Assembly: GCF_014385095.1 (NCBI RefSeq) | Contig: NZ_JACRTC010000002.1 | Span: 1 to 64,000 of the forward strand | Length of the DNA: 64,000 nucleotides | Direction: 5' to 3' | DNA from: Zongyangia hominis | GTDB lineage: Bacteria; Bacillota; Clostridia; Oscillospirales; Ruminococcaceae | Shown here: one piece after another, positions 1 through 64,000 of the stretch | How the letters are laid out: the number at the start of each line of letters is the position of its first letter | Position numbering within the stretch: position 1 is the stretch's first letter | Notes under the pieces: model-generated | Told to the model about the DNA's origin: nothing | The model's input: the letters and a program-made list of their open reading frames with translations, nothing else | Database searches by the model: none | Made by a program: the position numbers and the translations under genes

Positions 1-133
1 TTATACCATCTGGCTGGCCGCCGTTTTAATTTTGAAACGCTCAGCGGCTTGATTTTGTGTTGCCTTTTTTGCTTCACTAAAAATCTGAAATTTCTACTTG
101 ACTTTTATTAGCAGGTCTTCCTCTCGCAGAAAC

Positions 134-161
134 AGCCGCCGCTTGCTTTCAAGCGGCGGCT
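134..161 (-). terminator. Hairpin downstream of mltG
   Basis: Perfect 11-bp stem (134-144 with 151-161) just past the MltG stop on the minus strand, followed on that strand by a weak T-rich stretch. Positions 1-130 hold no gene I can support: the minus strand is open for about 31 codons ending at a stop at 1-3, but has no start codon or ribosome binding site. Confidence 0.6.
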
Positions 162-177
162 GCCGTTGCATACCTTT

Positions 178-1662
178 TTACTGGGTCGCGATGCCGTGGG
201 TCTTGCCGTCGCCCACCTTGCTGGCCGCAGCGTCGTTTTTCTCATGTTCCTCAAGCGTGGCGGCATAGTAATACTTGCCTTCCGAGTCGGTGAGGAAGTA
301 GAAATAGTTGGTCTTTTCCGGATAGATGGCCGCTTTCATGGCCGCCACACCCGGGCTGCAGATCGGTCCCACAGGAAGGCCGGTGCATTTATAGGTGTTG
401 TAGCTGTCATACATGGGTTGATTTGCAATATTGAGATAGGGCTTGATGTCGGTCTCCACATAGTTGATGGTGACGTCCGACTGGAGGTTGGGATAGGTAT
501 CGGCGTTGTTGAGGCGGTTGTGGAAAACGCCGGACACCATGTTCATCTCCTCGATGGCACTGGACTCCTTCTGGATGATGGAGGCCAGGGTGACCACCTC
601 GTCCGTGGTCATGCCCATCTTTTCCGCCTGGACCGACAGCTCGTTGGTCCAGTTGGCGTCAAAGGCGCGCAGGAACTTGCTGACCACCGAATCCACGTTT
701 TCATTGGTGAAGAATTCATAGGTGTCGGGGAAGATATAGCCCTCCAGCTTCAGGTAACGATTCTCGCTGGGCGGGATCTTGCCCACAAAATCGAACCGGG
801 AATAATCGTGCTCGTTGAGGGCGGTAATAAAGTTGGATGCTGTGCATACCCCGTTTTCTTCCAACAGGTCCGCGATATCCCGGGCGGTCAGGCCTTCAGG
901 GAAGGTAATTCTCACCACCGAATCGTCGGAGAGACCGGAACTCAAGGTAATGATGATCTCATCATAAGCCATCTTGGGGTTGAGTACATAGGTTCCGGGC
1001 TTAAATTCCGTTTTGGTTTCCTCGTCGTTACGGGACTGGGCATAGAGGGTGAAGATCGTAGGCTCGCTAATGACCCCGCTTTTCTTGAGGATCTTGGCCA
1101 CATCGGAGACGGAAGCGTTTTCGGGCACTGTAATTTCCACCTGCATATCCTGCTTATTAAAGCCGAACAGGTCGTTGGCCCCCTGCAGGATGAAATAGGA
1201 TAAAAACAGGGAAATGCCCATCACGAAGCCGATGTAGATAAATACCCGGGCTGTTCTTCCCAAACTCTCATACCGGCGGCGGATCCGGGATTTACTTTGC
1301 GCCTTGCCAGTCTCGCCCACTGCCCGTGGAACGGGACCCGGCGTCTTACCCACAGAGGCGCTTTTTTCACCTGGACCGCTCTTTCCTGGAGACGGACGGC
1401 GCTTTTCCGCTGTCCCTTCCCCGGTATCGGGAATTTCATAGTACTCCCGGTCGGTGATATTGAGCTTGAACGGCGCTTTTTTCTCTTTGGGGGATTGGGC
1501 GGGGCCGGAGTATTCCTCCTGAAACAGCGGAAGATCCTCGTATTTGTCCGAGCTCACGCCGCTTTGGAATGTGAAGCCCTCTGCTTCCTCGTCGTGGGGA
1601 GCCTGGTCGTCGCTTTGACTAAACTTCTTCATCAGTTCATCGAAATCATCACGATTGTCCAA
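178..1662 (-). CDS. mltG: Endolytic murein transglycosylase MltG (YceG family)
   Basis: Membrane-bound lytic transglycosylase that cuts nascent peptidoglycan strands and sets glycan length. The first ~135 residues are charged and low-complexity (cytoplasmic), then comes one membrane segment (about 140-161), then the extracellular YceG/MltG domain. The catalytic glutamate is in the ASIIQKES motif (about residue 366), followed by the family signatures FHNRL, YPNLQSD and GLPVGPICSPG. I place the start at a TTG at 1662, because an AGGAGG lies 9 bases before it and the upstream ATG at 1680 lies on that Shine-Dalgarno. This gives 494 aa, long for the family because of the N-terminal cytoplasmic extension. 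It appears to stand alone, with a hairpin after the stop. Family assignment is secure; the extension has no recognised domain. Confidence 0.93.
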   Translation of the reverse strand: MDNRDDFDELMKKFSQSDDQAPHDEEAEGFTFQSGVSSDKYEDLPLFQEEYSGPAQSPKEKKAPFKLNITDREYYEIPDTGEGTAEKRRPSPGKSGPGEKSASVGKTPGPVPRAVGETGKAQSKSRIRRRYESLGRTARVFIYIGFVMGISLFLSYFILQGANDLFGFNKQDMQVEITVPENASVSDVAKILKKSGVISEPTIFTLYAQSRNDEETKTEFKPGTYVLNPKMAYDEIIITLSSGLSDDSVVRITFPEGLTARDIADLLEENGVCTASNFITALNEHDYSRFDFVGKIPPSENRYLKLEGYIFPDTYEFFTNENVDSVVSKFLRAFDANWTNELSVQAEKMGMTTDEVVTLASIIQKESSAIEEMNMVSGVFHNRLNNADTYPNLQSDVTINYVETDIKPYLNIANQPMYDSYNTYKCTGLPVGPICSPGVAAMKAAIYPEKTNYFYFLTDSEGKYYYAATLEEHEKNDAAASKVGDGKTHGIATQ

Positions 1663-1776
1663 GTGCTTCCACCTCCTCATTCTCAGTCCTCATACGCCTC
1701 TCACTTCAGACGAAAGATTCCGGCGCATGGAAATGGGTTCTTCTCTTGTGACAAAAAATCTTTTCAAAAAGCTGTA

Positions 1777-1804
1777 ACCAGCTTTCGTTTTCTTACATAG
1801 TATA
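1777..1804 (+). promoter_or_regulatory. Candidate sigma-K-like sporulation promoter
   Basis: CATAGTATA at 1796-1804 fits the sigma-E/sigma-K -10 pattern CATANNNTA exactly, and an AC dinucleotide (1777-1778) lies 17 bases upstream, as in the sigma-K consensus. The signal is short, so it can occur by chance. The product downstream is a small cysteine-rich protein of a type that would suit the mother cell. Confidence 0.4.
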
Positions 1805-1835
1805 AAGCAAATCAACTCAAAGAGGTGACTTCAAT

Positions 1836-1967
1836 ATGTGTGGTAACAACGGTTGTACTTGGATTATCCTTTTAATCATCATCCTGTTCTGCTGCGGCGG
1901 TAACGACTGTGGTTGCGGTAATAACTGCGGCTGCAACAACTGTGGCTGCAACAACTGCGGCTGCTAG
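1836..1967 (+). CDS. 43-aa cysteine-rich membrane microprotein
   Basis: Small gene with a good ribosome binding site (AAAGAGGTG, about 8 bases before the ATG). The product has a short polar N-terminus, a hydrophobic helix (about residues 9-18, IILLIIILF) and a tail built of repeated CGCNN units; 12 of 43 residues are cysteine. Such Cys/Gly/Asn-rich tails with a membrane segment are seen in small spore-associated and metal-binding proteins of Firmicutes, but I cannot name a family. It sits alone between mltG and the folate gene, is transcribed opposite to both, and is closed by a strong terminator. Function is unknown; a spore coat or metal-binding role is inference, from composition and the sigma-K-like promoter. 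Confidence 0.75.
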   Translation: MCGNNGCTWIILLIIILFCCGGNDCGCGNNCGCNNCGCNNCGC

Positions 1968-2031
1968 TTCCTTCAAATGGGCTATGATGCCCCGGCAAGA
2001 AAACATATGCAAACATCACCGTATCCCGACC

Positions 2032-2063
2032 AAAAGCCCTTGTAAGAAATTACAAGGGCTTTT
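2032..2063. terminator. Bidirectional terminator
   Basis: Stem of 13 bp (2032-2044 with 2051-2063) flanked by A-run and T-run, between the convergent microprotein gene and the 5-formyl-THF cyclo-ligase gene; it can serve both. Confidence 0.85.
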
Positions 2064-2076
2064 GCCTTGTGTCAAT

Positions 2077-2697
2077 TTATTTTACCCGCGCCGTTTCCAC
2101 TTTAGACCTCTTTGACGTGGCTCTGAGATACCGCTCGGTGACAATCAGGTCCATGGGCACGTCATAGCGGCCATGATAGAGCCGGTATCTGACAAATTCA
2201 CTGTACACAATGCCCACCCGCGGTCCGGGGTGAGAGGACAAAAAACGGTCGTAATAACCCTTGCCGTATCCCAAGCGATAGCCGTTATAATCAAAACAAA
2301 GTCCCGGGACTATGCTCAGCGCGCCGGAAAAATCGGTGACCTTCTCCGCCCGCTCAGGGTCGGGCTCCAAGACCCCGAAGGTGCGGGGTTTAAGATCCTG
2401 GAAAGAGCGGATGTAGTAAAACTCCATCAGACTTTTTCCCGGATCAATGCAACAGGGTACCGCCACCTTTTTCCCCGCCCTCCAAGCGTCTTCCATGAGC
2501 CGCTTGGTGTCCACCTCGATATCGGTGGAGACATAACAGAGCAGAAGCTTGGCCCGCTTATACTGATAGAGCGATTCCACCCTCTTTTTGATGGCCAGAT
2601 CCTTTTGTCTCTTGACTTCCGGGTCCATGTCCCGGCGCTTTTGCTTGACTTTTTCCCTCAACTGGCGCTTGTACTGTCGGATATCGGCTACCAGCAT
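2077..2697 (-). CDS. 5-formyltetrahydrofolate cyclo-ligase
   Basis: ATP-dependent enzyme converting 5-formyl-THF to 5,10-methenyl-THF, clearing a dead-end folate and refilling the one-carbon pool. Length (206 aa) is normal. Family marks are the basic N-terminus (KRQLREKVKQKRR), the substrate segment VPCCIDPGKSLMEFY and the GYGKGYYDRFL loop near the C-terminus. The ATG lies inside the end of the DJ-1 gene (10-base overlap), so translation is probably coupled. It is the last gene of a run that also encodes ThyX, the thymidylate synthase using methylene-THF, so the shared folate theme makes sense. Symbols fthC/fau/ygfA are all used for this family; I leave it blank. Confidence 0.92.
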   Translation of the reverse strand: MLVADIRQYKRQLREKVKQKRRDMDPEVKRQKDLAIKKRVESLYQYKRAKLLLCYVSTDIEVDTKRLMEDAWRAGKKVAVPCCIDPGKSLMEFYYIRSFQDLKPRTFGVLEPDPERAEKVTDFSGALSIVPGLCFDYNGYRLGYGKGYYDRFLSSHPGPRVGIVYSEFVRYRLYHGRYDVPMDLIVTERYLRATSKRSKVETARVK

Positions 2698-3227
2698 TGC
2701 ATCGACGCTCCCACCGTCTTAGCCCGGTCCTCACCTTTCAGGCACTCGACCAGTTTGAGCCCAAATTCCACCGCCGCGCCCGCTCCCTTGGCGGTGATGA
2801 ACTTTCCGTCCACACACACCCTCTGTCCACTGATGGTAGCGCCGGAGAGCTCCTGCTCATAGCCCGGGAAACAGATGGCCTCCCGGCCCTCCAATAAGCC
2901 CTTGTGGCCCAGGATGGAGGGGGCGGCACAAATGGCGCCGATCCAAAGGCCGTTGGCCACGGCGTAATCGATGCACTGCTGGACCCCCGGCGATTTTTCC
3001 AGTCCCAGGGTTCCCGGCACGCCGCCGGGTAACACGATCATCTCCAAATTGTCGTAGTCGATATGGGCCACCGTCGTATCACAGCCCACGGCAATGCCAT
3101 GGGAGCCGACGACGACGTCGTCCTGTACGCCCACGATCTGCACATCCAACTCCGCACGGCGCAAAATGTCGATGGGGGCAATGGCCTCCGTCTCCTCAAA
3201 GCCGCTGGACAAAAACACATAGATCAC
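2688..3227 (-). CDS. DJ-1/PfpI family protein (YajL-like)
   Basis: Single-domain DJ-1/ThiJ/PfpI protein of 179 aa. The nucleophile elbow cysteine is in GAICAAPSIL, and the conserved glutamate that activates it is in FEETEA near the N-terminus; FITAKGAGAAVEFGLKLVE is the usual C-terminal helix. Members act in carbonyl stress, as glyoxalase or chaperone-like enzymes; the exact activity here cannot be read from sequence. The start is a GTG at 3227 with GGAGG 8-9 bases upstream; no in-frame ATG is better placed. It overlaps the downstream folate gene, so both are one transcript. Confidence 0.9.
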   Translation of the reverse strand: MIYVFLSSGFEETEAIAPIDILRRAELDVQIVGVQDDVVVGSHGIAVGCDTTVAHIDYDNLEMIVLPGGVPGTLGLEKSPGVQQCIDYAVANGLWIGAICAAPSILGHKGLLEGREAICFPGYEQELSGATISGQRVCVDGKFITAKGAGAAVEFGLKLVECLKGEDRAKTVGASMQCW

Positions 3228-3283
3228 GATGGATTCCTCCTGTCAGTTGCAGTCTTTGCGTGAAAAGGGCCCGGCCAACTCCG

Positions 3284-4198
3284 TTAATCGAGGACAAGGC
3301 CTAAATAAGGCTCGTCCAGCGCCCGGCCTGTCAACCGTTCCGGCAGGCTTTTAAGCGCCTTGTCCCGTGTATCCCGGAGATAGACGGCCGCACCGAATTC
3401 CCGCTTTTCTCCCATCCCCGCAAAGAGGGGGCTGTCAGCGGCCAAACGCAAGAGAAAGCTGTCCTCGTCAAACGCGCTGAGCAGCGCCCGGCATAGGAGC
3501 GTCTCATCCCTCGTCCCGCATTCCTTGACCGCTATGATGCTTCCTATTTTATAACATACCATATAACCATGTCCATAGTCTGTAGAAAATCTTAATATTT
3601 TTCCACCGGTAAAGGCGTTTTCCTCCGCCACATAAGCAAGCGCCTCCTCGTCCCATCGGACAAAGATGCCCTGTTTACCGTAAAATTCTTCCCTGAGCGC
3701 ATAGAGCCCCGCGGCGTCCAAGGCTTTGAGTTCCACCGTCCGGCCTAGTGCCGGCCCCTCCGACGCGAGGCGGACAAGATCCGCCCGGGAGAGGGTCACC
3801 TCCCGCACCGAAAAGGCGGGGAGATAGCCCCGTTTGCGGTAAAACTGAAAGAGGTTTTCCTCCGCCGGAACCAGCAGAGACACGTCCACGCCGTTTTTGC
3901 GCATCCAGCGGTGGGCGTATTCGAGCAGCGCGCTGGAATATCCCCTGCCCTGCGCCTTAGGCAAAGTAGCCACGGCGTAGATATACCGGGCGGAAAAAAG
4001 GCCGTTGTCCGTGGAAATTTCACAGGGGAGCATGGTGAGCATGGCAAGCGGCTCCCCATGAACGACTTCCACCAGCGTATATTCGGGACGGAAGCGGTGG
4101 GAAAAGTATAGGTCGATATAGGCGTCCGGATCTCCGAAGCACGCCTTCCAGATGCCCTTCAGGGCGGGAAGCATCTCTTTCGTGGCAAACTGTATCAT
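3284..4198 (-). CDS. GNAT family N-acetyltransferase, two-domain (Eis-like layout)
   Basis: 304-aa protein with an N-terminal GNAT domain: the acetyl-CoA loop is LPKAQGRGYSSALLEYA (about residues 79-95), preceded by the beta-4 strand RYIYAVAT and followed by LFQFYRKRGY. The C-terminal half has no clear motif, so length and layout resemble Eis/YitD-type acetyltransferases with an added domain. The substrate is unknown. A strong GAGGAGGG lies 8 bases before the ATG. It is separated from the DUF2156 gene by 150 bases with no terminator and is probably cotranscribed with the DJ-1 gene 56 bases downstream. Confidence 0.82.
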   Translation of the reverse strand: MIQFATKEMLPALKGIWKACFGDPDAYIDLYFSHRFRPEYTLVEVVHGEPLAMLTMLPCEISTDNGLFSARYIYAVATLPKAQGRGYSSALLEYAHRWMRKNGVDVSLLVPAEENLFQFYRKRGYLPAFSVREVTLSRADLVRLASEGPALGRTVELKALDAAGLYALREEFYGKQGIFVRWDEEALAYVAEENAFTGGKILRFSTDYGHGYMVCYKIGSIIAVKECGTRDETLLCRALLSAFDEDSFLLRLAADSPLFAGMGEKREFGAAVYLRDTRDKALKSLPERLTGRALDEPYLGLVLD

Positions 4199-4348
4199 CT
4201 TGTTTTCCCTCCTCTTGCGCGGGGCCGTTTGGGACGCCGCGGCGATTTGCCACGTTGGCGCCTTTTGTCCATTTTTCGCCGCTCTCCGTTTATTTTCGTT
4301 ACCGCTCTCGCTTTGGCTTCGATGCCTTTCCCTTCGGGATCTGCCCCT

Positions 4349-5263
4349 CTAGCGGGCGTCTTTCATCTCACTTTTGAGGCGCACCAGATATTTTTCCAGC
4401 AGAATGGCGGGCTTATAAGAGAGCTTTGCCTTCCTGAGGCCCTCGTCCCCCACGTCGTCCTCCCGGTTGACGTACTGGTAATCCATACAGTTGTGGCGGA
4501 CAAATTCCTGGTTGATGATGGGATAGGCGCCCTGCACCTCGGCAAACGCCTTTTCGATGTGGACGATGAAGGTGTCGCTGGAAAGGGGCGCGCCGATGGA
4601 ATAGGCCACAATGCCCTCGTCGCTGGTGCGGATCATGCCGCCGCTTAGCCCCTCCTCGAAGAAGTGATCCAGCGCCTTCTTCACCGCGCACATCTCCTGC
4701 TTCAGGCTGGGGTCCTCACAGTCCCCCTGCTTTTCGCACCAGATTTTATTCATGGCCCGGCACTCCTCGATGTTCTCCGGCGTGATGGGCTCGTAGGTCC
4801 AATCGGGGTGATTCGACTTAAACTTGGTGATGTGGTTGCGCTTGCCGTGATATTTTTTCCCGGCCAGGGTAGCCAAATCCACCGCATTGTAGATATAGTC
4901 AAAACCGTCTCGGTTTTCTTCAAAAGAAAAGGTGCCGGGGAACAAAGTCTCCAACAGCGCCACATTTTCCTTGGTCACGCCGTGCATCCAAAACGGACAG
5001 CCCCGGTCTTTGGCGTCCTGGATAAGGGCCTCGATGACGGGTTTCACGTCCCCGCTTCCAGCGGGATAGAGATAGCTTCTCTCCTCCCCAAGCCCCGAGC
5101 GGACGCAATAGTAGCCGCCCACCTGGGCGACCTGGATGTGATAGATGTCCTTCCAGTTGTAGTTATTGCTAAATACATACTCCGAACCGCGATAGTCCGA
5201 CATGCGCAGCAGTGGGTCAATCCACTGTTTGTCGCGAATCTCGATGTCCTTAAAGTCTACCAT
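4349..5263 (-). CDS. DUF2156 protein (phosphatidylglycerol lysyltransferase C-domain-like)
   Basis: 304-aa soluble protein matching the DUF2156/LPG-synthase C-terminal fold, a tandem GNAT-like domain that in MprF transfers an aminoacyl group from tRNA to lipid. Typical features are YVFSNNYNWKDIYHI near the N-terminus, the KKYHGKRNHITKFKS segment and the C-terminal YQYVNREDDVGDEGLRKAKLSYKPA. There are no membrane helices, so it is not itself a flippase. Stand-alone members are common in Clostridia and uncharacterised. The ATG at 5263 overlaps the tmk stop (ATGGTAG), showing translational coupling; an upstream in-frame start would lie deep inside tmk. Confidence 0.85.
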   Translation of the reverse strand: MVDFKDIEIRDKQWIDPLLRMSDYRGSEYVFSNNYNWKDIYHIQVAQVGGYYCVRSGLGEERSYLYPAGSGDVKPVIEALIQDAKDRGCPFWMHGVTKENVALLETLFPGTFSFEENRDGFDYIYNAVDLATLAGKKYHGKRNHITKFKSNHPDWTYEPITPENIEECRAMNKIWCEKQGDCEDPSLKQEMCAVKKALDHFFEEGLSGGMIRTSDEGIVAYSIGAPLSSDTFIVHIEKAFAEVQGAYPIINQEFVRHNCMDYQYVNREDDVGDEGLRKAKLSYKPAILLEKYLVRLKSEMKDAR

Positions 5264-5931
5264 AAAAATTTCAGTTCCTTCCGCAATAGATCCATGATTT
5301 TCCCGTGAATCGCTTCCACCGGCAGCGGGTCCCGGCCGTCGCAACAGCCGATCACCTGCCAGTGAAGCTTTTCGGCCGCATAAAGGGCCGTCTCCCGGCA
5401 GCGCAGGAGATAGGAAACATTTTTTTCGTGGATGTCCTTTTTATTTTCGTCCCCGCCGTACCGCTTGGCCAGCAGCTTTGCCGATGTATCGGGGTGCATG
5501 TCCAGATAAAGGACCAAGTCAGGCCGGGGCAGCCCCAGTTTTTCGTGCTCGTAGTCGTCGAGCCACGCGAGGAAACTGTCCCACTCCTCCCGGGGCAGCT
5601 TCGCCATCTGGTGGATGGCGTTGGAGCTTGTATACCGGTCGGCCACCATAAGCTTCCCGTCCCGGTAGTCACGCTCCCAAAAGCGCTTAAAGCTGGCGTA
5701 ACGATCCACCGCGTAGAAGCTCGACGCCGCGTAGGCGTTAATTTCGTCGGCGTTCTCGGCCAGCTCCCCGTTTAAGTAAAGCTTCACCAGCGCCGAGGAA
5801 GGGTCGCCGTAATCGGGAAAGGAGATGGCCCGGGCGGACTTTCCCCGCGCTTGGAGGGCTTGCATCAGACGGGACGTCTGGGTGGCCTTGCCGCTGCCGT
5901 CGAGCCCGTCCATGACAATCAGATTACCCAA
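5257..5931 (-). CDS. tmk: Thymidylate kinase, divergent
   Basis: Phosphorylates dTMP to dTDP, the step after ThyX, whose gene is directly upstream. The P-loop is GLDGSGKATQ (residues 9-18), with Ala where most Tmk have Thr; the DR(Y/H) motif is VADRYTSSNAIHQ, and the LID region follows the LVLYLDMHPD strand. I choose a TTG at 5931, giving 224 aa and the usual MGNLIVMDGLDGSGK beginning, with GGGGGAG just before it. It overlaps the thyX stop by 8 bases. The longer open frame upstream reads through thyX in another frame and is not real. The unusual P-loop puts it in a divergent clostridial Tmk group. Confidence 0.9.
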   Translation of the reverse strand: MGNLIVMDGLDGSGKATQTSRLMQALQARGKSARAISFPDYGDPSSALVKLYLNGELAENADEINAYAASSFYAVDRYASFKRFWERDYRDGKLMVADRYTSSNAIHQMAKLPREEWDSFLAWLDDYEHEKLGLPRPDLVLYLDMHPDTSAKLLAKRYGGDENKKDIHEKNVSYLLRCRETALYAAEKLHWQVIGCCDGRDPLPVEAIHGKIMDLLRKELKFLW

Positions 5932-6715
5932 GGTTCTCCCCCCGTTGTTCTTTTTCTTTGCCCAGATAGCGCTCCCGCATCTCCCGCGTCTTTCCGCAGG
6001 ACATCTTGCCCTCGGGGCACTGTCCCGCCACGCAGGAGGGCCCGGCCTTTTTAAACAGGGCGGGCGCCGCCTCCTTGCACAGGACAAGCATCTGGTTGGC
6101 CACGTCCCGGATTTCCCACTGGGCCCGGCTGCAGCAGCGGTGCCGGAAAAAGTTTTGCAGGCTTCTGGCATTCATGGTGACGATCATCTTGGTGTCGCAG
6201 GCGTTGGGCAGGACAAACCGGGCGTCCTCGATGGCCATCTTTTCGGCTTTGCTCCGGGCGGTCTTTTCGTCCACGCCCTCTTCCAGCAGCGCCTTTTCGT
6301 GGCGGCGCTGGAGAATGTCGGATAGGCGCAGATAATCCCGCAGGGCGTTTTCCATCGATCCCTGGAAGACGGCCGCCGCTTCGGGGTCCGCCGCGATCTC
6401 GGGGGGCGTTACAAATTCAAAGTGATTTTCCTTTACATATCTTTGGCTCTGAACGGAAAAAGATGCAAGCCGGTGCCTTGTAATTTGCGCCAGCAGCGCC
6501 CGGGACACGTTCTGGATGCCAAAGGTAAAACTGGCGTGCTCGATGGGGCTTTCGTGGCCCAGCTCCGATAACATATCGACGAAGGCCGCCGTCTTTTTTT
6601 CGTCCAGATTGTCCATCACCGTTTCAATGTCGCTTTGTGCATAGCAGAGCTTGGCCGCCGACGCGACGATCTTTTCCGGCATGGGTGTGTGGGCGAGCAG
6701 GGTGACATAAGCCAT
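5924..6715 (-). CDS. thyX: Flavin-dependent thymidylate synthase
   Basis: Makes dTMP from dUMP using methylene-THF, FAD and NAD(P)H. The ThyX signature RHR-X7-S is residues 80-90 (RHRLASFSVQS), followed by QRYVK; HESPIEHASFTF (about 54-65) and FRHRCCSRAQWEIRDVANQML are the other FAD/dUMP-binding blocks. The C-terminal cysteine-bearing tail (CPEGKMSCGK) is common in clostridial ThyX. 263 aa is normal. It sits between pcrA and tmk and overlaps tmk by 8 bases, coupling synthesis and phosphorylation of dTMP. Confidence 0.95.
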   Translation of the reverse strand: MAYVTLLAHTPMPEKIVASAAKLCYAQSDIETVMDNLDEKKTAAFVDMLSELGHESPIEHASFTFGIQNVSRALLAQITRHRLASFSVQSQRYVKENHFEFVTPPEIAADPEAAAVFQGSMENALRDYLRLSDILQRRHEKALLEEGVDEKTARSKAEKMAIEDARFVLPNACDTKMIVTMNARSLQNFFRHRCCSRAQWEIRDVANQMLVLCKEAAPALFKKAGPSCVAGQCPEGKMSCGKTREMRERYLGKEKEQRGENLG

Positions 6716-6751
6716 ATAAAATCCTCCTTACCGATGGCGGGGCCTCAGACG

Positions 6752-9115
6752 TTATCCGCGCTGGAGCCGGGCAAAATTTTCCATGATTTTCTTGGTTCCC
6801 ACCTTGTCAAAGGCGATTTCTAAGAGCCGGTCCCCGCCCATGGGGGTGGCCGACAGGATGACTCCCGCGCCGAACACCTTGTGGAGCACCTGGTCGCCGG
6901 GCAGGAAGCCGGTCTCCCCCTTCTGGGCGGGCTTGGGCGCGCTTCCGATGCCGATGGAACTGCGCACGCCCTCACGCACGCCGGGTTTAACAAAGCTTCT
7001 CGCTTCCACCGCCGGCCGGGTGATGACCGTCTTATCCTCGAAGTCGCACAGGTTCTTAGGGATTTCGGTGATGAAGCGGGAGGGGCGGTTGCGGGCGGTG
7101 GAGCCGAAGATCATCCGCTGGGAGGCGCTGGTGAGGTAGAGCCGCCGTTTGGCTCTGGTGATGCCCACATAGGCAAGCCGTCGCTCCTCCTCGATCTCGC
7201 CGGGGTTGTAGATCGACTGCATACCGGGGAAAATCCCCTCCTCCATGCCAATGAGAAAGACGTTTTCAAATTCCAGCCCCTTAGCCGAGTGCATGGTCAT
7301 CAAAATGACGCTGTCCTCGTCGGGGTCAAAGTTGTCGAGATCCGTGTAGAGGCTAATTTCCTCCAAAAAACCGGAGAGGGTAGGCTCCTCGTTTTCCTGG
7401 CAGTATTTGACGATGTTGGAGCGCAGCTCCTCCACGTTTTCCAGCCGGGTTCTCCCCTCGTCCCCCTGGGCTTCCAGCATGATGCGGTAGCCCGTCTTTT
7501 CCAGCACCTCGTCGAAGAGCTCGCACAGCTCCCCGGTCATGGCGGTATCCGAAAGCTCCCCGATCATGGCGGCGAAGGCCTTGAGCCCGCCCGCCTTCCG
7601 GGAGAGGGCGGCATATTCGTCGGCCGCCGCGAAGACGTCGAAGAGGTTTTCGCCGGTCTGGGCCGCGATCTGCTGGGCGGCGGCCACCGTGGCCGCGCCG
7701 ATGCCCCGCTTGGGTTCGTTGATGATGCGGTTTAAACGCACCGCATCGGCGGGGTTATTGATGACGCTCAAATACGCCACCATGTCCTTGACCTCCTTGC
7801 GCTCATAAAAGCGCAGGCCGCCGATGATGCGGTAAGGGATGGCCGATTTGACCAGCGTTTTCTCCACGCTGTTGGACTGGGCGTTCATCCGGTAAAGGAC
7901 GGCGTGGTCGGCGTACTTCTGGCCGTTTGCCACGTCGGAGACGATAGTGTCGGCGATGAACTGGGCCTCCTCCGCCTCGCTGTAAAAGCGGTGGACCGCG
8001 ATCTTCTCCCCGGCGCCGCTGTCGGTCCAAAGGGTTTTCCCCTTGCGGGAGACGTTGTTCTCAATGACCTCGTTGGCCGCGTCCAGAATGTTCTGGGTGC
8101 TGCGGTAGTTTTGCTCCAGACGGATGACCAGCGCCCCGGGGAACTGCTGCTCAAAGCTGAGGATATTCTCGATGTCCGCGCCCCGGAACTTGTAGATGCT
8201 CTGATCGTCGTCGCCCACCACGCAGATGTTCTGCCGCTTTTGGGAAAGCAGGCTCACCAACCGGTACTGGGCGTGGTTGGTGTCCTGATACTCGTCCACC
8301 AATATGTATTTGTAGCGGTTCTGGTAGTGCTCCAGCACGTCCTCGTTTTCTTCAAAGAGCCGGACCGTCAGACAGATGATGTCGTCAAAGTCCACGGCGT
8401 TGGCGGCTTTGAGCTTCTTTTGGTAAAGTTCATACACCTTGGCGATGGTGCTCAACCGGTAGTCGCTCCCGGCCTGTTTGGTAAACTCCGCCGGGGTGAC
8501 CATGGTGTCCTTGCTGCGGCTGATCTGGCCCAAAATCCTTTTGGGCGCGAAGTTTTTGTCGTTAATATTCAGTTCCTTGAGAGAATCCTTGATCACCCGC
8601 ACCGAGTCGTCGGTGTCGTAGATGGTAAAGCTGCTCTTGTAGCCCAGGCGGTCGATTTCCCGCCGGAGAATCCGCACACAGGCGCTGTGGAAGGTGCCCG
8701 CCGCAATGTCCTGGGCGTCCTCCCCCAGCATGGAGGAGAGCCGGGCCTTGAGTTCCCCGGCCGCTTTGTTGGTAAAGGTGATAGCTAAGATATTCCAGGG
8801 CTTCACCGGATAGTGGGCCACGATCTCTGCCAGAGCATTTAAATCCTCGGTCCTGCCGTCGATCAAGTCCTGCAAAAAGGAGCGCTGCTCCTGGGTATAT
8901 TCCTCTAAGTTGGGAGCGCTGTAGGCGTCGCCGAACCGGACCATGTTGGCGATGCGGTTGACAAGGACGGTGGTCTTGCCGCTGCCCGCCCCGGCCAGAA
9001 TGAGCACCGGACCGCCGATTTGGAAGACCGCTTTTTTTTGTCGGTCGTTCATGCGGGAAAACACCTTTTCCAGGGCCCGCTTTTTGAGCTGATTGTCTAT
9101 TTCCAGTGGATTCAC
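6752..9115 (-). CDS. pcrA: ATP-dependent DNA helicase PcrA/UvrD
   Basis: Superfamily 1A 3'-5' helicase for repair and rolling-circle replication. Walker A is GAGSGKT (42-48), with VDEYQDTNHAQY and GDDDQSIYKFRGAD (motifs II/III), QNYRST (IV) and MTMHSAKGLEF and YVGITRAKRRLYLT (V/VI). The C-terminal HKVFGAGVI...FDKVGTKKIM is the PcrA Tudor-like domain that binds RNA polymerase. I place the start at a GTG (9115), with AAAGGAA about 8 bases upstream, giving 787 aa. An insertion of about 45 residues, holding an acidic EEYTQEQRSFLQDLIDGR-type stretch, separates Walker A from motif Ia (NILAITFTNKAA). It begins the run toward thyX and tmk. Confidence 0.95.
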   Translation of the reverse strand: MNPLEIDNQLKKRALEKVFSRMNDRQKKAVFQIGGPVLILAGAGSGKTTVLVNRIANMVRFGDAYSAPNLEEYTQEQRSFLQDLIDGRTEDLNALAEIVAHYPVKPWNILAITFTNKAAGELKARLSSMLGEDAQDIAAGTFHSACVRILRREIDRLGYKSSFTIYDTDDSVRVIKDSLKELNINDKNFAPKRILGQISRSKDTMVTPAEFTKQAGSDYRLSTIAKVYELYQKKLKAANAVDFDDIICLTVRLFEENEDVLEHYQNRYKYILVDEYQDTNHAQYRLVSLLSQKRQNICVVGDDDQSIYKFRGADIENILSFEQQFPGALVIRLEQNYRSTQNILDAANEVIENNVSRKGKTLWTDSGAGEKIAVHRFYSEAEEAQFIADTIVSDVANGQKYADHAVLYRMNAQSNSVEKTLVKSAIPYRIIGGLRFYERKEVKDMVAYLSVINNPADAVRLNRIINEPKRGIGAATVAAAQQIAAQTGENLFDVFAAADEYAALSRKAGGLKAFAAMIGELSDTAMTGELCELFDEVLEKTGYRIMLEAQGDEGRTRLENVEELRSNIVKYCQENEEPTLSGFLEEISLYTDLDNFDPDEDSVILMTMHSAKGLEFENVFLIGMEEGIFPGMQSIYNPGEIEEERRLAYVGITRAKRRLYLTSASQRMIFGSTARNRPSRFITEIPKNLCDFEDKTVITRPAVEARSFVKPGVREGVRSSIGIGSAPKPAQKGETGFLPGDQVLHKVFGAGVILSATPMGGDRLLEIAFDKVGTKKIMENFARLQRG

Positions 9116-9301
9116 GAAGCAAATTCCTTTCTTATACAAAGAGCGTTCTAAAAATGCAAATATGTATTTATTATAACACAAAAGACGTCTATCTGAAAGG
9201 ATGTGAGGAAATTTAACAATCGCCTTGAGCATCCTCTTTCACTCTCGATTGCCGAACCGTGGGGCCACTGTACACAACCATCCCCCATGCCAGCGCCAAA
9301 A

Positions 9302-9323
9302 AAGCAGCCGCAACAGCGGCTGC
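9302..9323. terminator. Terminator after cls
   Basis: GC-rich stem (AAGCAGCCG with CGGCTGCTT) flanked by A6 on the left and T7 on the right, so it is intrinsic in both directions. It ends the minus-strand cardiolipin synthase transcript. Confidence 0.85.
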
Positions 9324-9336
9324 TTTTTTAACCTAT

Positions 9337-10905
9337 TTACATCAGGGGGGCGAAGAGACGCAGCACCCCGCGCAGGAAGCGTGTTATGACGCTCACCTTG
9401 TTGCAGTCCTCCAGACTGATGGGCTGGCAAATTTCCAGCGTCTTTAAAAAGTCCTCCTTGACCTGCATCACAGCGCTGGAATCGTACATCCAAACACCGC
9501 ACTCGAAGTGCATATAGAGGCTGCGGAAGTCCATATTGATGGTGCCCACCGTGCCCAAGTGGTCGTCGCACACAAAGGTCTTGGAGTGGATGAACCCAGG
9601 GGTGTACTCGTAGATCTTGACCCCCGCCTTGATGAGCTGCTTATAATAAGCTCGGGTGACGATGTGCACATACCACTTGTCGGCGATATGGGGCGTCACA
9701 ATCCGCACGTCGATGCCGTTTTTGGCCGCCAGGGACAAGGTGGTGTAGAGCTCGTTATCCACGATCAGATAGGGGGTGTTGATATAGACATAGTGCTTGG
9801 CGCGGGAAATCAGGTTCATGTACACTGATTCCCCCACCGTCTCCCCGTCCATGGGGCTATCCCCATAGGGCTGGACAAAGCCGTCATCGGGAAATTCCTT
9901 TTCCCAGTGGATGCGGGGCTTAAACTGCTCGAAGTCCTCGTCCTCCCGCTTTTCGAAGTTCCATGCCTGGAGGAACATCACCGTCAGGTTCCAGACCGCC
10001 TCGCCTTGTAGCATAATGGAGGCGTCCTTCCAATGTCCGTGCTTTTCATAGGCGTTGATGTACTCGTCGGCCAGATTGATGCCGCCGGTGAACCCGGTGT
10101 GGCCGTCGATGACCACAATCTTGCGGTGGTCTCGATTGTTCATCTTGATCGCCAGGGAGGGGGTAAAGGGGTTAAAAACCTTGGCCTTGATCCCCATCTT
10201 TCTCAGCTTTTCATCATAGCGATAGGGCAGGGTCTGCAGGCAGCCGACGTCGTCGTAAATCACCCGGACTTCCACGCCCTCCTCCACCTTCCGACGGAGG
10301 ATTTCCAAGACGCTGTCCCACATAATACCCTCTTCGATGATGAAATACTCTAAAAAGATATAGTGCTTGGCCTTTTCCAGCTCCTCTTTGAGCCGCTCAA
10401 ATTTCTTCTCCCCCGGGGAGAGATACTCAGTAGCGGTATTCTCGTACACCGGGAAGGAGGCAATATTGGTGATATACCGCGACTGGATTGCCGCCGATTC
10501 ATCCCGCTCTCGAAGTTTATCCATAATGGCAGGGTCCTGGACCATAAGGGAATTGGTCTGCCGGCAGATGCTGTTCATCTGGTTGGCAAATTTCCGGGTG
10601 GGCCGGTTGGTGCCGCAGATGATGTAAAAGAGCCCGCCGAACACCGGCAGGAGCAATATCACGATGGTCCAGGCCAGTTTAAAGGAGGGGTTATATTTCT
10701 GGCTGTTGAGCCAGATGACGACGCCCAGGCTGAGCAGCCAGAAAAAGGCGTAGAAATAGACAAAATAATTGCTGAGAAACGCAATGCCCACCACGATGAC
10801 CGCCACCTGGAGGACCAAAAGCAGTCCTACCAGCACCATCCGGCTGAAAATCAGTTTAAACAGCTTTTTAAAAAAGCCCATACTCTGTTGTTGATTTTTT
10901 GACAT
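9337..10905 (-). CDS. cls: Cardiolipin synthase
   Basis: Membrane phospholipase-D family enzyme that joins two phosphatidylglycerols into cardiolipin. Two N-terminal membrane helices (about 25-70, starting LVGLLLVLQVAVIVVG) precede two HKD motifs: DHRKIVVIDGHTGFTGGIN and HSKTFVCDDHLGTVGTIN. The PLDNc region FGGLFYIICG is also present. 522 aa from the ATG at 10905 is normal; an ATG 15 bases upstream (10920) is equally possible, as neither has a strong Shine-Dalgarno. It has its own terminator and no operon partner. Confidence 0.94.
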   Translation of the reverse strand: MSKNQQQSMGFFKKLFKLIFSRMVLVGLLLVLQVAVIVVGIAFLSNYFVYFYAFFWLLSLGVVIWLNSQKYNPSFKLAWTIVILLLPVFGGLFYIICGTNRPTRKFANQMNSICRQTNSLMVQDPAIMDKLRERDESAAIQSRYITNIASFPVYENTATEYLSPGEKKFERLKEELEKAKHYIFLEYFIIEEGIMWDSVLEILRRKVEEGVEVRVIYDDVGCLQTLPYRYDEKLRKMGIKAKVFNPFTPSLAIKMNNRDHRKIVVIDGHTGFTGGINLADEYINAYEKHGHWKDASIMLQGEAVWNLTVMFLQAWNFEKREDEDFEQFKPRIHWEKEFPDDGFVQPYGDSPMDGETVGESVYMNLISRAKHYVYINTPYLIVDNELYTTLSLAAKNGIDVRIVTPHIADKWYVHIVTRAYYKQLIKAGVKIYEYTPGFIHSKTFVCDDHLGTVGTINMDFRSLYMHFECGVWMYDSSAVMQVKEDFLKTLEICQPISLEDCNKVSVITRFLRGVLRLFAPLM

Positions 10906-11045
10906 CCCGCACCCCCGCATTTGAATCCCCGCGTTCCTGTTCCTTTTCTGCCGCGGCGGCTCCCGCTCCCTTCGGCAGTTTGAACAAAAGCGTCCTCGTT
11001 GTCTTATTGCATTTTATTATAGCAAGAAATCCTTCAAAATACAAA

Positions 11046-11070
11046 CAACCGCCGAAAATTTCGGCGGTTG
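11046..11070. terminator. Terminator of the sugar epimerase operon
   Basis: Nearly perfect 25-base palindrome (12-bp arms, CAACCGCCGAAA and complement) followed on the minus strand by a T-rich run, 60 bases after the epimerase stop. Confidence 0.8.
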
Positions 11071-11129
11071 CTGTCATTATGATAGACTGTTTTTATCCAC
11101 CCGGCGTCCTAGAGGATTGGGGGCGATAG

Positions 11130-11993
11130 TTACTGCACGGTCTCCGCAATCTTCTTCAGATTGGCCAGCCCCTCGATGGCCAGCTGCTCGCCGGACTCGG
11201 CCAGCTTTCTCCAGATGGCGCAGTTGCCGTTTAGTTCCTCAAAGCTCGGGTCGAAGGATTCGATGACCAGCGGGCCGTCGTAGCCCACCTCTTTAACCGC
11301 CTCAAAGAACTCTTTGAAGGGGACGAGGCCGGTGCCCGGGATGCCACGGTTGGACTCGCAAACGTGGATGTAACCCAGATATTCCTTGCCGCAGGTCAGC
11401 ACCGCGTCGCGGAAGCTGGTTTCCTCGCGGATCATGTGGAAGCAGTCCAGATGCACCTTGATGTTGCCGGTGCCCACGTCCTTACAGTATTGGACCGCGT
11501 CCGCGGCGATGTTGAGGAAGTGGGTCTCAAACCGGTTGACGCACTCGACGCAGATATTGAGATCGCCCTTGGATTTGGCGTACTCGCAGACTTCCTTCAT
11601 GTAAGCGACCGACCAATCCCACTCCTGCTGGGTTCTGGGTTTCTTGGTGAGATAGCCCCAAGAGGCGTAGTTGACGCCCGCCATCACTTTGGAGCCCAAA
11701 GCGTAGTTGATGTCCACGAGCAGCTTCATGGACTTGACGGCCGCCGCGCGGATGGCGGGGTCGGGGGAAATGGGGTTTCTCTCATCATCTAAGGTGGTGG
11801 TGGTCACGCACTCGATGCCGACCCGGTCGATCTCCTTCTTGACCTCTTCCAACGGGAATGTCTCGGGATGGGCGATGGCGAAGTCGATGACCTCAAAGCC
11901 TAAATCCTTGGCCTTCTGGATAATCCACAGGTCCTTGACGGAAAACACCTCGGTCCAGATAAAGGAATCGACGCCGAATTTAAAATATGCCAT
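11130..11993 (-). CDS. TIM-barrel sugar (phosphate) isomerase/epimerase, D-tagatose/psicose 3-epimerase-like
   Basis: AP-endonuclease-2-type TIM barrel of 287 aa. Four likely metal/catalytic positions of the ketose 3-epimerase family are present: E in CVECVNRFETH, D in VHLDCFHM, H in YIHVCESNRGIPGTG, and E in LVIESFDP. Ketose 3-epimerases such as D-tagatose or D-psicose 3-epimerase share exactly this set, so C3 (or C4) epimerisation of a ketose is the best guess; the substrate is not decidable. The start has GAGGAGGAG just upstream. It is the second gene after the cupin protein (83-base gap) and belongs to the locus with DeoC and the FGGY kinase. Confidence 0.88.
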   Translation of the reverse strand: MAYFKFGVDSFIWTEVFSVKDLWIIQKAKDLGFEVIDFAIAHPETFPLEEVKKEIDRVGIECVTTTTLDDERNPISPDPAIRAAAVKSMKLLVDINYALGSKVMAGVNYASWGYLTKKPRTQQEWDWSVAYMKEVCEYAKSKGDLNICVECVNRFETHFLNIAADAVQYCKDVGTGNIKVHLDCFHMIREETSFRDAVLTCGKEYLGYIHVCESNRGIPGTGLVPFKEFFEAVKEVGYDGPLVIESFDPSFEELNGNCAIWRKLAESGEQLAIEGLANLKKIAETVQ

Positions 11994-12076
11994 AATTTCT
12001 CCTCCTCTTCGTTGTTTTTATCAGTCAGCCGCGGACGGGACGTCCCCGCCCGACGGCTGCTTGGATGGTATCATTT

Positions 12077-13285
12077 TTATTTTGTCGGTACCTCTTTGGG
12101 GCCGGAATTGTTGGGGCCGAAGTGCTTGAGGATGACCAGCGGGTCAAACTTGCTGTCGTTGACGATGAGCACGCCCTTCTTGGCGGCGGCCTCGCTGACG
12201 AAGAACTCGTCGGCGGTCAGATCGCCGTAATGAATCATGGTGGGCGCTTCGCAGTCATATTTGCCGAACTTGCCGTGGCCTTCCACCAGGATGCAGCCGT
12301 AGCAGGCGTCGTCCTGAATCAGCGCCGACTGGCCGGGCAGGATGGTCAGCTCCTTGGCGGCCACAAAGGGGTTGGCGTAGCAGACCCATTTGTCTATGTA
12401 TTTCTCGTCCTCATGGATGGTGACGGGGGCGCGGAAATAATGCTTGCGGTATTCCGGGTCCACATTTTTCTCCCAGTCTAAGAAGTTCATGATGTAGTCG
12501 ATGTCCTCTTTTTTGTCCTCGGGGCACTGCTGGGAGAGGGAATCGTACTTGTTGACTTCACCGGCGGTCACGTTCTCCATGACCACGTTGCAGTCGGCGT
12601 TCCACTGGGGCTCATAGGTGCACACGGAGGCCGGCGCATGGATGACTCCCGGCGGGGTGTACCAGCCGGTGCCCAACTGGACGCGGTAAGCGCGGGAAAG
12701 CTCGGTGATCTTGTTGTCACGGGTTCTAAACTGCAGCAGGCGCTCCTTGACATCCTCCTTGGTGACCTCGGGGTCAAAGCCGAAATAGGTGTAGGGGGCG
12801 GTGCCCATGTGGTTGTTCATCTGGGGGGCAAAGTAGTAGGCCTCGGGCTTCTGGTGGTTGCCCACCGCTTTGACCGTCTCCTCCGCAGGATGGATATGAT
12901 GGAACAGCGGGCCGTTATTGTCGAAGAACTTGGCGTACATCGGGAAGGTGCCGTACTCGTCGTAGAGCTTCTGGCCCACGATCTCCGCGCCCAGCTCCGC
13001 GATAAAATCTTTAAAGAGGATTTTGTCCTCTTTGTCCTCGGACAGGGAAACGTAGCTGAGGCCCTCGTCTGCGGGAGCCAAGGGGCCGTTGGCCGCCGGG
13101 CACACCGAGGAGAACCACCGCTCGGTGATCGCGCCGCGGTCCATACCCAATGCATAGTAATCGTCCGGATGCAGCTTCAGTCTTCTGCCCGGCTGGTTGA
13201 AACTTCTGGGAACGAAGTTGGGCACCATTCTCAGTACGCCCTCGCCGTCCGCAAATGCTTTTCTGATTCTTGCCGCTTTGTCCAT
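12077..13285 (-). CDS. Cupin protein, class I mannose-6-phosphate isomerase-like
   Basis: 402-aa protein with a metal-binding cupin core: FHHIHPAEETV supplies the paired histidines and glutamate, and GTGWYTPPGVIHAP carries the C-terminal histidine motif; a second half (KELTILPGQSALIQDD...GHGKFG) resembles another cupin barrel. The layout fits sugar isomerases of the phosphomannose isomerase class, but identity is too weak to name a substrate. The ATG at 13285 is preceded by a perfect GAGGAGG (7 bases away). A consensus promoter lies about 115 bases upstream. Genetic context (epimerase, DeoC, FGGY kinase, GntR) says carbohydrate catabolism. The initial isomerisation of a sugar is inference. 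Confidence 0.75.
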   Translation of the reverse strand: MDKAARIRKAFADGEGVLRMVPNFVPRSFNQPGRRLKLHPDDYYALGMDRGAITERWFSSVCPAANGPLAPADEGLSYVSLSEDKEDKILFKDFIAELGAEIVGQKLYDEYGTFPMYAKFFDNNGPLFHHIHPAEETVKAVGNHQKPEAYYFAPQMNNHMGTAPYTYFGFDPEVTKEDVKERLLQFRTRDNKITELSRAYRVQLGTGWYTPPGVIHAPASVCTYEPQWNADCNVVMENVTAGEVNKYDSLSQQCPEDKKEDIDYIMNFLDWEKNVDPEYRKHYFRAPVTIHEDEKYIDKWVCYANPFVAAKELTILPGQSALIQDDACYGCILVEGHGKFGKYDCEAPTMIHYGDLTADEFFVSEAAAKKGVLIVNDSKFDPLVILKHFGPNNSGPKEVPTK

Positions 13286-13399
13286 AATATACCTCCTCAA
13301 ACAGTAAATTGTGTCAGATAAGGAGCGTTGTCGGTTCCTTAAAACGCCCTGCGCTGCCGCGCGCAGGTCCGGTCTGAAAGTCAGCCCGAATTTATCCTC

Positions 13400-13428
13400 A
13401 TTTTAGCAAATAATTAGGTAGATGTCAA
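13400..13428 (-). promoter_or_regulatory. Promoter of cupin-epimerase operon
   Basis: On the minus strand TTGACA (13423-13428), a 17-base spacer, then TAAAAT (13400-13405): near-consensus sigma-A. Expected start of transcription is about 13393, giving a ~108-base leader. Confidence 0.8.
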
Positions 13429-13496
13429 CAAAACTTGGGCGTGTCATCGGTCCATATTCATCACTCTGCAACATGAATTTTCCACAAAAATCAAGT

Positions 13497-13506
13497 TGTA
13501 TTTACA
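13497..13506. promoter_or_regulatory. Weak candidate GntR operator
   Basis: TGTATTTACA shares the TGT-N4-ACA core of the two stronger dyads at 14578 and 14804, but it lies ~70 bases upstream of the -35 box and lacks the flanking symmetry, so a role is doubtful. Confidence 0.25.
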
Positions 13507-13756
13507 TCTATTTTCCCCATATTCCGGCGTACAGCCAGCGCTTTTCATAAGACTTGCGCCCCATTCCCGGCGCTTTGCATAATTTTTCTTCCCTCTGACC
13601 CCGAATCTGCTCCCCGCCCGAAAAAGTTGTACGGTCGTCTTCTCTGCAAAAGTTTTAACCCCCTGGGTACAATCTTACCCCCATGGGAGCCCGCCCCCTC
13701 CTTTGACCGCCTCCCCCGCCGGTGACCCCGCCGGCCGGGTATGCCCCGCGCGCCCA

Positions 13757-13789
13757 AAAAAGCCGGCCGTCAAAAGACGGCCGGCTTTT
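13757..13789 (-). terminator. Terminator of gntR-type gene
   Basis: Stem AAAAGCCGGCCGTC with its complement around an AAAA loop, immediately after the regulator stop on the minus strand, with a T-run. Confidence 0.9.
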
Positions 13790-13791
13790 GT

Positions 13792-14547
13792 CTACTCGGT
13801 ATACAGGTCGATGCTAAACTTGTTCCGGTCCCCCCGGTACCTTGCCCGGGAATACTCCACCGCAATTTCGTCCTTGGTGTAGGCCACCGTGGTCACATAG
13901 CAGATAGGCTCCCCCTCCTTGATTTGGAGGAGCTTTGCCTCGACTTCATTGGCCGCGATGGCTTCCAGCACCCGGCGGGCCCGATAAATCTTGATGTGAA
14001 AGCGCTCCTCCAGCTCCTGATAGAGGTTGAGCGTGGAGAAATCCACCTCCAACAGCTCTCCGAAGCGATCATAGGGCATGAAGGTCTCTAGATAGACCAT
14101 GGGCTCCCCGTCGGCAAAACGCAGCCGCTCGAGAAGAATGCATTTGGACTGGGGTTCCAGCCCTAGATGAACGCAGGCGTCCTCCGCATCCTCCACCATC
14201 TTCAGGTTGAGCACCTCGGTTGCCGGCTCCAGGCCCTTCTGGGTCATCTCCACATTATAACTTTGCAGCTTTTGGAAGAAACGTCCCTCCAACTTAGGCT
14301 TGGAGACAAAAGTTCCCCGCCCTTTGTGGCGGTACAGGTAGCCTTCCGCCACCATCTCGCTCATGGCCTGCCGGACCGTGGGACGGCTGACTCCAAATTT
14401 CTCGCAAAGATCAAATTCCGTGGGCAGCATGTCCCCCACTTTCAACTTCCCACCTCGAATTTGCCCAATGAGATATTGCTTTAATTGATAATACAGCGGT
14501 ACCGGCGTATCCCGGTCCAGTTTGAAATCGTCCATTCTGTTTTCCAT
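13792..14547 (-). CDS. GntR/HutC-family transcriptional regulator (UTRA domain)
   Basis: 251-aa regulator. The N-terminal winged helix (about 10-75) has the GntR signature: PLYYQLKQYLIGQIRGGKLKVGD..., LCEKFGVSRPTVRQAMSEM and HKGRGTFV. The rest is a UTRA effector domain (YLETFMPYDRF, GEPICYVTTVAY, VEYSRARYRGDRNKF), which in this family binds a sugar or its phosphate. GAGGAAG precedes the ATG. A dyad of the GT-N4-AC type that HutC-family proteins use covers its own -10 box, and another covers the -10 box of the deoC promoter, so it very likely represses both itself and deoC-kinase until the inducer appears. Confidence 0.92.
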   Translation of the reverse strand: MENRMDDFKLDRDTPVPLYYQLKQYLIGQIRGGKLKVGDMLPTEFDLCEKFGVSRPTVRQAMSEMVAEGYLYRHKGRGTFVSKPKLEGRFFQKLQSYNVEMTQKGLEPATEVLNLKMVEDAEDACVHLGLEPQSKCILLERLRFADGEPMVYLETFMPYDRFGELLEVDFSTLNLYQELEERFHIKIYRARRVLEAIAANEVEAKLLQIKEGEPICYVTTVAYTKDEIAVEYSRARYRGDRNKFSIDLYTE

Positions 14548-14577
14548 ACTTCTTCCTCACATCTCATATCCTTGCTA

Positions 14578-14593
14578 TTATGTTAGCACATAA
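14578..14593. promoter_or_regulatory. GntR operator on its own promoter
   Basis: Perfect 6-bp dyad TTATGT-N4-ACATAA, containing GT-N4-AC. It overlaps the regulator's -10 box, which fits autorepression. Confidence 0.65.
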
Positions 14594-14608
14594 AAACGAG
14601 AAGATCAA
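14580..14608 (-). promoter_or_regulatory. Promoter of gntR-type gene
   Basis: Minus strand TTGATC (14603-14608), 17-base spacer, TAACAT (14580-14585). Confidence 0.65.
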
Positions 14609-14778
14609 TTCTATAATTCCACAATTTTCACCGGCATCGTCTATGGACACTCACAAAGAATGCCGATACAAGCTTTCTATTTTATCGTAAGTTGTCCAAA
14701 AGATACGAAGTATATTTCCGGTAACTTTCCATTTTCCCTTCAATTCGAACAATCGATTTCTTTTTTCCTCGAAAACTA

Positions 14779-14807
14779 TTGACAAGTATTCCCTCATCCG
14801 CTATTAT
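14779..14807 (+). promoter_or_regulatory. Promoter of deoC-kinase operon
   Basis: TTGACA (14779-14784), 17-base spacer, TATTAT (14802-14807). It leaves a ~190-base leader before deoC. Confidence 0.8.
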
Positions 14808-14819
14808 GTAATTACATTA
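14804..14819. promoter_or_regulatory. GntR operator on deoC promoter
   Basis: TTATGT-AATT-ACATTA, the same dyad as at 14578-14593 with one mismatch. It overlaps the -10 box and the probable transcription start, an ideal repressor position. Confidence 0.65.
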
Positions 14820-14869
14820 ACACATAGCCAATCTTACCGGCGGCCGCATCCTTCTTTCAAAGGAGGATT

Positions 14870-14912
14870 ACCGCGAAGCTTAAGCCCCCATCTTTGGATG
14901 GCGCTTCGCGGT
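14870..14912 (+). promoter_or_regulatory. Strong stem-loop in the deoC leader
   Basis: Perfect 10-bp outer stem (14870-14879 with 14903-14912) and an inner 5-bp stem (CCATC/GATGG, 14888-14901). A full AAAGGAGGA sits just upstream with no ATG or GTG after it, and a T7 run follows ~40 bases later. It could be an attenuator or mRNA-stabilising structure; no known riboswitch class is recognised. Confidence 0.45.
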
Positions 14913-15007
14913 TCCGCGGCCTCCGGCTGTCCTCCCGCCTTGTTTTTTTCTGCGCGGGCGGGTAAAATTTTGTGAAAGCCGAGCGCAGCGGCGGAATGGA
15001 GACTGGA

Positions 15008-15712
15008 ATGGAAGGAACAAAACCGAAATGCGAACTGACGGTCGCGCAGTTTGCCAAGCTCTTTGACCACACCAACCTCAAAGCCTACGCCACCGATGAG
15101 GACTTCCAAAAACTATGCCGGGAAGCCGCGGACTACGGTTTTCGGATGGTGGCCATCAATTCCTGCCAAACAAAGCTGTGCAAGGAATATTTAAAAGGCA
15201 CCGACGTCCATGTGGGTGCGGCCATCAGCTTTCCCCTGGGACAGACCACCCTGCCAGTCAAGCTGGCGGAGACGGTGGATGCCATCGAAAACGGCGCCGA
15301 TGAGATCGATTATGTCCTCCATGTCGGCAAGCTCAAAATGGGCGACACCGATTATATTAGAGAAGAAATGCGCGCCATTGTGGATGTCTGCCGCAAGCAC
15401 GGCGTCATCTCCAAGGTCATCTTTGAAAACTGCTATCTGACCAAGGAGGAAATCAAAACCGCGGCCCTCATCGCCAAGGAGGTCCGCCCCGACTTTATCA
15501 AAACTTCCACCGGTTTTGGCACAGGAGGCGCCACCGTGGAGGACGTCCAGCTTATGAAGGAGACGGTGGGAGACCTCGTGAAAGTCAAGGCGGCAGGCGG
15601 CGTCCGGGATCTGGAAACCTGCCTTGCCATGGTGGAGGCGGGAGCTGAGCGCATCGGCAGTTCCAGCTCGGTGGCGCTGACCGAAGCCTATCAGGCCTAC
15701 ATCAACAAATAA
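15008..15712 (+). CDS. deoC: Deoxyribose-phosphate aldolase (DeoC)
   Basis: Class I aldolase that reversibly splits 2-deoxyribose-5-phosphate into glyceraldehyde-3-phosphate and acetaldehyde. The Schiff-base lysine is in FIKTSTGF, the second lysine in [10 protein letters not shown], and the aspartate in [13 protein letters not shown]; the N-terminal [12 protein letters not shown] is also characteristic. I choose the ATG at 15008 (234 aa), with GGAG 7 bases upstream; ATGs at 14996 and 14972 are possible. It heads a two-gene operon with a kinase and is not beside nucleoside phosphorylase genes, so it may serve a dedicated sugar rather than nucleoside salvage. Confidence 0.93.
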
Positions 15713-15731
15713 CTGACAGGAGGGAAGACTT

Positions 15732-17252
15732 ATGCCTCAGTATCTTCTGGCCCACGATTTGGGCACCTCCGGAAACAAGGCCACCTTGTACACCACCGAC
15801 GGTAAGCTCGTCGGCAGCCGGGTCTACCACTACGACACCCATGTGCAAAACGCCACCTGGGTGGAGCAGGACCCGGAGGACTGGTGGCGGGCAGTCTCAG
15901 TCACCACCAAAGAGCTGGTGGCGGACATCGACGTCAGCCATATCGCCGCCATCTCCTTTAGCGGCCAGATGATGGGGTGTCTGTGCGTTGACAGTAACGG
16001 AGTCCCCCTTCGAGAGTCCCTCATCTGGGCGGACATGCGCGCCACCAAAGAGATGGGACAGATCCGCGAGCGTATCAGCGAGCGGGACTTTTATCACATC
16101 ACCGGCCACCGCATCAGCCCCTCCTACGGCGGGCAGAAGCTGATGTGGGTGAAGGATCACGAGCCGGAGGTGTATGAGAAGACCTACAAGATCTTAAACG
16201 CCAAGGACTACATCATCCTCAAGCTCACCGGGCGCTTTGTCACCGAATACACCGACGCCTCCTCCACCTGTCTTCTGGACCTGGCAAAGCTTCAGTGGTC
16301 CGATCAACTGTTGGAGGTCATGGGACTCGATCGGGACAAATTGCCGGAGCTGTGCCGCTCCACCGACGTGGCGGGCACCGTCACCCGGGAGGCCGCGGCC
16401 GCGTGCGGGCTCATCGAAGGCATCCCCGTGGTCTGCGGCGGCGGGGATGGCGTCTGTGCCGCCGTGGGCACCGGCTGCGTCAAGGAGGGTATCGCCCACA
16501 GCTGCATGGGCACTTCCTCCTGGATTTCCATCACCGCCAAGGAGCCGGTCTACGACGACGCCATGCGCACCTTCACCTGGGCCCACATCGTGCCTGGCTA
16601 TGTCCTTCCCACCGGCACCATGCAGTGCGGCGGCGGCTCCATGAGCTGGCTCAAGAATACCCTCTGCGCCTACGAAGGTGTGTTGGCGCAAGAGCAGAAG
16701 GTCTCCGTCTACGATATCATCGAACAGGAGACCAACCGCTCACCGGTGGGGGCCCGGGGCCTCCTCTTCCTCCCCTATCTCATCGGGGAACGCAGTCCCC
16801 GCTGGAACCCCAACGCCCGGGGCGCCTTTGTGGGGCTCACCATGGAGCACACCAAGGACGACATCGTCCGGGCAGTCCAGGAGGGCGTAGCCCTCAATCT
16901 GGGCGTGGTCATGGACTGCTTTCAGAAAAAGGGCGTCAAGATCGACGAGATGACCCTCATCGGCGGCGGCGCGAAGAGCGCGGCGTGGCGGCAGATTTTT
17001 GCCGACATGTACCGTTGCCGCATCCAAAAGCCCAACGTCCTGGAGGAAGCCACCTCCATGGGCGCCGCCATCACCGGCGGCGTGGGCGTGGGCGCCTTTG
17101 ATGATTTTGACGTCATCGACCGGTTCTTGACCATTGATTCGGAGCTTTCCCCCATCGAGGAAAACGCCCGGATCTACGACCGGCTCAAACCCATCTTTGA
17201 CGAGTGTTACGAAGGCCTCGTCGGCGTCTACGACAAACTGGCTCATCTTTAA
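15732..17252 (+). CDS. FGGY-family carbohydrate kinase (xylulokinase-like)
   Basis: 506-aa sugar kinase of the actin-like ATPase fold. The N-terminal phosphate loop is LAHDLGTSGNKATLY, the substrate loop SFSGQMMGCLCVD...LIWADMRA is XylB-like, and the C-terminal nucleotide site is LIGGGAKSAAWRQIFADMY...EATSMGAA. The FGGY family covers xylulose, ribulose, erythritol, glycerol and other polyols, and the exact substrate cannot be read. AGGAGGG lies 7 bases before the ATG, 19 bases after deoC, so they form one operon. With DeoC it suggests kinase-then-aldolase cleavage of a (deoxy)pentose or ketose. Confidence 0.9.
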   Translation: MPQYLLAHDLGTSGNKATLYTTDGKLVGSRVYHYDTHVQNATWVEQDPEDWWRAVSVTTKELVADIDVSHIAAISFSGQMMGCLCVDSNGVPLRESLIWADMRATKEMGQIRERISERDFYHITGHRISPSYGGQKLMWVKDHEPEVYEKTYKILNAKDYIILKLTGRFVTEYTDASSTCLLDLAKLQWSDQLLEVMGLDRDKLPELCRSTDVAGTVTREAAAACGLIEGIPVVCGGGDGVCAAVGTGCVKEGIAHSCMGTSSWISITAKEPVYDDAMRTFTWAHIVPGYVLPTGTMQCGGGSMSWLKNTLCAYEGVLAQEQKVSVYDIIEQETNRSPVGARGLLFLPYLIGERSPRWNPNARGAFVGLTMEHTKDDIVRAVQEGVALNLGVVMDCFQKKGVKIDEMTLIGGGAKSAAWRQIFADMYRCRIQKPNVLEEATSMGAAITGGVGVGAFDDFDVIDRFLTIDSELSPIEENARIYDRLKPIFDECYEGLVGVYDKLAHL

Positions 17253-17258
17253 CTTAGG

Positions 17259-17285
17259 AAAACAGCCGCATAATGCGGCTGTTTT
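17259..17285 (+). terminator. Terminator of deoC-kinase operon
   Basis: AAAACAGCCGCAT stem with its complement and a T5 run, directly after the kinase stop. Confidence 0.85.
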
Positions 17286-17471
17286 TGACGCGTGAGGACG
17301 AATCGATGATGGCGCTGACGTTTTCCATGCTGAGGATCGAACCGCAAGGGTCGTTGATGTTCGGCGCAACAGCTGCCATACGATAAAAATCTGCGCTGCC
17401 GCTTTTTTCTCGCGTGAGGGACGAAACACAAAAGTCCTTGATGCCATGCGTTCCGTTTTTTCCTCTACAAT

Positions 17472-17510
17472 AAAAAAGGCCGCGCTCCACCATGGAGCGC
17501 GGCCTTTTTT
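17472..17510 (-). terminator. Terminator of feoB
   Basis: Long stem (AAAAAAGGCCGCGCTCCA with its complement) directly after the feoB 3' end on the minus strand. Between this and the kinase terminator (17286-17471) I see no supportable gene. Confidence 0.9.
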
Positions 17511-17520
17511 CATATCTTCG

Positions 17521-18396
17521 CTACGCCAGGCCCACCAGCCGGACGATGGACGTAAAGAGGAAACAGATGAGGATTCCGGTCACTGTGGGCACCAAGAAGG
17601 AAATTGCCGTCCACTTTTTGCTCTGGGTCTCCTTATGGATGGTCATGCAGGTGGTGGAACAGGGCCAATGCATCAGGGAGAAGAGCATGGTGGACACCGC
17701 CGTCACCCAGGTCCAGCCGTTATTGACGAGCAGGGCGTGCAGCTGGTTCATGTTGGCAAAGTCGGTGATGTGGCCGGTGGCCATGTAGGTCATGATCATG
17801 ATGGGAATGACGATTTCATTGGCCGGGAAGCCCAGAATAAAGGCCATGACGATCACGCCGTCCAGGCCCAGCAGCCGGCCGAAGGGGTCCAAAAATCCGG
17901 CACAGTGGGCCAGCAGGCTCATGTCTCCCACCGTGATGTTGGCAAGCAGCCAGATGATCAGTCCGGCAGGCGCCGCCACCACCACGGCCCTCCCCAGCAC
18001 AAACAGGGTCCGATCGAAAATGGAGCGGACGATGACCTTGCCGATCTGGGGCCGCCGGTAGGGCGGCAGTTCCAGGGTGAAGGAGGAGGGAATACCCTTT
18101 AAAATGGTCATGGAGAGGATTTTCGAAATAAGGAAGGTCATCAGGACCCCCAGGACAATGACACCGGTGAGTAAGAGGGTGGAAAGCACGGACTGGAATG
18201 CCCCGGCAAATCCTCCCACAAAGAACATGGTAATGATGGCGATGAGGGTGGGAAAGCGCCCGTTGCAGGGTACAAAGTTATTGGTGATGGTGGCGATGAG
18301 CCGCTCCCTGGGGGAGTCGATGATGCGGCAGCCCACAATGCCCGCCGCGTTGCATCCAAAGCCCATGCACATGACAGCGGAAATCAGTGCACGCAT
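17521..18396 (-). pseudogene. feoB: FeoB ferrous iron transporter, C-terminal part (3' piece of interrupted feoB)
   Basis: From the junction on, this reads as the missing second half of FeoB: CMGFGCNAAGIVGCRIIDSPRERL, then TNNFVPCNGRFPT, then the remaining transmembrane gate domain, ending at residue ~716 of the rebuilt protein. The first nine codons (MRALISAVM) come from the inserted element. No ribosome binding site is well placed for this fragment, so it may be silent while the element is integrated. It begins exactly where the 5' piece at 25230 stops: ALTM there, CMGFGC here, in frame through the shared CACATG core. Calling it a pseudogene is conditional: excision would make the gene whole. 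Confidence 0.93.
18368..18391. other. Element junction (left end): core plus inverted arm
   Basis: Core CACATG (18368-18373) followed by the element arm ACAGCGGAAATCAGTGCA (18374-18391). Left of the core is feoB coding sequence. The arm matches the reverse complement of the right-end arm in 16 of 18 positions. Confidence 0.88.
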
Positions 18397-18473
18397 CGGC
18401 CACGGAGCTGTATCCGCCTCTCCTCGCGTGTGGGGGTATCCAAATAGGGCCGTCTAATGGGCCGGGATCTCCA

Positions 18474-20063
18474 TCATTTGCCGAATCGGAAGTGGATGAT
18501 GACCCTCTGCCGCTTGCGGCCCCGGCCCGGCCCCTCCTCGTAGACGCCCTGACAGACCTCGATCTTCTCCACCAGTCTTCGGATGAGCTCTGGGGAGAGC
18601 ACTTCGGGCCGGGTCATCTCATCGAGTTGAGCCAAAAGCTGAGGCACACCGGTATCCTCCGGCGTCCGCTTCTCGTTTTTGGGGGACCTGCCCGCTTCTA
18701 GTCGCGCCTGAATCTGACGGTGTTCCGTCTCGTAGCCTTCCAGCATCCTGTAAAACCGGGCCTCGTCCAATTTTCCGCTGACGCTGTCTTCATACAACCG
18801 GGCAATGAGGCAGTCAAGCTCTGCATCCCTTTGTTTGAGTGAGGATAACTCCCCGCCTTCCCCCGTCCCCTCCTGTGGTGCCCGGGCCTTTTGCAGGGCC
18901 TCCACAATGGTCTCTTTATCCTCCTCATTCAGGGAGAGAAGTTTTTCGATCTCCCGTTGAATCACCTGATATAGGATGTCGTAGTCCAGGAAATGGTTGG
19001 TACACACGCTTTTGCCATAGAGCTTGTAGCCACCGCAGACCAGGTTGTAGGCGCTGTCCTTTCTCCGGCTGCCGGTGACCGACAGAGGTCTGCCACAGGT
19101 GGCGCAGCGGGCAATGCCGGAAAAAATGTTGCGAAACCCGGTTTTCACCCCCGAGCGTCGGGCCACGCTTCGCCTGCGCACGTTGTCAAAGGTCTCCTGG
19201 GAGACCAGCGGCTCATGCATATAGCGGGCGACAATCCATTCCTCCCGGGGATTTTGTAGAGTCAGGTGGCTTTTAAAGGATACCTTGGTCGTCTTTCCCT
19301 GGACAATATGGCCGAGATATACGAGGTTTGCCAGCATCTTGCAGACAGCGGAGGAGGTCCAGCCCCGGGTCTCGATCCCCGCAGGGAGCGTCAGGCGCTG
19401 GAAGCGGCGGTAAAGGGAAGGCGTCGCAATGCCTTCCCCATTTAAAGTATGCGCGATGGCGGCGGGAGTCTCCCCTTTTTCGGCCATTTCAAAAATTCCC
19501 CGGACCACCGGCGCTGTCACCGGGTCCACTACCAGATGATTTTTGTTTTCCGGGTCTTTTTGATAGCCATAGGGCGCAAAGTTTCCGATGAAAGCGCCCT
19601 CCCGCATCTTGGCCTGGAAGGCGCTGCGAATTTTCTTGCTGGTGTCCCGGGCGTACATCTCGTTGATGACATTTTTAAACGGGGCGATGTCGGTATAGGG
19701 ACTGTCCGAGTCGTATCCGTCATTGACCGCGATATACCGCACCCCTTTGGTGGGGAAATATATTTCCGTGTACTGCCCGGCGGTGATATAATCGCGGCCC
19801 AACCGGGACAGGTCCTTGGTGATGACCAGATTGACCCGTCTGTTCTCGATGTCCGCGATCATCCGTTTCCACTCAGGGCGCTCAAAATTGGTGCCGGAGT
19901 AGCCGTCGTCCACATACTCCCCGTACACGTCAAAGCCGTGTTCCGCCGCATAGCCCCGCAGAATCTTTCGCTGAGTGCCGATGCTGGCGCTCTCCCCCGC
20001 TCCGTCGTCCCGAGATAAGCGCAGATAGAGCGCGGCCCGATAGGTTTTCCTCTTTTCTTCCAA
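18474..20063 (-). CDS. Large serine recombinase (TndX/TnpX-like)
   Basis: Site-specific integrase/excisionase of the resolvase superfamily. The catalytic serine is S17 in ALYLRLSRDD; the resolvase domain continues with VDDGYSGTNFERPEWKRM and TKDLSRLGRDYI. Next come the recombinase domain (AKMREGAFIGNFAPYGYQKDP...IFEMAEKGETPAAIAHTLN), a zinc ribbon (CATCGRPL ... LVCGGYK ... C) and a C-terminal coiled coil, as in large serine recombinases. I start it at TTG 20063 (529 aa) because AAGGGGGG lies 6 bases upstream. Its stop is 100 bases from the element's left end, the usual place. It should act on the CACATG-centred att sites. Confidence 0.95.
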   Translation of the reverse strand: MEEKRKTYRAALYLRLSRDDGAGESASIGTQRKILRGYAAEHGFDVYGEYVDDGYSGTNFERPEWKRMIADIENRRVNLVITKDLSRLGRDYITAGQYTEIYFPTKGVRYIAVNDGYDSDSPYTDIAPFKNVINEMYARDTSKKIRSAFQAKMREGAFIGNFAPYGYQKDPENKNHLVVDPVTAPVVRGIFEMAEKGETPAAIAHTLNGEGIATPSLYRRFQRLTLPAGIETRGWTSSAVCKMLANLVYLGHIVQGKTTKVSFKSHLTLQNPREEWIVARYMHEPLVSQETFDNVRRRSVARRSGVKTGFRNIFSGIARCATCGRPLSVTGSRRKDSAYNLVCGGYKLYGKSVCTNHFLDYDILYQVIQREIEKLLSLNEEDKETIVEALQKARAPQEGTGEGGELSSLKQRDAELDCLIARLYEDSVSGKLDEARFYRMLEGYETEHRQIQARLEAGRSPKNEKRTPEDTGVPQLLAQLDEMTRPEVLSPELIRRLVEKIEVCQGVYEEGPGRGRKRQRVIIHFRFGK

Positions 20064-20126
20064 TACGCGCCCCCCTTTTTTCTCCAAGATACGACCATAT
20101 CTTTTGGATATGCCCCGGCTTATAGA

Positions 20127-20267
20127 TCAAAAAGGCGGCCGCCACACCGGCGTCTTTTCTTGGATGAGCCATTCGATCAGCACGTCTTTCAGACGCTTTT
20201 CCTCGGAAAAGACGCGCTCGACTTCGATTGTGGTGTCTTTAATTTCATAGATTGTCTTCTTCTCCAT
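20127..20267 (-). CDS. 46-aa element protein, candidate recombination directionality factor
   Basis: Small gene directly upstream of the recombinase (63-base gap) in the same direction, with GGGGGTG before its ATG. The product begins MEKKTIYEIKDTTIEVERVF and then has a predicted amphipathic helix (SEEKRLKDVLIEWLIQEK). I do not recognise a named family. Small proteins of this size beside large serine recombinases are sometimes directionality factors that switch integration to excision; that role here is inference from size and position only. Confidence 0.55.
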   Translation of the reverse strand: MEKKTIYEIKDTTIEVERVFSEEKRLKDVLIEWLIQEKTPVWRPPF

Positions 20268-20400
20268 CCCAAACACCCCCAGCAAGAATTTATGCGAGGC
20301 TGCTTGTACCTTATTCTCTGGGGCTAAGTGAAAAATGGAGGCTCTCCCCATGCTCCACGTCGGCGGGGAGTCCCCTTGCTTCCCTATTTACGCGCGCAAA

Positions 20401-20424
20401 AAGGCCGGGCGATATGCCCGGCCT
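20401..20424 (-). terminator. Terminator of the element surface-protein gene
   Basis: AAGGCCGGGC stem with complement, 20 bases after the surface protein stop on the minus strand, flanked by A/T runs. It should insulate the recombinase gene from the strongly placed surface gene upstream. Confidence 0.85.
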
Positions 20425-20442
20425 TTGATGGATCAGATGCGG

Positions 20443-23400
20443 TTATTTCTTTTTACGTTTGATGCTCAATGCCGTTGTCAGGCCCGCGATTGCCGCCAGC
20501 GCGATGCTTCCCGCAAGGAAGTCGTTGGCGCCGGTGCTCGGGTTGCCCTTGCCGCTCGTATCGGAAGAGCTGCCGCTGCCGGTAGGCCATTTCCAATCGG
20601 AGCCGCCGCCCGGTATGGAGGGCTTATCGGTGGAGCCGTTGGGTTTGACATTGGTAAAGCTCATCTCAAACCGAGAGAAGGATTTGGTCTTCACAACGAC
20701 AAACTTGCCGCCGTTCTCCTCCTGGATGGTGAGATACATAGTCTCGGTGGTTCCATTGGACAGATAGTGAACCACTTTGGCATATTTCTGGGTGACTTCG
20801 GCCGGTACCGGCAGGCGGAAAGTGATTTCGCCGCCGTTTAACTGGTCGTTTGTCAGCAGATGGGGAACGCCGTCCTCTCCTGCCCAGTAAGGAGCCGCTT
20901 CAAATATAACACTTTCCACTTTTCCATTCTTGAGGGTCACATCGGTGATCTCCACGTCTATAAACAGATCGGTGTCGCCGGTAATTTCCAGATTGCCTGC
21001 GGCAGCCTCTGCCAGACCCGTGGGAGCGGCCTGCGCCGCCGCGTTATTCAGCATTCCTTCGACAATGGTCCCCTTATTGGGATCATTTTTTAAGGATTCA
21101 TCAGCGGCGGGAGCCTTACCGATGACCTCCACCTGGGGATCGGTGATGGTGAAGACCGCATCGGCCAGCACCAGACGGTAGTTTCCATTGGCCAAAGTTC
21201 CGAGAGTAAAGGCGTAGGTGCCGGGCTCTTCACCGGCAACACGGCCAAGCGCACCCGTCAGGGAATCGTCACCCACCAATGCGGGGCTTACCGTATAGGT
21301 GAAGGAAGGATCATCCTGGCCGGTCCGTTTGCTCTGACCGGCGTCGGGAGTCACGGTGATCTCTTTGACCGCGATGGTGAAGTTCGCTTCCGCCGTGCAA
21401 GCCGCGTAGCCATCTTTGGCCGGGAAGCTTGCTTTCACCACATAGTCGCCCGCGTCGGTGGGTACTGTGTCGCTAAACTGTGCGCCCTCGGCGGCGGACT
21501 TATACTGATAGGTGACGCCATCGGTGCCGTTGGTGGCGGACACCGGAACCGGGGTCTTCGGCGCATCGCCGTAAGTCCAGCCTTCCAGCGTCACACTGCC
21601 GCTGCCTTCCAGGGTCCCGATGGACAAATCTACATTCTTGGTCAGCGTCACATTGGTAAAGTCATAGTTTTTCTTGGCGTCCTCGCTGGGAGTAAAGGTA
21701 ACGGAGTAGCTGGTCACCGCCACGGTGGGTACCGTCGCCGGATTAGTCCAGGCGAAGGCGCCGTATGCGCTGGTGCCGTCCAAGGCGTAATCAGCCAAGG
21801 TCTTATTGGGGTCATATGCGCCGCCCTGGGCCGTGGGCCAGGTGATGTCCGCGTCGGTGAGCGCTTTCTTTGCGATGGTAAAATTCGCTTCCGCCATGCA
21901 AGCCGCGTAATTGCCGGATGCCGGGAAGCTTGCTTTCACCACATAGTCGCCCGCGTCGGCGGGTACTGTGTCGCTAAACTGTGCGCCCTCGGCGGCGGAC
22001 TTGTACTGATAGGTGACGCCTTCGGTGCCGTTGGTGGCGGACACCGGAACCGGGGTCTTCGGCGCATCGCCGTAGGTCCAGCCTTCCAGCGTCACACTGC
22101 CGCTGCCCTGGGCCGCAGTGATGGCGAGATCCACATTTTGAGTGGTAGTCACGCCGGTAAAGTCATAATTTTTCTCGTCAGCCGCATTGGGAGTAAAGGT
22201 AACGGAGTAGCTGGTCACCGCCACGGTGGGTACCGTCGCCGGATTACTCCAAGCGAAGGCGCCGTATGCGCTGGTGCCGTTCAAGACATAATCAGCCAAG
22301 GTCTTATTGGGGTCATATGCGCCGCCCTGAGCCGTGGGCCAGATGATGTCCGCGTCGGTGAGCGCTTTCTTTGCGATGGTGAAGAAGGTCTGCGCGGTGA
22401 CGGACTGGTAATTGCCCGATGCGGGGAAGGTAGCTTCCAGCAGATACTCGCCCGCATCGGTGGGCACGTCGCTAGTAAACTGTGCGCCCTCGGCGGTGGA
22501 TTTGTACTGATAGGTGACGCCATCGGTGCCGTTGGTGGCGGACACCGGAACCGGGGTCTTCGGCGCGTCGCCGTAGGTCCAGCCTTCCAGCGTCACACTG
22601 CCGCTGCCCTGAGCCGCGGTGATGGCGAGGGCCACATTTTGAGTGGTGGTCACGCCGGTCAGATTATAGTTTTGCAGGGTGTAGGCGTTGGGAGTAAAAG
22701 TGACCTCATAGCTGGTCACTGCCACGGTGGGTACCGTATCCGGATTACTCCAAGCGAAAGTGCCGTAGGAATTCATGGCCAGAGGATAATCCGCCAGGGT
22801 CTTATTGGGATCATAAACCCCGCCCTGGGTGGTGGGCCACTGAATCACAGAGGGATCGAGCGCTTTTTTCCCGATAGTCAGCGCGAGGCTTGCATCGCTC
22901 CAAGTGGAAGCGTTATGATCATCTCCCGTGAAATAGGCCCAAATATAATAAGTGCCGGCCATATAGGGCAGGTCATTTTTCGTGGGCACATCGGCAGGCT
23001 TCGTATTAGCTTCGGTGGCCACATAGAAGACCGAGCCGCTGACTGAAGTGCCGCCGGAAAGAACTGCCTCGTTAAAGTCCTCACCGGGTACGAGGGCCAG
23101 TCCGTCAAAGGTGACGGCTCCCTTGGCCGTAGGTGCGGCCAGGCTGGGGGCATTTTGCACGATGGTAAAGGTCTTGATGACCGAACCGGTGTAGGCGCCT
23201 TTAAAGTTAATGGTGATGGTGCCTTCTCCCACTTCTTTGTTCTCACCGTATACCAGATCATAATGGGTACCTACGGTCAGGGGCGTCGAGCCGTCCTTGA
23301 CAACAATAACCGGCGCGATCTGGCTGCCCGTATAGGGATAGCTGGCTTCCAGTCCCTCCACGGTGGTGGTAGTTTCGTCCATCGCCCGCTTGGGGGTGGT

Positions 23401-24963
23401 GAAGGTGACAGGAGCGCTGGTGGTGGAACCCACCGCGTTTTTAACCTGCACCCTAACTTCATACTGGGTTTCGGGCTGCAGGTCGCGGAAGTCATAGGAG
23501 TTGACAAGGCCCACGATATAGCCGGTGCTCTGCCCCGGCAGTCCAAACTGGACCTCATATCCCGTCAGAGGAGATCCGCCGTCGTCTGCCGGCGCGTCCC
23601 AGGTGACGGTACAGGAATTGCTTTTCGCATCAACCTGGATGTTGCCGGGCGCTGCCGGTTTCTCCGCCGGTACTGCCATGGCGCCCTCCGGTCCGCCCTG
23701 GAAGTTTCCAGTGCCGACCACAACGGCGCGCAGGGTCTGGCCCCGGTCGTCCTTGGTCACCTCATAGGCGGCATTGGTAGCGTCGGCAATCTTGTCGTTG
23801 CCGCGGTACCACTGCCAAGTATAGGTGGGGTCGGAATTATTGAGGGTAGCGGCAGCCGTCAGGGTGTTGCCTACCGCCGGAGTTCCGGTAATTGCAACGG
23901 AACCGGTGAGCATTTCCCGGTCGGACACCGTAAATACGGTGCTGGTCACATCGCCGGCGTAGTTGCCGCTGGCGCTGACTTTACAGCTGATTTCATGATT
24001 GCGGTCTTCCTCCGCCACCGTGTAGGTCGCGGTGTTGGCGCCTTCAATGGCGGTGCCATCGCGCAGCCACTGGTAAGTAAGGCCGTCGGTGGCCTTCTTG
24101 AGCTCCGCTGCGACCGCGGCTTCCTCAGTAAGCTGGCCCAAAATTGCCTGGGAGAGCGTCACATCCTTAACTTCTGCCGTCAGCTTGACGCCGGGCAGGA
24201 CTTTGGCGGCGCCCGCGGTGGCGCTCACCGAGAAGGACAGGGGGCTCGGGGTAATTTTTCCGCCGGAGAGCTTCGCAATGGTTTCCGGCTCAAAATTGCC
24301 GAAGTTGAAGCCGCTATTGAGCGCAAGATCCGCATATTGCATGTCGCCCACGTCGGTGATACCGGGACCCTCCACTTGGTCGACGCCATCGGTCAACATA
24401 GCAAACATGACGTCGGACGCGGACAGGCTTTCGGTGGTACCGTCGTAGCCCGCAGGCTTCGTAAAGGAAAGCGAAGCAATGGTCACAGAGTTGGAGGTGT
24501 CATACTCCCTGCTCTCCGCCGTCACGATGAGCGGGAAGGTTTTGGGATCGATGGTAAACTCTTCGGTCAGGGTGACCCCCGCCTGGCTGTCAGCGATGGA
24601 ATATTTGCCATCGGGGTTGCCTGTCAGGGTGATGTCGGTGAGATCTACCGTGTTGTAATCTCCTTTGTTGGCCGACGAAAGGGTCGCCGTGGCGGTGGCC
24701 GCCACCGTATCCCCTGCTTCTGCGCCGGACAAGGTTAGGGCGACGTCGATGACCGCGCTGCCATCGTATTCCTTGCCGTAATAATCGTACGCTCCCCAAA
24801 TGGGGTCTTCCCCGATGATGTGATATTTCGCATCCGGGGCCGCGCTTGTTACGGTCAGGGTTGTGGTTGTCTCCCCTTGTGCCACGACCGTTGGCGCCAT
24901 AACGCCGACGATGAGGGCCAATGACAAGAGGACAGATAGTATCTTCTTTCTGATACTCACCAT
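20443..24963 (-). CDS. Large wall-anchored repeat surface protein carried by the element
   Basis: 1506 aa. Signal peptide 1-29. Then YDG/Ig-like strands (about 45-245), bacterial Ig-like domains with TYQWLRDG and TWQWYRGND (about 290-425), a fibronectin type III domain (435-525), a further beta domain (530-605), three tandem repeats of 166-167 aa (699-864, 865-1031, 1032-1198), an MBG-like domain (1199-1276), a beta-rich domain (1315-1440) and a proline/glycine linker (PSIPGGG, SDWKWP). The end is a sorting signal: NPSTG (1474-1478), a hydrophobic segment and KRKKK. It has no enzymatic motif; adhesin or wall-structural protein is inference. A strong promoter of its own lies inside the element, so expression does not depend on feoAB. 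Confidence 0.92.
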   Translation of the reverse strand: MVSIRKKILSVLLSLALIVGVMAPTVVAQGETTTTLTVTSAAPDAKYHIIGEDPIWGAYDYYGKEYDGSAVIDVALTLSGAEAGDTVAATATATLSSANKGDYNTVDLTDITLTGNPDGKYSIADSQAGVTLTEEFTIDPKTFPLIVTAESREYDTSNSVTIASLSFTKPAGYDGTTESLSASDVMFAMLTDGVDQVEGPGITDVGDMQYADLALNSGFNFGNFEPETIAKLSGGKITPSPLSFSVSATAGAAKVLPGVKLTAEVKDVTLSQAILGQLTEEAAVAAELKKATDGLTYQWLRDGTAIEGANTATYTVAEEDRNHEISCKVSASGNYAGDVTSTVFTVSDREMLTGSVAITGTPAVGNTLTAAATLNNSDPTYTWQWYRGNDKIADATNAAYEVTKDDRGQTLRAVVVGTGNFQGGPEGAMAVPAEKPAAPGNIQVDAKSNSCTVTWDAPADDGGSPLTGYEVQFGLPGQSTGYIVGLVNSYDFRDLQPETQYEVRVQVKNAVGSTTSAPVTFTTPKRAMDETTTTVEGLEASYPYTGSQIAPVIVVKDGSTPLTVGTHYDLVYGENKEVGEGTITINFKGAYTGSVIKTFTIVQNAPSLAAPTAKGAVTFDGLALVPGEDFNEAVLSGGTSVSGSVFYVATEANTKPADVPTKNDLPYMAGTYYIWAYFTGDDHNASTWSDASLALTIGKKALDPSVIQWPTTQGGVYDPNKTLADYPLAMNSYGTFAWSNPDTVPTVAVTSYEVTFTPNAYTLQNYNLTGVTTTQNVALAITAAQGSGSVTLEGWTYGDAPKTPVPVSATNGTDGVTYQYKSTAEGAQFTSDVPTDAGEYLLEATFPASGNYQSVTAQTFFTIAKKALTDADIIWPTAQGGAYDPNKTLADYVLNGTSAYGAFAWSNPATVPTVAVTSYSVTFTPNAADEKNYDFTGVTTTQNVDLAITAAQGSGSVTLEGWTYGDAPKTPVPVSATNGTEGVTYQYKSAAEGAQFSDTVPADAGDYVVKASFPASGNYAACMAEANFTIAKKALTDADITWPTAQGGAYDPNKTLADYALDGTSAYGAFAWTNPATVPTVAVTSYSVTFTPSEDAKKNYDFTNVTLTKNVDLSIGTLEGSGSVTLEGWTYGDAPKTPVPVSATNGTDGVTYQYKSAAEGAQFSDTVPTDAGDYVVKASFPAKDGYAACTAEANFTIAVKEITVTPDAGQSKRTGQDDPSFTYTVSPALVGDDSLTGALGRVAGEEPGTYAFTLGTLANGNYRLVLADAVFTITDPQVEVIGKAPAADESLKNDPNKGTIVEGMLNNAAAQAAPTGLAEAAAGNLEITGDTDLFIDVEITDVTLKNGKVESVIFEAAPYWAGEDGVPHLLTNDQLNGGEITFRLPVPAEVTQKYAKVVHYLSNGTTETMYLTIQEENGGKFVVVKTKSFSRFEMSFTNVKPNGSTDKPSIPGGGSDWKWPTGSGSSSDTSGKGNPSTGANDFLAGSIALAAIAGLTTALSIKRKKK
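21370..22869 (-). repeat. Three tandem ~500-bp repeats in the surface protein gene
   Basis: Units at 22372-22869, 21871-22371 and 21370-21870 (498, 501, 501 bp), encoding KKALTDADI...GGAYDPNKTLADY...GWTYGDAPKTPVPVSATNGT...FTIA. Large parts are nearly identical at base level, so unit number could vary by recombination. Confidence 0.9.
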
Positions 24964-25078
24964 ACTTTCTCATCCTTTCGGTTGCTTTTCTGCTGGTTGT
25001 ACCGGGTTTCCCCTTTACTATTCCAGACTTTTCCATCATGCGTTCAAAAAAGAGCGCACAAATTTTCCAAGTAAGTCC

Positions 25079-25107
25079 ATCATACAACTTTCGATATAAA
25101 AAGACAA
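25079..25107 (-). promoter_or_regulatory. Promoter of the element surface-protein gene
   Basis: Minus strand TTGTCT (25102-25107), 17-base spacer, TATGAT (25079-25084). It lies inside the element, ~110 bases upstream of the ATG. No other gene is visible in 24964-25229. Confidence 0.65.
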
Positions 25108-25212
25108 TAGAATTAGTCACAAAAATTAATACTAAAATTCCATCGAAACGATATGTATGACTATATCCATCGGTTCAATATCACACCAATGTTGATCCGA
25201 ATACGAGACTGC

Positions 25213-25236
25213 TGCATTGATTTCCCCTGTCACATG
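25213..25236. other. Element junction (right end): inverted arm plus core
   Basis: Element arm TGCATTGATTTCCCCTGT (25213-25230) followed by core CACATG (25231-25236) and then feoB coding sequence. On the minus strand the junction turns the feoB codon TGC into TGA, ending the 5' fragment at once. Confidence 0.88.
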
Positions 25237-26534
25237 GTTAAGGCCTGCTTGCCGCAGGCGCTTGCTTTTTTAAAGTACTTATCCAGGTTAAACGCTACTC
25301 GCGGCAGGTAGCCCAAATCTTCCAGCAGGGTGAAAAGGGGGAAGAAGATGGCCATGGGCGGCAGCATGACGGCAACCACCCAGGCCAGCACCCGATAGAC
25401 GCCCATAATCACGGCGCCATAGAGCCAGCTGGGCGCACCGCACCAGAGCATGAAGTCTCCCAGCCGGTCCCCCAGCCAGAACAGTCCGTCGGACAGTAGC
25501 TGGGAGGGATAGTTGGCCCCGGTGATGGTGATCCAGAAGATGACCGCTAGCAGTAGCAGCATGACGGGGATTCCCGTCCATTTGCTGGTGAGGATCTTAT
25601 CCAGCTTCCGGTCTCTGGCGTTATAGTTACCCCGATCGAAAAACACCGCGTCGCCACAGACGTTTTCCGCCGTCATCACCAGGCAGGACACGATGTCGTC
25701 CTTCATCTTTTCCTGGGAGACACCGCTGTTTGACAGCTTCCTTTGGGCTTCCACCAGCTTCTCGCTGACCTGGGGGTCTGAGAGAAGATCCTCCCCGAGA
25801 TATTCGGTCATGGCGGTACAAAGCGTCTCGTCGTAGTCGAGGAGCTTGAGGGAAATCCAGCGGGCGCTCAGCCTTCCGTGGAGCTTCTCCTCCATCACCG
25901 GTTCGAGCACCGCAATGGCGTCCTCGATGGGCTTGGTATAACGGATTTCCACCGTCTTGCGAGGCCCACTCTCCCCGATGACCGCAGATACCTGGTCCAT
26001 CAGCTCCCCGAGCCCCTTGCGGCTGCGGGCGCTGGCTCCCACCACCGGAACCCCCAGGTTGCGGGAGAGTTGGTCAAAATCAATGCGGATTTTCTTCTTT
26101 TTGGCTTCGTCCATCAAATTGACGCAAACCACTACCCGATCGGTGATCTCGATAGTTTGCAGCACCAGATTCATGTTGCGTTCCAAACAGGTGGCGTCGC
26201 ACACAACCACCACCGCGTCCGGGTCGCCGAAGCAGATGAAATCCCTGGCCACTTCCTCCTCGGCGGAGTGGGCCAGCAGCGAATAGGTCCCCGGAATATC
26301 CACCATGATATAGCCGGCGCCCTTATGTACCGCCCTTCCCTGGGCGTTGGTGACGGTCTTGCCCGGCCAGTTGCCGGTGTGCTGATTGAGCCCAGTCAGC
26401 TCGTTGAAGACGGTGCTTTTTCCCACGTTCGGGTTGCCCGCCAGGGCCACCACCCGATCATGAAGGTCCGCCTTTTCGATGACCAAACCGTGGTCCACAG
26501 CGCCCATTCCTGTCGAATTGGCCGTCAGACCCAT
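25230..26534 (-). pseudogene. feoB: FeoB ferrous iron transporter, N-terminal part (5' piece of interrupted feoB)
   Basis: 434 aa from the ATG at 26534 (GGAGGGG 6 bases upstream; an earlier ATG at 26549 covers that Shine-Dalgarno). It holds the complete G domain: G1 GNPNVGKST, G2 GNWPGKTV, G3 DIPGTYSL, G4 NLMDEA, G5 GASARSRKG. Then come the helical GDI-like region and the first transmembrane segments (MLLLLAVIFWITI; VAVMLPPMAIFFPLFTLLEDLGYLPRVAF). It stops at GKQALTM, exactly at the element core, where FeoB normally continues CMGFGCN. A soluble G domain with a partial pore could still be made from the feoA promoter, but transport is not expected. Confidence 0.93.
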
Positions 26535-26622
26535 TACATACCCCTCCATTCATCACGCGGCGCGGATGGCTCTTGTGCATCCGCGCCGTATTACCTTAAG
26601 TATTTATTTGACTGCCGCTCAG

Positions 26623-26859
26623 CTAGCACTGCACCACGATTTGGGAGGAATCCTCCGAGCGCAGCGCGATGACCGCTCCCCGGATTAAGTAAGCTACCGG
26701 GTCCCCGGCGGGGCTCTTTTGCAGGCAGGTGATGTCGGTTCCTTCGATGAGGCCGATGTCCTGCAGCCTCCGGCGCATACTGCCGGTGGAAAGCAGGCCG
26801 CTAACCCGGGCGGTCTGGCCCTCGGTAATGCCGCTGAGTGTCAAGAGATGTTCATTCAT
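26623..26859 (-). CDS. feoA: FeoA ferrous iron transport accessory protein
   Basis: Small SH3-like protein (78 aa) that supports FeoB at the membrane. Family features are the N-terminal LSGITEGQTARVSGL and the RRRLQDIGLIEGTDI block, plus GDPVAYLIRGAVIALRSEDSSQIVV. The ATG at 26859 has AGGAG 9 bases upstream. It leads the feoAB operon (88-base gap to feoB) and is divergent from a DtxR-type regulator; a large dyad between them is the likely iron operator. Confidence 0.93.
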   Translation of the reverse strand: MNEHLLTLSGITEGQTARVSGLLSTGSMRRRLQDIGLIEGTDITCLQKSPAGDPVAYLIRGAVIALRSEDSSQIVVQC

Positions 26860-26937
26860 AATCAAAAGCTCCTATTCATAACCATAATAAGGAGAGGCCC
26901 GTTTAAAACACACGGCCTCCGCCCATCAGTAGAAAAC

Positions 26938-26970
26938 TTAGCAGAAGGAAATTGTGTTTCCTTGTACTAA
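26938..26970. promoter_or_regulatory. 33-bp dyad: likely DtxR-family operator for feoAB
   Basis: Perfect 19-bp palindrome-with-spacer AAGGAAATTGTGTTTCCTT (26945-26963), extended on both sides by TTAG and CTAA at equal distance (26938-26941, 26967-26970). 19 bp is the usual size of DtxR/IdeR boxes. It lies between feoA and the divergent regulator, so one site can control both. Confidence 0.7.
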
Positions 26971-27018
26971 TTTATTCCCATGGCATAGGGGTTGCTACAA
27001 CTTTTTTGGAGATGACAT

Positions 27019-27471
27019 ATGGACCAAAATGAATACCGCACCATCAAGGGCTACAAACTAAAAAACAACAAAGAGATCACCGATGCCATGGAAGATTATT
27101 TAGAAATGATCTGCCGTTCCGCCCGGCTTGACGGCTACGCCCGCATCAATCATCTGGCCTCCACCCTGGGGGTGCGCCCCTCCTCCGCCTCCAAAATGGT
27201 GAGCAACCTCAAGGACCTGGGGTACGTGGACTCGGAAAAATACGGCATCGTCAAGCCCACTGCCAAGGGCTGGGAGCTGGGAGGTTATCTGCTCTACCGC
27301 CACGACGTCCTCCACGATTTTCTCTGCCTGCTCAACCACACCCAGGACGAAATCGAACAGGTGGAACAAATTGAACACTTCTTTGACGAAAAGACCATTC
27401 ACAACCTAGAGCGGCTAGTCCTCTCTTTAAAAGCAGAAAGCACCACACAAAAGAATCCCTCCGGCAATTAA
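27019..27471 (+). CDS. DtxR/MntR-family metal-dependent regulator
   Basis: 150-aa winged-helix regulator. The N-terminal DAMEDYLEMICRS and RINHLASTLGVRPSSASKMVSNLKDLGYVDSEKYGIVKPTAKGWELG (about 20-90) are the DtxR DNA-binding part. The dimerisation/metal half (RHDVLHDFLCLL...DEIEQVEQIEHFFDEKTIHNLERLV) has the histidines and glutamates expected of a metal sensor. No SH3 third domain is present, so it is MntR-sized. Divergent from feoAB, it most likely represses ferrous uptake when metal is abundant. GGAG lies 7 bases before the ATG. Confidence 0.9.
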   Translation: MDQNEYRTIKGYKLKNNKEITDAMEDYLEMICRSARLDGYARINHLASTLGVRPSSASKMVSNLKDLGYVDSEKYGIVKPTAKGWELGGYLLYRHDVLHDFLCLLNHTQDEIEQVEQIEHFFDEKTIHNLERLVLSLKAESTTQKNPSGN

Positions 27472-27486
27472 GCCGGAGGGATTCTT
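27451..27486 (+). terminator. Terminator of DtxR-family gene
   Basis: 15-bp perfect stem (27451-27465 with 27472-27486) with T-run; the regulator's TAA stop lies in the loop. From 27487 to 27705 there is no gene I can support. Confidence 0.9.
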
Positions 27487-27705
27487 TTGTTGTATCCGCA
27501 CCGCGACCCATAAAGCGCGACCCATGAACTGCTTTATACGGCCGCCGATAAAAACCGCGCCTTTGTCTTTCCTACCCTGCGGCGCGTCAGTCCGATGGGC
27601 CGGCACCCTCCCGCAGGACGTGATCTTCGATGCCCTTCGCGCCGCCTCGATATGCGCGCCTTGCCTCCCCTGCGCCGCGGCCCGATATCCCCCATCGGCA
27701 AGCAG

Positions 27706-27740
27706 AAAAAGAGCCGCGCTTGAAAGCGCGGCTCTTTTTT
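27706..27740 (-). terminator. Terminator of hppA
   Basis: AAAAAGAGCCGCGCTT stem with its complement just after the hppA stop on the minus strand. Confidence 0.9.
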
Positions 27741-27745
27741 CCCAA

Positions 27746-29836
27746 TTATAAAATATGAAACGCGATGACGACGCTTGCAAAGACAATCGACACCATGGAG
27801 AGCAGCTTGATGAGGATATTGATGGAGGGGCCGGAGGTATCCTTGAACGGGTCCCCCACCGTGTCGCCCACCACCGAGGCCTTATGGGCGTCGCTGCCCT
27901 TGCCCCCGTGGGCGCCGCTTTCGATGTATTTCTTCGCATTATCCCAGGCGCCGCCCGCGTTGGCCATCATCACCGCCATGATAAATCCGGTGACTGTGGC
28001 CCCGGCCAGCATGCCGATCACGCCGTTGGGCCCCAGGATGATGCCCACCACGATGGGGGCGATGACCGCCAGAAGCGCTGGCAACATCATTTCCTTCTGG
28101 GCGCTGCGGGTGCAGATGTCCACGCACTGGGCATAGTCCGGTTCCGCCTCGCCCGTCATGAGGCCTTTGATTTCGTGGAACTGCCGCCGCACCTCCCGGA
28201 CGATGCTCTGGGCCACCCGGCCCACCGATTCCATGGTCAGCGCCGCGAACATAAAGGGCAGCACCCCGCCCACAAAGAGCCCCACCAGCACCGAGGGGTT
28301 GGTGATGTTCATATCAAAGGCGAAGTTGGGAGCGATGACCTTCACTTCCGCGATGTAGGAGGCGATGAGGGCCAGCGCCGTCAGGGCCGCCGAACCGATG
28401 GCAAAGCCCTTGCCGGTGGCCGCCGTGGTGTTGCCCAGGGAGTCAAGCGCGTCGGTGCGGGCTCTGACATCGTCACCCAGCGCCGCCATCTCCGCGATGC
28501 CGCCGGCGTTGTCGGCCACCGGGCCGTACGCGTCGGTGGCTAGGGTGATGCCCAGGGTGGAAAGCATGCCCACGGCCGAGACGCCGATGCCGTAGAGCCC
28601 CATATTAAAGGCCGCGCCGCCGCCCGAAACAAAGTAGCTGATGAGGACGGACGCCCCCACGATGAGTACCGGCAGCACGGTGGAGAGCATCCCCAATGAG
28701 AGTCCTCCGATGATGACGGTGGCCGACCCAGTCAGCGCCGTGGAGGAGAGGCGCTTGGTTGGCTTATAGTCGGCGGAGGTAAAGTATTCGGTGACAAAGC
28801 CGATGAGGATACCGGCAATGAGGCCGCACAGCACCGCGAAATAGAGCCCCAGATGCTCCTTGCCCAGCACAAAGTAGATTAACGGGAAGGCGGCGACCGC
28901 AATGAGGGCGGCGCTCACCCAGACCCCCCGGCGCAAGGAAGTTAAGAGCTGTTTTTGGCTGGCGTTTTCCTTGGTGCTGACAAAGAGGGAGCCGATAATG
29001 GAAGCGAGGATGCCGATGGCCGCCAGCACCATGGGGATGGAAACACCTGAAAATCCCAGACCCGCCGCTACCGCCAGCGCCCCGGTGGAGATGATGGAGC
29101 CTACATAGGACTCGTAGAGGTCCGCGCCCATACCGGCCACGTCGCCCACGTTGTCCCCCACGTTATCGGCGATGACCGCCGGATTGCGGGGATCATCCTC
29201 CGGGATGCCCACTTCCACCTTGCCCACCAGGTCCGCGCCCACGTCGGCGGCCTTGGTGAAGATGCCCCCGCCCACACGGGCGAACAGCGCCATAGAGGAA
29301 GCGCCCATGCCAAAGGTCAGCATGGCCGAGGTGATGGCCTGCACCTGGGCGGTGGCCGCCAGGTCACGGTACCAGAATTTGAGGAAATAGTACCAGAAGG
29401 AAATGTCCAATAATCCCAGACCCACCACCACGAAGCCCACCACCGCTCCAGCGGAAAAGGCAACCTTGAGCCCGGAGTTGAGGCTCAGTCGGGAGGCGTT
29501 GGCGGTGCGGCTGTTGGCCGCCGTGGCGATCTTCATCCCAATAAAGCCGGAGAGGCCGGAGAAAAAACCGCCGGTGACAAATGCAAAGGGAACAAAAATG
29601 GTCAAATGTCCGGTCAGGGCGAGAATCAGCAGGATGACGAACATCACGGCAAAAAAGATGCCTACGCCCGCATACTGCCGTTTGAGAAAGGCACTGGCCC
29701 CTTTCCTCACCGCGTCCGCGATTTTTTTCATCTGATCCGTTCCCTCATTTTCCTTGAGCACCCGTCTGGCAAGGTACAGTGCGAACAGCAGCGCAAGCAC
29801 GGAACCAAGCGGTGCCAGCAATGTGATACTCATCAT
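27746..29836 (-). CDS. hppA: Membrane ion-pumping pyrophosphatase
   Basis: 696-aa polytopic H+- or Na+-pumping pyrophosphatase, converting PPi energy into an ion gradient. The catalytic loops are present: DVGADLVGKVEVGIPEDDPRNPAVIADNVGDNVGD and, near the C-terminus, GGAWDNAKKYIE...ASVVGDTVGDPFKDTSGPS. The GNTTAATGKGFAIGS segment has Ala at the position that is Lys in K+-independent enzymes, so this is the K+-dependent type; Na+ versus H+ is not decidable by eye. AGGGAGG precedes a double ATG. It is monocistronic with its own promoter and terminator. Confidence 0.95.
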   Translation of the reverse strand: MMSITLLAPLGSVLALLFALYLARRVLKENEGTDQMKKIADAVRKGASAFLKRQYAGVGIFFAVMFVILLILALTGHLTIFVPFAFVTGGFFSGLSGFIGMKIATAANSRTANASRLSLNSGLKVAFSAGAVVGFVVVGLGLLDISFWYYFLKFWYRDLAATAQVQAITSAMLTFGMGASSMALFARVGGGIFTKAADVGADLVGKVEVGIPEDDPRNPAVIADNVGDNVGDVAGMGADLYESYVGSIISTGALAVAAGLGFSGVSIPMVLAAIGILASIIGSLFVSTKENASQKQLLTSLRRGVWVSAALIAVAAFPLIYFVLGKEHLGLYFAVLCGLIAGILIGFVTEYFTSADYKPTKRLSSTALTGSATVIIGGLSLGMLSTVLPVLIVGASVLISYFVSGGGAAFNMGLYGIGVSAVGMLSTLGITLATDAYGPVADNAGGIAEMAALGDDVRARTDALDSLGNTTAATGKGFAIGSAALTALALIASYIAEVKVIAPNFAFDMNITNPSVLVGLFVGGVLPFMFAALTMESVGRVAQSIVREVRRQFHEIKGLMTGEAEPDYAQCVDICTRSAQKEMMLPALLAVIAPIVVGIILGPNGVIGMLAGATVTGFIMAVMMANAGGAWDNAKKYIESGAHGGKGSDAHKASVVGDTVGDPFKDTSGPSINILIKLLSMVSIVFASVVIAFHIL

Positions 29837-29863
29837 AAGACCTCCCTTCTATGGTCCACCTTT

Positions 29864-29891
29864 ATTATATTCTTCTTCTTAAAAATTTCAA
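29864..29891 (-). promoter_or_regulatory. Promoter of hppA
   Basis: Minus strand TTGAAA (29886-29891), 16-base spacer, TATAAT (29864-29869), ~25 bases upstream of the ribosome binding site. Confidence 0.7.
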
Positions 29892-30043
29892 CAATTATTT
29901 AAATTTTTATTCAAATTGTACGAGCATTTGCCTCGCTTTTCGCTGTACAACAAGGCGGACTCCTTTCAATTGTATGGCGCGACCTCCCACTTTTTGCATA
30001 AACACCTCTTTTTTTCAAAAACTATCGGAAAGGAGTGTGTTAC

Positions 30044-30589
30044 ATGGATATTTTTAAATTTCCCGTCAAGACCATCGGGGGGACGGAAACGACCCTGGCC
30101 CCCTACCGCGGCAAGGTGATGCTCATCGTCAACACCGCCAGCAAATGCGGCTTTACTCCCCAGCTGGGAGAGCTGGAAGCGCTCTATGAGCGATACAAGG
30201 ACAAGGGCTTCGTCGTCCTGGGCTTTCCCTGCAATCAGTTTCACGAGCAGGACCCGGAGGACAACAATGCCATCGAGCAGTTCTGCCAGAAAAACTACGG
30301 CGTCACCTTCCCCCTGTTTGCCAAAGTCAAGGTAAACGGCCCCGACGCTTCCCCCCTCTTCGCCTATCTGACCTCCCAGAAGGGCTTCGCGGGCTTTGAT
30401 GAGCGCCACCCCATCGCGGCCAAACTCGACGAAATCCTCCGCCAGGAGCTGGGCGACTACCAAAACGACAGCGCCATCAAATGGAACTTCACCAAGTTCC
30501 TCATCAGCCGGGACGGCGACGTGGTCTCCCGCTTCGAGCCCACCACCCTGCCCGAGGACATCGCCTCTTCCATCGAAAAGCTCATCTAA
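30044..30589 (+). CDS. Glutathione peroxidase family (thiol peroxidase), Cys type
   Basis: 181-aa peroxidase that reduces hydroperoxides, in bacteria mostly with thioredoxin. The catalytic tetrad is present: C35 in NTASKCGFTPQ, Q in FPCNQF (about 65), W147 and N148 in IKWNFTKFLI. The peroxidatic residue is Cys, not selenocysteine. The ATG at 30044 has GGAAAGGAG 8 bases upstream and is preferred over the ATG nine bases before it. A 91-aa gene starts directly after its stop. Confidence 0.93.
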   Translation: MDIFKFPVKTIGGTETTLAPYRGKVMLIVNTASKCGFTPQLGELEALYERYKDKGFVVLGFPCNQFHEQDPEDNNAIEQFCQKNYGVTFPLFAKVKVNGPDASPLFAYLTSQKGFAGFDERHPIAAKLDEILRQELGDYQNDSAIKWNFTKFLISRDGDVVSRFEPTTLPEDIASSIEKLI

Positions 30590-30865
30590 ATGCTCTACCT
30601 TGTTTGCGTCCTCCTCACCGATGAGGAGCACCCCGGCTTCTTTGCCGCCCTGGAGGAACTGGGGGAAACCATCGAAATTTTTTGTGGTTGCCATCTGCTC
30701 CACTCCCGCTACACGGCGCTGGGAATCCGCCGCCGCCTCGCCGGTCACCTTTCCCACGAGGAGCGCCTGGTGGTCACAAGGCTGCGCCGGGGGGAGTGCG
30801 CCGGGCAGCTCTCCGACTTTGCCAGGCAGTTCTTGGGCCGGTATATCGACGGCCTGGTGGAATAA
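30590..30865 (+). CDS. Hypothetical protein (91 aa) coupled to the glutathione peroxidase gene
   Basis: The ATG follows the gpx TAA with no gap, which suggests termination-reinitiation; there is no separate Shine-Dalgarno. The protein (MLYLVCVLLTDEEHPGFF..., then a cysteine pair in FCGCHLL and a basic helix IRRRLAGHLSHEERLVVTRLRRGE) is not a family I recognise. It has codon use like its neighbour and ends just before a strong terminator, so it is probably real. A role in redox or metal sensing would be speculation from two cysteines and the neighbour. Confidence 0.6.
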   Translation: MLYLVCVLLTDEEHPGFFAALEELGETIEIFCGCHLLHSRYTALGIRRRLAGHLSHEERLVVTRLRRGECAGQLSDFARQFLGRYIDGLVE

Positions 30866-30867
30866 AG

Positions 30868-30903
30868 GCAAACGCCCCGCACGTTTAAGTGCGGGGCGTT
30901 TGC
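30868..30903 (+). terminator. Terminator of gpx operon
   Basis: 15-bp perfect stem (GCAAACGCCCCGCAC and complement) with a 6-base loop, three bases after the stop codon. Confidence 0.85.
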
Positions 30904-30972
30904 TCTGTTTGTGAGAGAATTGCGGGATGCTGCAAAAGGTTCATCATATAGCACTCCAAGGGGGATCGGAGA

Positions 30973-31203
30973 TTATGATGCGTAACGGACAACGTATTCC
31001 ACCCGGCCGCTGCGGCCCAACAGGTAGTCCACGCTGCAATCGAACAGGTCGGCCATGGCCATCAGGCTGTCGGAGGGAATGGGCTCCCGGCCGATCTCCC
31101 AACCGCGGAGCTTACTGGCAGTGATGCCAAGCTCTCTAGCCAGCGCCTCTCTTGTCATATTGTGCTCTATTCTCATCCGTTCCATATTTTTATAGATCGT
31201 CAT
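30973..31203 (-). CDS. Small XRE-family HTH regulator
   Basis: 76-aa protein consisting of a Cro/C1-type helix-turn-helix (NMTREALARELGITASKLRGWEIGREPIPSDSLMAMADLFDCSVDYLLGRS, residues 15-64). No effector domain. GAGGAGG precedes the ATG. It is divergent from another XRE gene, with a shared 164-base promoter region, an arrangement typical of a lysogeny-type or toxin-antitoxin-like switch, although no phage genes follow. Target genes are unknown. Confidence 0.85.
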   Translation of the reverse strand: MTIYKNMERMRIEHNMTREALARELGITASKLRGWEIGREPIPSDSLMAMADLFDCSVDYLLGRSGRVEYVVRYAS

Positions 31204-31240
31204 GGTGCTTTCCTCCTCGTTTTGTTTTCTCTTTGACTCT

Positions 31241-31268
31241 ATTATAACTCGTTACGAACAAAAATCAA
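31241..31268 (-). promoter_or_regulatory. Promoter of small XRE gene with central dyad
   Basis: Minus strand TTGATT (31263-31268), 16-base spacer, TATAAT (31241-31246). A TCGTTACGA palindrome in the spacer is a possible repressor site. Confidence 0.65.
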
Positions 31269-31309
31269 GTCTTTTTTGAAAAATATTCTCCAAAAATGAA
31301 AAAATAATA

Positions 31310-31338
31310 TTGCGTTCTGAATTTACATGTAGTATAAT
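31310..31338 (+). promoter_or_regulatory. Promoter of XRE-ImmA/IrrE pair
   Basis: TTGCGT (31310-31315), 17-base spacer, TATAAT (31333-31338); divergent from the promoter at 31241-31268. Confidence 0.7.
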
Positions 31339-31367
31339 GATGGCAGAGAGAAAGGAAGTGTTTTTCC

Positions 31368-31874
31368 ATGACATTCGGACAACGTCTGGTCGAGCTCCGC
31401 GAGGAGCAGGGATACACCCGTCAACAGTTTTGTCAAAAGGTGGAACTGCCCTACAACACCTACCGCAACTACGAGGCCGACGCCAGGGAGCCGGCATACG
31501 CCGTGTTGTGCCGGATCGCCAACGTGCTCAACGTCTCCACCGATTACCTGCTCTGCCGCACCGACATCCGTCAGCCGGCATTGCAGCTCGACGAGGAGGA
31601 GAGCCGGCTCATTCTCAACTTCCGGCGGCTGGACAGCCGGGGGAAGGCCACCGTCAACGCCTCCACCGCCTCCCAGCTCTCCTACTGCGAAAGCGGCGGC
31701 GGCGCCATTCCCGTCTCCAAGGGCGGCTTCGACGCCATCACCCACCTGCATCTACCCGCCAGTGCCCCCATCGCGGCCCGGGGCGGCGTCAGCCCCATCA
31801 GCGAGGAGGATCAGCGGGATGCCGAGAAGATCAGCCGGATGTTCTTTTCCGAGGAGGGAAAGGACAAGGAATAA
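31368..31874 (+). CDS. XRE-family transcriptional regulator
   Basis: 168 aa with an N-terminal Cro/C1 helix-turn-helix (FGQRLVELREEQGYTRQQFCQKVELPYNTYRNYEADAREPAYAVLCRIANVLNVSTDYLL, residues 3-62). A linker of about 50 residues follows, then a tail ending SEEDQRDAEKISRMFFSEEGKDKE. It is followed 31 bases later by an ImmA/IrrE peptidase, the classic partner that cleaves such repressors upon stress. GAAAGGAAG precedes the ATG. Confidence 0.87.
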   Translation: MTFGQRLVELREEQGYTRQQFCQKVELPYNTYRNYEADAREPAYAVLCRIANVLNVSTDYLLCRTDIRQPALQLDEEESRLILNFRRLDSRGKATVNASTASQLSYCESGGGAIPVSKGGFDAITHLHLPASAPIAARGGVSPISEEDQRDAEKISRMFFSEEGKDKE

Positions 31875-31905
31875 CGCGACACTTTCCTAAAAGGAGGCCG
31901 ACGCC

Positions 31906-32520
31906 ATGCTCCATGCCCTGGACGTCTTTCAAAAGGCGGGAATCCGCTCCCTGCCCGTCTCCCCCCTCCAAATTCTCCGGGACATGGGCGTGCCGGTCCT
32001 CACCTACGGCCAGTACAGCGAGGCTTCGGGGAAGAGCCTCCCCTATTTGCTCGAGCGCTTTGGCCCCGACGGCATGACCTTCCCCATCGACGGGAAGCTC
32101 ACCGTCTTCTATAACGACCTGGCTGCGGAAGGGCGCATCCGGTGGACCCTCTGCCATGAGCTCAGCCACATCCTGCTCCACTACGGGAAAGAGGATGCCT
32201 TTGGCTCCAGGGCGCCCCTCCCAGGGGGCAAGGACCCGCTGGAAGCGCAGGCCGACGCCCTTGCCAAGGAGCTGTTGGGCCCGCTGGTGGTGCTTCACTT
32301 CTGCGCGGTGGACTCGGTGACGGAGCTCAGACGCCTCACCGGATTTTCCCACCAGGCGGCGGGCTATCGCTTCCAGGAGCTCTGTGCCTTCCGGGCGCGT
32401 CCGAGCGCTTTGGCTTCCCGGGAGGATTTGCGGCTTTTTCTTCAGTTTGAGCCCTTTATCACCGGCTATATCGCCAAAAAAACCAGTGTTCGGGAGGTGG
32501 ACATCGACGTCACCGTGTAA
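31906..32520 (+). CDS. ImmA/IrrE-family metallopeptidase
   Basis: 204-aa zinc peptidase. The HEXXH motif is HELSH (84-88), with the third ligand likely an acidic residue in LEAQADALAKELL (about 113-117). In ICEBs1 ImmA cleaves the ImmR repressor; in Deinococcus IrrE cleaves DdrO after DNA damage. With the XRE gene just upstream, the same repressor-peptidase logic is likely, but no integrase or conjugation genes are adjacent, so the regulated genes are unknown. AAAGGAGG lies upstream of the ATG. A tight terminator follows. Confidence 0.87.
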   Translation: MLHALDVFQKAGIRSLPVSPLQILRDMGVPVLTYGQYSEASGKSLPYLLERFGPDGMTFPIDGKLTVFYNDLAAEGRIRWTLCHELSHILLHYGKEDAFGSRAPLPGGKDPLEAQADALAKELLGPLVVLHFCAVDSVTELRRLTGFSHQAAGYRFQELCAFRARPSALASREDLRLFLQFEPFITGYIAKKTSVREVDIDVTV

Positions 32521-32539
32521 CCCTCCCCTTTCCAATGCC

Positions 32540-32579
32540 AAAAACGCCCCCTGCCGGGGAACCGGCAAGGGGCGTTTTT
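32540..32579 (+). terminator. Terminator of XRE-ImmA/IrrE operon
   Basis: Stem AAAAACGCCCC..TGCCGG with its complement and a T5 run. Confidence 0.85.
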
Positions 32580-32619
32580 CTCTTGTTTTTCATATACTAC
32601 TCCGAAAGGGGGTGGTCCA

Positions 32620-32904
32620 TTGCTCGATAATTCCATCGCCTATGTGGCTTCCTCCCACTACGATCACGCGGCCACTGAGGGAGACGGCGGGGGCAACCGC
32701 CCCACCCGCACCAGCAAAATCCGTTTGAGTGAGGAGGATGTGGTGGCTTTGGCCTCCCTGTTGGCGCTGAGCCTGGGCAAGGACAAAACCCACCGCGACC
32801 TGGAAACGCTGATCAACCTTCTCTCCTTGGTCACTGCCAACCTCCGCTCCATGCTAACCCAGCGGTCGGTCAATCGGGGCGCCACCATCGAAATCATCGA
32901 GTAA
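32620..32904 (+). CDS. Hypothetical protein, 94 aa, TTG start
   Basis: Begins with TTG (32620) behind a strong AAAGGGGGTGG. The N-terminal ~30 residues are polar; the rest has two predicted helices (SEEDVVALASLLALSLG and LETLINLLSLVTANLRSML). No family is recognised. The 3' end overlaps the convergent TRIC-channel gene by 11 bases. Codon use fits the neighbourhood, and a dedicated start signal supports it being real. Confidence 0.6.
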   Translation: MLDNSIAYVASSHYDHAATEGDGGGNRPTRTSKIRLSEEDVVALASLLALSLGKDKTHRDLETLINLLSLVTANLRSMLTQRSVNRGATIEIIE

Positions 32905-33523
32905 ACCGCTTGGACTTTCTCAGCTTCGCGATGGGCAAGTTCACTTTAAAGTAGGCGCACACCATCCGCACCACCACGATGACGCCAATGGAAACATAGG
33001 CCGCCGGCATCAGTCCCAGATAGGGGTGCAAAAACCACAGCACCAGCGTGCCCAGCAGGGCGGCCAGCGCATAGATTTCACGCCGGAGAATTACCGGCAC
33101 CCGCTGACAGAGCAGGTCGCGGAGGACGCCGCCGCCCACGGCGGTGATAACGGAGACAAAGACGAATTCGGGCAGACTGTACCCCGTCTCGATGGCTTTG
33201 ACGCCGGTATCGATGGCGAAAACCGCCAGCCCCACCGTGTCAAAGAGGGGGATGAGCAGCAGATAGCGCAGCTTGTCCCCCAAAATCATGACGGCGGTAG
33301 CCGTGATAAGGACAAGCAGGATGCCCGTATAGCTGCGGAAGAAGACCGGCACGCCCACGTCCATGATCACGTCCCGCATCATGCCGCCGCCCAGGGCAGT
33401 CACCACGGAGATGACAAACACGCCGAAGACGTCCATCCGCTTCCCCATGGCCACATACGCCCCGGAAGCGGCGAAGGATACGATGCCGATATATTCCATG
33501 ATATTGATGATGTCGATTCCCAT
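32894..33523 (-). CDS. TRIC-type cation channel family protein (UPF0126/YicG-like)
   Basis: 209-aa membrane protein with about six or seven helices in two homologous halves; each half has the hallmark GGG-x-x-RD: GGGMMRDVIMD and GGGVLRDLLCQ. Prokaryotic TRIC homologues form trimeric cation channels, though physiological roles are unclear; some YicG-like members are linked to glycine transport. It is probably cotranscribed after the helicase gene upstream (20-base gap), since no terminator separates them. Confidence 0.9.
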   Translation of the reverse strand: MGIDIINIMEYIGIVSFAASGAYVAMGKRMDVFGVFVISVVTALGGGMMRDVIMDVGVPVFFRSYTGILLVLITATAVMILGDKLRYLLLIPLFDTVGLAVFAIDTGVKAIETGYSLPEFVFVSVITAVGGGVLRDLLCQRVPVILRREIYALAALLGTLVLWFLHPYLGLMPAAYVSIGVIVVVRMVCAYFKVNLPIAKLRKSKRFTR

Positions 33524-33543
33524 GTTCCCGCTTCCTTTCTAAT

Positions 33544-35649
33544 CTAAGTGATGAGGGTCAGCAGCCGCATTTTGACGCACATATCCGCGTCCAGTTCCCG
33601 GACTCGGCCGTCAAAGGACACCGTGATCCGCTCCCTGGTTACCGCCTGGACAACCCCCTCCCCAAAGAGGGGGTGGCGCACCCGCTCCCCGCCGGCGAGC
33701 TGAGGGGGCGGCTGGGTGGACTGAGGCCGGGGGGCCGTCTTGGGTAAAGGGCGCTCGGGCGGGGTCTTGGTCATCTGGACAAACCGGGACACCTTGCTGT
33801 TTTTCCTCGAAATCTCGTCGCTGACAACCAGGACAAGCCGGTCCTTGGCCCGGGTCATGGCTACATAGAAGAGTCTCGTCTCCTCCTCAATGGCCCCGCG
33901 CTCCCCTTCCACATGGCTTTGGATGGCCACATCGGAGGGAAAGCGCCCCTCCAACAAGTCGATGAGAAGGACTTCGTCGTACTCGAGGCCCTTGCTGGCG
34001 TGGACGGTGGACAATGTCACTGGGCTTTGGACCTTGTTTTTCTCTTTGCACAGCGCACCGAAGGATTCGATGCACCCGGCGAAGGCGTAGACGTCCCGGT
34101 AGCCTTTGGCCAGCTCCCGAAGCATGTCCATCTTGTAGAGCATGGCCTCGTACCGACTGCCCGAGCGGGTGGTGCGGCTGAGATACCGCTCGTAGCCGAT
34201 GTCCCACAGCACGCTGTCGATCATGTCGGCCGGGCGCAGCAGCTTGAGGCGTTCTATCCGCTCGGAGAGCTGCCTTAAATCGTCCCACCGCCCCTTGTAG
34301 GGCGCGTCCTGCATGAGTGAAAAGACGCTGACGCCGGGGCGGTGATTCCCTTTGACAAAGGCGTAGACTTCCTTGGAGATAAAACAGGAGGTCTTAAAGA
34401 ACACCCGGGCAAAGGCCGCCAGATCGGAGGGGTCGGCGCTTAAGGAGAGGAAGGCCATCACGTCGGCGGTGACGGCGTTGTCCATGGGGTTGATGGCCCC
34501 CGACCACAGACGGAAACCCACCCCCTCCCGCTCCATCAGGTCGATGAGGGGGATGGCGGAATCGTTGTTGCGGTAGAGCACCGCCAGCGTCCGCCCGGGC
34601 GGGAGGGCGCGCATCTCCTGTAAGACAAACCTATACTGTTCCCCCACCGAGGTGACGAGATGGTGCTCCACCGCTCTTCCCTCCCCCCGGACGCCGTGCA
34701 TCTGTTTGTCATAGCGGTCCTTGTTGTGGGAAATGAGGGTGGAAGCGTCCCGGATGATGGCGTCGGTGCTGCGGAAATTGCGCTCCATCTTGAGGATCCG
34801 GCCGTCGGGGTAGTCCTTTTGAAAGCGGAGCAGGGCCTCGGGAAAGGCCCCCCGAAAGCCGTAGATGCTCTGGTCCTCATCCCCCACCATAAAGAGCTGC
34901 CGGGATTTCATGGCGAGGACGCTGATGATGGCGTGCTGGATTTTGGAGGTGTCCTGTGCCTCGTCCACCTGCACATAGCGGTAGCAGTCCTGGACGCTTG
35001 CAAGGAGCTTTGGATCGCAGCAGAGATATTCATAGGCGAGGGTGAGCATATCGTCAAAGTCGATGAGCCCCGTCTCCCGCTTATAACTTTCATAGCCATT
35101 GAATATCTCCATAAAGTGATCGCAGACGTCTAGCTCTTTGATCTTTTCCGGCTCCAGCATCATGTTTTTGGCGTAGCCGATGGCCTGTTTGGCTTCCTCG
35201 ATCTCCTCCTGGGAGGGGGAAAGGTTATTGTACTTGCGGAAAAGCTCGGAAAACAGGCGGTTGACCTTGCCGCCCAGCACCGTCTCCACAAGTTTCGGGG
35301 GTCTTACGCCGTCCCGGCGGCTTTTGTTCATCACCACCTGGTAGCAAAAGCTGTGAATGGTCTGAAAGCGGGGCGCCGGCATCCGCTCGCCGAAGAGCCG
35401 CGTAAATCTGGCCTCCATGTCCCGGGCCGCCTCCCGGTTGAAGGTGAGCGTAAGGATCTGGGTGGGGTCCACGCCCCGGCAAGCGATGAGATGGGCGGTG
35501 TGGGTCACCAGCACCGTGGTCTTCCCAGCGCCGGGCACCGCCAGCAGTAAAATGGGCTTTCCCCCAGACACTACGGCCTCGTACTGCTGGGCGCTGAAAA
35601 CGATGCCGAAGCGCTCCTTCAAATGCGCAAACAGCGCCTGTTCCTCCAT
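33544..35649 (-). CDS. Second UvrD/Rep-like DNA helicase
   Basis: 701-aa superfamily 1A helicase, paralogue of PcrA at 6752-9115 but clearly divergent. Walker A is VPGAGKTTVL (about 38-47), then LTLTFNREAARDM (Ia), QVDEAQDTSKIQ (II), VGDEDQSIYGFRGA (III), MERNFRST (IV), TVHASKGLEYDEV (V) and YVAMTRAKDRL (VI). A short C-terminal segment (GGERVRHPLFGEGVVQAVTRERITVSFDGRVRELD) resembles the PcrA Tudor end. It lacks the insertion seen in PcrA. Role in repair is likely; the specific pathway is unknown. Confidence 0.92.
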   Translation of the reverse strand: MEEQALFAHLKERFGIVFSAQQYEAVVSGGKPILLLAVPGAGKTTVLVTHTAHLIACRGVDPTQILTLTFNREAARDMEARFTRLFGERMPAPRFQTIHSFCYQVVMNKSRRDGVRPPKLVETVLGGKVNRLFSELFRKYNNLSPSQEEIEEAKQAIGYAKNMMLEPEKIKELDVCDHFMEIFNGYESYKRETGLIDFDDMLTLAYEYLCCDPKLLASVQDCYRYVQVDEAQDTSKIQHAIISVLAMKSRQLFMVGDEDQSIYGFRGAFPEALLRFQKDYPDGRILKMERNFRSTDAIIRDASTLISHNKDRYDKQMHGVRGEGRAVEHHLVTSVGEQYRFVLQEMRALPPGRTLAVLYRNNDSAIPLIDLMEREGVGFRLWSGAINPMDNAVTADVMAFLSLSADPSDLAAFARVFFKTSCFISKEVYAFVKGNHRPGVSVFSLMQDAPYKGRWDDLRQLSERIERLKLLRPADMIDSVLWDIGYERYLSRTTRSGSRYEAMLYKMDMLRELAKGYRDVYAFAGCIESFGALCKEKNKVQSPVTLSTVHASKGLEYDEVLLIDLLEGRFPSDVAIQSHVEGERGAIEEETRLFYVAMTRAKDRLVLVVSDEISRKNSKVSRFVQMTKTPPERPLPKTAPRPQSTQPPPQLAGGERVRHPLFGEGVVQAVTRERITVSFDGRVRELDADMCVKMRLLTLIT

Positions 35650-35714
35650 CCGGTTCCCCTGCCCTTCCTTTGTTTCTTTTATCCTACCATATCCCGTAAC
35701 AATTGCAAAGGGTG

Positions 35715-35744
35715 TTGACAGCCTTTGTCCGGTCGGGGTATGAT
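35715..35744 (+). promoter_or_regulatory. Promoter of HAD-family gene
   Basis: TTGACA (35715-35720), 18-base spacer, TATGAT (35739-35744). It leaves a leader of ~160 bases before the ATG at 35913, GC-rich and without a recognised riboswitch. Confidence 0.75.
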
Positions 35745-35912
35745 GGACAAGGCAAATTCGCCGCCAAACATTCGGTCAGCACCGAAGGCGGGTCAAAGCG
35801 CCCGCCTGCTCCGGCGTTCCAGCACGGTGGGCGCCCCAAGAGCGCGTACAGGCGTGGGCGACGCGCGGCACTTAGTTTTCACATTACCTTGGCGGCACAA
35901 AGGGAGGGCCCT

Positions 35913-36713
35913 ATGAACTTGAACACACTCGAAAACATCCGCATGTTTTTACTGGATATGGACGGCACCTTTTATCTGGGCAACCAGATTTTCCCCTGCT
36001 CCTACGCCTTTGTGGAAAAGATGAAGGAAACAGGGCGGGATTTTCTGTTTTTGACCAACAATTCCTCCAAGGACCGGTTCGCCTACCGGGAGAAGCTGGC
36101 GCGGATGGGCTTTGACGTGGCCCCCGAGCGAATCTTTACGTCCGGGGAGGCCACCACTCTCTATTTACAGGATGCCTTTCCCGGCAAACGGGTGTTTCTG
36201 GTGGGCACCGATTCCCTGACCCGGGAATTTGAGCAGGCGGGCATTCCCTTAGTGGAGGAGGACCCGGAACTGGTGGTCCTGGGCTTCGACACGGCCCTCA
36301 CCTATGATAAGCTCTGGAAGCTGTGCGACTTTGTGCGGGCGGGGCTGCCCTATATCGCCACCCATCCCGACTTTAACTGCCCCATCGAAACCGGCTACAT
36401 GCCCGATATCGGGGCCACCATCGCCTTTGTGGAAGCCTCCACCGGCCGGCGTCCCAAGGTCATCGGCAAACCCCACAAGGAGATCGTCGACGCCATCCTG
36501 CAAAAGGTGGGGCTTCCCCGGGAACAGATCGCCATGGTGGGCGACCGGCTCTATACCGACATCGCCATGGGCCAAAACGCCGGTATCACTTCCATCCTGG
36601 TCCTCTCGGGAGAGACGACGCTGGAGGATCTAAAGACGAGCGATGTTCGTCCCAACTTTATCTTTAAAGATTTGGGGGAGCTTGCGGAACATCTGGGGCC
36701 GCTGCCCCGCTAA
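35913..36713 (+). CDS. HAD-superfamily class IIA phosphatase (NagD/AraL-like)
   Basis: 266-aa phosphatase. The HAD motif I is LLDMDGTF (nucleophile D15, acid D17), motif II LFLTNNSS, motif III K in VIGKPHKE, and motif IV MVGDRLYTDIAMG. The large C2A cap between II and III fits NagD/AraL and phosphoglycolate/4-nitrophenylphosphatase-like enzymes with broad sugar-phosphate substrates. The start is at 35913 with AGGGAGG; the open frame further upstream is leader. It is monocistronic with its own promoter and terminator. Confidence 0.92.
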   Translation: MNLNTLENIRMFLLDMDGTFYLGNQIFPCSYAFVEKMKETGRDFLFLTNNSSKDRFAYREKLARMGFDVAPERIFTSGEATTLYLQDAFPGKRVFLVGTDSLTREFEQAGIPLVEEDPELVVLGFDTALTYDKLWKLCDFVRAGLPYIATHPDFNCPIETGYMPDIGATIAFVEASTGRRPKVIGKPHKEIVDAILQKVGLPREQIAMVGDRLYTDIAMGQNAGITSILVLSGETTLEDLKTSDVRPNFIFKDLGELAEHLGPLPR

Positions 36714-36730
36714 ATCCCTCTGACATACTA

Positions 36731-36762
36731 AAAGGCGGACCGCTTTTGTGGCGGTTCGCCTT
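36731..36762 (+). terminator. Terminator of HAD-family gene
   Basis: AAGGCGGACCGC stem with complement (one G-T pair) and a T-rich tail. Confidence 0.85.
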
Positions 36763-36926
36763 CTTTTCTTTTATATCGCACAACGATTCTCCCGCACCCT
36801 GTTTCTTTTGTGGATGCAGTCCAACCCGGCCCTTTCATGGGGGCTATCGTCAATGTAAACCCGCACCTTGTCCTAGACTGTCCGGTTGACAATTTTTCCG
36901 CAGCCCGTCCATCTTGTAGGCCGTGG

Positions 36927-37319
36927 CTATTTTTCAGCTTTCTCCTCGTCCTCCCCGCTGTCGTGGCGTCCCTTCCAGGACTTGCGGTCGATGGTTTCCA
37001 GGTGGTTGTCCGCCTCCTCGTTGCGGATTTCCCAGTGGATGAGGAAGGTCAGCGCCGCCCGCAGGGCGATGATGCCGGCCACCGTGAGGATTTCGGAGAA
37101 CTGACGGACCACCACGGTGCGCAAAATCTCGCTGCCCAGCTTAAATTCCAGTCCCATGGCCATGCCCTTGGCCAAATTGAGCCGCGTCAACGGATCCCGG
37201 CGAACATAGCTGATGATGCCCCGGATGCCCGATACGATGATGACGATGACCCCCATAAACTCAAAAAACACGATGGCCACGTCCACAATATTGTTAAGCA
37301 GGCTGTGCATCATTTCCAT
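36927..37319 (-). CDS. DUF1622 membrane protein
   Basis: 130-aa protein with about three hydrophobic segments (VDVAIVFFEFMGVIVIIVSGIRGI; SEILTVAGIIALRAALTFLIHW) and a charged cytoplasmic tail. The pattern RRDPLTRLNLAKGMAMGLEFKLGSEILRTVV is the DUF1622 signature. Function unknown; members are small inner-membrane proteins. GGGGGAAG precedes the ATG. It stands alone between two terminators. Confidence 0.82.
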   Translation of the reverse strand: MEMMHSLLNNIVDVAIVFFEFMGVIVIIVSGIRGIISYVRRDPLTRLNLAKGMAMGLEFKLGSEILRTVVVRQFSEILTVAGIIALRAALTFLIHWEIRNEEADNHLETIDRKSWKGRHDSGEDEEKAEK

Positions 37320-37537
37320 TTTGTCTTCCCCCTTGTTCCTCCCCGCCGGGCTTTCTCTTTTTCTCGTCCGGCGATTCTCCGGCGTCAGAGCCGTCTATTT
37401 TTTTATTATAACAGGCGGGGCCCGGCGGGAACAAGCCCTATTTTCTTCCACCGGGCTTTCCTCTGCGAATTTATCTCACCCGTCAAAGGCCGGCAGGTTT
37501 TCTTGTGGAAACCCCACAAAGCTTGTCCGCCTAAGAA

Positions 37538-37561
37538 GGGGATGCCCCGAAGGGCATCCCC
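37538..37561 (-). terminator. Terminator of gapN
   Basis: Perfect GGGGATGCCC/GGGCATCCCC hairpin 7 bases after the gapN stop. The T-run is weak. Confidence 0.65.
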
Positions 37562-37567
37562 GCCGTC

Positions 37568-39031
37568 TCAGCTGTTTTGCAGATTGAGGGCGATGACCTT
37601 GGGCCGGGTCATGGCCTCGATGGAATAGCGCACCCCCTGGGTCCCCATGCCCGAGGCCTTGACGCCTAAGAACGGGAAGTGGTCGGGGCCCCGCTCGGTC
37701 TTGTTGTTGATCTGCACCGTGCCCACCTCCAGGCGCTTGGCCACATAGAAGGCTTCGTCGATATTGTGGGTGAAGACCGACGATTGCAGCCCGTATTCGG
37801 AGCGGTTGGCGATGGCGATGGCGTCGTCTACGTCCTTGACCCGGATGATGGGCAGCACCGGCGCGAAGGGCTCCTCCCAGGCCACTTCCATATCGGCGGT
37901 CACATGGTCTAAAAGGGTGGGGGACAACAGGTTCTTGACCCGCTCCCCGCCGGTGACCAGGGTTGCTCCCTTTTCTAAGGCGTCGTCGATGAGCTCCTGA
38001 GCGAAGTCCGCCGCTTTGTCGCTAATGAGAGGCGTGATGACCGCATTCTCCCTGGGGTCGCCGATTTTGAGCGCCTCGATCCGCTCTTTGAGCTTCTGGG
38101 CCAGCGCGTCGGCCACCTTGTCGGTGGCCAGAATCCGCTTGACCGCCGTACACCGCTGTCCCGAATAGGCGTAGGCGCCTGAGACGATGTTGTCAGCGGC
38201 AAAATCTAGGTCCGCGTCCTCCAAAACGATGGCCGCGTCTTTGCCGCCCAGCTCCATGAGCAGCGGCTTCATGCAGGAGAGCTGGGAGATGCGCATGCCC
38301 ACCTCGGTGCTGCCGGTGAAGTTGATGAAATCGATGCCCTCCTGGGTGACGATGAAGTCGCCCAGCTGGCTGCCCTTGCCGGTAACGGTATTGAGAATGC
38401 CCGCCGGAACACCGGCGTCATTGAGCGCTCGCGCCAGGTGCAGGGCGCTGATGGCCCCTTGGGTGGCGGGCTTTAAGAGGACCGCGTTGCCGCCGATGAG
38501 GGCGGGGCCAATCTTGGAGGCCGAGAGGTTAATCGGGTAATTAAACGGGGAGATGGCCAGCACTGTGCCCAGCGGCACCCGATTGACATAGGAAATTTTG
38601 TCCGGGGACCCGCCGGGGAAGTTTTCACCGCTGACGGCCTGGCCCTCCATCCCCTTGCCGATGTCGGCGGTATAGCGCAAGAGGTCCGCCGTCCGGGTCA
38701 CCTCGGAGAGGGCGGACTTCTTATCCTTGGCGATCTCCATCACCAAAATGTCGGCGATCTCTTCGGAGCGCTCCTCCAAAAGACTGGCCGCTTTGTGGAG
38801 GATGTTGGCCCGCTCATAGACCGGCAGCGCCGCCCACGCCGCCTGGTTTTCCTTGGTTCCCGCGATGGCCTCCTTTACTTCCTCCTGGGTCATGGCGGGA
38901 ATCTTCCCCACCAGGGAGCCGTCCACCGGCGAATGAATGTCGATGAACTGGCCGGACTGGGAGACTTTCCATTCCCCGCCGATGAGATTGCCATAGACCG
39001 GGTGGCCTTCGTGCATAGACTCAAACATCAT
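37568..39031 (-). CDS. gapN: NADP-dependent non-phosphorylating glyceraldehyde-3-phosphate dehydrogenase
   Basis: Aldehyde dehydrogenase superfamily, oxidising glyceraldehyde-3-phosphate to 3-phosphoglycerate with NADPH formation, bypassing ATP-forming glycolysis. Catalytic E260 is in LLMELGGKDA and C294 in YSGQRCTAVKR; the QRCTAVKR context and the RGPDHFPFLGVKASGMGTQGV end are GapN-like, distinct from general aldehyde dehydrogenases. 487 aa from the ATG at 39031 (a second ATG follows at once). Preceded by its own promoter. It supplies NADPH in many Firmicutes. Confidence 0.9.
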   Translation of the reverse strand: MMFESMHEGHPVYGNLIGGEWKVSQSGQFIDIHSPVDGSLVGKIPAMTQEEVKEAIAGTKENQAAWAALPVYERANILHKAASLLEERSEEIADILVMEIAKDKKSALSEVTRTADLLRYTADIGKGMEGQAVSGENFPGGSPDKISYVNRVPLGTVLAISPFNYPINLSASKIGPALIGGNAVLLKPATQGAISALHLARALNDAGVPAGILNTVTGKGSQLGDFIVTQEGIDFINFTGSTEVGMRISQLSCMKPLLMELGGKDAAIVLEDADLDFAADNIVSGAYAYSGQRCTAVKRILATDKVADALAQKLKERIEALKIGDPRENAVITPLISDKAADFAQELIDDALEKGATLVTGGERVKNLLSPTLLDHVTADMEVAWEEPFAPVLPIIRVKDVDDAIAIANRSEYGLQSSVFTHNIDEAFYVAKRLEVGTVQINNKTERGPDHFPFLGVKASGMGTQGVRYSIEAMTRPKVIALNLQNS

Positions 39032-39091
39032 AAAACAGCAACCTTTCCTGTACAAATCTACTGCTAGTATTCTCCGAACCCACTCCCAATA

Positions 39092-39120
39092 ATAGTAGCC
39101 GGAAAAACTTTTTAGTACAA
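39092..39120 (-). promoter_or_regulatory. Promoter of gapN
   Basis: Minus strand TTGTAC (39115-39120), 17-base spacer, TACTAT (39092-39097). Confidence 0.7.
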
Positions 39121-39157
39121 AAGGCTGCTGTCTTTGTTTCTATGATGTTATTGTGCT

Positions 39158-39430
39158 CTATTCGTCCTCTTCAAAGGAGCCGCCGTAGATCATCTGCTTT
39201 TGCTCCCAGACGTGGCGCTGCAAAACGATCTCCCCTTCCAGAGCCCGCTTACGCTGCAATGCGGCGGCCTCGTCGACCATAAATTCCAGATCGCCGAACT
39301 GATCTCCCGCCTCGTCGATGACCTGGACGGTCCATTTGTTGACATAATCGTCGTACCAGACGTTGACCACGTCCGGTTTCGGGTCCTCGATATCCTCCGG
39401 CTCATATCCAATAATGCGAATCGGCATCAT
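39158..39430 (-). CDS. Hypothetical protein, 90 aa
   Basis: Small acidic protein (MMPIRIIGYEPEDIEDPKPD..., VNVWYDDYVNKWTVQVID, then an acidic C-terminal helix ending FEEDE). I do not recognise the family. GAGG lies just upstream of a double ATG at 39430/39427; the second ATG is slightly better spaced. It stands alone upstream of gapN, transcribed the same way with 127 bases between. Confidence 0.65.
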   Translation of the reverse strand: MMPIRIIGYEPEDIEDPKPDVVNVWYDDYVNKWTVQVIDEAGDQFGDLEFMVDEAAALQRKRALEGEIVLQRHVWEQKQMIYGGSFEEDE

Positions 39431-39666
39431 GATCCTCACTTTCCCCGCTTTCATCGCGGCATCTGCGCCTCGGGACATACCAGCCCCCGGCGTATCTTTT
39501 CCCTATGGATTGATTCTTTTATTATGTCACTGCTTTTCCCCGATTGCAAGACCTTTCCTACCCAAGCCTGATGATCCCCCGTCCCGCAAATAGGGGAGCG
39601 GGGGATGCCCTTATCTCCCACGCCCCTTTCCGGGCAGAATTTCGGCTTTTTGCCCCCTTTTCCGCC

Positions 39667-39695
39667 TTGCGGCGGAGGGTAAACTATGGTAAAAT
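39667..39695 (+). promoter_or_regulatory. Promoter of the ABC transporter pair
   Basis: TTGCGG (39667-39672), 17-base spacer, TAAAAT (39690-39695). Confidence 0.55.
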
Positions 39696-39743
39696 TTCGA
39701 TAATTTAGTTTGTTAACCATTTATCAAGAAAAGGAGAAAACAC

Positions 39744-40472
39744 ATGGAAGGTCAGGCGCAAGTCATCTTAGAAGGTATCCAGAAGTCCTTTGGGGACAAA
39801 GAAGTGCTCAAGGGCGCGTCTTTTACCTTTGAAAAGGGCAACATCTACGGTCTACTCGGCCGCAACGGCTCGGGTAAGACCACCCTCTTCAACTGTCTGA
39901 GCGACGAACTCACCCCTGACGCCGGCAAAGCATGGCTTGTGCAAAACGGCGAGCGCAAGGAGTTGCTGCCCTCTGACATTGGTTATGTTTTTGCCACCCC
40001 CATTCTCCCCGATTTTCTCACCGGTTATGAGTTTCTCAAGTTTTACATGGACATTAACAAGGACAAAATCACCGACCCCAAGCCCATCGACTTCTACTTT
40101 GATCTGGTCAAGATTGAGAAGGAGGACCGGCACCGCCTCATCAAGGGCTATTCCCACGGCATGAAGAACAAAATCCAGCTGCTCTGTTATATGATCACCC
40201 GGCCCCCGATTATGCTTCTCGACGAGCCGCTGACCTCCTTTGACGTGGTGGTGGCGCTGGAAATGAAGCAACTGCTCAGAGAAATCAAGAAGGACCACAT
40301 CATCATCTTTTCCACCCATATCTTGCAGCTGGCCACCGACCTGTGCGACGAAATCGTGGTACTCACCGGCGGGCAGTTAGAACCAGTGGACAGCTCCATG
40401 CTCCACAGCAAGGAATTTGAGGAGAAGATCATCGAGATTTTGAAGGATGAGGACGGCCATGAACATCAATAA
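39744..40472 (+). CDS. ABC transporter ATP-binding protein
   Basis: 242-aa ATPase of the exporter type. Walker A GRNGSGKTT (39-46), signature YSHGMKNKIQLL, Walker B IMLLDEPLTSFDVV, and the H-loop IIFSTHILQLA are present; the Q-loop region reads FATPILPDFLTGYEFL. It overlaps the permease gene by 14 bases, so both form one two-gene transporter. The substrate is not evident; this pair type (small ATPase plus large hydrophobic permease) is typical of uncharacterised ABC-2-like exporters. AAAGGAG precedes the ATG. Confidence 0.9.
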   Translation: MEGQAQVILEGIQKSFGDKEVLKGASFTFEKGNIYGLLGRNGSGKTTLFNCLSDELTPDAGKAWLVQNGERKELLPSDIGYVFATPILPDFLTGYEFLKFYMDINKDKITDPKPIDFYFDLVKIEKEDRHRLIKGYSHGMKNKIQLLCYMITRPPIMLLDEPLTSFDVVVALEMKQLLREIKKDHIIIFSTHILQLATDLCDEIVVLTGGQLEPVDSSMLHSKEFEEKIIEILKDEDGHEHQ

Positions 40473-42090
40473 TATGAAAAACACCCTCCTCGGCGTCTTT
40501 CACATCAGCACGGCGTCGATGGCGAACCGATTGATCTACTTTGTCAAGCGTATCCCCCTCATCGGCAAGGCGGTCCCCGACGGCATCTACGCCCAGATGG
40601 AGCTCAAGCAGGGCCTGGCCGTGGTGGCGGCTCTCTTCTACGCCCTTTACCGCCTCTTCTGCAAGGCGCTGTATGTGGGACTCATGGTGCTCCTCCCCCT
40701 CTTGCTGGCGATGGAGGACGGCTTTACCCGCGCCCAGCAGGGGGACTTGTTCCTCCACATATTTTTCTTCCTCAGTTGTCTGGCGGGCGCCGTCCAGGCC
40801 CCCAAGGCGCTGGAAGCAAAGCCCAACAAATTCATCTGTATCCGTTTAGTGGGGATGGACCCGGAGGAATACACCCGCTCTATGGTCCTCTTCTACCACG
40901 GCAGCGAGTTTCTCTACTTCCTGCCCAGCCTCCTCATCGGCGGCATCATTGCCGGCTGCAACGCCTGGCAGCTCATCGGCCTCATTCTGGCATTCCCCTG
41001 CTACCGTCTGATGGGAGAGGCCTTGCAGCTTATCGTCTACCGGCGCACCAAACGGGTGCTGAGCACAAGCTATGTCCTCATCAGCATTTTGCTGGTGGCG
41101 GGCGCCATCCTGGCCTATGCGCCTCTGGCGGCGGGATCCGCTTATGCCGTGGGGAGATGGGCGTTCTTCTTCCCCGCGGTCCTCGCGGCGCTTATTCTCG
41201 GCGCTTTGTCCCTGCGGTATATCCTTCGCTATCCCGGCTACCGGGCGGCGGCACAGGACGTGCTGGTCCATGACAAAATCTCCGCCGACCCCCAGAAAAC
41301 GGCGGCGCAAAACCGCTTCCGTGACGTCAAGCTCCGGGACTCCGATTTTACCGGCGAGGAACTCATCGCGGGCAAGCACGGCAACCAGAAGGGCTACCGG
41401 TACCTCAACACCATCTTTTTTGAGCGCCACCGGCGGATGCTGGTGCTCCCCCTCTACCGGCGGCTGCTGATTGTGGCGGTTCTTTTCGTGGGATGCGGGG
41501 CGGCGCTTCTGTTCTTTCCCGAGTTTCGCCCCACCTTCTCCCAGGTTCTCTCCCGGCTCCTCCCCGCCTTTTGCTTTGTTATGTACTTTGCCTCCATCGG
41601 CGAGCGAATCTGCCGGGCCATGTTTTATAACTGCGACATCAGTTTGCTTCGGTACAGCTATTACCGGGAGCGTGGCGCCATCCTGCGCAACTTCCAGATC
41701 CGTTTGGCCCGCATCGCGGGACTCAACCTGATTTTGGCCGCCGCCATCTGCCTGGCGGTGGGAGGGCTTATCTTCCTCAGCGGCGTCACCTGGTCCCCCA
41801 AAGACATGATCTTTTTCATGCTCTGTATCCTGTTTCTATCCCTCTTCTTCTCGGTGCACCATCTGTTTTTGTACTACGTCTGCCAGCCCTACACCACTGA
41901 GCTCGACATGAAAAATCCGCTGTTTAACATCATCAATGTGGTGGTGTACATGGTGTGCTACATGTGCCTACAGATCCACACCGTGCCCTCCAATTTCGCT
42001 TTTATCGTGCTGGGCGCCACCCTCTCCTATATGGTAGTAGCCCTGGCGCTCGTCTACAAATTCGCGCCCAAAACCTTCCGCATTAAATAG
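40459..42090 (+). CDS. ABC transporter permease, large uncharacterised type
   Basis: 543 aa with about ten to twelve predicted membrane helices in groups separated by a soluble loop (about residues 270-330, containing KISADPQKTAAQNRFRDVKLRD). The start at 40459 has GAGGA 5 bases upstream and overlaps the ATPase gene; the ATG at 40447 is an alternative. No close family name can be given. The gene is translationally coupled to its ATPase and followed by a strong terminator. Confidence 0.82.
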   Translation: MNINNMKNTLLGVFHISTASMANRLIYFVKRIPLIGKAVPDGIYAQMELKQGLAVVAALFYALYRLFCKALYVGLMVLLPLLLAMEDGFTRAQQGDLFLHIFFFLSCLAGAVQAPKALEAKPNKFICIRLVGMDPEEYTRSMVLFYHGSEFLYFLPSLLIGGIIAGCNAWQLIGLILAFPCYRLMGEALQLIVYRRTKRVLSTSYVLISILLVAGAILAYAPLAAGSAYAVGRWAFFFPAVLAALILGALSLRYILRYPGYRAAAQDVLVHDKISADPQKTAAQNRFRDVKLRDSDFTGEELIAGKHGNQKGYRYLNTIFFERHRRMLVLPLYRRLLIVAVLFVGCGAALLFFPEFRPTFSQVLSRLLPAFCFVMYFASIGERICRAMFYNCDISLLRYSYYRERGAILRNFQIRLARIAGLNLILAAAICLAVGGLIFLSGVTWSPKDMIFFMLCILFLSLFFSVHHLFLYYVCQPYTTELDMKNPLFNIINVVVYMVCYMCLQIHTVPSNFAFIVLGATLSYMVVALALVYKFAPKTFRIK

Positions 42091-42100
42091 CTTTTAAGCG

Positions 42101-42129
42101 AAAAGCCCCGTGCTGTTGGCACGGGGCTT
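42101..42129 (+). terminator. Terminator of ABC transporter operon
   Basis: AAAAGCCCCGTGC stem with complement and a T7 run. Confidence 0.95.
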
Positions 42130-42147
42130 TTTTTGTCAATTTTTCTC

Positions 42148-42176
42148 TTTACAATTTGAAAAAGATATTGTATAAT
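42148..42176 (+). promoter_or_regulatory. Promoter of tRNA-Ala
   Basis: TTTACA (42148-42153), 17-base spacer, perfect TATAAT (42171-42176), 20 bases before the tRNA. Confidence 0.85.
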
Positions 42177-42196
42177 ATTAAAGCACTCAAAAATAT

Positions 42197-42272
42197 GGGG
42201 GCGTAGCTCAGCTGGGAGAGCGTACGGTTCGCATCCGTAAGGTCGAGAGTTCGATCCTCTTCGTCTCCACCA
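42197..42272 (+). tRNA. tRNA-Ala, anticodon CGC
   Basis: Cloverleaf read by hand: acceptor 42197-42203 pairing with 42262-42268, D arm GCTC/GAGC, anticodon stem TACGG/CCGTA around loop TTCGCAT with anticodon CGC (42230-42232), T arm GAGAG/CTCTT around TTCGATC, and encoded CCA (42270-42272). The G3-U70 pair, the alanine identity element, is present and agrees with the anticodon. Confidence 0.95.
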
Positions 42273-42280
42273 AACAGTGC

Positions 42281-42310
42281 AAATCCGAACTCAGAGATGG
42301 GTTCGGATTT
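42281..42310 (+). terminator. Terminator of tRNA-Ala
   Basis: AAATCCGAAC/GTTCGGATTT stem followed by T; 8 bases after the tRNA. Confidence 0.75.
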
Positions 42311-42328
42311 TGCGTATTCAGCTCCATA

Positions 42329-42365
42329 AAAAAGCCTGAAACGATGACTGTCGTTTCAGGCTTTT
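42329..42365 (-). terminator. Terminator of kdpDE
   Basis: AAAAAGCCTGAAACGA stem with complement, directly after the kdpE stop on the minus strand. Confidence 0.85.
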
Positions 42366-42369
42366 TCTT

Positions 42370-43065
42370 TTACACTTTGAGCATCCGGTACCCCACTCCG
42401 ATGTGGGTCTGGATATACTGGGGGTTGGAGGGGTCCGGCTCAATCTTCTTGCGCAACGTGGCCATAAAGACCCGCAGGGACGCCACGTCGTTGTCCCAGG
42501 CCGTGCCCCATATTTCCTTGGTAATATAAGTGTGGGTCAATACCTTCCCAGCGTTCTTGGCGAGCAGGCACAGCAGCTTATATTCAATCGGCGTCAGATG
42601 CAGTTCTTTCCCATCCAAGTAGACGCATCCGGCTGCGTAGTCAATCTTCATCGCCCCGTTTTGGAAGACCGCGGCCGCCATCTGGACCGCGCCCCCGTCG
42701 TTGAGGCGGCGGAAGGTGACCCGCAGCCGGGCCAGCAGTTCTTCCACCGAGAAGGGTTTTGTCAGATAGTCGTCCGCGCCGGCGTCCAGGGCGTCGATTT
42801 TATCGGTGTCCTCGCTGCGGGCGCTGATGACGATGATGGGGGTCTTGGCCCAAGAGCGGATTTTTCGGATGATCTCGATGCCATCCATATCGGGCAGCCC
42901 TAAGTCCAAGAGGATGACCTCCGGGTTGTGGGAGACCGCCTCCAAAATGGCGGCCTCCCCCGTGGGTGCGGTGTGAAAACGGTATTGATGGGTTTCTAAG
43001 GTGGTCGCGATCAAGTTGCGCACGGCGGCATCGTCCTCGACTACCAAAATCAGTGGTTTATTCAT
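42370..43065 (-). CDS. kdpE: KdpE, potassium-responsive response regulator
   Basis: OmpR-type regulator of 231 aa. The receiver phosphorylation site is D in VILLDLGLPDMDGIE, with the acidic pocket VVEDD and the K in LTKPFSVEEL. The C-terminal winged helix has HLTPIEYKLLCLLAKNAGKVLTHTYITKEIWG and VFMATLRKKIEPDPSNPQYIQTHIGVGYRM, typical of KdpE. The ATG at 43065 overlaps the end of kdpD by 8 bases, with GGAGGAGG upstream. It should activate kdpFABC when K+ is low. Confidence 0.95.
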   Translation of the reverse strand: MNKPLILVVEDDAAVRNLIATTLETHQYRFHTAPTGEAAILEAVSHNPEVILLDLGLPDMDGIEIIRKIRSWAKTPIIVISARSEDTDKIDALDAGADDYLTKPFSVEELLARLRVTFRRLNDGGAVQMAAAVFQNGAMKIDYAAGCVYLDGKELHLTPIEYKLLCLLAKNAGKVLTHTYITKEIWGTAWDNDVASLRVFMATLRKKIEPDPSNPQYIQTHIGVGYRMLKV

Positions 43066-45748
43066 GTAAATGGACCTCCTCCACAGGTAAGGTAACGGTA
43101 AAAACGGCGCCGTGGGGCGCACGATCGGAAACGGCAATGGATCCCCCGTGGGCGGTGACGATGGACTTACACAGGGCAAGGCCCAGTCCCAGACTCCTCC
43201 GGCTGTCGGCGATCTTGGTTTGTGCGGTGTAGAACATCTCAAAGATGTGGGTCTTGGCGTCGTCGGGGATACCCTCCCCGTCGTCGGAGACGGTCACCAC
43301 CGCTTGGGAGCCTACCTGTTTCGTCTCAATGACGATTTCGGAGCCCGGAGGCGTATATTTGATGGCGTTGTCCACCAGGTTGATGATGACCTGAGTGATG
43401 AGCCGGGCGTCCACCTTGACCAGAATAAAGGTATCCCCACTCCTCATCTGGATGCGGTGCTCGTTGCGTCGCCGGTCGGTATGATGCAGCGCCTCCGCGA
43501 TCACCTCGTCCAGTAGCTCGGTGGTCAGACGCAGCTTCATGGTGCCGTCCTTGATGCGGGTGACAGAGAGCAGGTTCTCCACCAAGTTAATCAGCCACAA
43601 GGAGTCGTCGTAGATATCGGTATAGAGCTGGCGTCGTTTCTCCTTGGGAATATCGTCCCCGCTGGAGAGAAGGATGCCCGCGTTGCCGGAAATGGAGGTC
43701 AAGGGCGTGCGGAGATCATGGGAGATGGAACGCAGCAGATTGGCCCGCAGCTGCTCGTTTTTGGCAAGGAGCGCCGCTGCCTCCCGCTCCCGGGACACCC
43801 GCTCGTTTTGCAGCGCCAAGGCGCACTCCCCTAGGATGGAGAGCATGATGCTGTTTTCAAACGCGTCGAGAGGGGCGTCGGGAATGGCGATGCCGACGAC
43901 GCCATAAACCTCCCGGGCCACCCGCACCGAGAGATACAGGCACTTGGCGTTGCCCAGGGTGTTGGTGGTGGCACCGGCGTGCCGGTTGTTTTGATAGACC
44001 CAAGCGGCCACCGCCCGCTCATTTTCGGTGGCGTACCCTTCCATACTCTGCTCGCTGTGTACGGGAAAGAGCAGGGGCGGCAGCAGGGCGCCCTGCTGTA
44101 CCTTATAAAATAGGAGGTCCCGATTGAGTAACTTCGTCAGCTGACGGCAGGTGACGGAGATGATGCCCGCAGGGTCCTTCTCACTGCTCAGGGCCTGAGT
44201 GGAATCAAACAGGATTTTGGTCCGGTAGGCCGTCCGAGCGGCCTGCCGGGCCTGCTGCTGAATCCGCACGGCTAAGGAGCTTGTGAGAAACGCCGCCAAC
44301 AGCATGATGGGAAAGGTGGCAAGATATTGGGGGTCGTAGGCGTTGAGGGTAAAGCGGGGCTCAGTGAAGAGGAAATTAAAGAGCATGACGCTGATGACGG
44401 AGCTTACCAGACTCATGACCCGCTGGGAAGTGAGGATCGCCGTCACCAGCACGCCCAGAATATAGACGGTGATGATATTCGCTTCGCTGAGGCCCAACAG
44501 AAAAAAGAGATACCCGATGCCCGTAGCGGCCACCAGCACCGCAGCACTTTTAAGAAGATCCATTCCGCTCAGTCCCGCTTTTCGAGAGGAAGGACGCCGG
44601 GCCCGGTAGGACGGCGCATCCTGGTCGGGGATGATGTAGATGTCCAGGTTGGGGGAAAGCTGGGTGATGCGCTCGGTCAAGGAGGGGCGGCCCGGCACCA
44701 GGCTGCGCCGGGTGCTGCTGCGACCCAGGACAATTTTGGAGACACCGGAAAGCCGCGCGAACTCCGAAATTTGAAAAGCGATGTCCTCCCCATACACCGT
44801 TTCGATGGCCGCCCCCAATTGCTGGGCGAGGTGGATATTCTGCCGCAGCCGCTCCTTGTTTTCCTCAGTGATGGAGGCAAAGTCCGGCGTCTCCACAAAC
44901 AGGGCGGTGAAGCTGCCATTGAAGGCGCCGGCCATCCGGGCGGCGGTCCGGATGATCTTGGCGTTTGACGGGGAGGAGGACAGACAGACCAGGATGTGCT
45001 CCTCGGTAAAGAAGGAGCTCATCCGTCCTCCGCCCAAATGGGACATCCGATTGACCCGGTCGGCGCACCGGCGCAGGGCAATTTCCCGTAGAGCCACCAG
45101 GTTTTGCAGGGTAAAAAAGTTGCCCAGCGCTCTCTTCGCCTGGGTCTTCCCATAGACCTTCCCCTCGCTCAGACGCTCGATGAGATCCCTAGGCTCGATG
45201 TCCACCAGCTCCACCTGGCCGGCCTTGTCGAAGACCGAGTCGGGGACGCGCTCCATCACCGTAATGCCGGTGATGGAGGCCACCAGATCGTTGAGGCTTT
45301 CGATGTGCTGGACGTTGAGAGTGGTATAGACGTCGATTCCCTGGTCGAGAAGCTCGTGGATGTCCTGGTACCGCTTGCGGTGGCGGCAGGCGTCGGCATT
45401 GGTGTGGGCCAGTTCATCCACCAAGATGAGCTGGGGGCGGCGCCCGATGGCGGCGTCCAGATCAAATTCGCGCAGGGTGACGCCGTTTTGCTTCACTTCC
45501 CGGGTGGGCAGCTCCTCCAGGCCGTTGAGGAGGGCCGCCGTCTGGGGACGGGCGTGGGGCTCCACGTACCCGGCCACCACATCGATGCCCCGGCGTTTGG
45601 CGGCGTGGGCCGCCTGGAGCATGGCGTAGGTCTTCCCCACCCCCGCCGCATAGCCGAAAAAGATCTTGAGGGATCCCCGGCCCGCCGTACTTTCCTCCTG
45701 TCTCAGCTGCCGCAGAAATTCTTCCGGCTCCATTCTGGGTGCTTCCAC
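43058..45748 (-). CDS. kdpD: KdpD, potassium sensor histidine kinase
   Basis: About 896 aa. Order of domains: KdpD N-domain with Walker A (GYAAGVGKTYAML), a USP-like domain (HILVCLSSSPSNAKIIRTAARMA...), four membrane helices (DUF4118), a GAF-like region, HisKA with the phospho-acceptor in RSISHDLRTPLTSISGNAG, and HATPase_c (NLVDNAIKYTPPG, VSDDGEGIPDD, RRSLGLGLALCKSI). I start at GTG 45748 (GGAGG 8 bases upstream); the ATG at 45754 is too close to the Shine-Dalgarno but possible. A hairpin separates it from kdpC, so kdpDE may be partly independent of kdpFABC. Confidence 0.93.
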   Translation of the reverse strand: MEAPRMEPEEFLRQLRQEESTAGRGSLKIFFGYAAGVGKTYAMLQAAHAAKRRGIDVVAGYVEPHARPQTAALLNGLEELPTREVKQNGVTLREFDLDAAIGRRPQLILVDELAHTNADACRHRKRYQDIHELLDQGIDVYTTLNVQHIESLNDLVASITGITVMERVPDSVFDKAGQVELVDIEPRDLIERLSEGKVYGKTQAKRALGNFFTLQNLVALREIALRRCADRVNRMSHLGGGRMSSFFTEEHILVCLSSSPSNAKIIRTAARMAGAFNGSFTALFVETPDFASITEENKERLRQNIHLAQQLGAAIETVYGEDIAFQISEFARLSGVSKIVLGRSSTRRSLVPGRPSLTERITQLSPNLDIYIIPDQDAPSYRARRPSSRKAGLSGMDLLKSAAVLVAATGIGYLFFLLGLSEANIITVYILGVLVTAILTSQRVMSLVSSVISVMLFNFLFTEPRFTLNAYDPQYLATFPIMLLAAFLTSSLAVRIQQQARQAARTAYRTKILFDSTQALSSEKDPAGIISVTCRQLTKLLNRDLLFYKVQQGALLPPLLFPVHSEQSMEGYATENERAVAAWVYQNNRHAGATTNTLGNAKCLYLSVRVAREVYGVVGIAIPDAPLDAFENSIMLSILGECALALQNERVSREREAAALLAKNEQLRANLLRSISHDLRTPLTSISGNAGILLSSGDDIPKEKRRQLYTDIYDDSLWLINLVENLLSVTRIKDGTMKLRLTTELLDEVIAEALHHTDRRRNEHRIQMRSGDTFILVKVDARLITQVIINLVDNAIKYTPPGSEIVIETKQVGSQAVVTVSDDGEGIPDDAKTHIFEMFYTAQTKIADSRRSLGLGLALCKSIVTAHGGSIAVSDRAPHGAVFTVTLPVEEVHLHE

Positions 45749-45833
45749 GCCCATCACCTCCAATATGAAAAAGTATAGCAGTTTCTGATTTAACGCTCCA
45801 TTAGAAAGGGGCATGCCGGCGTTAAGATTGCAT

Positions 45834-45867
45834 AAAGAGGGAAGCGTGAAAACACGCTTCCCTCTTT
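45834..45867. terminator. Hairpin between kdpC and kdpD
   Basis: Perfect 15-bp stem (45834-45848 with 45853-45867). Its T-run is strong in the plus direction and only moderate after kdpC, so on the kdp transcript it probably attenuates rather than fully stops read-through into kdpDE. Confidence 0.6.
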
Positions 45868-45870
45868 TTT

Positions 45871-46479
45871 CTATGCCGTTAGGATGCCGTCGAGCATCAG
45901 ATTTACCTTGAGGACGTGGACCGTCTCCTCCCCAAACAGTCCCAGGAACCGGCCTTCGGTGCACTTCTCTATGATCTGCCGGACCTCGTCTTGTGTCCTG
46001 CCGCTGGCTTTCGCGATGCGGGGGACTTGATATTCGGCCGCCGCCGGTGAAATGTGTGGATCGAGGCCGCTGCCCGAGCCGGTGATCAGATCCACCGGCA
46101 CGGCGGAAGTGTCCCGATCGGGATTGGCCGCCCGCAGCTTCTCCACCCGCTCGGCCACCAGCGCCTCATACTCCTCGCTGGCCGGACTCAAATTGGACGG
46201 GGCGGCGTAGAGGAGCCTCTTCCCATCTTCATCCACATAGGTGGAGACGTCCAGCTTCATGATGCGCCCCCACAGGTGGGCGTCGTCGGTGTATTGCTGA
46301 CCCAGGAGTTCGCAGCCGTACTGCTTGCCATCCACCTCGATGATGCTGCCGTTTGCCTGGTGGGGGAAAAGCAGCCGGGAAAGCCCCGTGACGACGGCGG
46401 TATAGACAACGCCGCAAAGCAGGGTAAAGATCAGAAAGATGAGGGCCGCCTTGGGCAGCGCCTTTTTGAGAATTTGCAT
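45871..46479 (-). CDS. kdpC: KdpC, potassium-transporting ATPase subunit C
   Basis: 202 aa, one N-terminal membrane helix (ALIFLIFTLLCGVVYTAVVTGL), then the soluble periplasmic/extracellular domain with SIIEVDGKQYGCELLGQQY, LITGSGSGLDPHISPAAAEYQVPRIA and LDPH-type KdpC signatures. It is required for assembly of KdpFABC. 13-base gap after kdpB. Confidence 0.95.
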   Translation of the reverse strand: MQILKKALPKAALIFLIFTLLCGVVYTAVVTGLSRLLFPHQANGSIIEVDGKQYGCELLGQQYTDDAHLWGRIMKLDVSTYVDEDGKRLLYAAPSNLSPASEEYEALVAERVEKLRAANPDRDTSAVPVDLITGSGSGLDPHISPAAAEYQVPRIAKASGRTQDEVRQIIEKCTEGRFLGLFGEETVHVLKVNLMLDGILTA

Positions 46480-46492
46480 GAGAAAGCCTCCT

Positions 46493-48568
46493 TTATGCCA
46501 ATCCGAAGAAAACTAAGAGCAGATCGATGAGCTTGATACAGACAAACGGCGCGATGAGACCGTCCAGGCCGTAAATAAGCAGGTTGCGGGAGAGGAGCCT
46601 ACCCGAGGATACCTCCCGGTATTTGACCCCCTTGAGCGCCAGCGGGATGAGGGCCACGATGATGAGGGCGTTATAGATGATGGCCGAGAGCACCGCGCTC
46701 TGCGGGGAGTGGAGCCCCATGATGTTGAGGGCCGAAAGCCCCGGATAAAGGCCCACGAACAGCGCCGGGATGATGGCGAAATATTTGGCCACGTCGTTGG
46801 CGATGGAGAAGGTGGTCAGGCTGCCTCTCGTCATAAGGAGCTGTTTGCCGATGCGCACGATGTCGATGAGCTTGGTGGGCGAGGAATCTAGGTCCACCAT
46901 GTTCCCCGCTTCTTTGGCCGCCTGGGTCCCGGTGTTCATGGCCACCGCCACGTCGGCCTGGGCCAGCGCCGGGGCGTCGTTGGTCCCGTCCCCGGTCATG
47001 GCCACCATGTGTCCCTTCGCCTGGAGCTCCCGGATTCGCTGGAGCTTTCCTTCCGGCGTCGCCTCCGCCAAGAAGTCGTCCACCCCCGCCTCCGCTGCGA
47101 TGGCCGCCGCGGTCATGGGGTTGTCTCCGGTGATCATAATGGTCTTGATCCCCATCTTTCTCAGGTCCGCGAACTTCTCCTTGACCCCCTGCTTGACGAT
47201 GTCCTTGAGGTGGATGACGCCGAGGACCCGGCGGTCCTTGGCCACCACCAGCGGTGTGCCGCCTTGGGAGGCGATGGATCTGACGATGGTGTCGCACTGC
47301 TGGGGGCAGCTGCCGCCCGACGCCCGCACATAGTCGAAGACCGCCTCCGCGGCGCCCTTTCGGATTTCGCTGCCGGCATAGTCCACGCCGCTCATCCTGG
47401 TCTTGGCGCTAAAGGGGAGAAACCGGACCTGACTGCCGGACAGCTGCCGCTCCCGCAAGCCGAACTTTTCCTTGGCTAAGATCACCACGCTGCGCCCCTC
47501 CGGCGTCTCGTCGGCCAGGGAGGAAAGTTGGGCCGCGTCGGCCAGCTCCCGCTCGCTCACCCCGTCCACCGGCAGAAAGGCGCAGGCCTGCCGGTTGCCC
47601 AGGGTGATGGTCCCGGTTTTATCCAGCATCAGAATGTCCACGTCCCCGGCGGCCTCGATGGCCCGGCCGCTCATGGCCAGCACATTGGCCTCATTGAGAC
47701 GGCTCATGCCCGCGATGCCGATGGCGGATAATAGCGCGCCGATGGTGGTGGGCGCCAGGCATACCAGCAGTGCCACCAGGGTAGTCACCGAGGTGGGATT
47801 TGTGATACCCGCCTGTTTGGCCGAAAAGACGGAAAAGGTATAAAGGGACACCGTCACCAGGATAAAGATGATAGACAGCGCCACCAAAAAGATTTGCAGG
47901 GCGATTTCGTTGGGCGTCTTTTTGCGGGCCGCCCCTTCCACCATGGCAATCATCTTGTCTAAAAAGCTCTCCCCCGCCTCGCTGGTCACCCGCACCACAA
48001 TCCAGTCGGAGAGGACGGTGGTGCCGCCGGTGACAGCGCTGCGGTCGCCTCCCGCCTCCCGGATGACCGGGGCGGACTCGCCGGTGATGGTGCTCTCGTC
48101 CACCGAGGCCGCACCGTCGATGACATCGCCGTCACCGGGAATCTGTTCCCCAGCCCGCACAACCACCAGGTCGCCTTTTTTGAGCAGTGCCGAGGCAACG
48201 GCGGTAAAGTGTTCCTTCTCCTGTGGAGAGGGGATTTTATGGGCGTCCACGTCTTTGCGGGAAGCCCGCAGCGCGGCGGCCTGGGCCTTGCCCCGGCCCT
48301 CTGAGATGGCCTCGGCGAAGTTTGCGAACAGGCTTGTCAGCCACAGCACCGCGGCGATGGCCAAAATATAGCCGCTGGAAGCGTCCGCGTCCCGGACGCC
48401 GAAGAGGGATACCGCCCAGAGCAGGGTGGTGAGGATGGCCGAAACGAAGACCAAGAACATGACGGGATTTTGAATCTGGGCTCTGGGGCTCAGTTTGAGA
48501 AAGGAATCTTTGACGGCTCTGCCGAGCATCTGCCGCCCGGCGAAAGCCCTCTTTGTTTTTGCTGCCAT
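46493..48568 (-). CDS. kdpB: KdpB, potassium-transporting P-type ATPase catalytic subunit
   Basis: 691 aa. The phosphorylated aspartate is in [12 protein letters not shown]; the actuator TGES motif is in [11 protein letters not shown]; the hinge is [22 protein letters not shown]. Membrane helices flank these. Start at the ATG 48568 with AGGAGG 7 bases upstream (a GTG just before is also possible). Hydrolyses ATP to drive K+ through KdpA. Confidence 0.96.
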
Positions 48569-48579
48569 CACAGTGCCTC

Positions 48580-50394
48580 CTAACCGATACTGCTCAAAAA
48601 TTCTGCTATCGGGCCCAGCGCCAGCGAGGGGAAGAAGCTCAAAGCGCCGACCAGCAGGACGATAAAAATAAGTAAGAACACGAACATGGGGTTTTGGGTG
48701 GACAGCGTTCCCGCGGAAACGGCCACCAGCTTCTTGCGCGCTAAGCTCCCGGCGATAGCCAGGGTGCCGACGATGGGCAAAAAGCGCACGAAGAGCATGA
48801 CAAGGCCCAGAGACAGATTGAGGAAGACGGTATTCCCGTTAAAACCCGCAAAGGCCGAGCCGTTGTTGCCGCCGGCGGAAGAAAAAGCGTAGAGGATTTC
48901 CGAAAAGCCGTGGGCGCCCGCATTGTTGAGGCTCGCTTCAATGCCGGGGAAGACCGCCGCGATGCCGCTGCCCACGAGAATCGCGATGGGCGTGGCCAGG
49001 CAGACCAGCGTCGCCCACTTCATCTCATAGGGCTCAATCTTCTTGCCCAAGAATTCCGGCGTCCGCCCCACCATCAGTCCCGCGATGAACACCGTCAGGA
49101 TGGCGAAGGCCAGCATGCCGTAAAGCCCGCAGCCCGTGCCGCCGAAGATCACTTCTCCCAACTGCATCAGGAGCATGGGCACCATGCCACCCAAGGGGGT
49201 GAAGCTGTCGTGCATGGAATTGACAGAACCGTTGGAGGCCGCCGTGGTATAGACCGCCCAGGTGGAGGAGGCGGCGATGCCAAACCGGGTCTCCTTGCCC
49301 TCCATGTTTCCACCGGCCTGATCGACGGCGGAGACGTCGACTGCCCCGTCCTGTATGAGCTGGGGCGTTGCGATCTGCTCCCGGACCGCCACGCAACCCA
49401 GCGCTACGACGAGGCACAGGAACATCGCCATAAAGAGGGCCACGCCCTGCCGCTTATTTTTCACACACCTACCGAAAGTAAAGCACAGGGCGGCGGGGAT
49501 GAGAAGCAGCGAGATCATTTCGATGAGATTGGTGAAGGCGTTGGGGTTTTCAAGCGGGTGGGCGGAGTTGACGCCCATATATCCGCCGCCGTTAGTCCCG
49601 CTTTGTTTGATGGCGACCTGGCTGGCCGCCGGTCCCATGGGGACAAACTGCTCGGTGACGATGTCGGCGTCCTCCACCGCTTTGCCGAACACGGTGACGG
49701 TGTTCGTCTCCACGTCGATGACAGCGTTTTCGATAATTTCACCCTCCGCGTTGACGGCCACCGGTTCAAGCAGCGGCACGGTCTGCCCGCCCTTCAGGTT
49801 TTGGATGACGCCGCCCCCCGCCAGGGCCAAAGCGATCACTAAGTTAAGCGGTATCAAGATGTGGATGACAATGCGGGTTATGTCCACCCAAAAACTGCCT
49901 AGGCCGTCGGTCTTCACTTTCACAAATCCTCGGATGAGGGCAAACAGGACGGCGATGCCGGTGGCGGCGGATACGAAGTTCTGCACCGTCAGCCCCAGCG
50001 CCTGGGTCAGATAGCTCAGGGTGCTTTCCCCCGAATAGGCTTGCCAGTTGGTGTTGGTGATAAAGCTGATGGCGGTATTGAGAGACAAATCCCATTTGAC
50101 GCCGGGCAGCCCCTGGGGATTCCCGGGCAGGACGCCCTGCAATAATTGAAGCAAAAACAGAAAAACGAGCCCGATGCCGGAAAAAATCAACACGCTCACC
50201 GCATACTTTTTCCAGTTCATCTGTTCGCCGCTGTCAATATGCATCACCTTGTAAACGGCGTTTTCACAAGGCGTCAGGATTCTGGACAGGAAGGTCTTTT
50301 CCCCCGCCATCACCTTTTTGATGTAGCCCCCCAGCGGGATGGCCAAAAGGATGAGAATGCCCAGATAAAGGATGTACTGGATGACCGCGTTCAT
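48580..50394 (-). CDS. kdpA: KdpA, potassium-binding channel-like subunit
   Basis: 604 aa, about ten membrane helices with four pore-loop segments homologous to K+ channels: [54 protein letters not shown] and [17 protein letters not shown]. All four carry the selectivity glycine. The ATG overlaps the kdpF stop by 4 bases (ATGA). It is the K+-selective pore of the pump. Confidence 0.96.
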
Positions 50395-50483
50395 TTTTGC
50401 GCATCCCCCTTCATGAGAATGTAGACATAATAAACAAGCAGCGCCGCTGCTACTGAGCCGATAAAGCCAAGCAGAATATTCAT
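50391..50483 (-). CDS. kdpF: KdpF, small stabilising subunit
   Basis: 30-aa single-helix peptide ([30 protein letters not shown] without other domains), as expected for KdpF. AGGAGG lies 7 bases before the ATG, and the stop overlaps kdpA. First gene of kdpFABC. It is short enough to be missed by automatic gene finding. Confidence 0.92.
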   Translation of the reverse strand: MNILLGFIGSVAAALLVYYVYILMKGDAQK

Positions 50484-50506
50484 GTGTCTTCCTCCTACGA
50501 CTACCG

Positions 50507-50563
50507 ATTTTAGCATCCGGGCTATAAAAATGGTGTAAGTGGGACGCTGGGCAAATAAAGATG
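50507..50563 (-). promoter_or_regulatory. kdpFABC promoter region with candidate KdpE direct repeats
   Basis: On the minus strand CATCTTTATTTGCCC (50549-50563) and CATTTTTATAGCCC (50519-50532) form a direct repeat about 30 bases (three turns) apart; a TAAAAT -10-like box is at 50507-50512. The CATTTTTATA core resembles the E. coli KdpE site as I remember it. A clear -35 is missing, in keeping with an activator-dependent promoter. Confidence 0.5.
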
Positions 50564-50575
50564 GCATAAAGGTAT

Positions 50576-50770
50576 TCACAGCCATCCGAATAACCACCCC
50601 AAAGGGAACATCACAGCCGCGGTCAAAGAGAAAACGGCCAACAAAATGAGAAGCGGCATCCCCAAAATCATAGACAGATAAAAGAGGTCCGGGTGATTCT
50701 GTTCAAACACCGCCAGCCTTTTGGATATCTTCCGCTGGGTGTCGCGCACTGAAAAAGCCATGTTCATCAT
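50576..50770 (-). CDS. Small membrane protein (64 aa) upstream of kdp
   Basis: Polar N-terminus (MMNMAFSVRDTQRKISKRLAVFEQ) and two hydrophobic segments (DLFYLSMILGMPLLILLAVF and LTAAVMFPLGWLFGWL). No known family. GGGAGGAG is 8 bases before the ATG. It lies 92 bases before kdpF in the same direction, with the kdp promoter elements in between, so it may be a separate transcript. A potassium-related role is only suggested by position. Confidence 0.6.
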   Translation of the reverse strand: MMNMAFSVRDTQRKISKRLAVFEQNHPDLFYLSMILGMPLLILLAVFSLTAAVMFPLGWLFGWL

Positions 50771-50866
50771 CTCGCTCTCTCCTCCCTGCTTTTATCCTAG
50801 CACCGACCCGGTTAAAGCGGTGAAAGGATGGGGGCGGAAAAATTAAGATATCATAAGCGCCTCCAG

Positions 50867-50917
50867 GATAGCGCCGTGCTCCCGTCCACGGTGCTTTCCC
50901 TTTGGCGATAGGCTATC
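50867..50917 (-). ncRNA. Possible structured leader RNA upstream of the kdp region
   Basis: On the minus strand GATAGC and GCTATC enclose an internal loop and an inner CCGTG/CACGG stem. An alternative hairpin CGATAG-G-CTATCG overlaps one side, so two exclusive folds exist. It does not match c-di-AMP, cobalamin or other riboswitch motifs I know. Role is inference from structure and position upstream of the 64-aa gene. Confidence 0.3.
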
Positions 50918-50937
50918 GAATCGTAACCTAACGGAAG

Positions 50938-50969
50938 GGAGGGATGGGCCCGTGTGGGCCCATCCCTCC
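50938..50969. terminator. Large perfect hairpin
   Basis: 14-bp perfect stem (GGAGGGATGGGCCC and complement) with a GTGT loop. There is no strong T-run on either side, so termination is uncertain. Confidence 0.45.
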
Positions 50970-51061
50970 GTTATTGCGTACAACCTTTCATTTTTTCCAC
51001 CAATTCCTTTCCCGCTCTTCTGGCTTATTTCCACAAACTTTTGCATTTGCTAGGACAAAGA

Positions 51062-51090
51062 TTGTGTTTGTAAGTTATTTTTTCTATAAT
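51062..51090 (+). promoter_or_regulatory. Promoter of GH32 gene
   Basis: TTGTGT (51062-51067), 17-base spacer, perfect TATAAT (51085-51090). Leader ~115 bases. Confidence 0.8.
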
Positions 51091-51211
51091 GAAAAGGACT
51101 TTCAAAATTTGTTCATTTTTCCCATTTAAAAAAGGAGGTGAATAGAAAACGGATGACACCCGCTTTTGCGGGGGCTAACAACAAAAACGTAAAGAGAAGA
51201 AGGAGTAAGCC

Positions 51212-54200
51212 ATGCGTTTGCATTCCAAAACATCCAGAGGACTTTTATCCCGCCGTATCCTGCCGGCGCTGCTGGCGATTATAATGGCGGTATCCCTGCT
51301 CCCCATGGGCGCTCTCTCCGCCGTGGCCGCTGGTTCTGCCGACCTAGAAGGCGTTGCCGGCAACAATGTCACCGGTAACGCCCAGGACGGCTACGTGGTG
51401 GCCAGAGTGGAAAACGCCAACAACTTCGTAGGCTCCTCCACCAAGGTGGAAGCCTTTACTTATGAAGCACAGATGCTCTTTTCTCCGGGCGGCTCCAACA
51501 TTGGCACGCTGATGTTCGGAGCTGCGGGAGAAGGCGCCGGCATCACCCAGCCCTTCTTTGGCTTGGAGCTTTCCGCCCGCCAAAATGGGGAAAAATACGA
51601 CCTCTACCTCACCATGTTCTGCGAGACGGCCCCCCAGACCCCGGTCTATATGTTCATGAATGTTCTGGCCGGCACCGGCGTCAGTCTCACCGATCTTCAT
51701 TCCTTAAAAGTTTCCGTCAGCCCCAAAAAGGAATTTTCCGTCTGGGTCAACGGCAATCCGGTAGCCGTCAAATTCCAGGCGAACTTCGCCGATTATTACA
51801 AAGGCGGCACACTGGGCTTTATGACCTATAACACCCAGACCACCTTTCAAAATGTCAAGTACACCGACGAGGGCGCTTTTGCCGCCGCAGACGGCACCCT
51901 GCCGTTGGCGGGCGTGACGGGAAATAACGTCACCGGCAACGCCCAGGACGGCTATGTATTGGAGAGAATCGCAAACAGCAATAACTTTGCCGGTTCCTCC
52001 ACCAGCGTCAAAGCCTTTACTTATGAGGCGAAGATGCTCATCGCCCCGGGCGGCTCCAACAAGAGTACGTTGACCTTCGGCGCGCCCAACGCGGGCGGCG
52101 ATATGAACCACCCCTTCTTCGGCGTGGAGCTCTATGCCGGACAAAATGGGGACAAGTATGACCTCTATCTCACCATGTTCTGTGAGAAGGCGCCCGCCAA
52201 CGCCGAGTGGATGTTTACAAACGTCTTGGCAGCCTCCGGCGTCAGCTTGGACTCCCCCCACACCGTAAAAATCTCGGTGGACGCTGTCAAAGCCTTCTCC
52301 GTCTCGGTGGACGGAAAAAAAGTGGACGTCAAAGTGCCCGCCTCCTTCGCCGAATATTACACTGGCGGACACCTCGGCTTTATGACCTATGACACCCAGT
52401 CCACCTTCTCCGACGTCCGGTACAGCGACGAAGGGGATTTCGGCACTGGATTCACCTCCAACCTGCCCGGCTGGCGGGGTGTGAGCGGCGCCTGGACCGA
52501 GGTGCCCGGCGGCTACCAGGGCTCCGGCTCCGGCAATGTGTTCGCTATGTCCACCAAGGCGGTGAACAGCTCCGACCCCTTCACCTATGAGGCAAAGATG
52601 ACCCTGGGCCTGGACCAGCAGGCCGGCGGTATCGCCTTTGGCGTCAAGGACCCCGGCAATCCCGCGGGGAAATGGATATGCATCAACGTCGACCGGGGCG
52701 GGGTCTCCCGTATCTTCTCCGAGACCAACGCCAAGGCCGACTGGATTCATGACGTGGCCCTGACCCAGGAGCAGAAGAACAAGACCACCTATCAGCTCAA
52801 GGTGGAGCGGGCAGTCAAAGACGGCCCCCTCAGCTTTTATCTGGACGGTCAGCTCATCTATACCAAAGACATGCCGGAATTCGCCGGCGGCTACTTCGGG
52901 CTGATCACCTGCAACGCCACCGCCACCTTTGATCAGGTCAACTACACCATCGACGGCGCCACCACCGGCTTTACCAGCAATCTGACCGGATGGACTCCGC
53001 TCAACGGCACCTGGAGCGAAGTGGCGGACGGCTATCAAGGCGTTCACGCGGGCAAGGACACCTTTGCCTATGCCAAAGATACCGCCATCACCAAAGAGGA
53101 CACTTTCATTTATGAGGCGGATGTGGAGATCAAAGCCGGCCAGGATGCCGCCGGTATCCTCTTCGGCGTCATGAATCCGGACCATCCCACCAACGATCGG
53201 GGCGAGCCCGACCACCTGTTCTGCCTGATGGCGGTCAGAGGGGGCGGCAGCGTCTTCGCCTTCGCTCACAAGGACGGCAAGGATGAATTTGTCAACACCA
53301 AGGCCATGACCGACGCGGACAAGGCCGCCACCATCTACCACATGCGGGTGGAGTATCTGGGTTCCCAGACCGCCAATTTTTATATCAACGGCACCCTGTA
53401 CCACTCCTTTACCCTTCCCTCCTTTGAGGGCGGCCAGTTTGGCCTGATTGTGGCCAACAACACCACCGCCACCTTCGACAACGTCAACTATTATTCCGCC
53501 GTAGAGCCCAAAGTCATCGGCATCACAGTGGAGGGCGCTCAGATGAACGAGCAGTTCGACCCCTCCCTGACCACCTACATGGGCAGCGTCCCCTATGGGA
53601 CTGCTTCCGTCAAGATCACCGCCGAGTGCCCGGAGGGCCTGGTGCTGACCATCGGCGGCAAGAGCGCCAAGAGCGGGGAGGCGCTGGATGTAGCGCTGGG
53701 CGAAGACATGAATGTCATCAAAATCGTCGCCCGGGACGTCGATTCCGGACTTTCCGCCATCTACACCCTCAACATTCAGCAGATGTTTGACGAGGATACC
53801 ATTTATAATCAGGACTACCGTCCCACCTTCCACTTTACTCCCTTCCGCCATCAGATGAACGACCCCAACGGCCTAGTCTACAACTCCGTCACCGGGGAAT
53901 ATCACATGTTCTTCCAGTGTAACCGCTCCTTTGACAGCGGCGTGGGCGGCACCACCTCCTGGGGCCACGCCGTCTCCAAGGACATGGTCAACTGGAAGGA
54001 GCTGCCCCTGGCCATCACCCCCGACGAGCTGGGCGTCATCTTCTCCGGCTCCGGCGTCATCGACTGGAACAACACCTCCGGCCTCTTTGAGGAGGACCCC
54101 ACAAGCCCGGATTACACGGCGCCGGGGGCGAGAATGGTGTTTTTCTACACCAACACCAACGGTTTTGTCCAGAGTATGGCCTACTCCAAAGACAACGGCC

Positions 54201-56377
54201 GCACCCTCATCAAATACGCGAACAACCCCGTCGTCGCAAACCCGGGCGGCGTCTACGGCCCCGAGATGCGCGATCCCTGCGTCTTCTGGTATGAAGACGC
54301 TTCCATGGAAAACGGCGGCGTCTGGGTCATGGTCACCGTCGATTACCGCAGCCCCCATGTCCACCTGTTCACCTCTCACAACCTCAAGGATTGGAAGCAC
54401 AGCGGACAGGTCATGGACATCCATGGCGCTGCCTTTGGCTCCGAGTGCCCCGACCTCTACCCCCTCGCCCTGGACGGCGATCAGAATAATGTCAAGTGGG
54501 TCTTCCGGGGCGGCGGCGTCTTCTACATCGTCGGCCACATGGAGAAGACCGGCGAAGACACCGTCATGTTTGTCCCGGAGACTGAAAACATCCGTCCCCT
54601 CAACGGCATCGCCGACCAATTCCCCGGCATCCCGGAGCCGGAGCTCTACGCCACCCAGACCTATTCCGACGAGCCTTCCGGCCGCCGCATCGGCGTGAGC
54701 TGGATTCGTGAACGAGGCGGCAATGTACCGGGCAGAATCTGGAATTCCGCCCAGTCCCTGCCCACCGAAAATACGCTGCGCACCGTAAACGGCAAGCCCC
54801 AGCTCTTCAATTACCCCGCCGCAGAAGTCGACGCCATGCGGGATGAGAAGATTTTGTCCCTCAAGGACGTCCAGGTGGATGAGAGCAGTGAAAATGTGCT
54901 CAAGGACTTCCAGTCCTTTAACTGCGACATGGACGCCACCATCACCCTGGGCACCGCCACCGAAGTGGGCTTTAAACTCCGGGTAGGCGGCGGCCGTCAG
55001 CTCAAGATCACCTACAATAAAAACGACGGCAAGCTCTATGTGGACAAAACCACCTCGGACGGCGACGGCGCCGCCGGCGTCTATACGCCGGATATGACCG
55101 TCATGGACGGCAACAAGATTAAGCTGCGGATGCTCTTAGACCAGATTTGCTACGACGTCTACGGCAACGACGGCGAAGTCGGCATCCAGGGATTTTTCTA
55201 TAACGATCTTTCCAATGCGGGCATGGAGTTCTTTAGTAACGGCACAGCCACCCTGGATCTGGACGTTTATTCCATGAAGGCCATGGACCGCACCGTACCC
55301 GATCCTGTGGTTCCGACGGTTCTCACCGACCTGACCCTGTCCTCGGCCCTCCTCACCCCCAACTTCTCCGCCGATGTGACCGAGTACACCGCCACTGTGG
55401 CAAACTCCGTGGGCTCCATCAAAGTCCTGCCCACCTATACCGGCGACGCGGCCGTCACCGTGAACGGCACGGAAGTGGCTTCCGGCGCTTACTCCGTCGA
55501 TATTGCCCTGAGCGTTGGCGAGAATACCATCACCGTTGTCGCGGGCGAGAAAACCTACACCATCAAGGTCACCCGCGAGGAGCCAGCTCCGGTTCCCACT
55601 GTGCTTACAGGTTTGGCTCTCTCCACCGGCACCTTAGCGCCCAACTTTAGCACTGAAGTCACAGAGTACACCGCCACTGTGGCAAACTCTGTGGATTCCA
55701 TCAAGGTCCTGCCCACCTACACCGGCGATGCGGCCGTCACCGTGAACGGCACGGAAGTGGCTTCCGGTGAATACTCCGCCGGTATCTCCCTGAGCGTCGG
55801 CGAGAACGCCATCACCGTCGTCGCAGGAGAGAAGACCTACACCATCAAGGTCACCAGAGAGGACAAGAAACCTCCTGTTACCGAGACTCCCTTCCTGGAT
55901 GGCCTGGAACTCTCTCAGGGCGTACTGAAACCCAGCTTCGACAAGGATGTCAACGCCTACACCGCCTCTGTCGGCAATGCCACCGACTCCATCCAGGTCA
56001 AACCCTTCTACTCCGGCGAGATGGCAGTCACTGTGAACGGCAAGGCTGTGGAAAGCGGCGTCTTCTCCGAGGCCATCGCTCTCGATGTGGGAGAGAACAC
56101 CATCGAAGTGAAGCTCGTCATGGGAGAGAAAGACAACATCTATACGATTGTCGTCACCCGTGCAAAACCCGCGGACACGACGAAACCTACCACCACGAAG
56201 CCATCTATCCCGGGCGGACACAGCTCCGACTGGAAGTGGCCGGAAGGGACGGCAAAGCCTGGCACTGGGAAAGAGAACCCGCAGTCGGGCGACGCGTCGG
56301 CGCTGCCGATAGCGCTGCTGCTCATGGCGGGCGCTGCTGGAACAGCGGTCTTCCTCTCCAGAAAGCGGAAGAAATAG
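51212..56377 (+). CDS. Wall-anchored multidomain GH32 fructan hydrolase
   Basis: 1721 aa. Signal peptide 1-40. Four N-terminal repeats of a concanavalin-like (LamG/DUF1080-type) domain: 47-221, 234-408, 412-581 and 586-763. A cadherin-like beta domain (766-856). GH32 catalytic domain from 864: nucleophile D884 in HQMNDPNG, transition-state D in MRDPCVFW (about 1021), acid/base E1078 in SECPDLY. A GH32 C-terminal sandwich (about 1215-1358), three cadherin-like domains (1368-1455, 1462-1549, 1559-1650), and a linker with PSIPGGH and SDWKWPEG. The end is NPQSGD (1689-1694), a hydrophobic segment and RKRKK. It should cleave inulin- or levan-type fructans or sucrose-like glycans at the cell surface; which linkage cannot be told. 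AGAAGGAG precedes the ATG. Confidence 0.93.
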   Translation: MRLHSKTSRGLLSRRILPALLAIIMAVSLLPMGALSAVAAGSADLEGVAGNNVTGNAQDGYVVARVENANNFVGSSTKVEAFTYEAQMLFSPGGSNIGTLMFGAAGEGAGITQPFFGLELSARQNGEKYDLYLTMFCETAPQTPVYMFMNVLAGTGVSLTDLHSLKVSVSPKKEFSVWVNGNPVAVKFQANFADYYKGGTLGFMTYNTQTTFQNVKYTDEGAFAAADGTLPLAGVTGNNVTGNAQDGYVLERIANSNNFAGSSTSVKAFTYEAKMLIAPGGSNKSTLTFGAPNAGGDMNHPFFGVELYAGQNGDKYDLYLTMFCEKAPANAEWMFTNVLAASGVSLDSPHTVKISVDAVKAFSVSVDGKKVDVKVPASFAEYYTGGHLGFMTYDTQSTFSDVRYSDEGDFGTGFTSNLPGWRGVSGAWTEVPGGYQGSGSGNVFAMSTKAVNSSDPFTYEAKMTLGLDQQAGGIAFGVKDPGNPAGKWICINVDRGGVSRIFSETNAKADWIHDVALTQEQKNKTTYQLKVERAVKDGPLSFYLDGQLIYTKDMPEFAGGYFGLITCNATATFDQVNYTIDGATTGFTSNLTGWTPLNGTWSEVADGYQGVHAGKDTFAYAKDTAITKEDTFIYEADVEIKAGQDAAGILFGVMNPDHPTNDRGEPDHLFCLMAVRGGGSVFAFAHKDGKDEFVNTKAMTDADKAATIYHMRVEYLGSQTANFYINGTLYHSFTLPSFEGGQFGLIVANNTTATFDNVNYYSAVEPKVIGITVEGAQMNEQFDPSLTTYMGSVPYGTASVKITAECPEGLVLTIGGKSAKSGEALDVALGEDMNVIKIVARDVDSGLSAIYTLNIQQMFDEDTIYNQDYRPTFHFTPFRHQMNDPNGLVYNSVTGEYHMFFQCNRSFDSGVGGTTSWGHAVSKDMVNWKELPLAITPDELGVIFSGSGVIDWNNTSGLFEEDPTSPDYTAPGARMVFFYTNTNGFVQSMAYSKDNGRTLIKYANNPVVANPGGVYGPEMRDPCVFWYEDASMENGGVWVMVTVDYRSPHVHLFTSHNLKDWKHSGQVMDIHGAAFGSECPDLYPLALDGDQNNVKWVFRGGGVFYIVGHMEKTGEDTVMFVPETENIRPLNGIADQFPGIPEPELYATQTYSDEPSGRRIGVSWIRERGGNVPGRIWNSAQSLPTENTLRTVNGKPQLFNYPAAEVDAMRDEKILSLKDVQVDESSENVLKDFQSFNCDMDATITLGTATEVGFKLRVGGGRQLKITYNKNDGKLYVDKTTSDGDGAAGVYTPDMTVMDGNKIKLRMLLDQICYDVYGNDGEVGIQGFFYNDLSNAGMEFFSNGTATLDLDVYSMKAMDRTVPDPVVPTVLTDLTLSSALLTPNFSADVTEYTATVANSVGSIKVLPTYTGDAAVTVNGTEVASGAYSVDIALSVGENTITVVAGEKTYTIKVTREEPAPVPTVLTGLALSTGTLAPNFSTEVTEYTATVANSVDSIKVLPTYTGDAAVTVNGTEVASGEYSAGISLSVGENAITVVAGEKTYTIKVTREDKKPPVTETPFLDGLELSQGVLKPSFDKDVNAYTASVGNATDSIQVKPFYSGEMAVTVNGKAVESGVFSEAIALDVGENTIEVKLVMGEKDNIYTIVVTRAKPADTTKPTTTKPSIPGGHSSDWKWPEGTAKPGTGKENPQSGDASALPIALLLMAGAAGTAVFLSRKRKK
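51350..53500 (+). repeat. Four N-terminal LamG/DUF1080-like repeats of the GH32 protein
   Basis: Two subfamilies in tandem: repeats 1 and 2 (GVAGNNVTGNAQDGYV..., 51350-51874 and 51911-52435) are close copies; repeats 3 and 4 (GFTSNLPGW / GFTSNLTGW, 52445-52954 and 52967-53500) resemble each other. These sandwiches commonly bind glycans. Confidence 0.8.
55313..56161 (+). repeat. Three cadherin-like beta-sandwich repeats of the GH32 protein
   Basis: Units 55313-55576, 55595-55858 and 55886-56161. The first two are nearly identical at base level (VPTVLT...TEYTATVANSV...VTVNGTEVASG); the third is diverged. Confidence 0.9.
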
Positions 56378-56437
56378 CCATCAGTTATACCATGGCAAGT
56401 AATCTTAACAGGTCAGATTGCCACAATATTCTGTGCA

Positions 56438-56479
56438 AAGGCCGCCGCACTGTCACTTACATGACGGTGCGGCGGCCTT
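56438..56479 (+). terminator. Terminator of GH32 gene
   Basis: Long stem AAGGCCGCCGCAC.GTCA with its complement and a short T-rich tail, about 60 bases after the stop. Confidence 0.85.
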
Positions 56480-56637
56480 CTATTGCGGAAACATGGGGCT
56501 GCACTAACTAAAGTGATGCAATTCTCCTCCAAAATCGAGGAAACTACCATAAATCCTCTGAGGAACGACCAATTTCGACCCAATAAAAAAATATAATGAA
56601 ATTATAGTTCCCTAGTTTCCCGAGAGGAGTTGATCGA

Positions 56638-57873
56638 ATGCCCTCTTTTACCTTATACCAAAAATACACCCGAGAAAAAGTGCACCATACCTTTTGTCCA
56701 AGCGAAAAATTTACACCGCAATCCGGCACCTGGGGCCTCCACGGCATTGTTCATATCAAGGGTACCGATGACTTTGTTTTCTTTGTCACTCTGGGCAGTA
56801 AACAAGCGGGACATCAATTTATCGAAACCATCACCCCCGATGGTATCCTATCCTGGCAATCACAACCCCACCAAAGTCTGTCCAGCTCCGTCATTCGCAC
56901 TCTGATCCAACACGATGCAGCCCGCAATCATATCTATCTCTTCTTCCGGCAAAATACTAGACAAAATTCCTATCTCTACTTGGGACAGCTCGCCTATGTG
57001 AACCACGATCCTGAAAAGGAATGCCCCGTCAATTTTCAGTGGCAAATTCTCCATTGGGATCCGCCGGAAAAGGTGCGGCGACTGTGTATGTTGCCATCGG
57101 CTGTATCCGAGCAGACACAAAGGCAAGGCAATTACTACTCCTGGGAGATACCCAATGATCGGGTGGCAATTAAACTAACAGATTTGTCTGTTTTTCGGTA
57201 TCGCGGTTCAGGAATTCCCAAAAAAGCTCGGTGGTTTTGGGGCGTAGATCATTGGGAAGGAAAGGAGGAAAAAGAACTCCTCTTTCTTTGGGAAGATGCT
57301 TCCTATAAAGCTACCGTTCGCCTTCAAAACGGAAGGACACGGCTTTTTTGGCATGGCGATTTGGCACAAAAGCTCCAAGCCTATTGCCCCGAGGGTGATT
57401 CTTTCACCCCTGCGCAGTTTCCATTCCTCAGATTTTCAAAGTGCGGCCAGGATGCTTATGAATTGACACTCCTCGGCTTTGAGCACTTGGAAACAGATAT
57501 TGCTCTGGAAGGAGAGACTTTCAGTGATGCCACCTCCGCTCCTAGTCTGGAGGGAGCTGGGAAAAAATCCTATGCGACGCGGTACGAACGCGACCCTAAA
57601 AACCGTAAAGCATGTATCAAAATTCATGGAACCAAATGCGCGGTGTGTGGCTTCGATTTTGAAAAAACATATGGACCATGGGGCCGTGATTATATTGAGG
57701 TACATCATCTTATTCCCCTCTCACAAATGCAAGGCGAGAGCCTTGTCAACCCCGCCACAGAGATGAAACCCCTTTGTTCCAATTGCCACCGTATGGTCCA
57801 TCGGAAAAAAGATCAAATTCTTTCCATCGAGGAGCTCCAAGCAATGCTTCGTAAAAATCGTGAGCCCTTTTAA
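56638..57873 (+). CDS. DUF3427-HNH endonuclease (defence-type)
   Basis: 411 aa. The N-terminal ~150 residues (YTREKVHHTFCPS...GTWGLHGIVHIKGTDDFVFFVTL...HIYLFFRQ...YLYLGQLAYVNHDPEKECPVNFQWQILHW) match the DUF3427 domain found in restriction-like helicase-nucleases. The middle (about 195-320) has no recognised motif. The C-terminus is an HNH nuclease: CAVCGFDFEKTYGPWGRDYIEVHHLIPLS...LCSNCHRMVHR, with the paired cysteines that bind zinc. Codon use is more AT-rich than upstream genes, and it lies beside a type I restriction-modification system, so a modification-dependent restriction (type IV-like) role is a fair inference. GAGGAGTTGATCG precedes the ATG. Confidence 0.88.
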   Translation: MPSFTLYQKYTREKVHHTFCPSEKFTPQSGTWGLHGIVHIKGTDDFVFFVTLGSKQAGHQFIETITPDGILSWQSQPHQSLSSSVIRTLIQHDAARNHIYLFFRQNTRQNSYLYLGQLAYVNHDPEKECPVNFQWQILHWDPPEKVRRLCMLPSAVSEQTQRQGNYYSWEIPNDRVAIKLTDLSVFRYRGSGIPKKARWFWGVDHWEGKEEKELLFLWEDASYKATVRLQNGRTRLFWHGDLAQKLQAYCPEGDSFTPAQFPFLRFSKCGQDAYELTLLGFEHLETDIALEGETFSDATSAPSLEGAGKKSYATRYERDPKNRKACIKIHGTKCAVCGFDFEKTYGPWGRDYIEVHHLIPLSQMQGESLVNPATEMKPLCSNCHRMVHRKKDQILSIEELQAMLRKNREPF

Positions 57874-57932
57874 ATCTATCGTTCTCCCCGCAATTCATGC
57901 GCCCTTTTCTCTTGTAGCGCACAGGTCACCCT

Positions 57933-57960
57933 CCTGTAATGTAAAATTTCACATTACAGG
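57933..57960. repeat. Inverted repeat, perfect 10-bp arms
   Basis: CCTGTAATGT and ACATTACAGG separated by 8 bases. It could be an RNA hairpin or a protein-binding dyad; no T-run follows. Confidence 0.55.
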
Positions 57961-57996
57961 AGATCTTCACCCGTCCTTCAAAAGCAGAAGGGATAA

Positions 57997-58040
57997 AAAG
58001 AAGAGCCGGGCAGGAAATGTTCCTGCCTAGCTCTTCTTTT
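57997..58040. terminator. Bidirectional terminator between HNH and hsdR genes
   Basis: Stem AAAAGAAGAGC..GGCAGGAA with its complement, A-run on one side and T-run on the other, between convergent genes. Confidence 0.85.
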
Positions 58041-58212
58041 GTATTGTTTTCCAATCTGTCAGACAACATGATCGATTCGTTGATGGGAGTTTAGTATCCA
58101 CCAGGCCAATTCGCCCGGTCAAATTACGGCCCTCGGGTGCTTGAAATAGAGGTGCATATTTTTTATTGCTATTTCGTTACTGACACTTCTATGCCATTTA
58201 CCTTTATCTGCA

Positions 58213-61200
58213 TTAGTACTCCTCTTGTTCTACGATAATCTTAAACACACGCTCGACCTCGTCTTTGCTCTTGAGAATTTTAAGCAACTCACGCTTGATA
58301 CGGCGTTCCTTAACAGGATTGTTTCGGAATCTGTCCATTTTAGATCGCATCACTGCCGCATGAAGTGCTTCGGCCAAGTCTACATCACAGCCAGTGTTGT
58401 CATATAACGCCCTCATTGCCGCACTATGTCGAACCTTTTCAGGATACCTTTCGTTTTCCTCTGGCTTGGTAACATTACGAGCCAGTTGTATATATTTCTC
58501 CAGCAATTGTGCGTATATTATAACACCCTGCTTTCGTTCCAGAATAAGCCGTTCCAAAACAGCGGACATCTTTTCGTAGTATTTGGGGTTCAGAACCATT
58601 TTCTCGACAACTTTTTTACGAATATTGTTCTCAATTGCCTCGGCTGCACTTTCCTGCTCGCCTGGTTTAGAACCATCACCTTCAATTTTTTCCCGCTGAT
58701 CCAGAATGAAATCCAGAAGAGTAAAGTCATCAAAATTTTTAATTACTTTGGCGTCTTCGGCAACGATATAGTTGTCAATCAGGTAGCGCATACCGGGCTC
58801 ATATGCTTTGAGATCAATAAAATCTCCGCTTGAACGCCCAATGGTAGCCTTTAACGCAACATGAAATTTTACGCTTTTATCATACTGCTCTTGCTGGCTT
58901 TCTGTATAACCCAGTTCGCCCAACAAGGGCTTCACTTCAGCATACGCACGGATGAGGGAATTCACCAAACGGTACAGGCGTTCACGGATTCGCGCATATG
59001 CTTCGTCATTGTCCACGTCAACTCCATTTTCACCACAGAAATAGTGCAGATAGTCAATTTCTTCCTTGGGATAAGGCACGCCCTCACACAGTTCCTCCAG
59101 TTCATTCAAAAGTTTCTCAAACCGTTTCTGTGCCTCTGATTTCCTGTCCTTTAACAGACCTTCAACATCTTCATCTGCATACCCTCGAAAAGCGCCGGAA
59201 GTATATTTTTTCATGGCGGCGGACAGGTCTCCAAAAAGCTGCCTATAGTCAACAATGTAACCGAAGTCTTTATCCTCGCCATCCAAACGGTTGACACGGC
59301 AAATAGCCTGGAACAGGCCATGATCATGCATAGTTTTGTCTATGTAAAGATATGTACAGGGAGGTGCATCAAAGCCGGTTAGCAGCTTATTCACCACGAT
59401 GAGCAATTTCATATTGTACGGCTCATCAATGAACTTCTTTTTTGCAGCCGCTTCAAATTCTTCTACTTTTTTTGCAATACCATTTTTATCAGTAGTGTTC
59501 GGGTCAATACCGATCATCTGCAAATATATACGATACTTTTCAAAAGCATCGGTTTCCTCATCATCGCTGACGGTTTCCGTACGCAAATCGCCTGTGTTAG
59601 GCTCATAGGAAGAAATGATGGCACATTTCTTGAAATTCTTCTGCTGGAACAGTTCGTAATATTTGCAGGCAGTCAAAATATCATTTGCCACCAGGATGGC
59701 ATTGCCGCTGCCGTCAGCCAAACGAGCCTTGGTTTCAAAATCGAATATGATATCACAGACGATTTTCTCCAAGCGGGATCGGGAACTATACACTGTCTGC
59801 ATATTGCCCCAAACCTGTTTCAACCGGGCTTTCGCCCTCGGCATCAGGCCACGAGTTTTTGCTTCAAACCATGCATCGATTTTTGCCTGGGACATAATCT
59901 CCTGGGGAATATCCCGGTACTCATAACGCAGATCAAGGACGATACCATCTGCCACACCTTCATCAAATTTGTAGGTATGGATATACCGACCGAACACCTC
60001 AATGCTGGCCGTCTTGTCAGCCTTGAGCAGGGGGGTCCCGGTGAAGCCAACAAAAATGGCGTTGGGCATAATGGTTTTCATAGCCAGATGCAATTTGCCG
60101 GATTGGGTACGATGGCACTCATCCACAAAGACATAGATATCATCTTTGCCAATGAAGTTGCTGGGGAGCGATGCTTTCAGTTCCTCAATATACCTATCAT
60201 AGTCTTTTTCCGTAGCTTCGCCGCCACGCTTGCCAAACTTATGGATCAGGGAGCAGAGCAGTCTATCCTCATGGGAGTTCAGCCGCGCCAACAGATCTGC
60301 ACCGCTTTTGGTACGGATGATTGTTTCGTTAACACCCTTATAGTTTTTCTCGATTTGCTCATCCAGTTCGTCACGGTCGGTAACAACCAAAACACGCGCA
60401 GTGGGGATGTTGGCAAGCAGCCACTTGGAGAGCCAGATCATCGTCAGAGATTTGCCGCTGCCCTGGGTATGCCAGATAATACCGCCCTTACCTGTGGCAA
60501 GGCGTTTCTGCGCCCTCATCATGCCATAATATTGATTATAACGGCAGACTTTCTTTTGACCCTTATCAAAAATCACAAAGTTATGAATCAGGTTTAAGAA
60601 CCGAAACTTGTAGAACATGGCATACAAAGCGCAATCAAGCTTATTAGAGATGGTTTCGCAGACTTCCTCAATTTTAACATCCATCTCATTTCGCTCGTCG
60701 GGATATTCCGTGAAACCGTCTTTTTTCCATTCCAGATAATACTTCTCCGGCGTTTTGATGGTACCATACCGCAGGCCCTCACTGTCGTTGCCGGCCATAC
60801 AAAATTGTATGGTGGTGAAAAATGGCTGAATGAACATCTCCCGTTGATTGGTCAAATTCTGTCGAATGCCATTAGAAACGGATACCGTACTTTTCTTCAG
60901 TTCGATCACCGCCACAGCGATACCGTTCAGATAAACCACCAGATCCGGTCGCTTTTCGTTTTTGGCTACCACAGTGACCTCTTCGGCAATATCAAAAAGG
61001 TTTTCTTCGGGATTCTCCCAGTCAATGAAATATACGGTGATTTCGTTTTCATCTGCATTTTCCTTGATTTTTGCGCCGTACTTCAGAAGCTGATAGACCG
61101 CTCGATTGGCTGAATACAGCCCCTCCTGCAGATTAGCGGCAGCTTTGACTAGCTCCTCCACGGCACGGATGGCAATCGCAGCAGAATAGCCGTGGGCGGT

Positions 61201-61344
61201 GAGCCAGCCAACCAGCTTTTCTTCGTCAATATTGCGATTTGCCTGTTCTTTCAGATTACCGATGTAGTTGTAGAGCAGTTTCGTACGAAAGAACTCAATG
61301 ACATGCTTCTGTGTTACAGCTTCAGGCTTTCCCACATAATCCAT
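58213..61344 (-). CDS. hsdR: Type I restriction enzyme, HsdR subunit
   Basis: 1043 aa. The N-terminal nuclease has the PD-(D/E)xK residues D134, E148, K150 in RPDLVVYLNGIAVAVIELKKS. Then come the superfamily 2 translocase motifs: Walker A TQGSGKS (293-299), VFVDECHRTQSGKLH (II), FVGFTGTPLL (III) and AICRVNRLDGEDKDFGYIVDY (VI). The C-terminal helical region binds the methylase. It translocates DNA and cuts when unmethylated target sites are met. It starts at the hsdS stop (TAATG overlap), so the three genes are one operon in the order M-S-R. Confidence 0.95.
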   Translation of the reverse strand: MDYVGKPEAVTQKHVIEFFRTKLLYNYIGNLKEQANRNIDEEKLVGWLTAHGYSAAIAIRAVEELVKAAANLQEGLYSANRAVYQLLKYGAKIKENADENEITVYFIDWENPEENLFDIAEEVTVVAKNEKRPDLVVYLNGIAVAVIELKKSTVSVSNGIRQNLTNQREMFIQPFFTTIQFCMAGNDSEGLRYGTIKTPEKYYLEWKKDGFTEYPDERNEMDVKIEEVCETISNKLDCALYAMFYKFRFLNLIHNFVIFDKGQKKVCRYNQYYGMMRAQKRLATGKGGIIWHTQGSGKSLTMIWLSKWLLANIPTARVLVVTDRDELDEQIEKNYKGVNETIIRTKSGADLLARLNSHEDRLLCSLIHKFGKRGGEATEKDYDRYIEELKASLPSNFIGKDDIYVFVDECHRTQSGKLHLAMKTIMPNAIFVGFTGTPLLKADKTASIEVFGRYIHTYKFDEGVADGIVLDLRYEYRDIPQEIMSQAKIDAWFEAKTRGLMPRAKARLKQVWGNMQTVYSSRSRLEKIVCDIIFDFETKARLADGSGNAILVANDILTACKYYELFQQKNFKKCAIISSYEPNTGDLRTETVSDDEETDAFEKYRIYLQMIGIDPNTTDKNGIAKKVEEFEAAAKKKFIDEPYNMKLLIVVNKLLTGFDAPPCTYLYIDKTMHDHGLFQAICRVNRLDGEDKDFGYIVDYRQLFGDLSAAMKKYTSGAFRGYADEDVEGLLKDRKSEAQKRFEKLLNELEELCEGVPYPKEEIDYLHYFCGENGVDVDNDEAYARIRERLYRLVNSLIRAYAEVKPLLGELGYTESQQEQYDKSVKFHVALKATIGRSSGDFIDLKAYEPGMRYLIDNYIVAEDAKVIKNFDDFTLLDFILDQREKIEGDGSKPGEQESAAEAIENNIRKKVVEKMVLNPKYYEKMSAVLERLILERKQGVIIYAQLLEKYIQLARNVTKPEENERYPEKVRHSAAMRALYDNTGCDVDLAEALHAAVMRSKMDRFRNNPVKERRIKRELLKILKSKDEVERVFKIIVEQEEY

Positions 61345-62615
61345 TACGATTTCTCCTTGTCTATCAGTCTGATACGGCCAGTAAACAATTCGCTCATCAT
61401 GCCAGATTTGAACCCTTTGTATTTTGCCAATTTCTTCTCTAATGCTTCAATTTCATTATCCATATCAGATAGAACTGTTGCAATCGAAACTTGTTCTTTT
61501 TTGTCAAGTGGTAAGTAAAGCGTAAATTCTTCAAATTGTTTCTTGCTAATGATTGGAAAGGCTGTTTGCCCTGCAAGTAACCTCATATTTTTTTCGTTAT
61601 GGGATATAAGATAATAAACAAATTCATTATAATAACCATCATTACAAATTATTGCATTAATTTGCTGATTAGTTGCACATTCCATTAAAGCTATACTATT
61701 AAGTCCAATAGACGCTATGCACGTTACAAGCACTGTGCCTTTGGGCAATATACGACATCGCGATTTTCCTTCATCGCTGATTTTTTCTGCTGTATTTTTT
61801 ATATACTTGCCATTAAAATCTTGTGCGCTTATCCAGCAGAAATCTCCGTTCCAATATTGCCCCACCTGCCTCGATGGAGTTGAGCCAGTCACAATTTTGC
61901 CGATTTCACGAACCGTGACAACTTTCCACTCGCCGCTAAACCCAGGCAGGCGTCTTTTTTTTGTCAGCAGCTCCTGCATCGCTCCTTGTTTGATGGCTTT
62001 TTTCTTTGCTATCAGCTTTTCAAGACTCACAATAAGGGAGTCAATGTCAGAGAGGGCAGTGGAGATATTTTGCTGCTCTTCCTTGGGCGGAATAGCAATG
62101 ACCGTTTCCAAAATGGCACCTTTGGAAATAGCTGATACTTTTGTACCAGTAATAAACGGCAACAATTGGTCATGATAGACAGCATGATTGATGTAGTATC
62201 CCAACCACTTCCGCTCAAACATATTGGAAGCATTAGGACGGCATGGAATTGTATGCAAACCTGATACGATTTTGTCATCTTTGATTCCGGTCACTTCAAC
62301 TGCTTTGCCTACAATCGAATCCTCTGCTGTATCGGCAAATATAATATCGCCATTCTGCAAGAAGCCTTTGCTTATTTTTGCCACATTTGCAGAGTTGACA
62401 TAGGGGATACTTTCCAATGCGCAATCTAAAACTGAAGGATATTTTATAAGAATATCTCCATAGTGAATATTGCGAACTTCTCCGCCATTATTAGTCAATT
62501 CAGCACGGGAAAGTGTGTTGTTTGGGAGTATGGTAAAACAGTTTTCAAATGTTTTAGTTTCCCATTCTTCGGGAATGGCTCCGATTTCTGTATTCTTGTA
62601 TCCTGCCTTTACCAT
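61344..62615 (-). CDS. hsdS: Type I restriction-modification specificity subunit HsdS
   Basis: 423 aa with two target recognition domains, each led by a conserved segment: IGAIPEEWETKTFENC near the N-terminus and LPGFSGEWKVVTVREIGKIVTGSTPS in the middle. The two central/terminal conserved helices (SLEKLIAKKKAIKQGAMQELLTKKRRLPGF and EALEKKLAKYKGFKSGMMSELFTGRIRL) are as expected. The two TRDs define a bipartite DNA target that cannot be read by eye. It overlaps hsdM by 7 bases and hsdR by 1. Confidence 0.94.
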   Translation of the reverse strand: MVKAGYKNTEIGAIPEEWETKTFENCFTILPNNTLSRAELTNNGGEVRNIHYGDILIKYPSVLDCALESIPYVNSANVAKISKGFLQNGDIIFADTAEDSIVGKAVEVTGIKDDKIVSGLHTIPCRPNASNMFERKWLGYYINHAVYHDQLLPFITGTKVSAISKGAILETVIAIPPKEEQQNISTALSDIDSLIVSLEKLIAKKKAIKQGAMQELLTKKRRLPGFSGEWKVVTVREIGKIVTGSTPSRQVGQYWNGDFCWISAQDFNGKYIKNTAEKISDEGKSRCRILPKGTVLVTCIASIGLNSIALMECATNQQINAIICNDGYYNEFVYYLISHNEKNMRLLAGQTAFPIISKKQFEEFTLYLPLDKKEQVSIATVLSDMDNEIEALEKKLAKYKGFKSGMMSELFTGRIRLIDKEKS

Positions 62616-64000
62616 ACAAATCCCATCCTTTCCAGATGAGATTTCACTCTGGCTTCATAATCATCCACCAGAGTAGACAACGCTGGAAGGGTATCCTCAT
62701 ATCGTTCTGCCAGTTCGATGATGCGATCAGTGATGTTATGGGAAATTGCCAAATATAATGCATCAATGCCGTTATAAATGGAATCGTACCACTTTTTGTT
62801 GACAAGCAGTTCTTTGATTTCTTCCACAGTCAAAGCGGTATACTTTTGCTTAACCTTTTCCTCCAAGGCGGCTTTCAAAACTTTTACCATTTTTTTCTTC
62901 TCATCATTTTTTGCAATTAAATCAAACAGCGTCATCAACTGCTCATAGTCCTCGGAATACATTTCCGGCACGTGAAGCGTTTCACGCAGTGTGGCAATGC
63001 AGGCCTTAATGCTGGTAGCGTTCACATTACCTTTTTCATTTCGGGCAGATACGCACAGCGGGTGTTTTGTCAAGTATGTCTCCATATCTTTCTTTTTCAT
63101 AGGAAGCAATGCCAGCAATGCAGTCAGTTCGCTGATTTCCTCGGATTGGATTTTACTGCGGATCTCCTCAATTGCGGCCTTCAAAGCCTTAGTCGAAACC
63201 TTGCCCTTTTCATCCATCAGTTCGGCAACGGCTGAGCCATCCTCAGCACTTACTAGCAATTCGTCAATCTGCGCCTGGCTATCCGCTATGATCACCTCTG
63301 CTGCATCAATAGCTTTCGCCTCTTCGGAGAAATAGGTGTCAATCATAATCGTTTTAGGAATCAACTTGCCGTCCCAGCTTTTCACTTTATCGGTGACTTC
63401 AATAACAGTCTCATCGCCTTCTTTGTGGGTTTTTACAACATATTCATAACTCAAATCCCGCCCGGCTTCATAGCCATCATGAATCACTACATACACATCA
63501 TCAGACAAGACATCCAGCCAGTACTCCAAAAGCACCTGATAAACATCATATTTATCAATTAACTCGACACACTCGAACTGGGTCAGTATACATTCGGCAA
63601 GACGAGCAATCAGTTTTTTCGTCTGAATATAAGCATTCATATGCCGCAGTTCGCCATCAACCTCTTCACGCCACCCCGCAAATGCAGTATCCAGTTTGTC
63701 GGCATATGCCGAGAACTCTTCGTCATTGTGGATAGTGCTGCGAATGTCATCCTTGGGGACATTCAACTGATAGAAGCCATCCCGCAGAACGGAGAACAAT
63801 TTCCCTTTTAGTTGGGCAAAAATATTCCAATACCGCTCCATGCTATCTACATCGTGGGCAGGAATACCACCCTTCAAATGGGCTTCAATGCTCTGCAAAT
63901 CCTCTCCGACGCCGGAGTCGATATAGCGGGAAATATTCAGATTATAGTCATTCTTCCCGGTGATTTCGCTCATGGGAACAAATCGAGCATAGTGGGGATC
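62609..64000 (-). CDS. hsdM: Type I restriction-modification methyltransferase HsdM (partial)
   Basis: The C-terminal ~463 residues of HsdM; the reading frame stays open to the window edge, where it reads DPHYARFVPMSEITGKNDYNL, the normal HsdM sequence after the methylase core. The ATG at 63973 is therefore internal, not the start. The catalytic NPPF and SAM-binding motifs lie beyond the window. An unusually long helical C-terminal region (SAEDGSAVAELMDEKGKV..., YEDTLPALSTLVDDYEARVKSHLERMGF) is present, as in one HsdM subgroup. Confidence 0.93.
   Translation of the reverse strand, partial: DPHYARFVPMSEITGKNDYNLNISRYIDSGVGEDLQSIEAHLKGGIPAHDVDSMERYWNIFAQLKGKLFSVLRDGFYQLNVPKDDIRSTIHNDEEFSAYADKLDTAFAGWREEVDGELRHMNAYIQTKKLIARLAECILTQFECVELIDKYDVYQVLLEYWLDVLSDDVYVVIHDGYEAGRDLSYEYVVKTHKEGDETVIEVTDKVKSWDGKLIPKTIMIDTYFSEEAKAIDAAEVIIADSQAQIDELLVSAEDGSAVAELMDEKGKVSTKALKAAIEEIRSKIQSEEISELTALLALLPMKKKDMETYLTKHPLCVSARNEKGNVNATSIKACIATLRETLHVPEMYSEDYEQLMTLFDLIAKNDEKKKMVKVLKAALEEKVKQKYTALTVEEIKELLVNKKWYDSIYNGIDALYLAISHNITDRIIELAERYEDTLPALSTLVDDYEARVKSHLERMGFVW

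Follow-up and report, generated by a model that had tools for sequence, protein, structure and literature searches.

The feoB gene of Zongyangia hominis is split by a 6.9-kb insert that very probably belongs to a family of integrative elements with one specific attachment site, codon Met439 of one FeoB subtype. Our best reading is that members of this family insert reversibly into a FeoB paralog that the cell can spare, with an excision that restores feoB predicted from the chemistry of large serine recombinases (LSRs).

The interrupted feoB gene

The window, the whole stretch of DNA that was analysed, comprises positions 1 to 64,000 of contig NZ_JACRTC010000002.1. The gene and its neighbours are arranged as follows.

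26549-17521, minus strand: feoB, whole span including the insert
25233..26549, minus strand: feoB 5' piece (residues 1-439), which spans the G domain up to the first Gate region (ORF, Pfam, alignment end at 439 common to relatives)
17521..18372, minus strand: feoB 3' piece, 283 residues counted from Met439 (ORF, Pfam Gate and FeoB_C)
26623..26865, minus strand: feoA, upstream of feoB (Pfam FeoA)
27019..27471, plus strand: DtxR/IdeR-type iron-dependent repressor, divergent neighbour (Pfam Fe_dep_repress)

The insert of 6,863 bp follows codon Met439; it separates the two halves of the FeoB membrane part and lies immediately ahead of the conserved GFGCN motif. Pfam assigns FeoB_N and FeoB_Cyto to the 5' piece; the 3' piece carries Gate and FeoB_C. 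The 5' ORF (26549-25230, minus strand) ends in GKQALTM and then TGA, a stop that the preliminary description of this DNA correctly attributed to the junction itself (ATG TG/A, the slash marking the junction), while the 3' piece reads MCMGFGCNAAG and stays open to 17521 without a stop. The two copies of CACATG that it reported lie at exactly 25231-25236 and 18368-18373. In intact relatives feoB continues in frame across the same site; full-length forms make up 63 of 75 examples of this FeoB, most genomes with this FeoB are without the element, and the closest homolog (P0002) is full length and 81% identical. ORFs, Pfam domains and the relatives' reading frame thus all agree with the exact in-frame split by a serine-recombinase element originally described, and both pieces are free of the frameshifts that had been named as a sign of a dead gene. 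The rejoined frame is intact because LSR exchange is conservative, so that “no lost or added base” is by itself no evidence of function.

Structure of the inserted element

Read from the 5' junction of feoB to the 3' junction, the element consists of the following features.

25233..25234, minus strand: crossover dinucleotide TG (CA on the plus strand) at the feoB 5' junction, within CACATG at 25231-25236 (junctions, arm symmetry)
25214..25232, minus strand: attP arm 1, inverted relative to 18372-18390 (sequence)
20443..24963, minus strand: cargo, 1506-aa surface protein with YDG/fn3/MBG_2 domains (ORF, Pfam)
20127..20267, minus strand: ORF of 46 aa immediately upstream of the LSR, a candidate for its directionality factor or a partner (HMM, ORF lists)
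18474..20087, minus strand: LSR of 537 aa with Resolvase, Recombinase, Zn_ribbon_recom and DUF4368 (Pfam, tree, PDB relatives)
18372..18390, minus strand: attP arm 2, in opposite orientation to arm 1 (sequence, junctions)
18370..18371, minus strand: crossover dinucleotide TG at the feoB 3' junction, within CACATG at 18368-18373 (junctions, arm symmetry)

The Resolvase, Recombinase and zinc-ribbon domains found by Pfam bear out the assignment of the insert to serine-recombinase elements. The LSR is full length, has TnpX and SPbeta YokA as its PDB relatives, and matches DUF4368 at 29.2 bits against a cut-off of 25. The cargo protein carries what we take, by eye, to be a signal-peptide-like start and a sorting-signal-like end. 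No mobilization gene, relaxase or other, has a Pfam match among the three ORFs of the window element. A phage origin was considered and rejected: a scan of viral_contigs gave no relative, and in the phage and plasmid collections the LSR had matches only below 60%, the best listed at about 38-39%.

CACATG had been proposed as the recombination core, and here the six-base identity holds but is only partly the crossover, as the maximum of arm symmetry falls on the TG of ATG439. The window arms match at 18 of 20 positions around this dinucleotide and at no more than 6 of 20 around other shared dinucleotides. The peak recurs at the same TG in all 14 bounded elements, with 10-18 of 20 positions symmetrical there and at most 11 elsewhere, and each of these elements has imperfect inverted arms on either side of a 2-bp crossover.

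Each element comprises an LSR, usually a partner ORF of about 50 aa, inverted attP arms around TG and exchangeable cargo. The LSR would join the attP of a circle to the attB in feoB by exchange at TG, splitting the gene and usually leaving the 5' half to run into a stop inside the element; reverse exchange would release the circle and return feoB without base change. The LSR presumably carries out both integration and excision, with the small ORF as a candidate determinant of direction. A joined attP is found beside the LSR of locus L004, outside feoB. It was tried as an excised circle, but an end-overlap test gave no circular contig, so this attP may have another cause. For the Z. hominis strain itself, neither a rejoined feoB nor a circle was seen.

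Recurrent insertion at Met439

Of the 22 LSR relatives with at least 44% identity (tblastn), 20 occupy codon 439 of this feoB subtype. This is more than chance, and the idea of a single chance insertion was set aside. The other two are uninformative, one having the unoccupied attP of L004 and one being truncated by a contig end, so that none of the 22 is found in another gene. At or below 43% identity, feoB was beside none of 37 LSRs in the adjoining DNA examined. The gap in identity is narrow: the lowest LSRs in feoB are at 44.6-44.7% and the highest without it at 42.7% (L113). Two short fragments had no feoB in the adjoining DNA examined: L019 (56% over 97 aa, at a contig end) and L070 (48% over 114 aa). 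The LSR of G430, first scored at 44%, and six others at 40-41% gave 38-43% by tblastn, and none has feoB in the 5.7-9 kb examined. The feoB LSRs form one side of a branch with SH-aLRT 94 in a tree that also contains 21 of the first 30 non-feoB LSRs. One new LSR, also at feoB codon 439, was added by two later genome draws, one of 299 and one of 297 (E <= 1e-125). In these draws and in the scan that listed G430, only the best 3-4 candidates per genome were scored, and the genomes partly overlap and include the centres; the locus search by peptide is confined to loci matching any of six short patterns. Similarity of LSRs and of FeoB 3' pieces is weakly correlated (Mantel r 0.40, p 0.02, n 17), and some insertions may therefore be inherited rather than repeated.

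Two further LSR lineages use feoB. The second has its crossover three bases downstream and includes two prophages of 38-40 kb, and the third inserts about 40 codons downstream; identity between the three lineages is 19-34%.

Shared recombinase and changing cargo

Elements of the clade range from 2 to 15 kb and have in common the LSR and usually an upstream ORF of about 50 aa, with varying cargo. The combination of Resolvase, Recombinase and zinc ribbon in a protein of more than 400 aa occurs in all 19 members scanned, the window included, and DUF4368 in 18 of the 19 at E <= 0.01. A small-ORF HMM matched 15 of 22 loci of the LSR clade (11 of the 15 being its seeds) and 1 of 25 control loci. Cargo differs in the 14 bounded elements compared (Pfam and ORF sets, at species level). 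The LSR is the only recurring ORF in the ORF-set comparison, in which ORFs were picked longest-first, with some real L008 and L015 genes displaced by antisense ORFs, the sets lack the L061 LSR, and L102, L106 and L107 lie outside. Generic families, ABC ATPases for example, are found more than once (L008, L062).

Loci L001 and L002 have 90% identity in their FeoB 3' pieces and 83% in their LSRs; over the 1.1-1.4 kb of element compared, they have no DNA in common once about 280 bp upstream of the LSR are passed. A MobA/VirD2 relaxase was recognised in L013 only, among 39 ORFs from 13 related elements, and a TrwB-type coupling protein in L011; as few transfer genes are recognised, spread between cells is what we infer rather than observe. 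The changing cargo suggests mobility rather than domestication.

Alternative explanations

The alternative that survives best, though we consider it unlikely, is that the insertion can in effect no longer be undone in this strain and that FeoB is lost. Such an outcome is consistent with G496, where feoB sites A and B are both occupied and the 5' piece has a stop, and with an uncorrected constraint test in which split 3' pieces showed more departures (p 0.01). This signal of relaxed constraint disappeared after correction for divergence, with no excess loss of conserved residues (p 0.56). Split 3' pieces are open in all 21 cases examined, the window included. The state of the window itself speaks against decay, with both halves open, departure at 1 of 124 conserved columns in the 3' piece, a full-length LSR and well-matched attP arms.

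A programmed or phase-variable switch, comparable to skin in sigK, in which the element is kept for regulated excision that turns FeoB on, is somewhat less probable still. The open 3' pieces and their corrected constraint would fit, as would the small ORF adjoining the LSR and the iron-dependent repressor beside feoA. Against it stand the absence of the element from most genomes with this FeoB, the use of one gene by three diverged LSR lineages, the uncorrected excess of departures, and the lack of common DNA between L001 and L002 despite similar LSRs and FeoB; the conserved element content of a skin-type system was not found across the 14 bounded elements. Moreover, another FeoB frame of at least 640 aa is present in 16 of the 17 genomes searched, all of them other than the window's own. 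The preliminary description had inferred that iron uptake is off while the element resides and on when it leaves, adding that a second intact feoB would weaken this argument. The other frames do so in those genomes, the elements look mobile, and an iron switch is so far not supported. On the reading that we prefer, reversible docking, the split FeoB is probably inactive, and the cell would tolerate it because other FeoB paralogs remain.

There is little to recommend separate translation of the halves into a working split FeoB with nothing switched off: the 3' ORF does have an in-frame ATG 8 codons ahead of Met439, but by eye no clear ribosome-binding site stands at normal spacing, and the break lies between the membrane halves, directly before GFGCN. 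Assembly or binning artefact can be set aside as highly improbable, since, even if most of the titled records among the relatives come from metagenome bins, the same junction occurs in strain records not marked as MAGs (L007, Cuneatibacter sp. NSJ-177; L010, Anaerovorax odorimutans SL.3.17), and a second-lineage element sits inside a 2.34-Mb contig of G185.

Significance and comparison with known systems

These results name a chromosomal landing site common to several mobile-element lineages in Clostridia, with cargo ranging over NRPS, type III restriction-modification, transporters and a surface protein. They also yield a natural collection of DUF4368 recombinases that are site-specific and have predicted attB and attP. 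Such a collection can help to show how LSRs acquire or lose target specificity, and its members are possible tools for genetically difficult anaerobes. The results further make it directly testable whether residence of the element controls a ferrous-iron transporter.

The preliminary description knew of no case with feoB as target. This agrees with the literature searched, which, the supplements of LSR catalogues aside, does not describe feoB as a docking gene for LSRs; the single event then described has given way to a recurrent docking site. Tn4451/TnpX and Tn5397/TndX of Clostridia belong to the same wider LSR group, TnpX being the best PDB match and TndX-annotated records standing at 37.7%. 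Tn4451 shares a 2-bp exchange but inserts at many sites (PMC5704250), whereas the feoB clade was found at one codon of one gene only and carries different cargo. The same source describes small serine-recombinase IMEs in rumA, traG and maff2, each inserted inside a gene that the host can spare (PMC5704250); the feoB elements resemble them in size and internal site, but a relaxase was seen in L013 only.

In Durrant et al. 2022, many diverged site-specific LSRs converge on Mg chelatase and prolyl isomerase, the latter at one conserved site within the coding sequence, and the main text consulted makes no mention of feoB (PMC10083194). DUF4368 occurs there in 0.73% of site-specific LSRs, against 18 of 19 feoB-clade members. 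The domain is described in the same study as typical of multi-targeting LSRs (PMC10083194), a poor fit to a strictly site-specific family; the feoB clade shares it with the TndX-like multi-targeting clade but was not seen in several unrelated target genes.

In skin-Cd in sigK (Clostridioides difficile) and SPbeta in spsM (Bacillus subtilis), an LSR element splits a gene that its removal restores, a separate factor sets direction, and excision is developmental and experimentally demonstrated (PMC5025042). The feoB elements likewise split a gene by means of an LSR, but differ in their variable cargo and in a restoration that is predicted only. More speculatively, feoB may be a common reversible dock in Clostridia, used by at least three LSR lineages at three crossover points for loads from cargo cassettes to prophages. 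Residence and departure could then maintain on/off variation in one ferrous-iron transporter within gut populations, perhaps under selection because a second FeoB covers the essential need, and one branch of promiscuous DUF4368 LSRs might have turned strictly site-specific, with feoB as an SCC-like cassette slot. The SCC elements of Staphylococcus combine an LSR module, the ccr recombinases, with exchangeable cargo at one chromosomal gene, inserting at the end of rlmH, which stays in one piece. The feoB elements have a similar layout but split their target gene.

The interrupted feoB locus

In the window, feoB follows feoA on the minus strand, with a DtxR-type regulator in divergent orientation (domain scan of the window), and is present as two pieces.

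26549-25233, minus strand, feoB 5' piece, last residue Met439
18372-17521, minus strand, feoB 3' piece, starting with the same ATG that ends the 5' piece

The two crossover points lie 6,863 bp apart, and the insert between them has a G+C of 0.57, similar to its surroundings. Besides a 1,506-aa surface protein (YDG, fn3, MBG_2) and a small ORF, the insert encodes a large serine recombinase (LSR) of 537 aa, in which the domains Resolvase, Recombinase, Zn_ribbon_recom and DUF4368 are recognised. On re-reading the window sequence, the core coordinates that the preliminary description gave for the feoB break proved correct, as did the TGA stop that it ascribed to the junction. At 57000-64000, G+C is 0.41-0.46 versus about 0.57 before, possibly marking another acquired region.

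Recurrence of the integration site

The region of codon Met439 (site A) is a recurrent site for relatives of the window LSR. An 85,000-species collection scanned with this LSR, with loci restricted to six peptide patterns, gave at least 22 loci (L-numbers; G-numbers are genomes); among the 17 with LSR identity of at least 44%, 15 break feoB exactly at residue 439 (tblastn, both feoB pieces). The exceptions are L004, without feoB, and L020, whose contig stops inside the LSR and whose genome carries, on another contig, a feoB 5' piece matching up to residue 439 with its frame ending at 470 aa. No feoB was found in the flanking DNA examined at L016, L017, L019, L021 and L022 (LSR at most 37%). 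Among 391 genomes drawn from the class, with loci taken for the best 30, all five LSRs of at least 44%, including a repeat of the centre genome, lie in feoB; none of the 25 at or below 41% (tblastn) has feoB within up to about 1.5 kb on each side, nor do seven more loci of this draw (38-43%) within 5.7-9 kb. Two later draws (299 and 297 genomes, E <= 1e-125) added one new LSR, also in feoB at residue 439. Additional LSR fragments occur at the contig end of L019 (56% over 97 aa) and at L070 (48% over 114 aa).

Altogether, 20 of 22 relatives with at least 44% identity occupy feoB, and feoB adjoins 0 of 37 below 44% in the flanking DNA examined, the gap between the two sets being narrow (44.6 versus 42.7%). 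In a tree of 43 LSRs built by a quick method, a branch with SH-aLRT 94 parts the window LSR, 19 feoB relatives, L004 and L020 from 21 others, a subset of 30 non-feoB LSRs; L018 and L088 sit on long branches.

Crossover and attachment sites

Junctions were read from both sides, and each dinucleotide common to both was given a score for the inverted symmetry of the element arms around it. For A1, the LSR lineage of the window element, symmetry peaks at the TG of ATG439 in 14/14 bounded elements (10-18 of 20 positions versus at most 11 elsewhere; 18/20 in the window). An intact attP (element-side site) of the A1 kind lies directly past the LSR of L004 (L004:2110-2180), unbroken on a contig without feoB. 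The ends of this contig, when compared, do not overlap, and L004 would be a circle that was cut or else an element residing elsewhere; because a search of its genome did not find the split FeoB subtype, the element may be excised or mis-binned.

Directly upstream of the LSR, an ORF of about 50 aa matches an HMM at 15/22 A1 loci including the window (11 seeds, 4 new) and at 1/25 control LSR loci. Weak look-alikes occur at L001, L007, L065 and L067; the HMM found nothing resembling it at L018, L059 or L088, and the ORF listing of L059 holds a 41-aa ORF of loosely similar composition. This ORF is a candidate directionality factor; against the need for one counts the Tn4451 enzyme, which the review PMC5704250 describes as excising without it.

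Cargo of the A1 elements

The 14 A1 elements bounded on a single contig, that of the window and the 13 tabulated, range from 2.15 to 15.0 kb.

Table. Cargo of 13 relatives of the window element (Pfam, 39 selected ORFs) and of two A2 elements (PHROGs, 10 selected ORFs)
L008: phosphonate-binding and ABC proteins, SurE, 5'-nucleotidase
L009: URO-D and B12-binding proteins, RACo
L011: coupling protein, tyrosine integrase
L012: sugar kinase, diaminopimelate dehydrogenase
L013 (3434-8830): relaxase, TIR, type III restriction subunit, DNA methylase
L015: RepA_N, PTS, SIS
L059: sugar-nucleotide enzymes
L061: NRPS
L062: 60KD_IMP/CDP-glycerol transferase, ABC transport
L063: TRAP transport, aminotransferase, TPP enzymes
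L102: DNA alkylation repair
L106: DsbD_TM/redoxin, VanW
L107: SPFH and NERD proteins
G185 (A2; L053/L103/L104, G185:C1): terminase, portal, head, tape measure, tail proteins
G072 (A2; L056/L105, G072:C12): tape measure, tail, replication proteins

In an all-against-all comparison of 11 A1 elements (L102, L106 and L107 not included), the LSR is the only recurring ORF, with sets picked longest-first in which antisense ORFs displaced some L008 and L015 genes and the L061 LSR is missing. L001 and L002 are 90% identical in the FeoB 3' piece and 83% in the LSR; they have in common the LSR with about 280 bp upstream of it, and share no DNA in the next 1.1-1.4 kb of element compared. The TIR-domain protein and type III restriction-modification pair beside the L013 relaxase are likely defence cargo. 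The smallest element, L102 (G429, 1939-4091, about 2.15 kb), carries the LSR and its DNA alkylation repair gene. At L015:1933-2664 a single frame of 681 aa joins the 5' half of feoB to the element's RepA_N replication protein, whose gene may thus use feoB expression.

Other recombinases in feoB

A second LSR group, A2 (52-66% identical internally, 23-25% to the window LSR), splits feoB in G185, G072, G227 and G252, with its symmetry peak in 4/4 at the next TG, three bases downstream of the A1 crossover. The elements of G185 (40.3 kb) and G072 (38.4 kb) carry phage genes and are prophages sitting in the same feoB motif, with an LSR different from that of A1. At L100 (G252:C17:98000-115900, positions 1443 and 9128) the feoB pieces stand in opposite orientation with matching attP arms, as if by an inversion with one breakpoint inside the element, so that recombining both junctions would invert rather than excise.

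LSRs of a third group, recognised by their LSR domains, its two members 46% identical to each other and 22-23% to the window LSR, adjoin a feoB break at CNGRF (site B), about 40 codons downstream (L057, L060, L101, L106, L108; G105, G140, G248, G496). Both sites are broken in G248 and G496; in the 20 kb of G248 examined, no site-A recombinase turned up.

Frequency of the split and state of the pieces

Uninterrupted feoB, with which the preliminary description had proposed to compare the split gene, is present in relatives. The FeoB subtype (E <= 1e-80) occurs in 75/245 genomes in the order of G009: 63 have frames of at least 653 aa, one of them containing an internal TAA; the gene is cut at site A in 7 and at site B in 2, and 3 are partial. 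One site-A case is the centre chosen for its LSR (6/74 without it). Of 7,991 protein homologs passing the search, the 120 listed were judged by eye from their sequence tails: 91 are full length, 9 cut at A (window included), 15 at B and 5 otherwise short.

The 3' pieces are open over 275-283 aa in 21/21 cases (17 A1 including the window, 4 A2), a set excluding L014, L018 and L111, without a 3' piece at the locus, and G496, whose 3' piece is cut at site B. Read back from the junction, 21/22 5' pieces (17 A1, 4 A2, G248) stay open across the G domain or as far as the contig edge; the exception, in G496, contains a stop. Departures at 124 conserved columns average 4.5 in A1 split 3' pieces, 2.0 in A2 and 1.65 in 66 intact sequences, an excess across all 21 split pieces (uncorrected p 0.01). 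Split 3' pieces are also more diverged than intact ones, and no excess remains after divergence correction (p 0.56), so the split looks recent or the halves appear still to be under selection.

Iron uptake and comparison with known systems

Of 17 genomes searched other than that of the window, 16 carry an additional FeoB homolog in a frame of at least 640 aa (exception G016; G004, in this set, is without the split FeoB subtype), as do 6/6 further genomes. In these relatives, splitting feoB would thus take away one transporter out of several, which weakens the proposal that integration and excision switch iron uptake.

The statement that no case with feoB as target had been described agrees with the literature searched: by title and abstract opening, no report of feoB as an integration site was found (the supplements of PMC10083194 lying outside that search), nor anything combining 'feoB' with 'large serine recombinase' or 'serine integrase'. 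The parts consulted of PMC10083194, PMC5704250, PMC5025042 and PMC5328454 describe no such insertion, nor do the feoB passages of PMC3789822, PMC10794523, PMC6070778 and PMC5762655; feoA/feoB are among the genes drawn in a genomic-island figure of PMC6070778. The kind of event is already known, because PMC10083194, in the part consulted, describes LSRs converging on single genes. The same source links DUF4368 to multi-targeting LSRs and reports it in 0.73% of site-specific ones, whereas here it matches 18/19 tested members of the feoB LSR clade (L018, L020, L088 and L111 not included).
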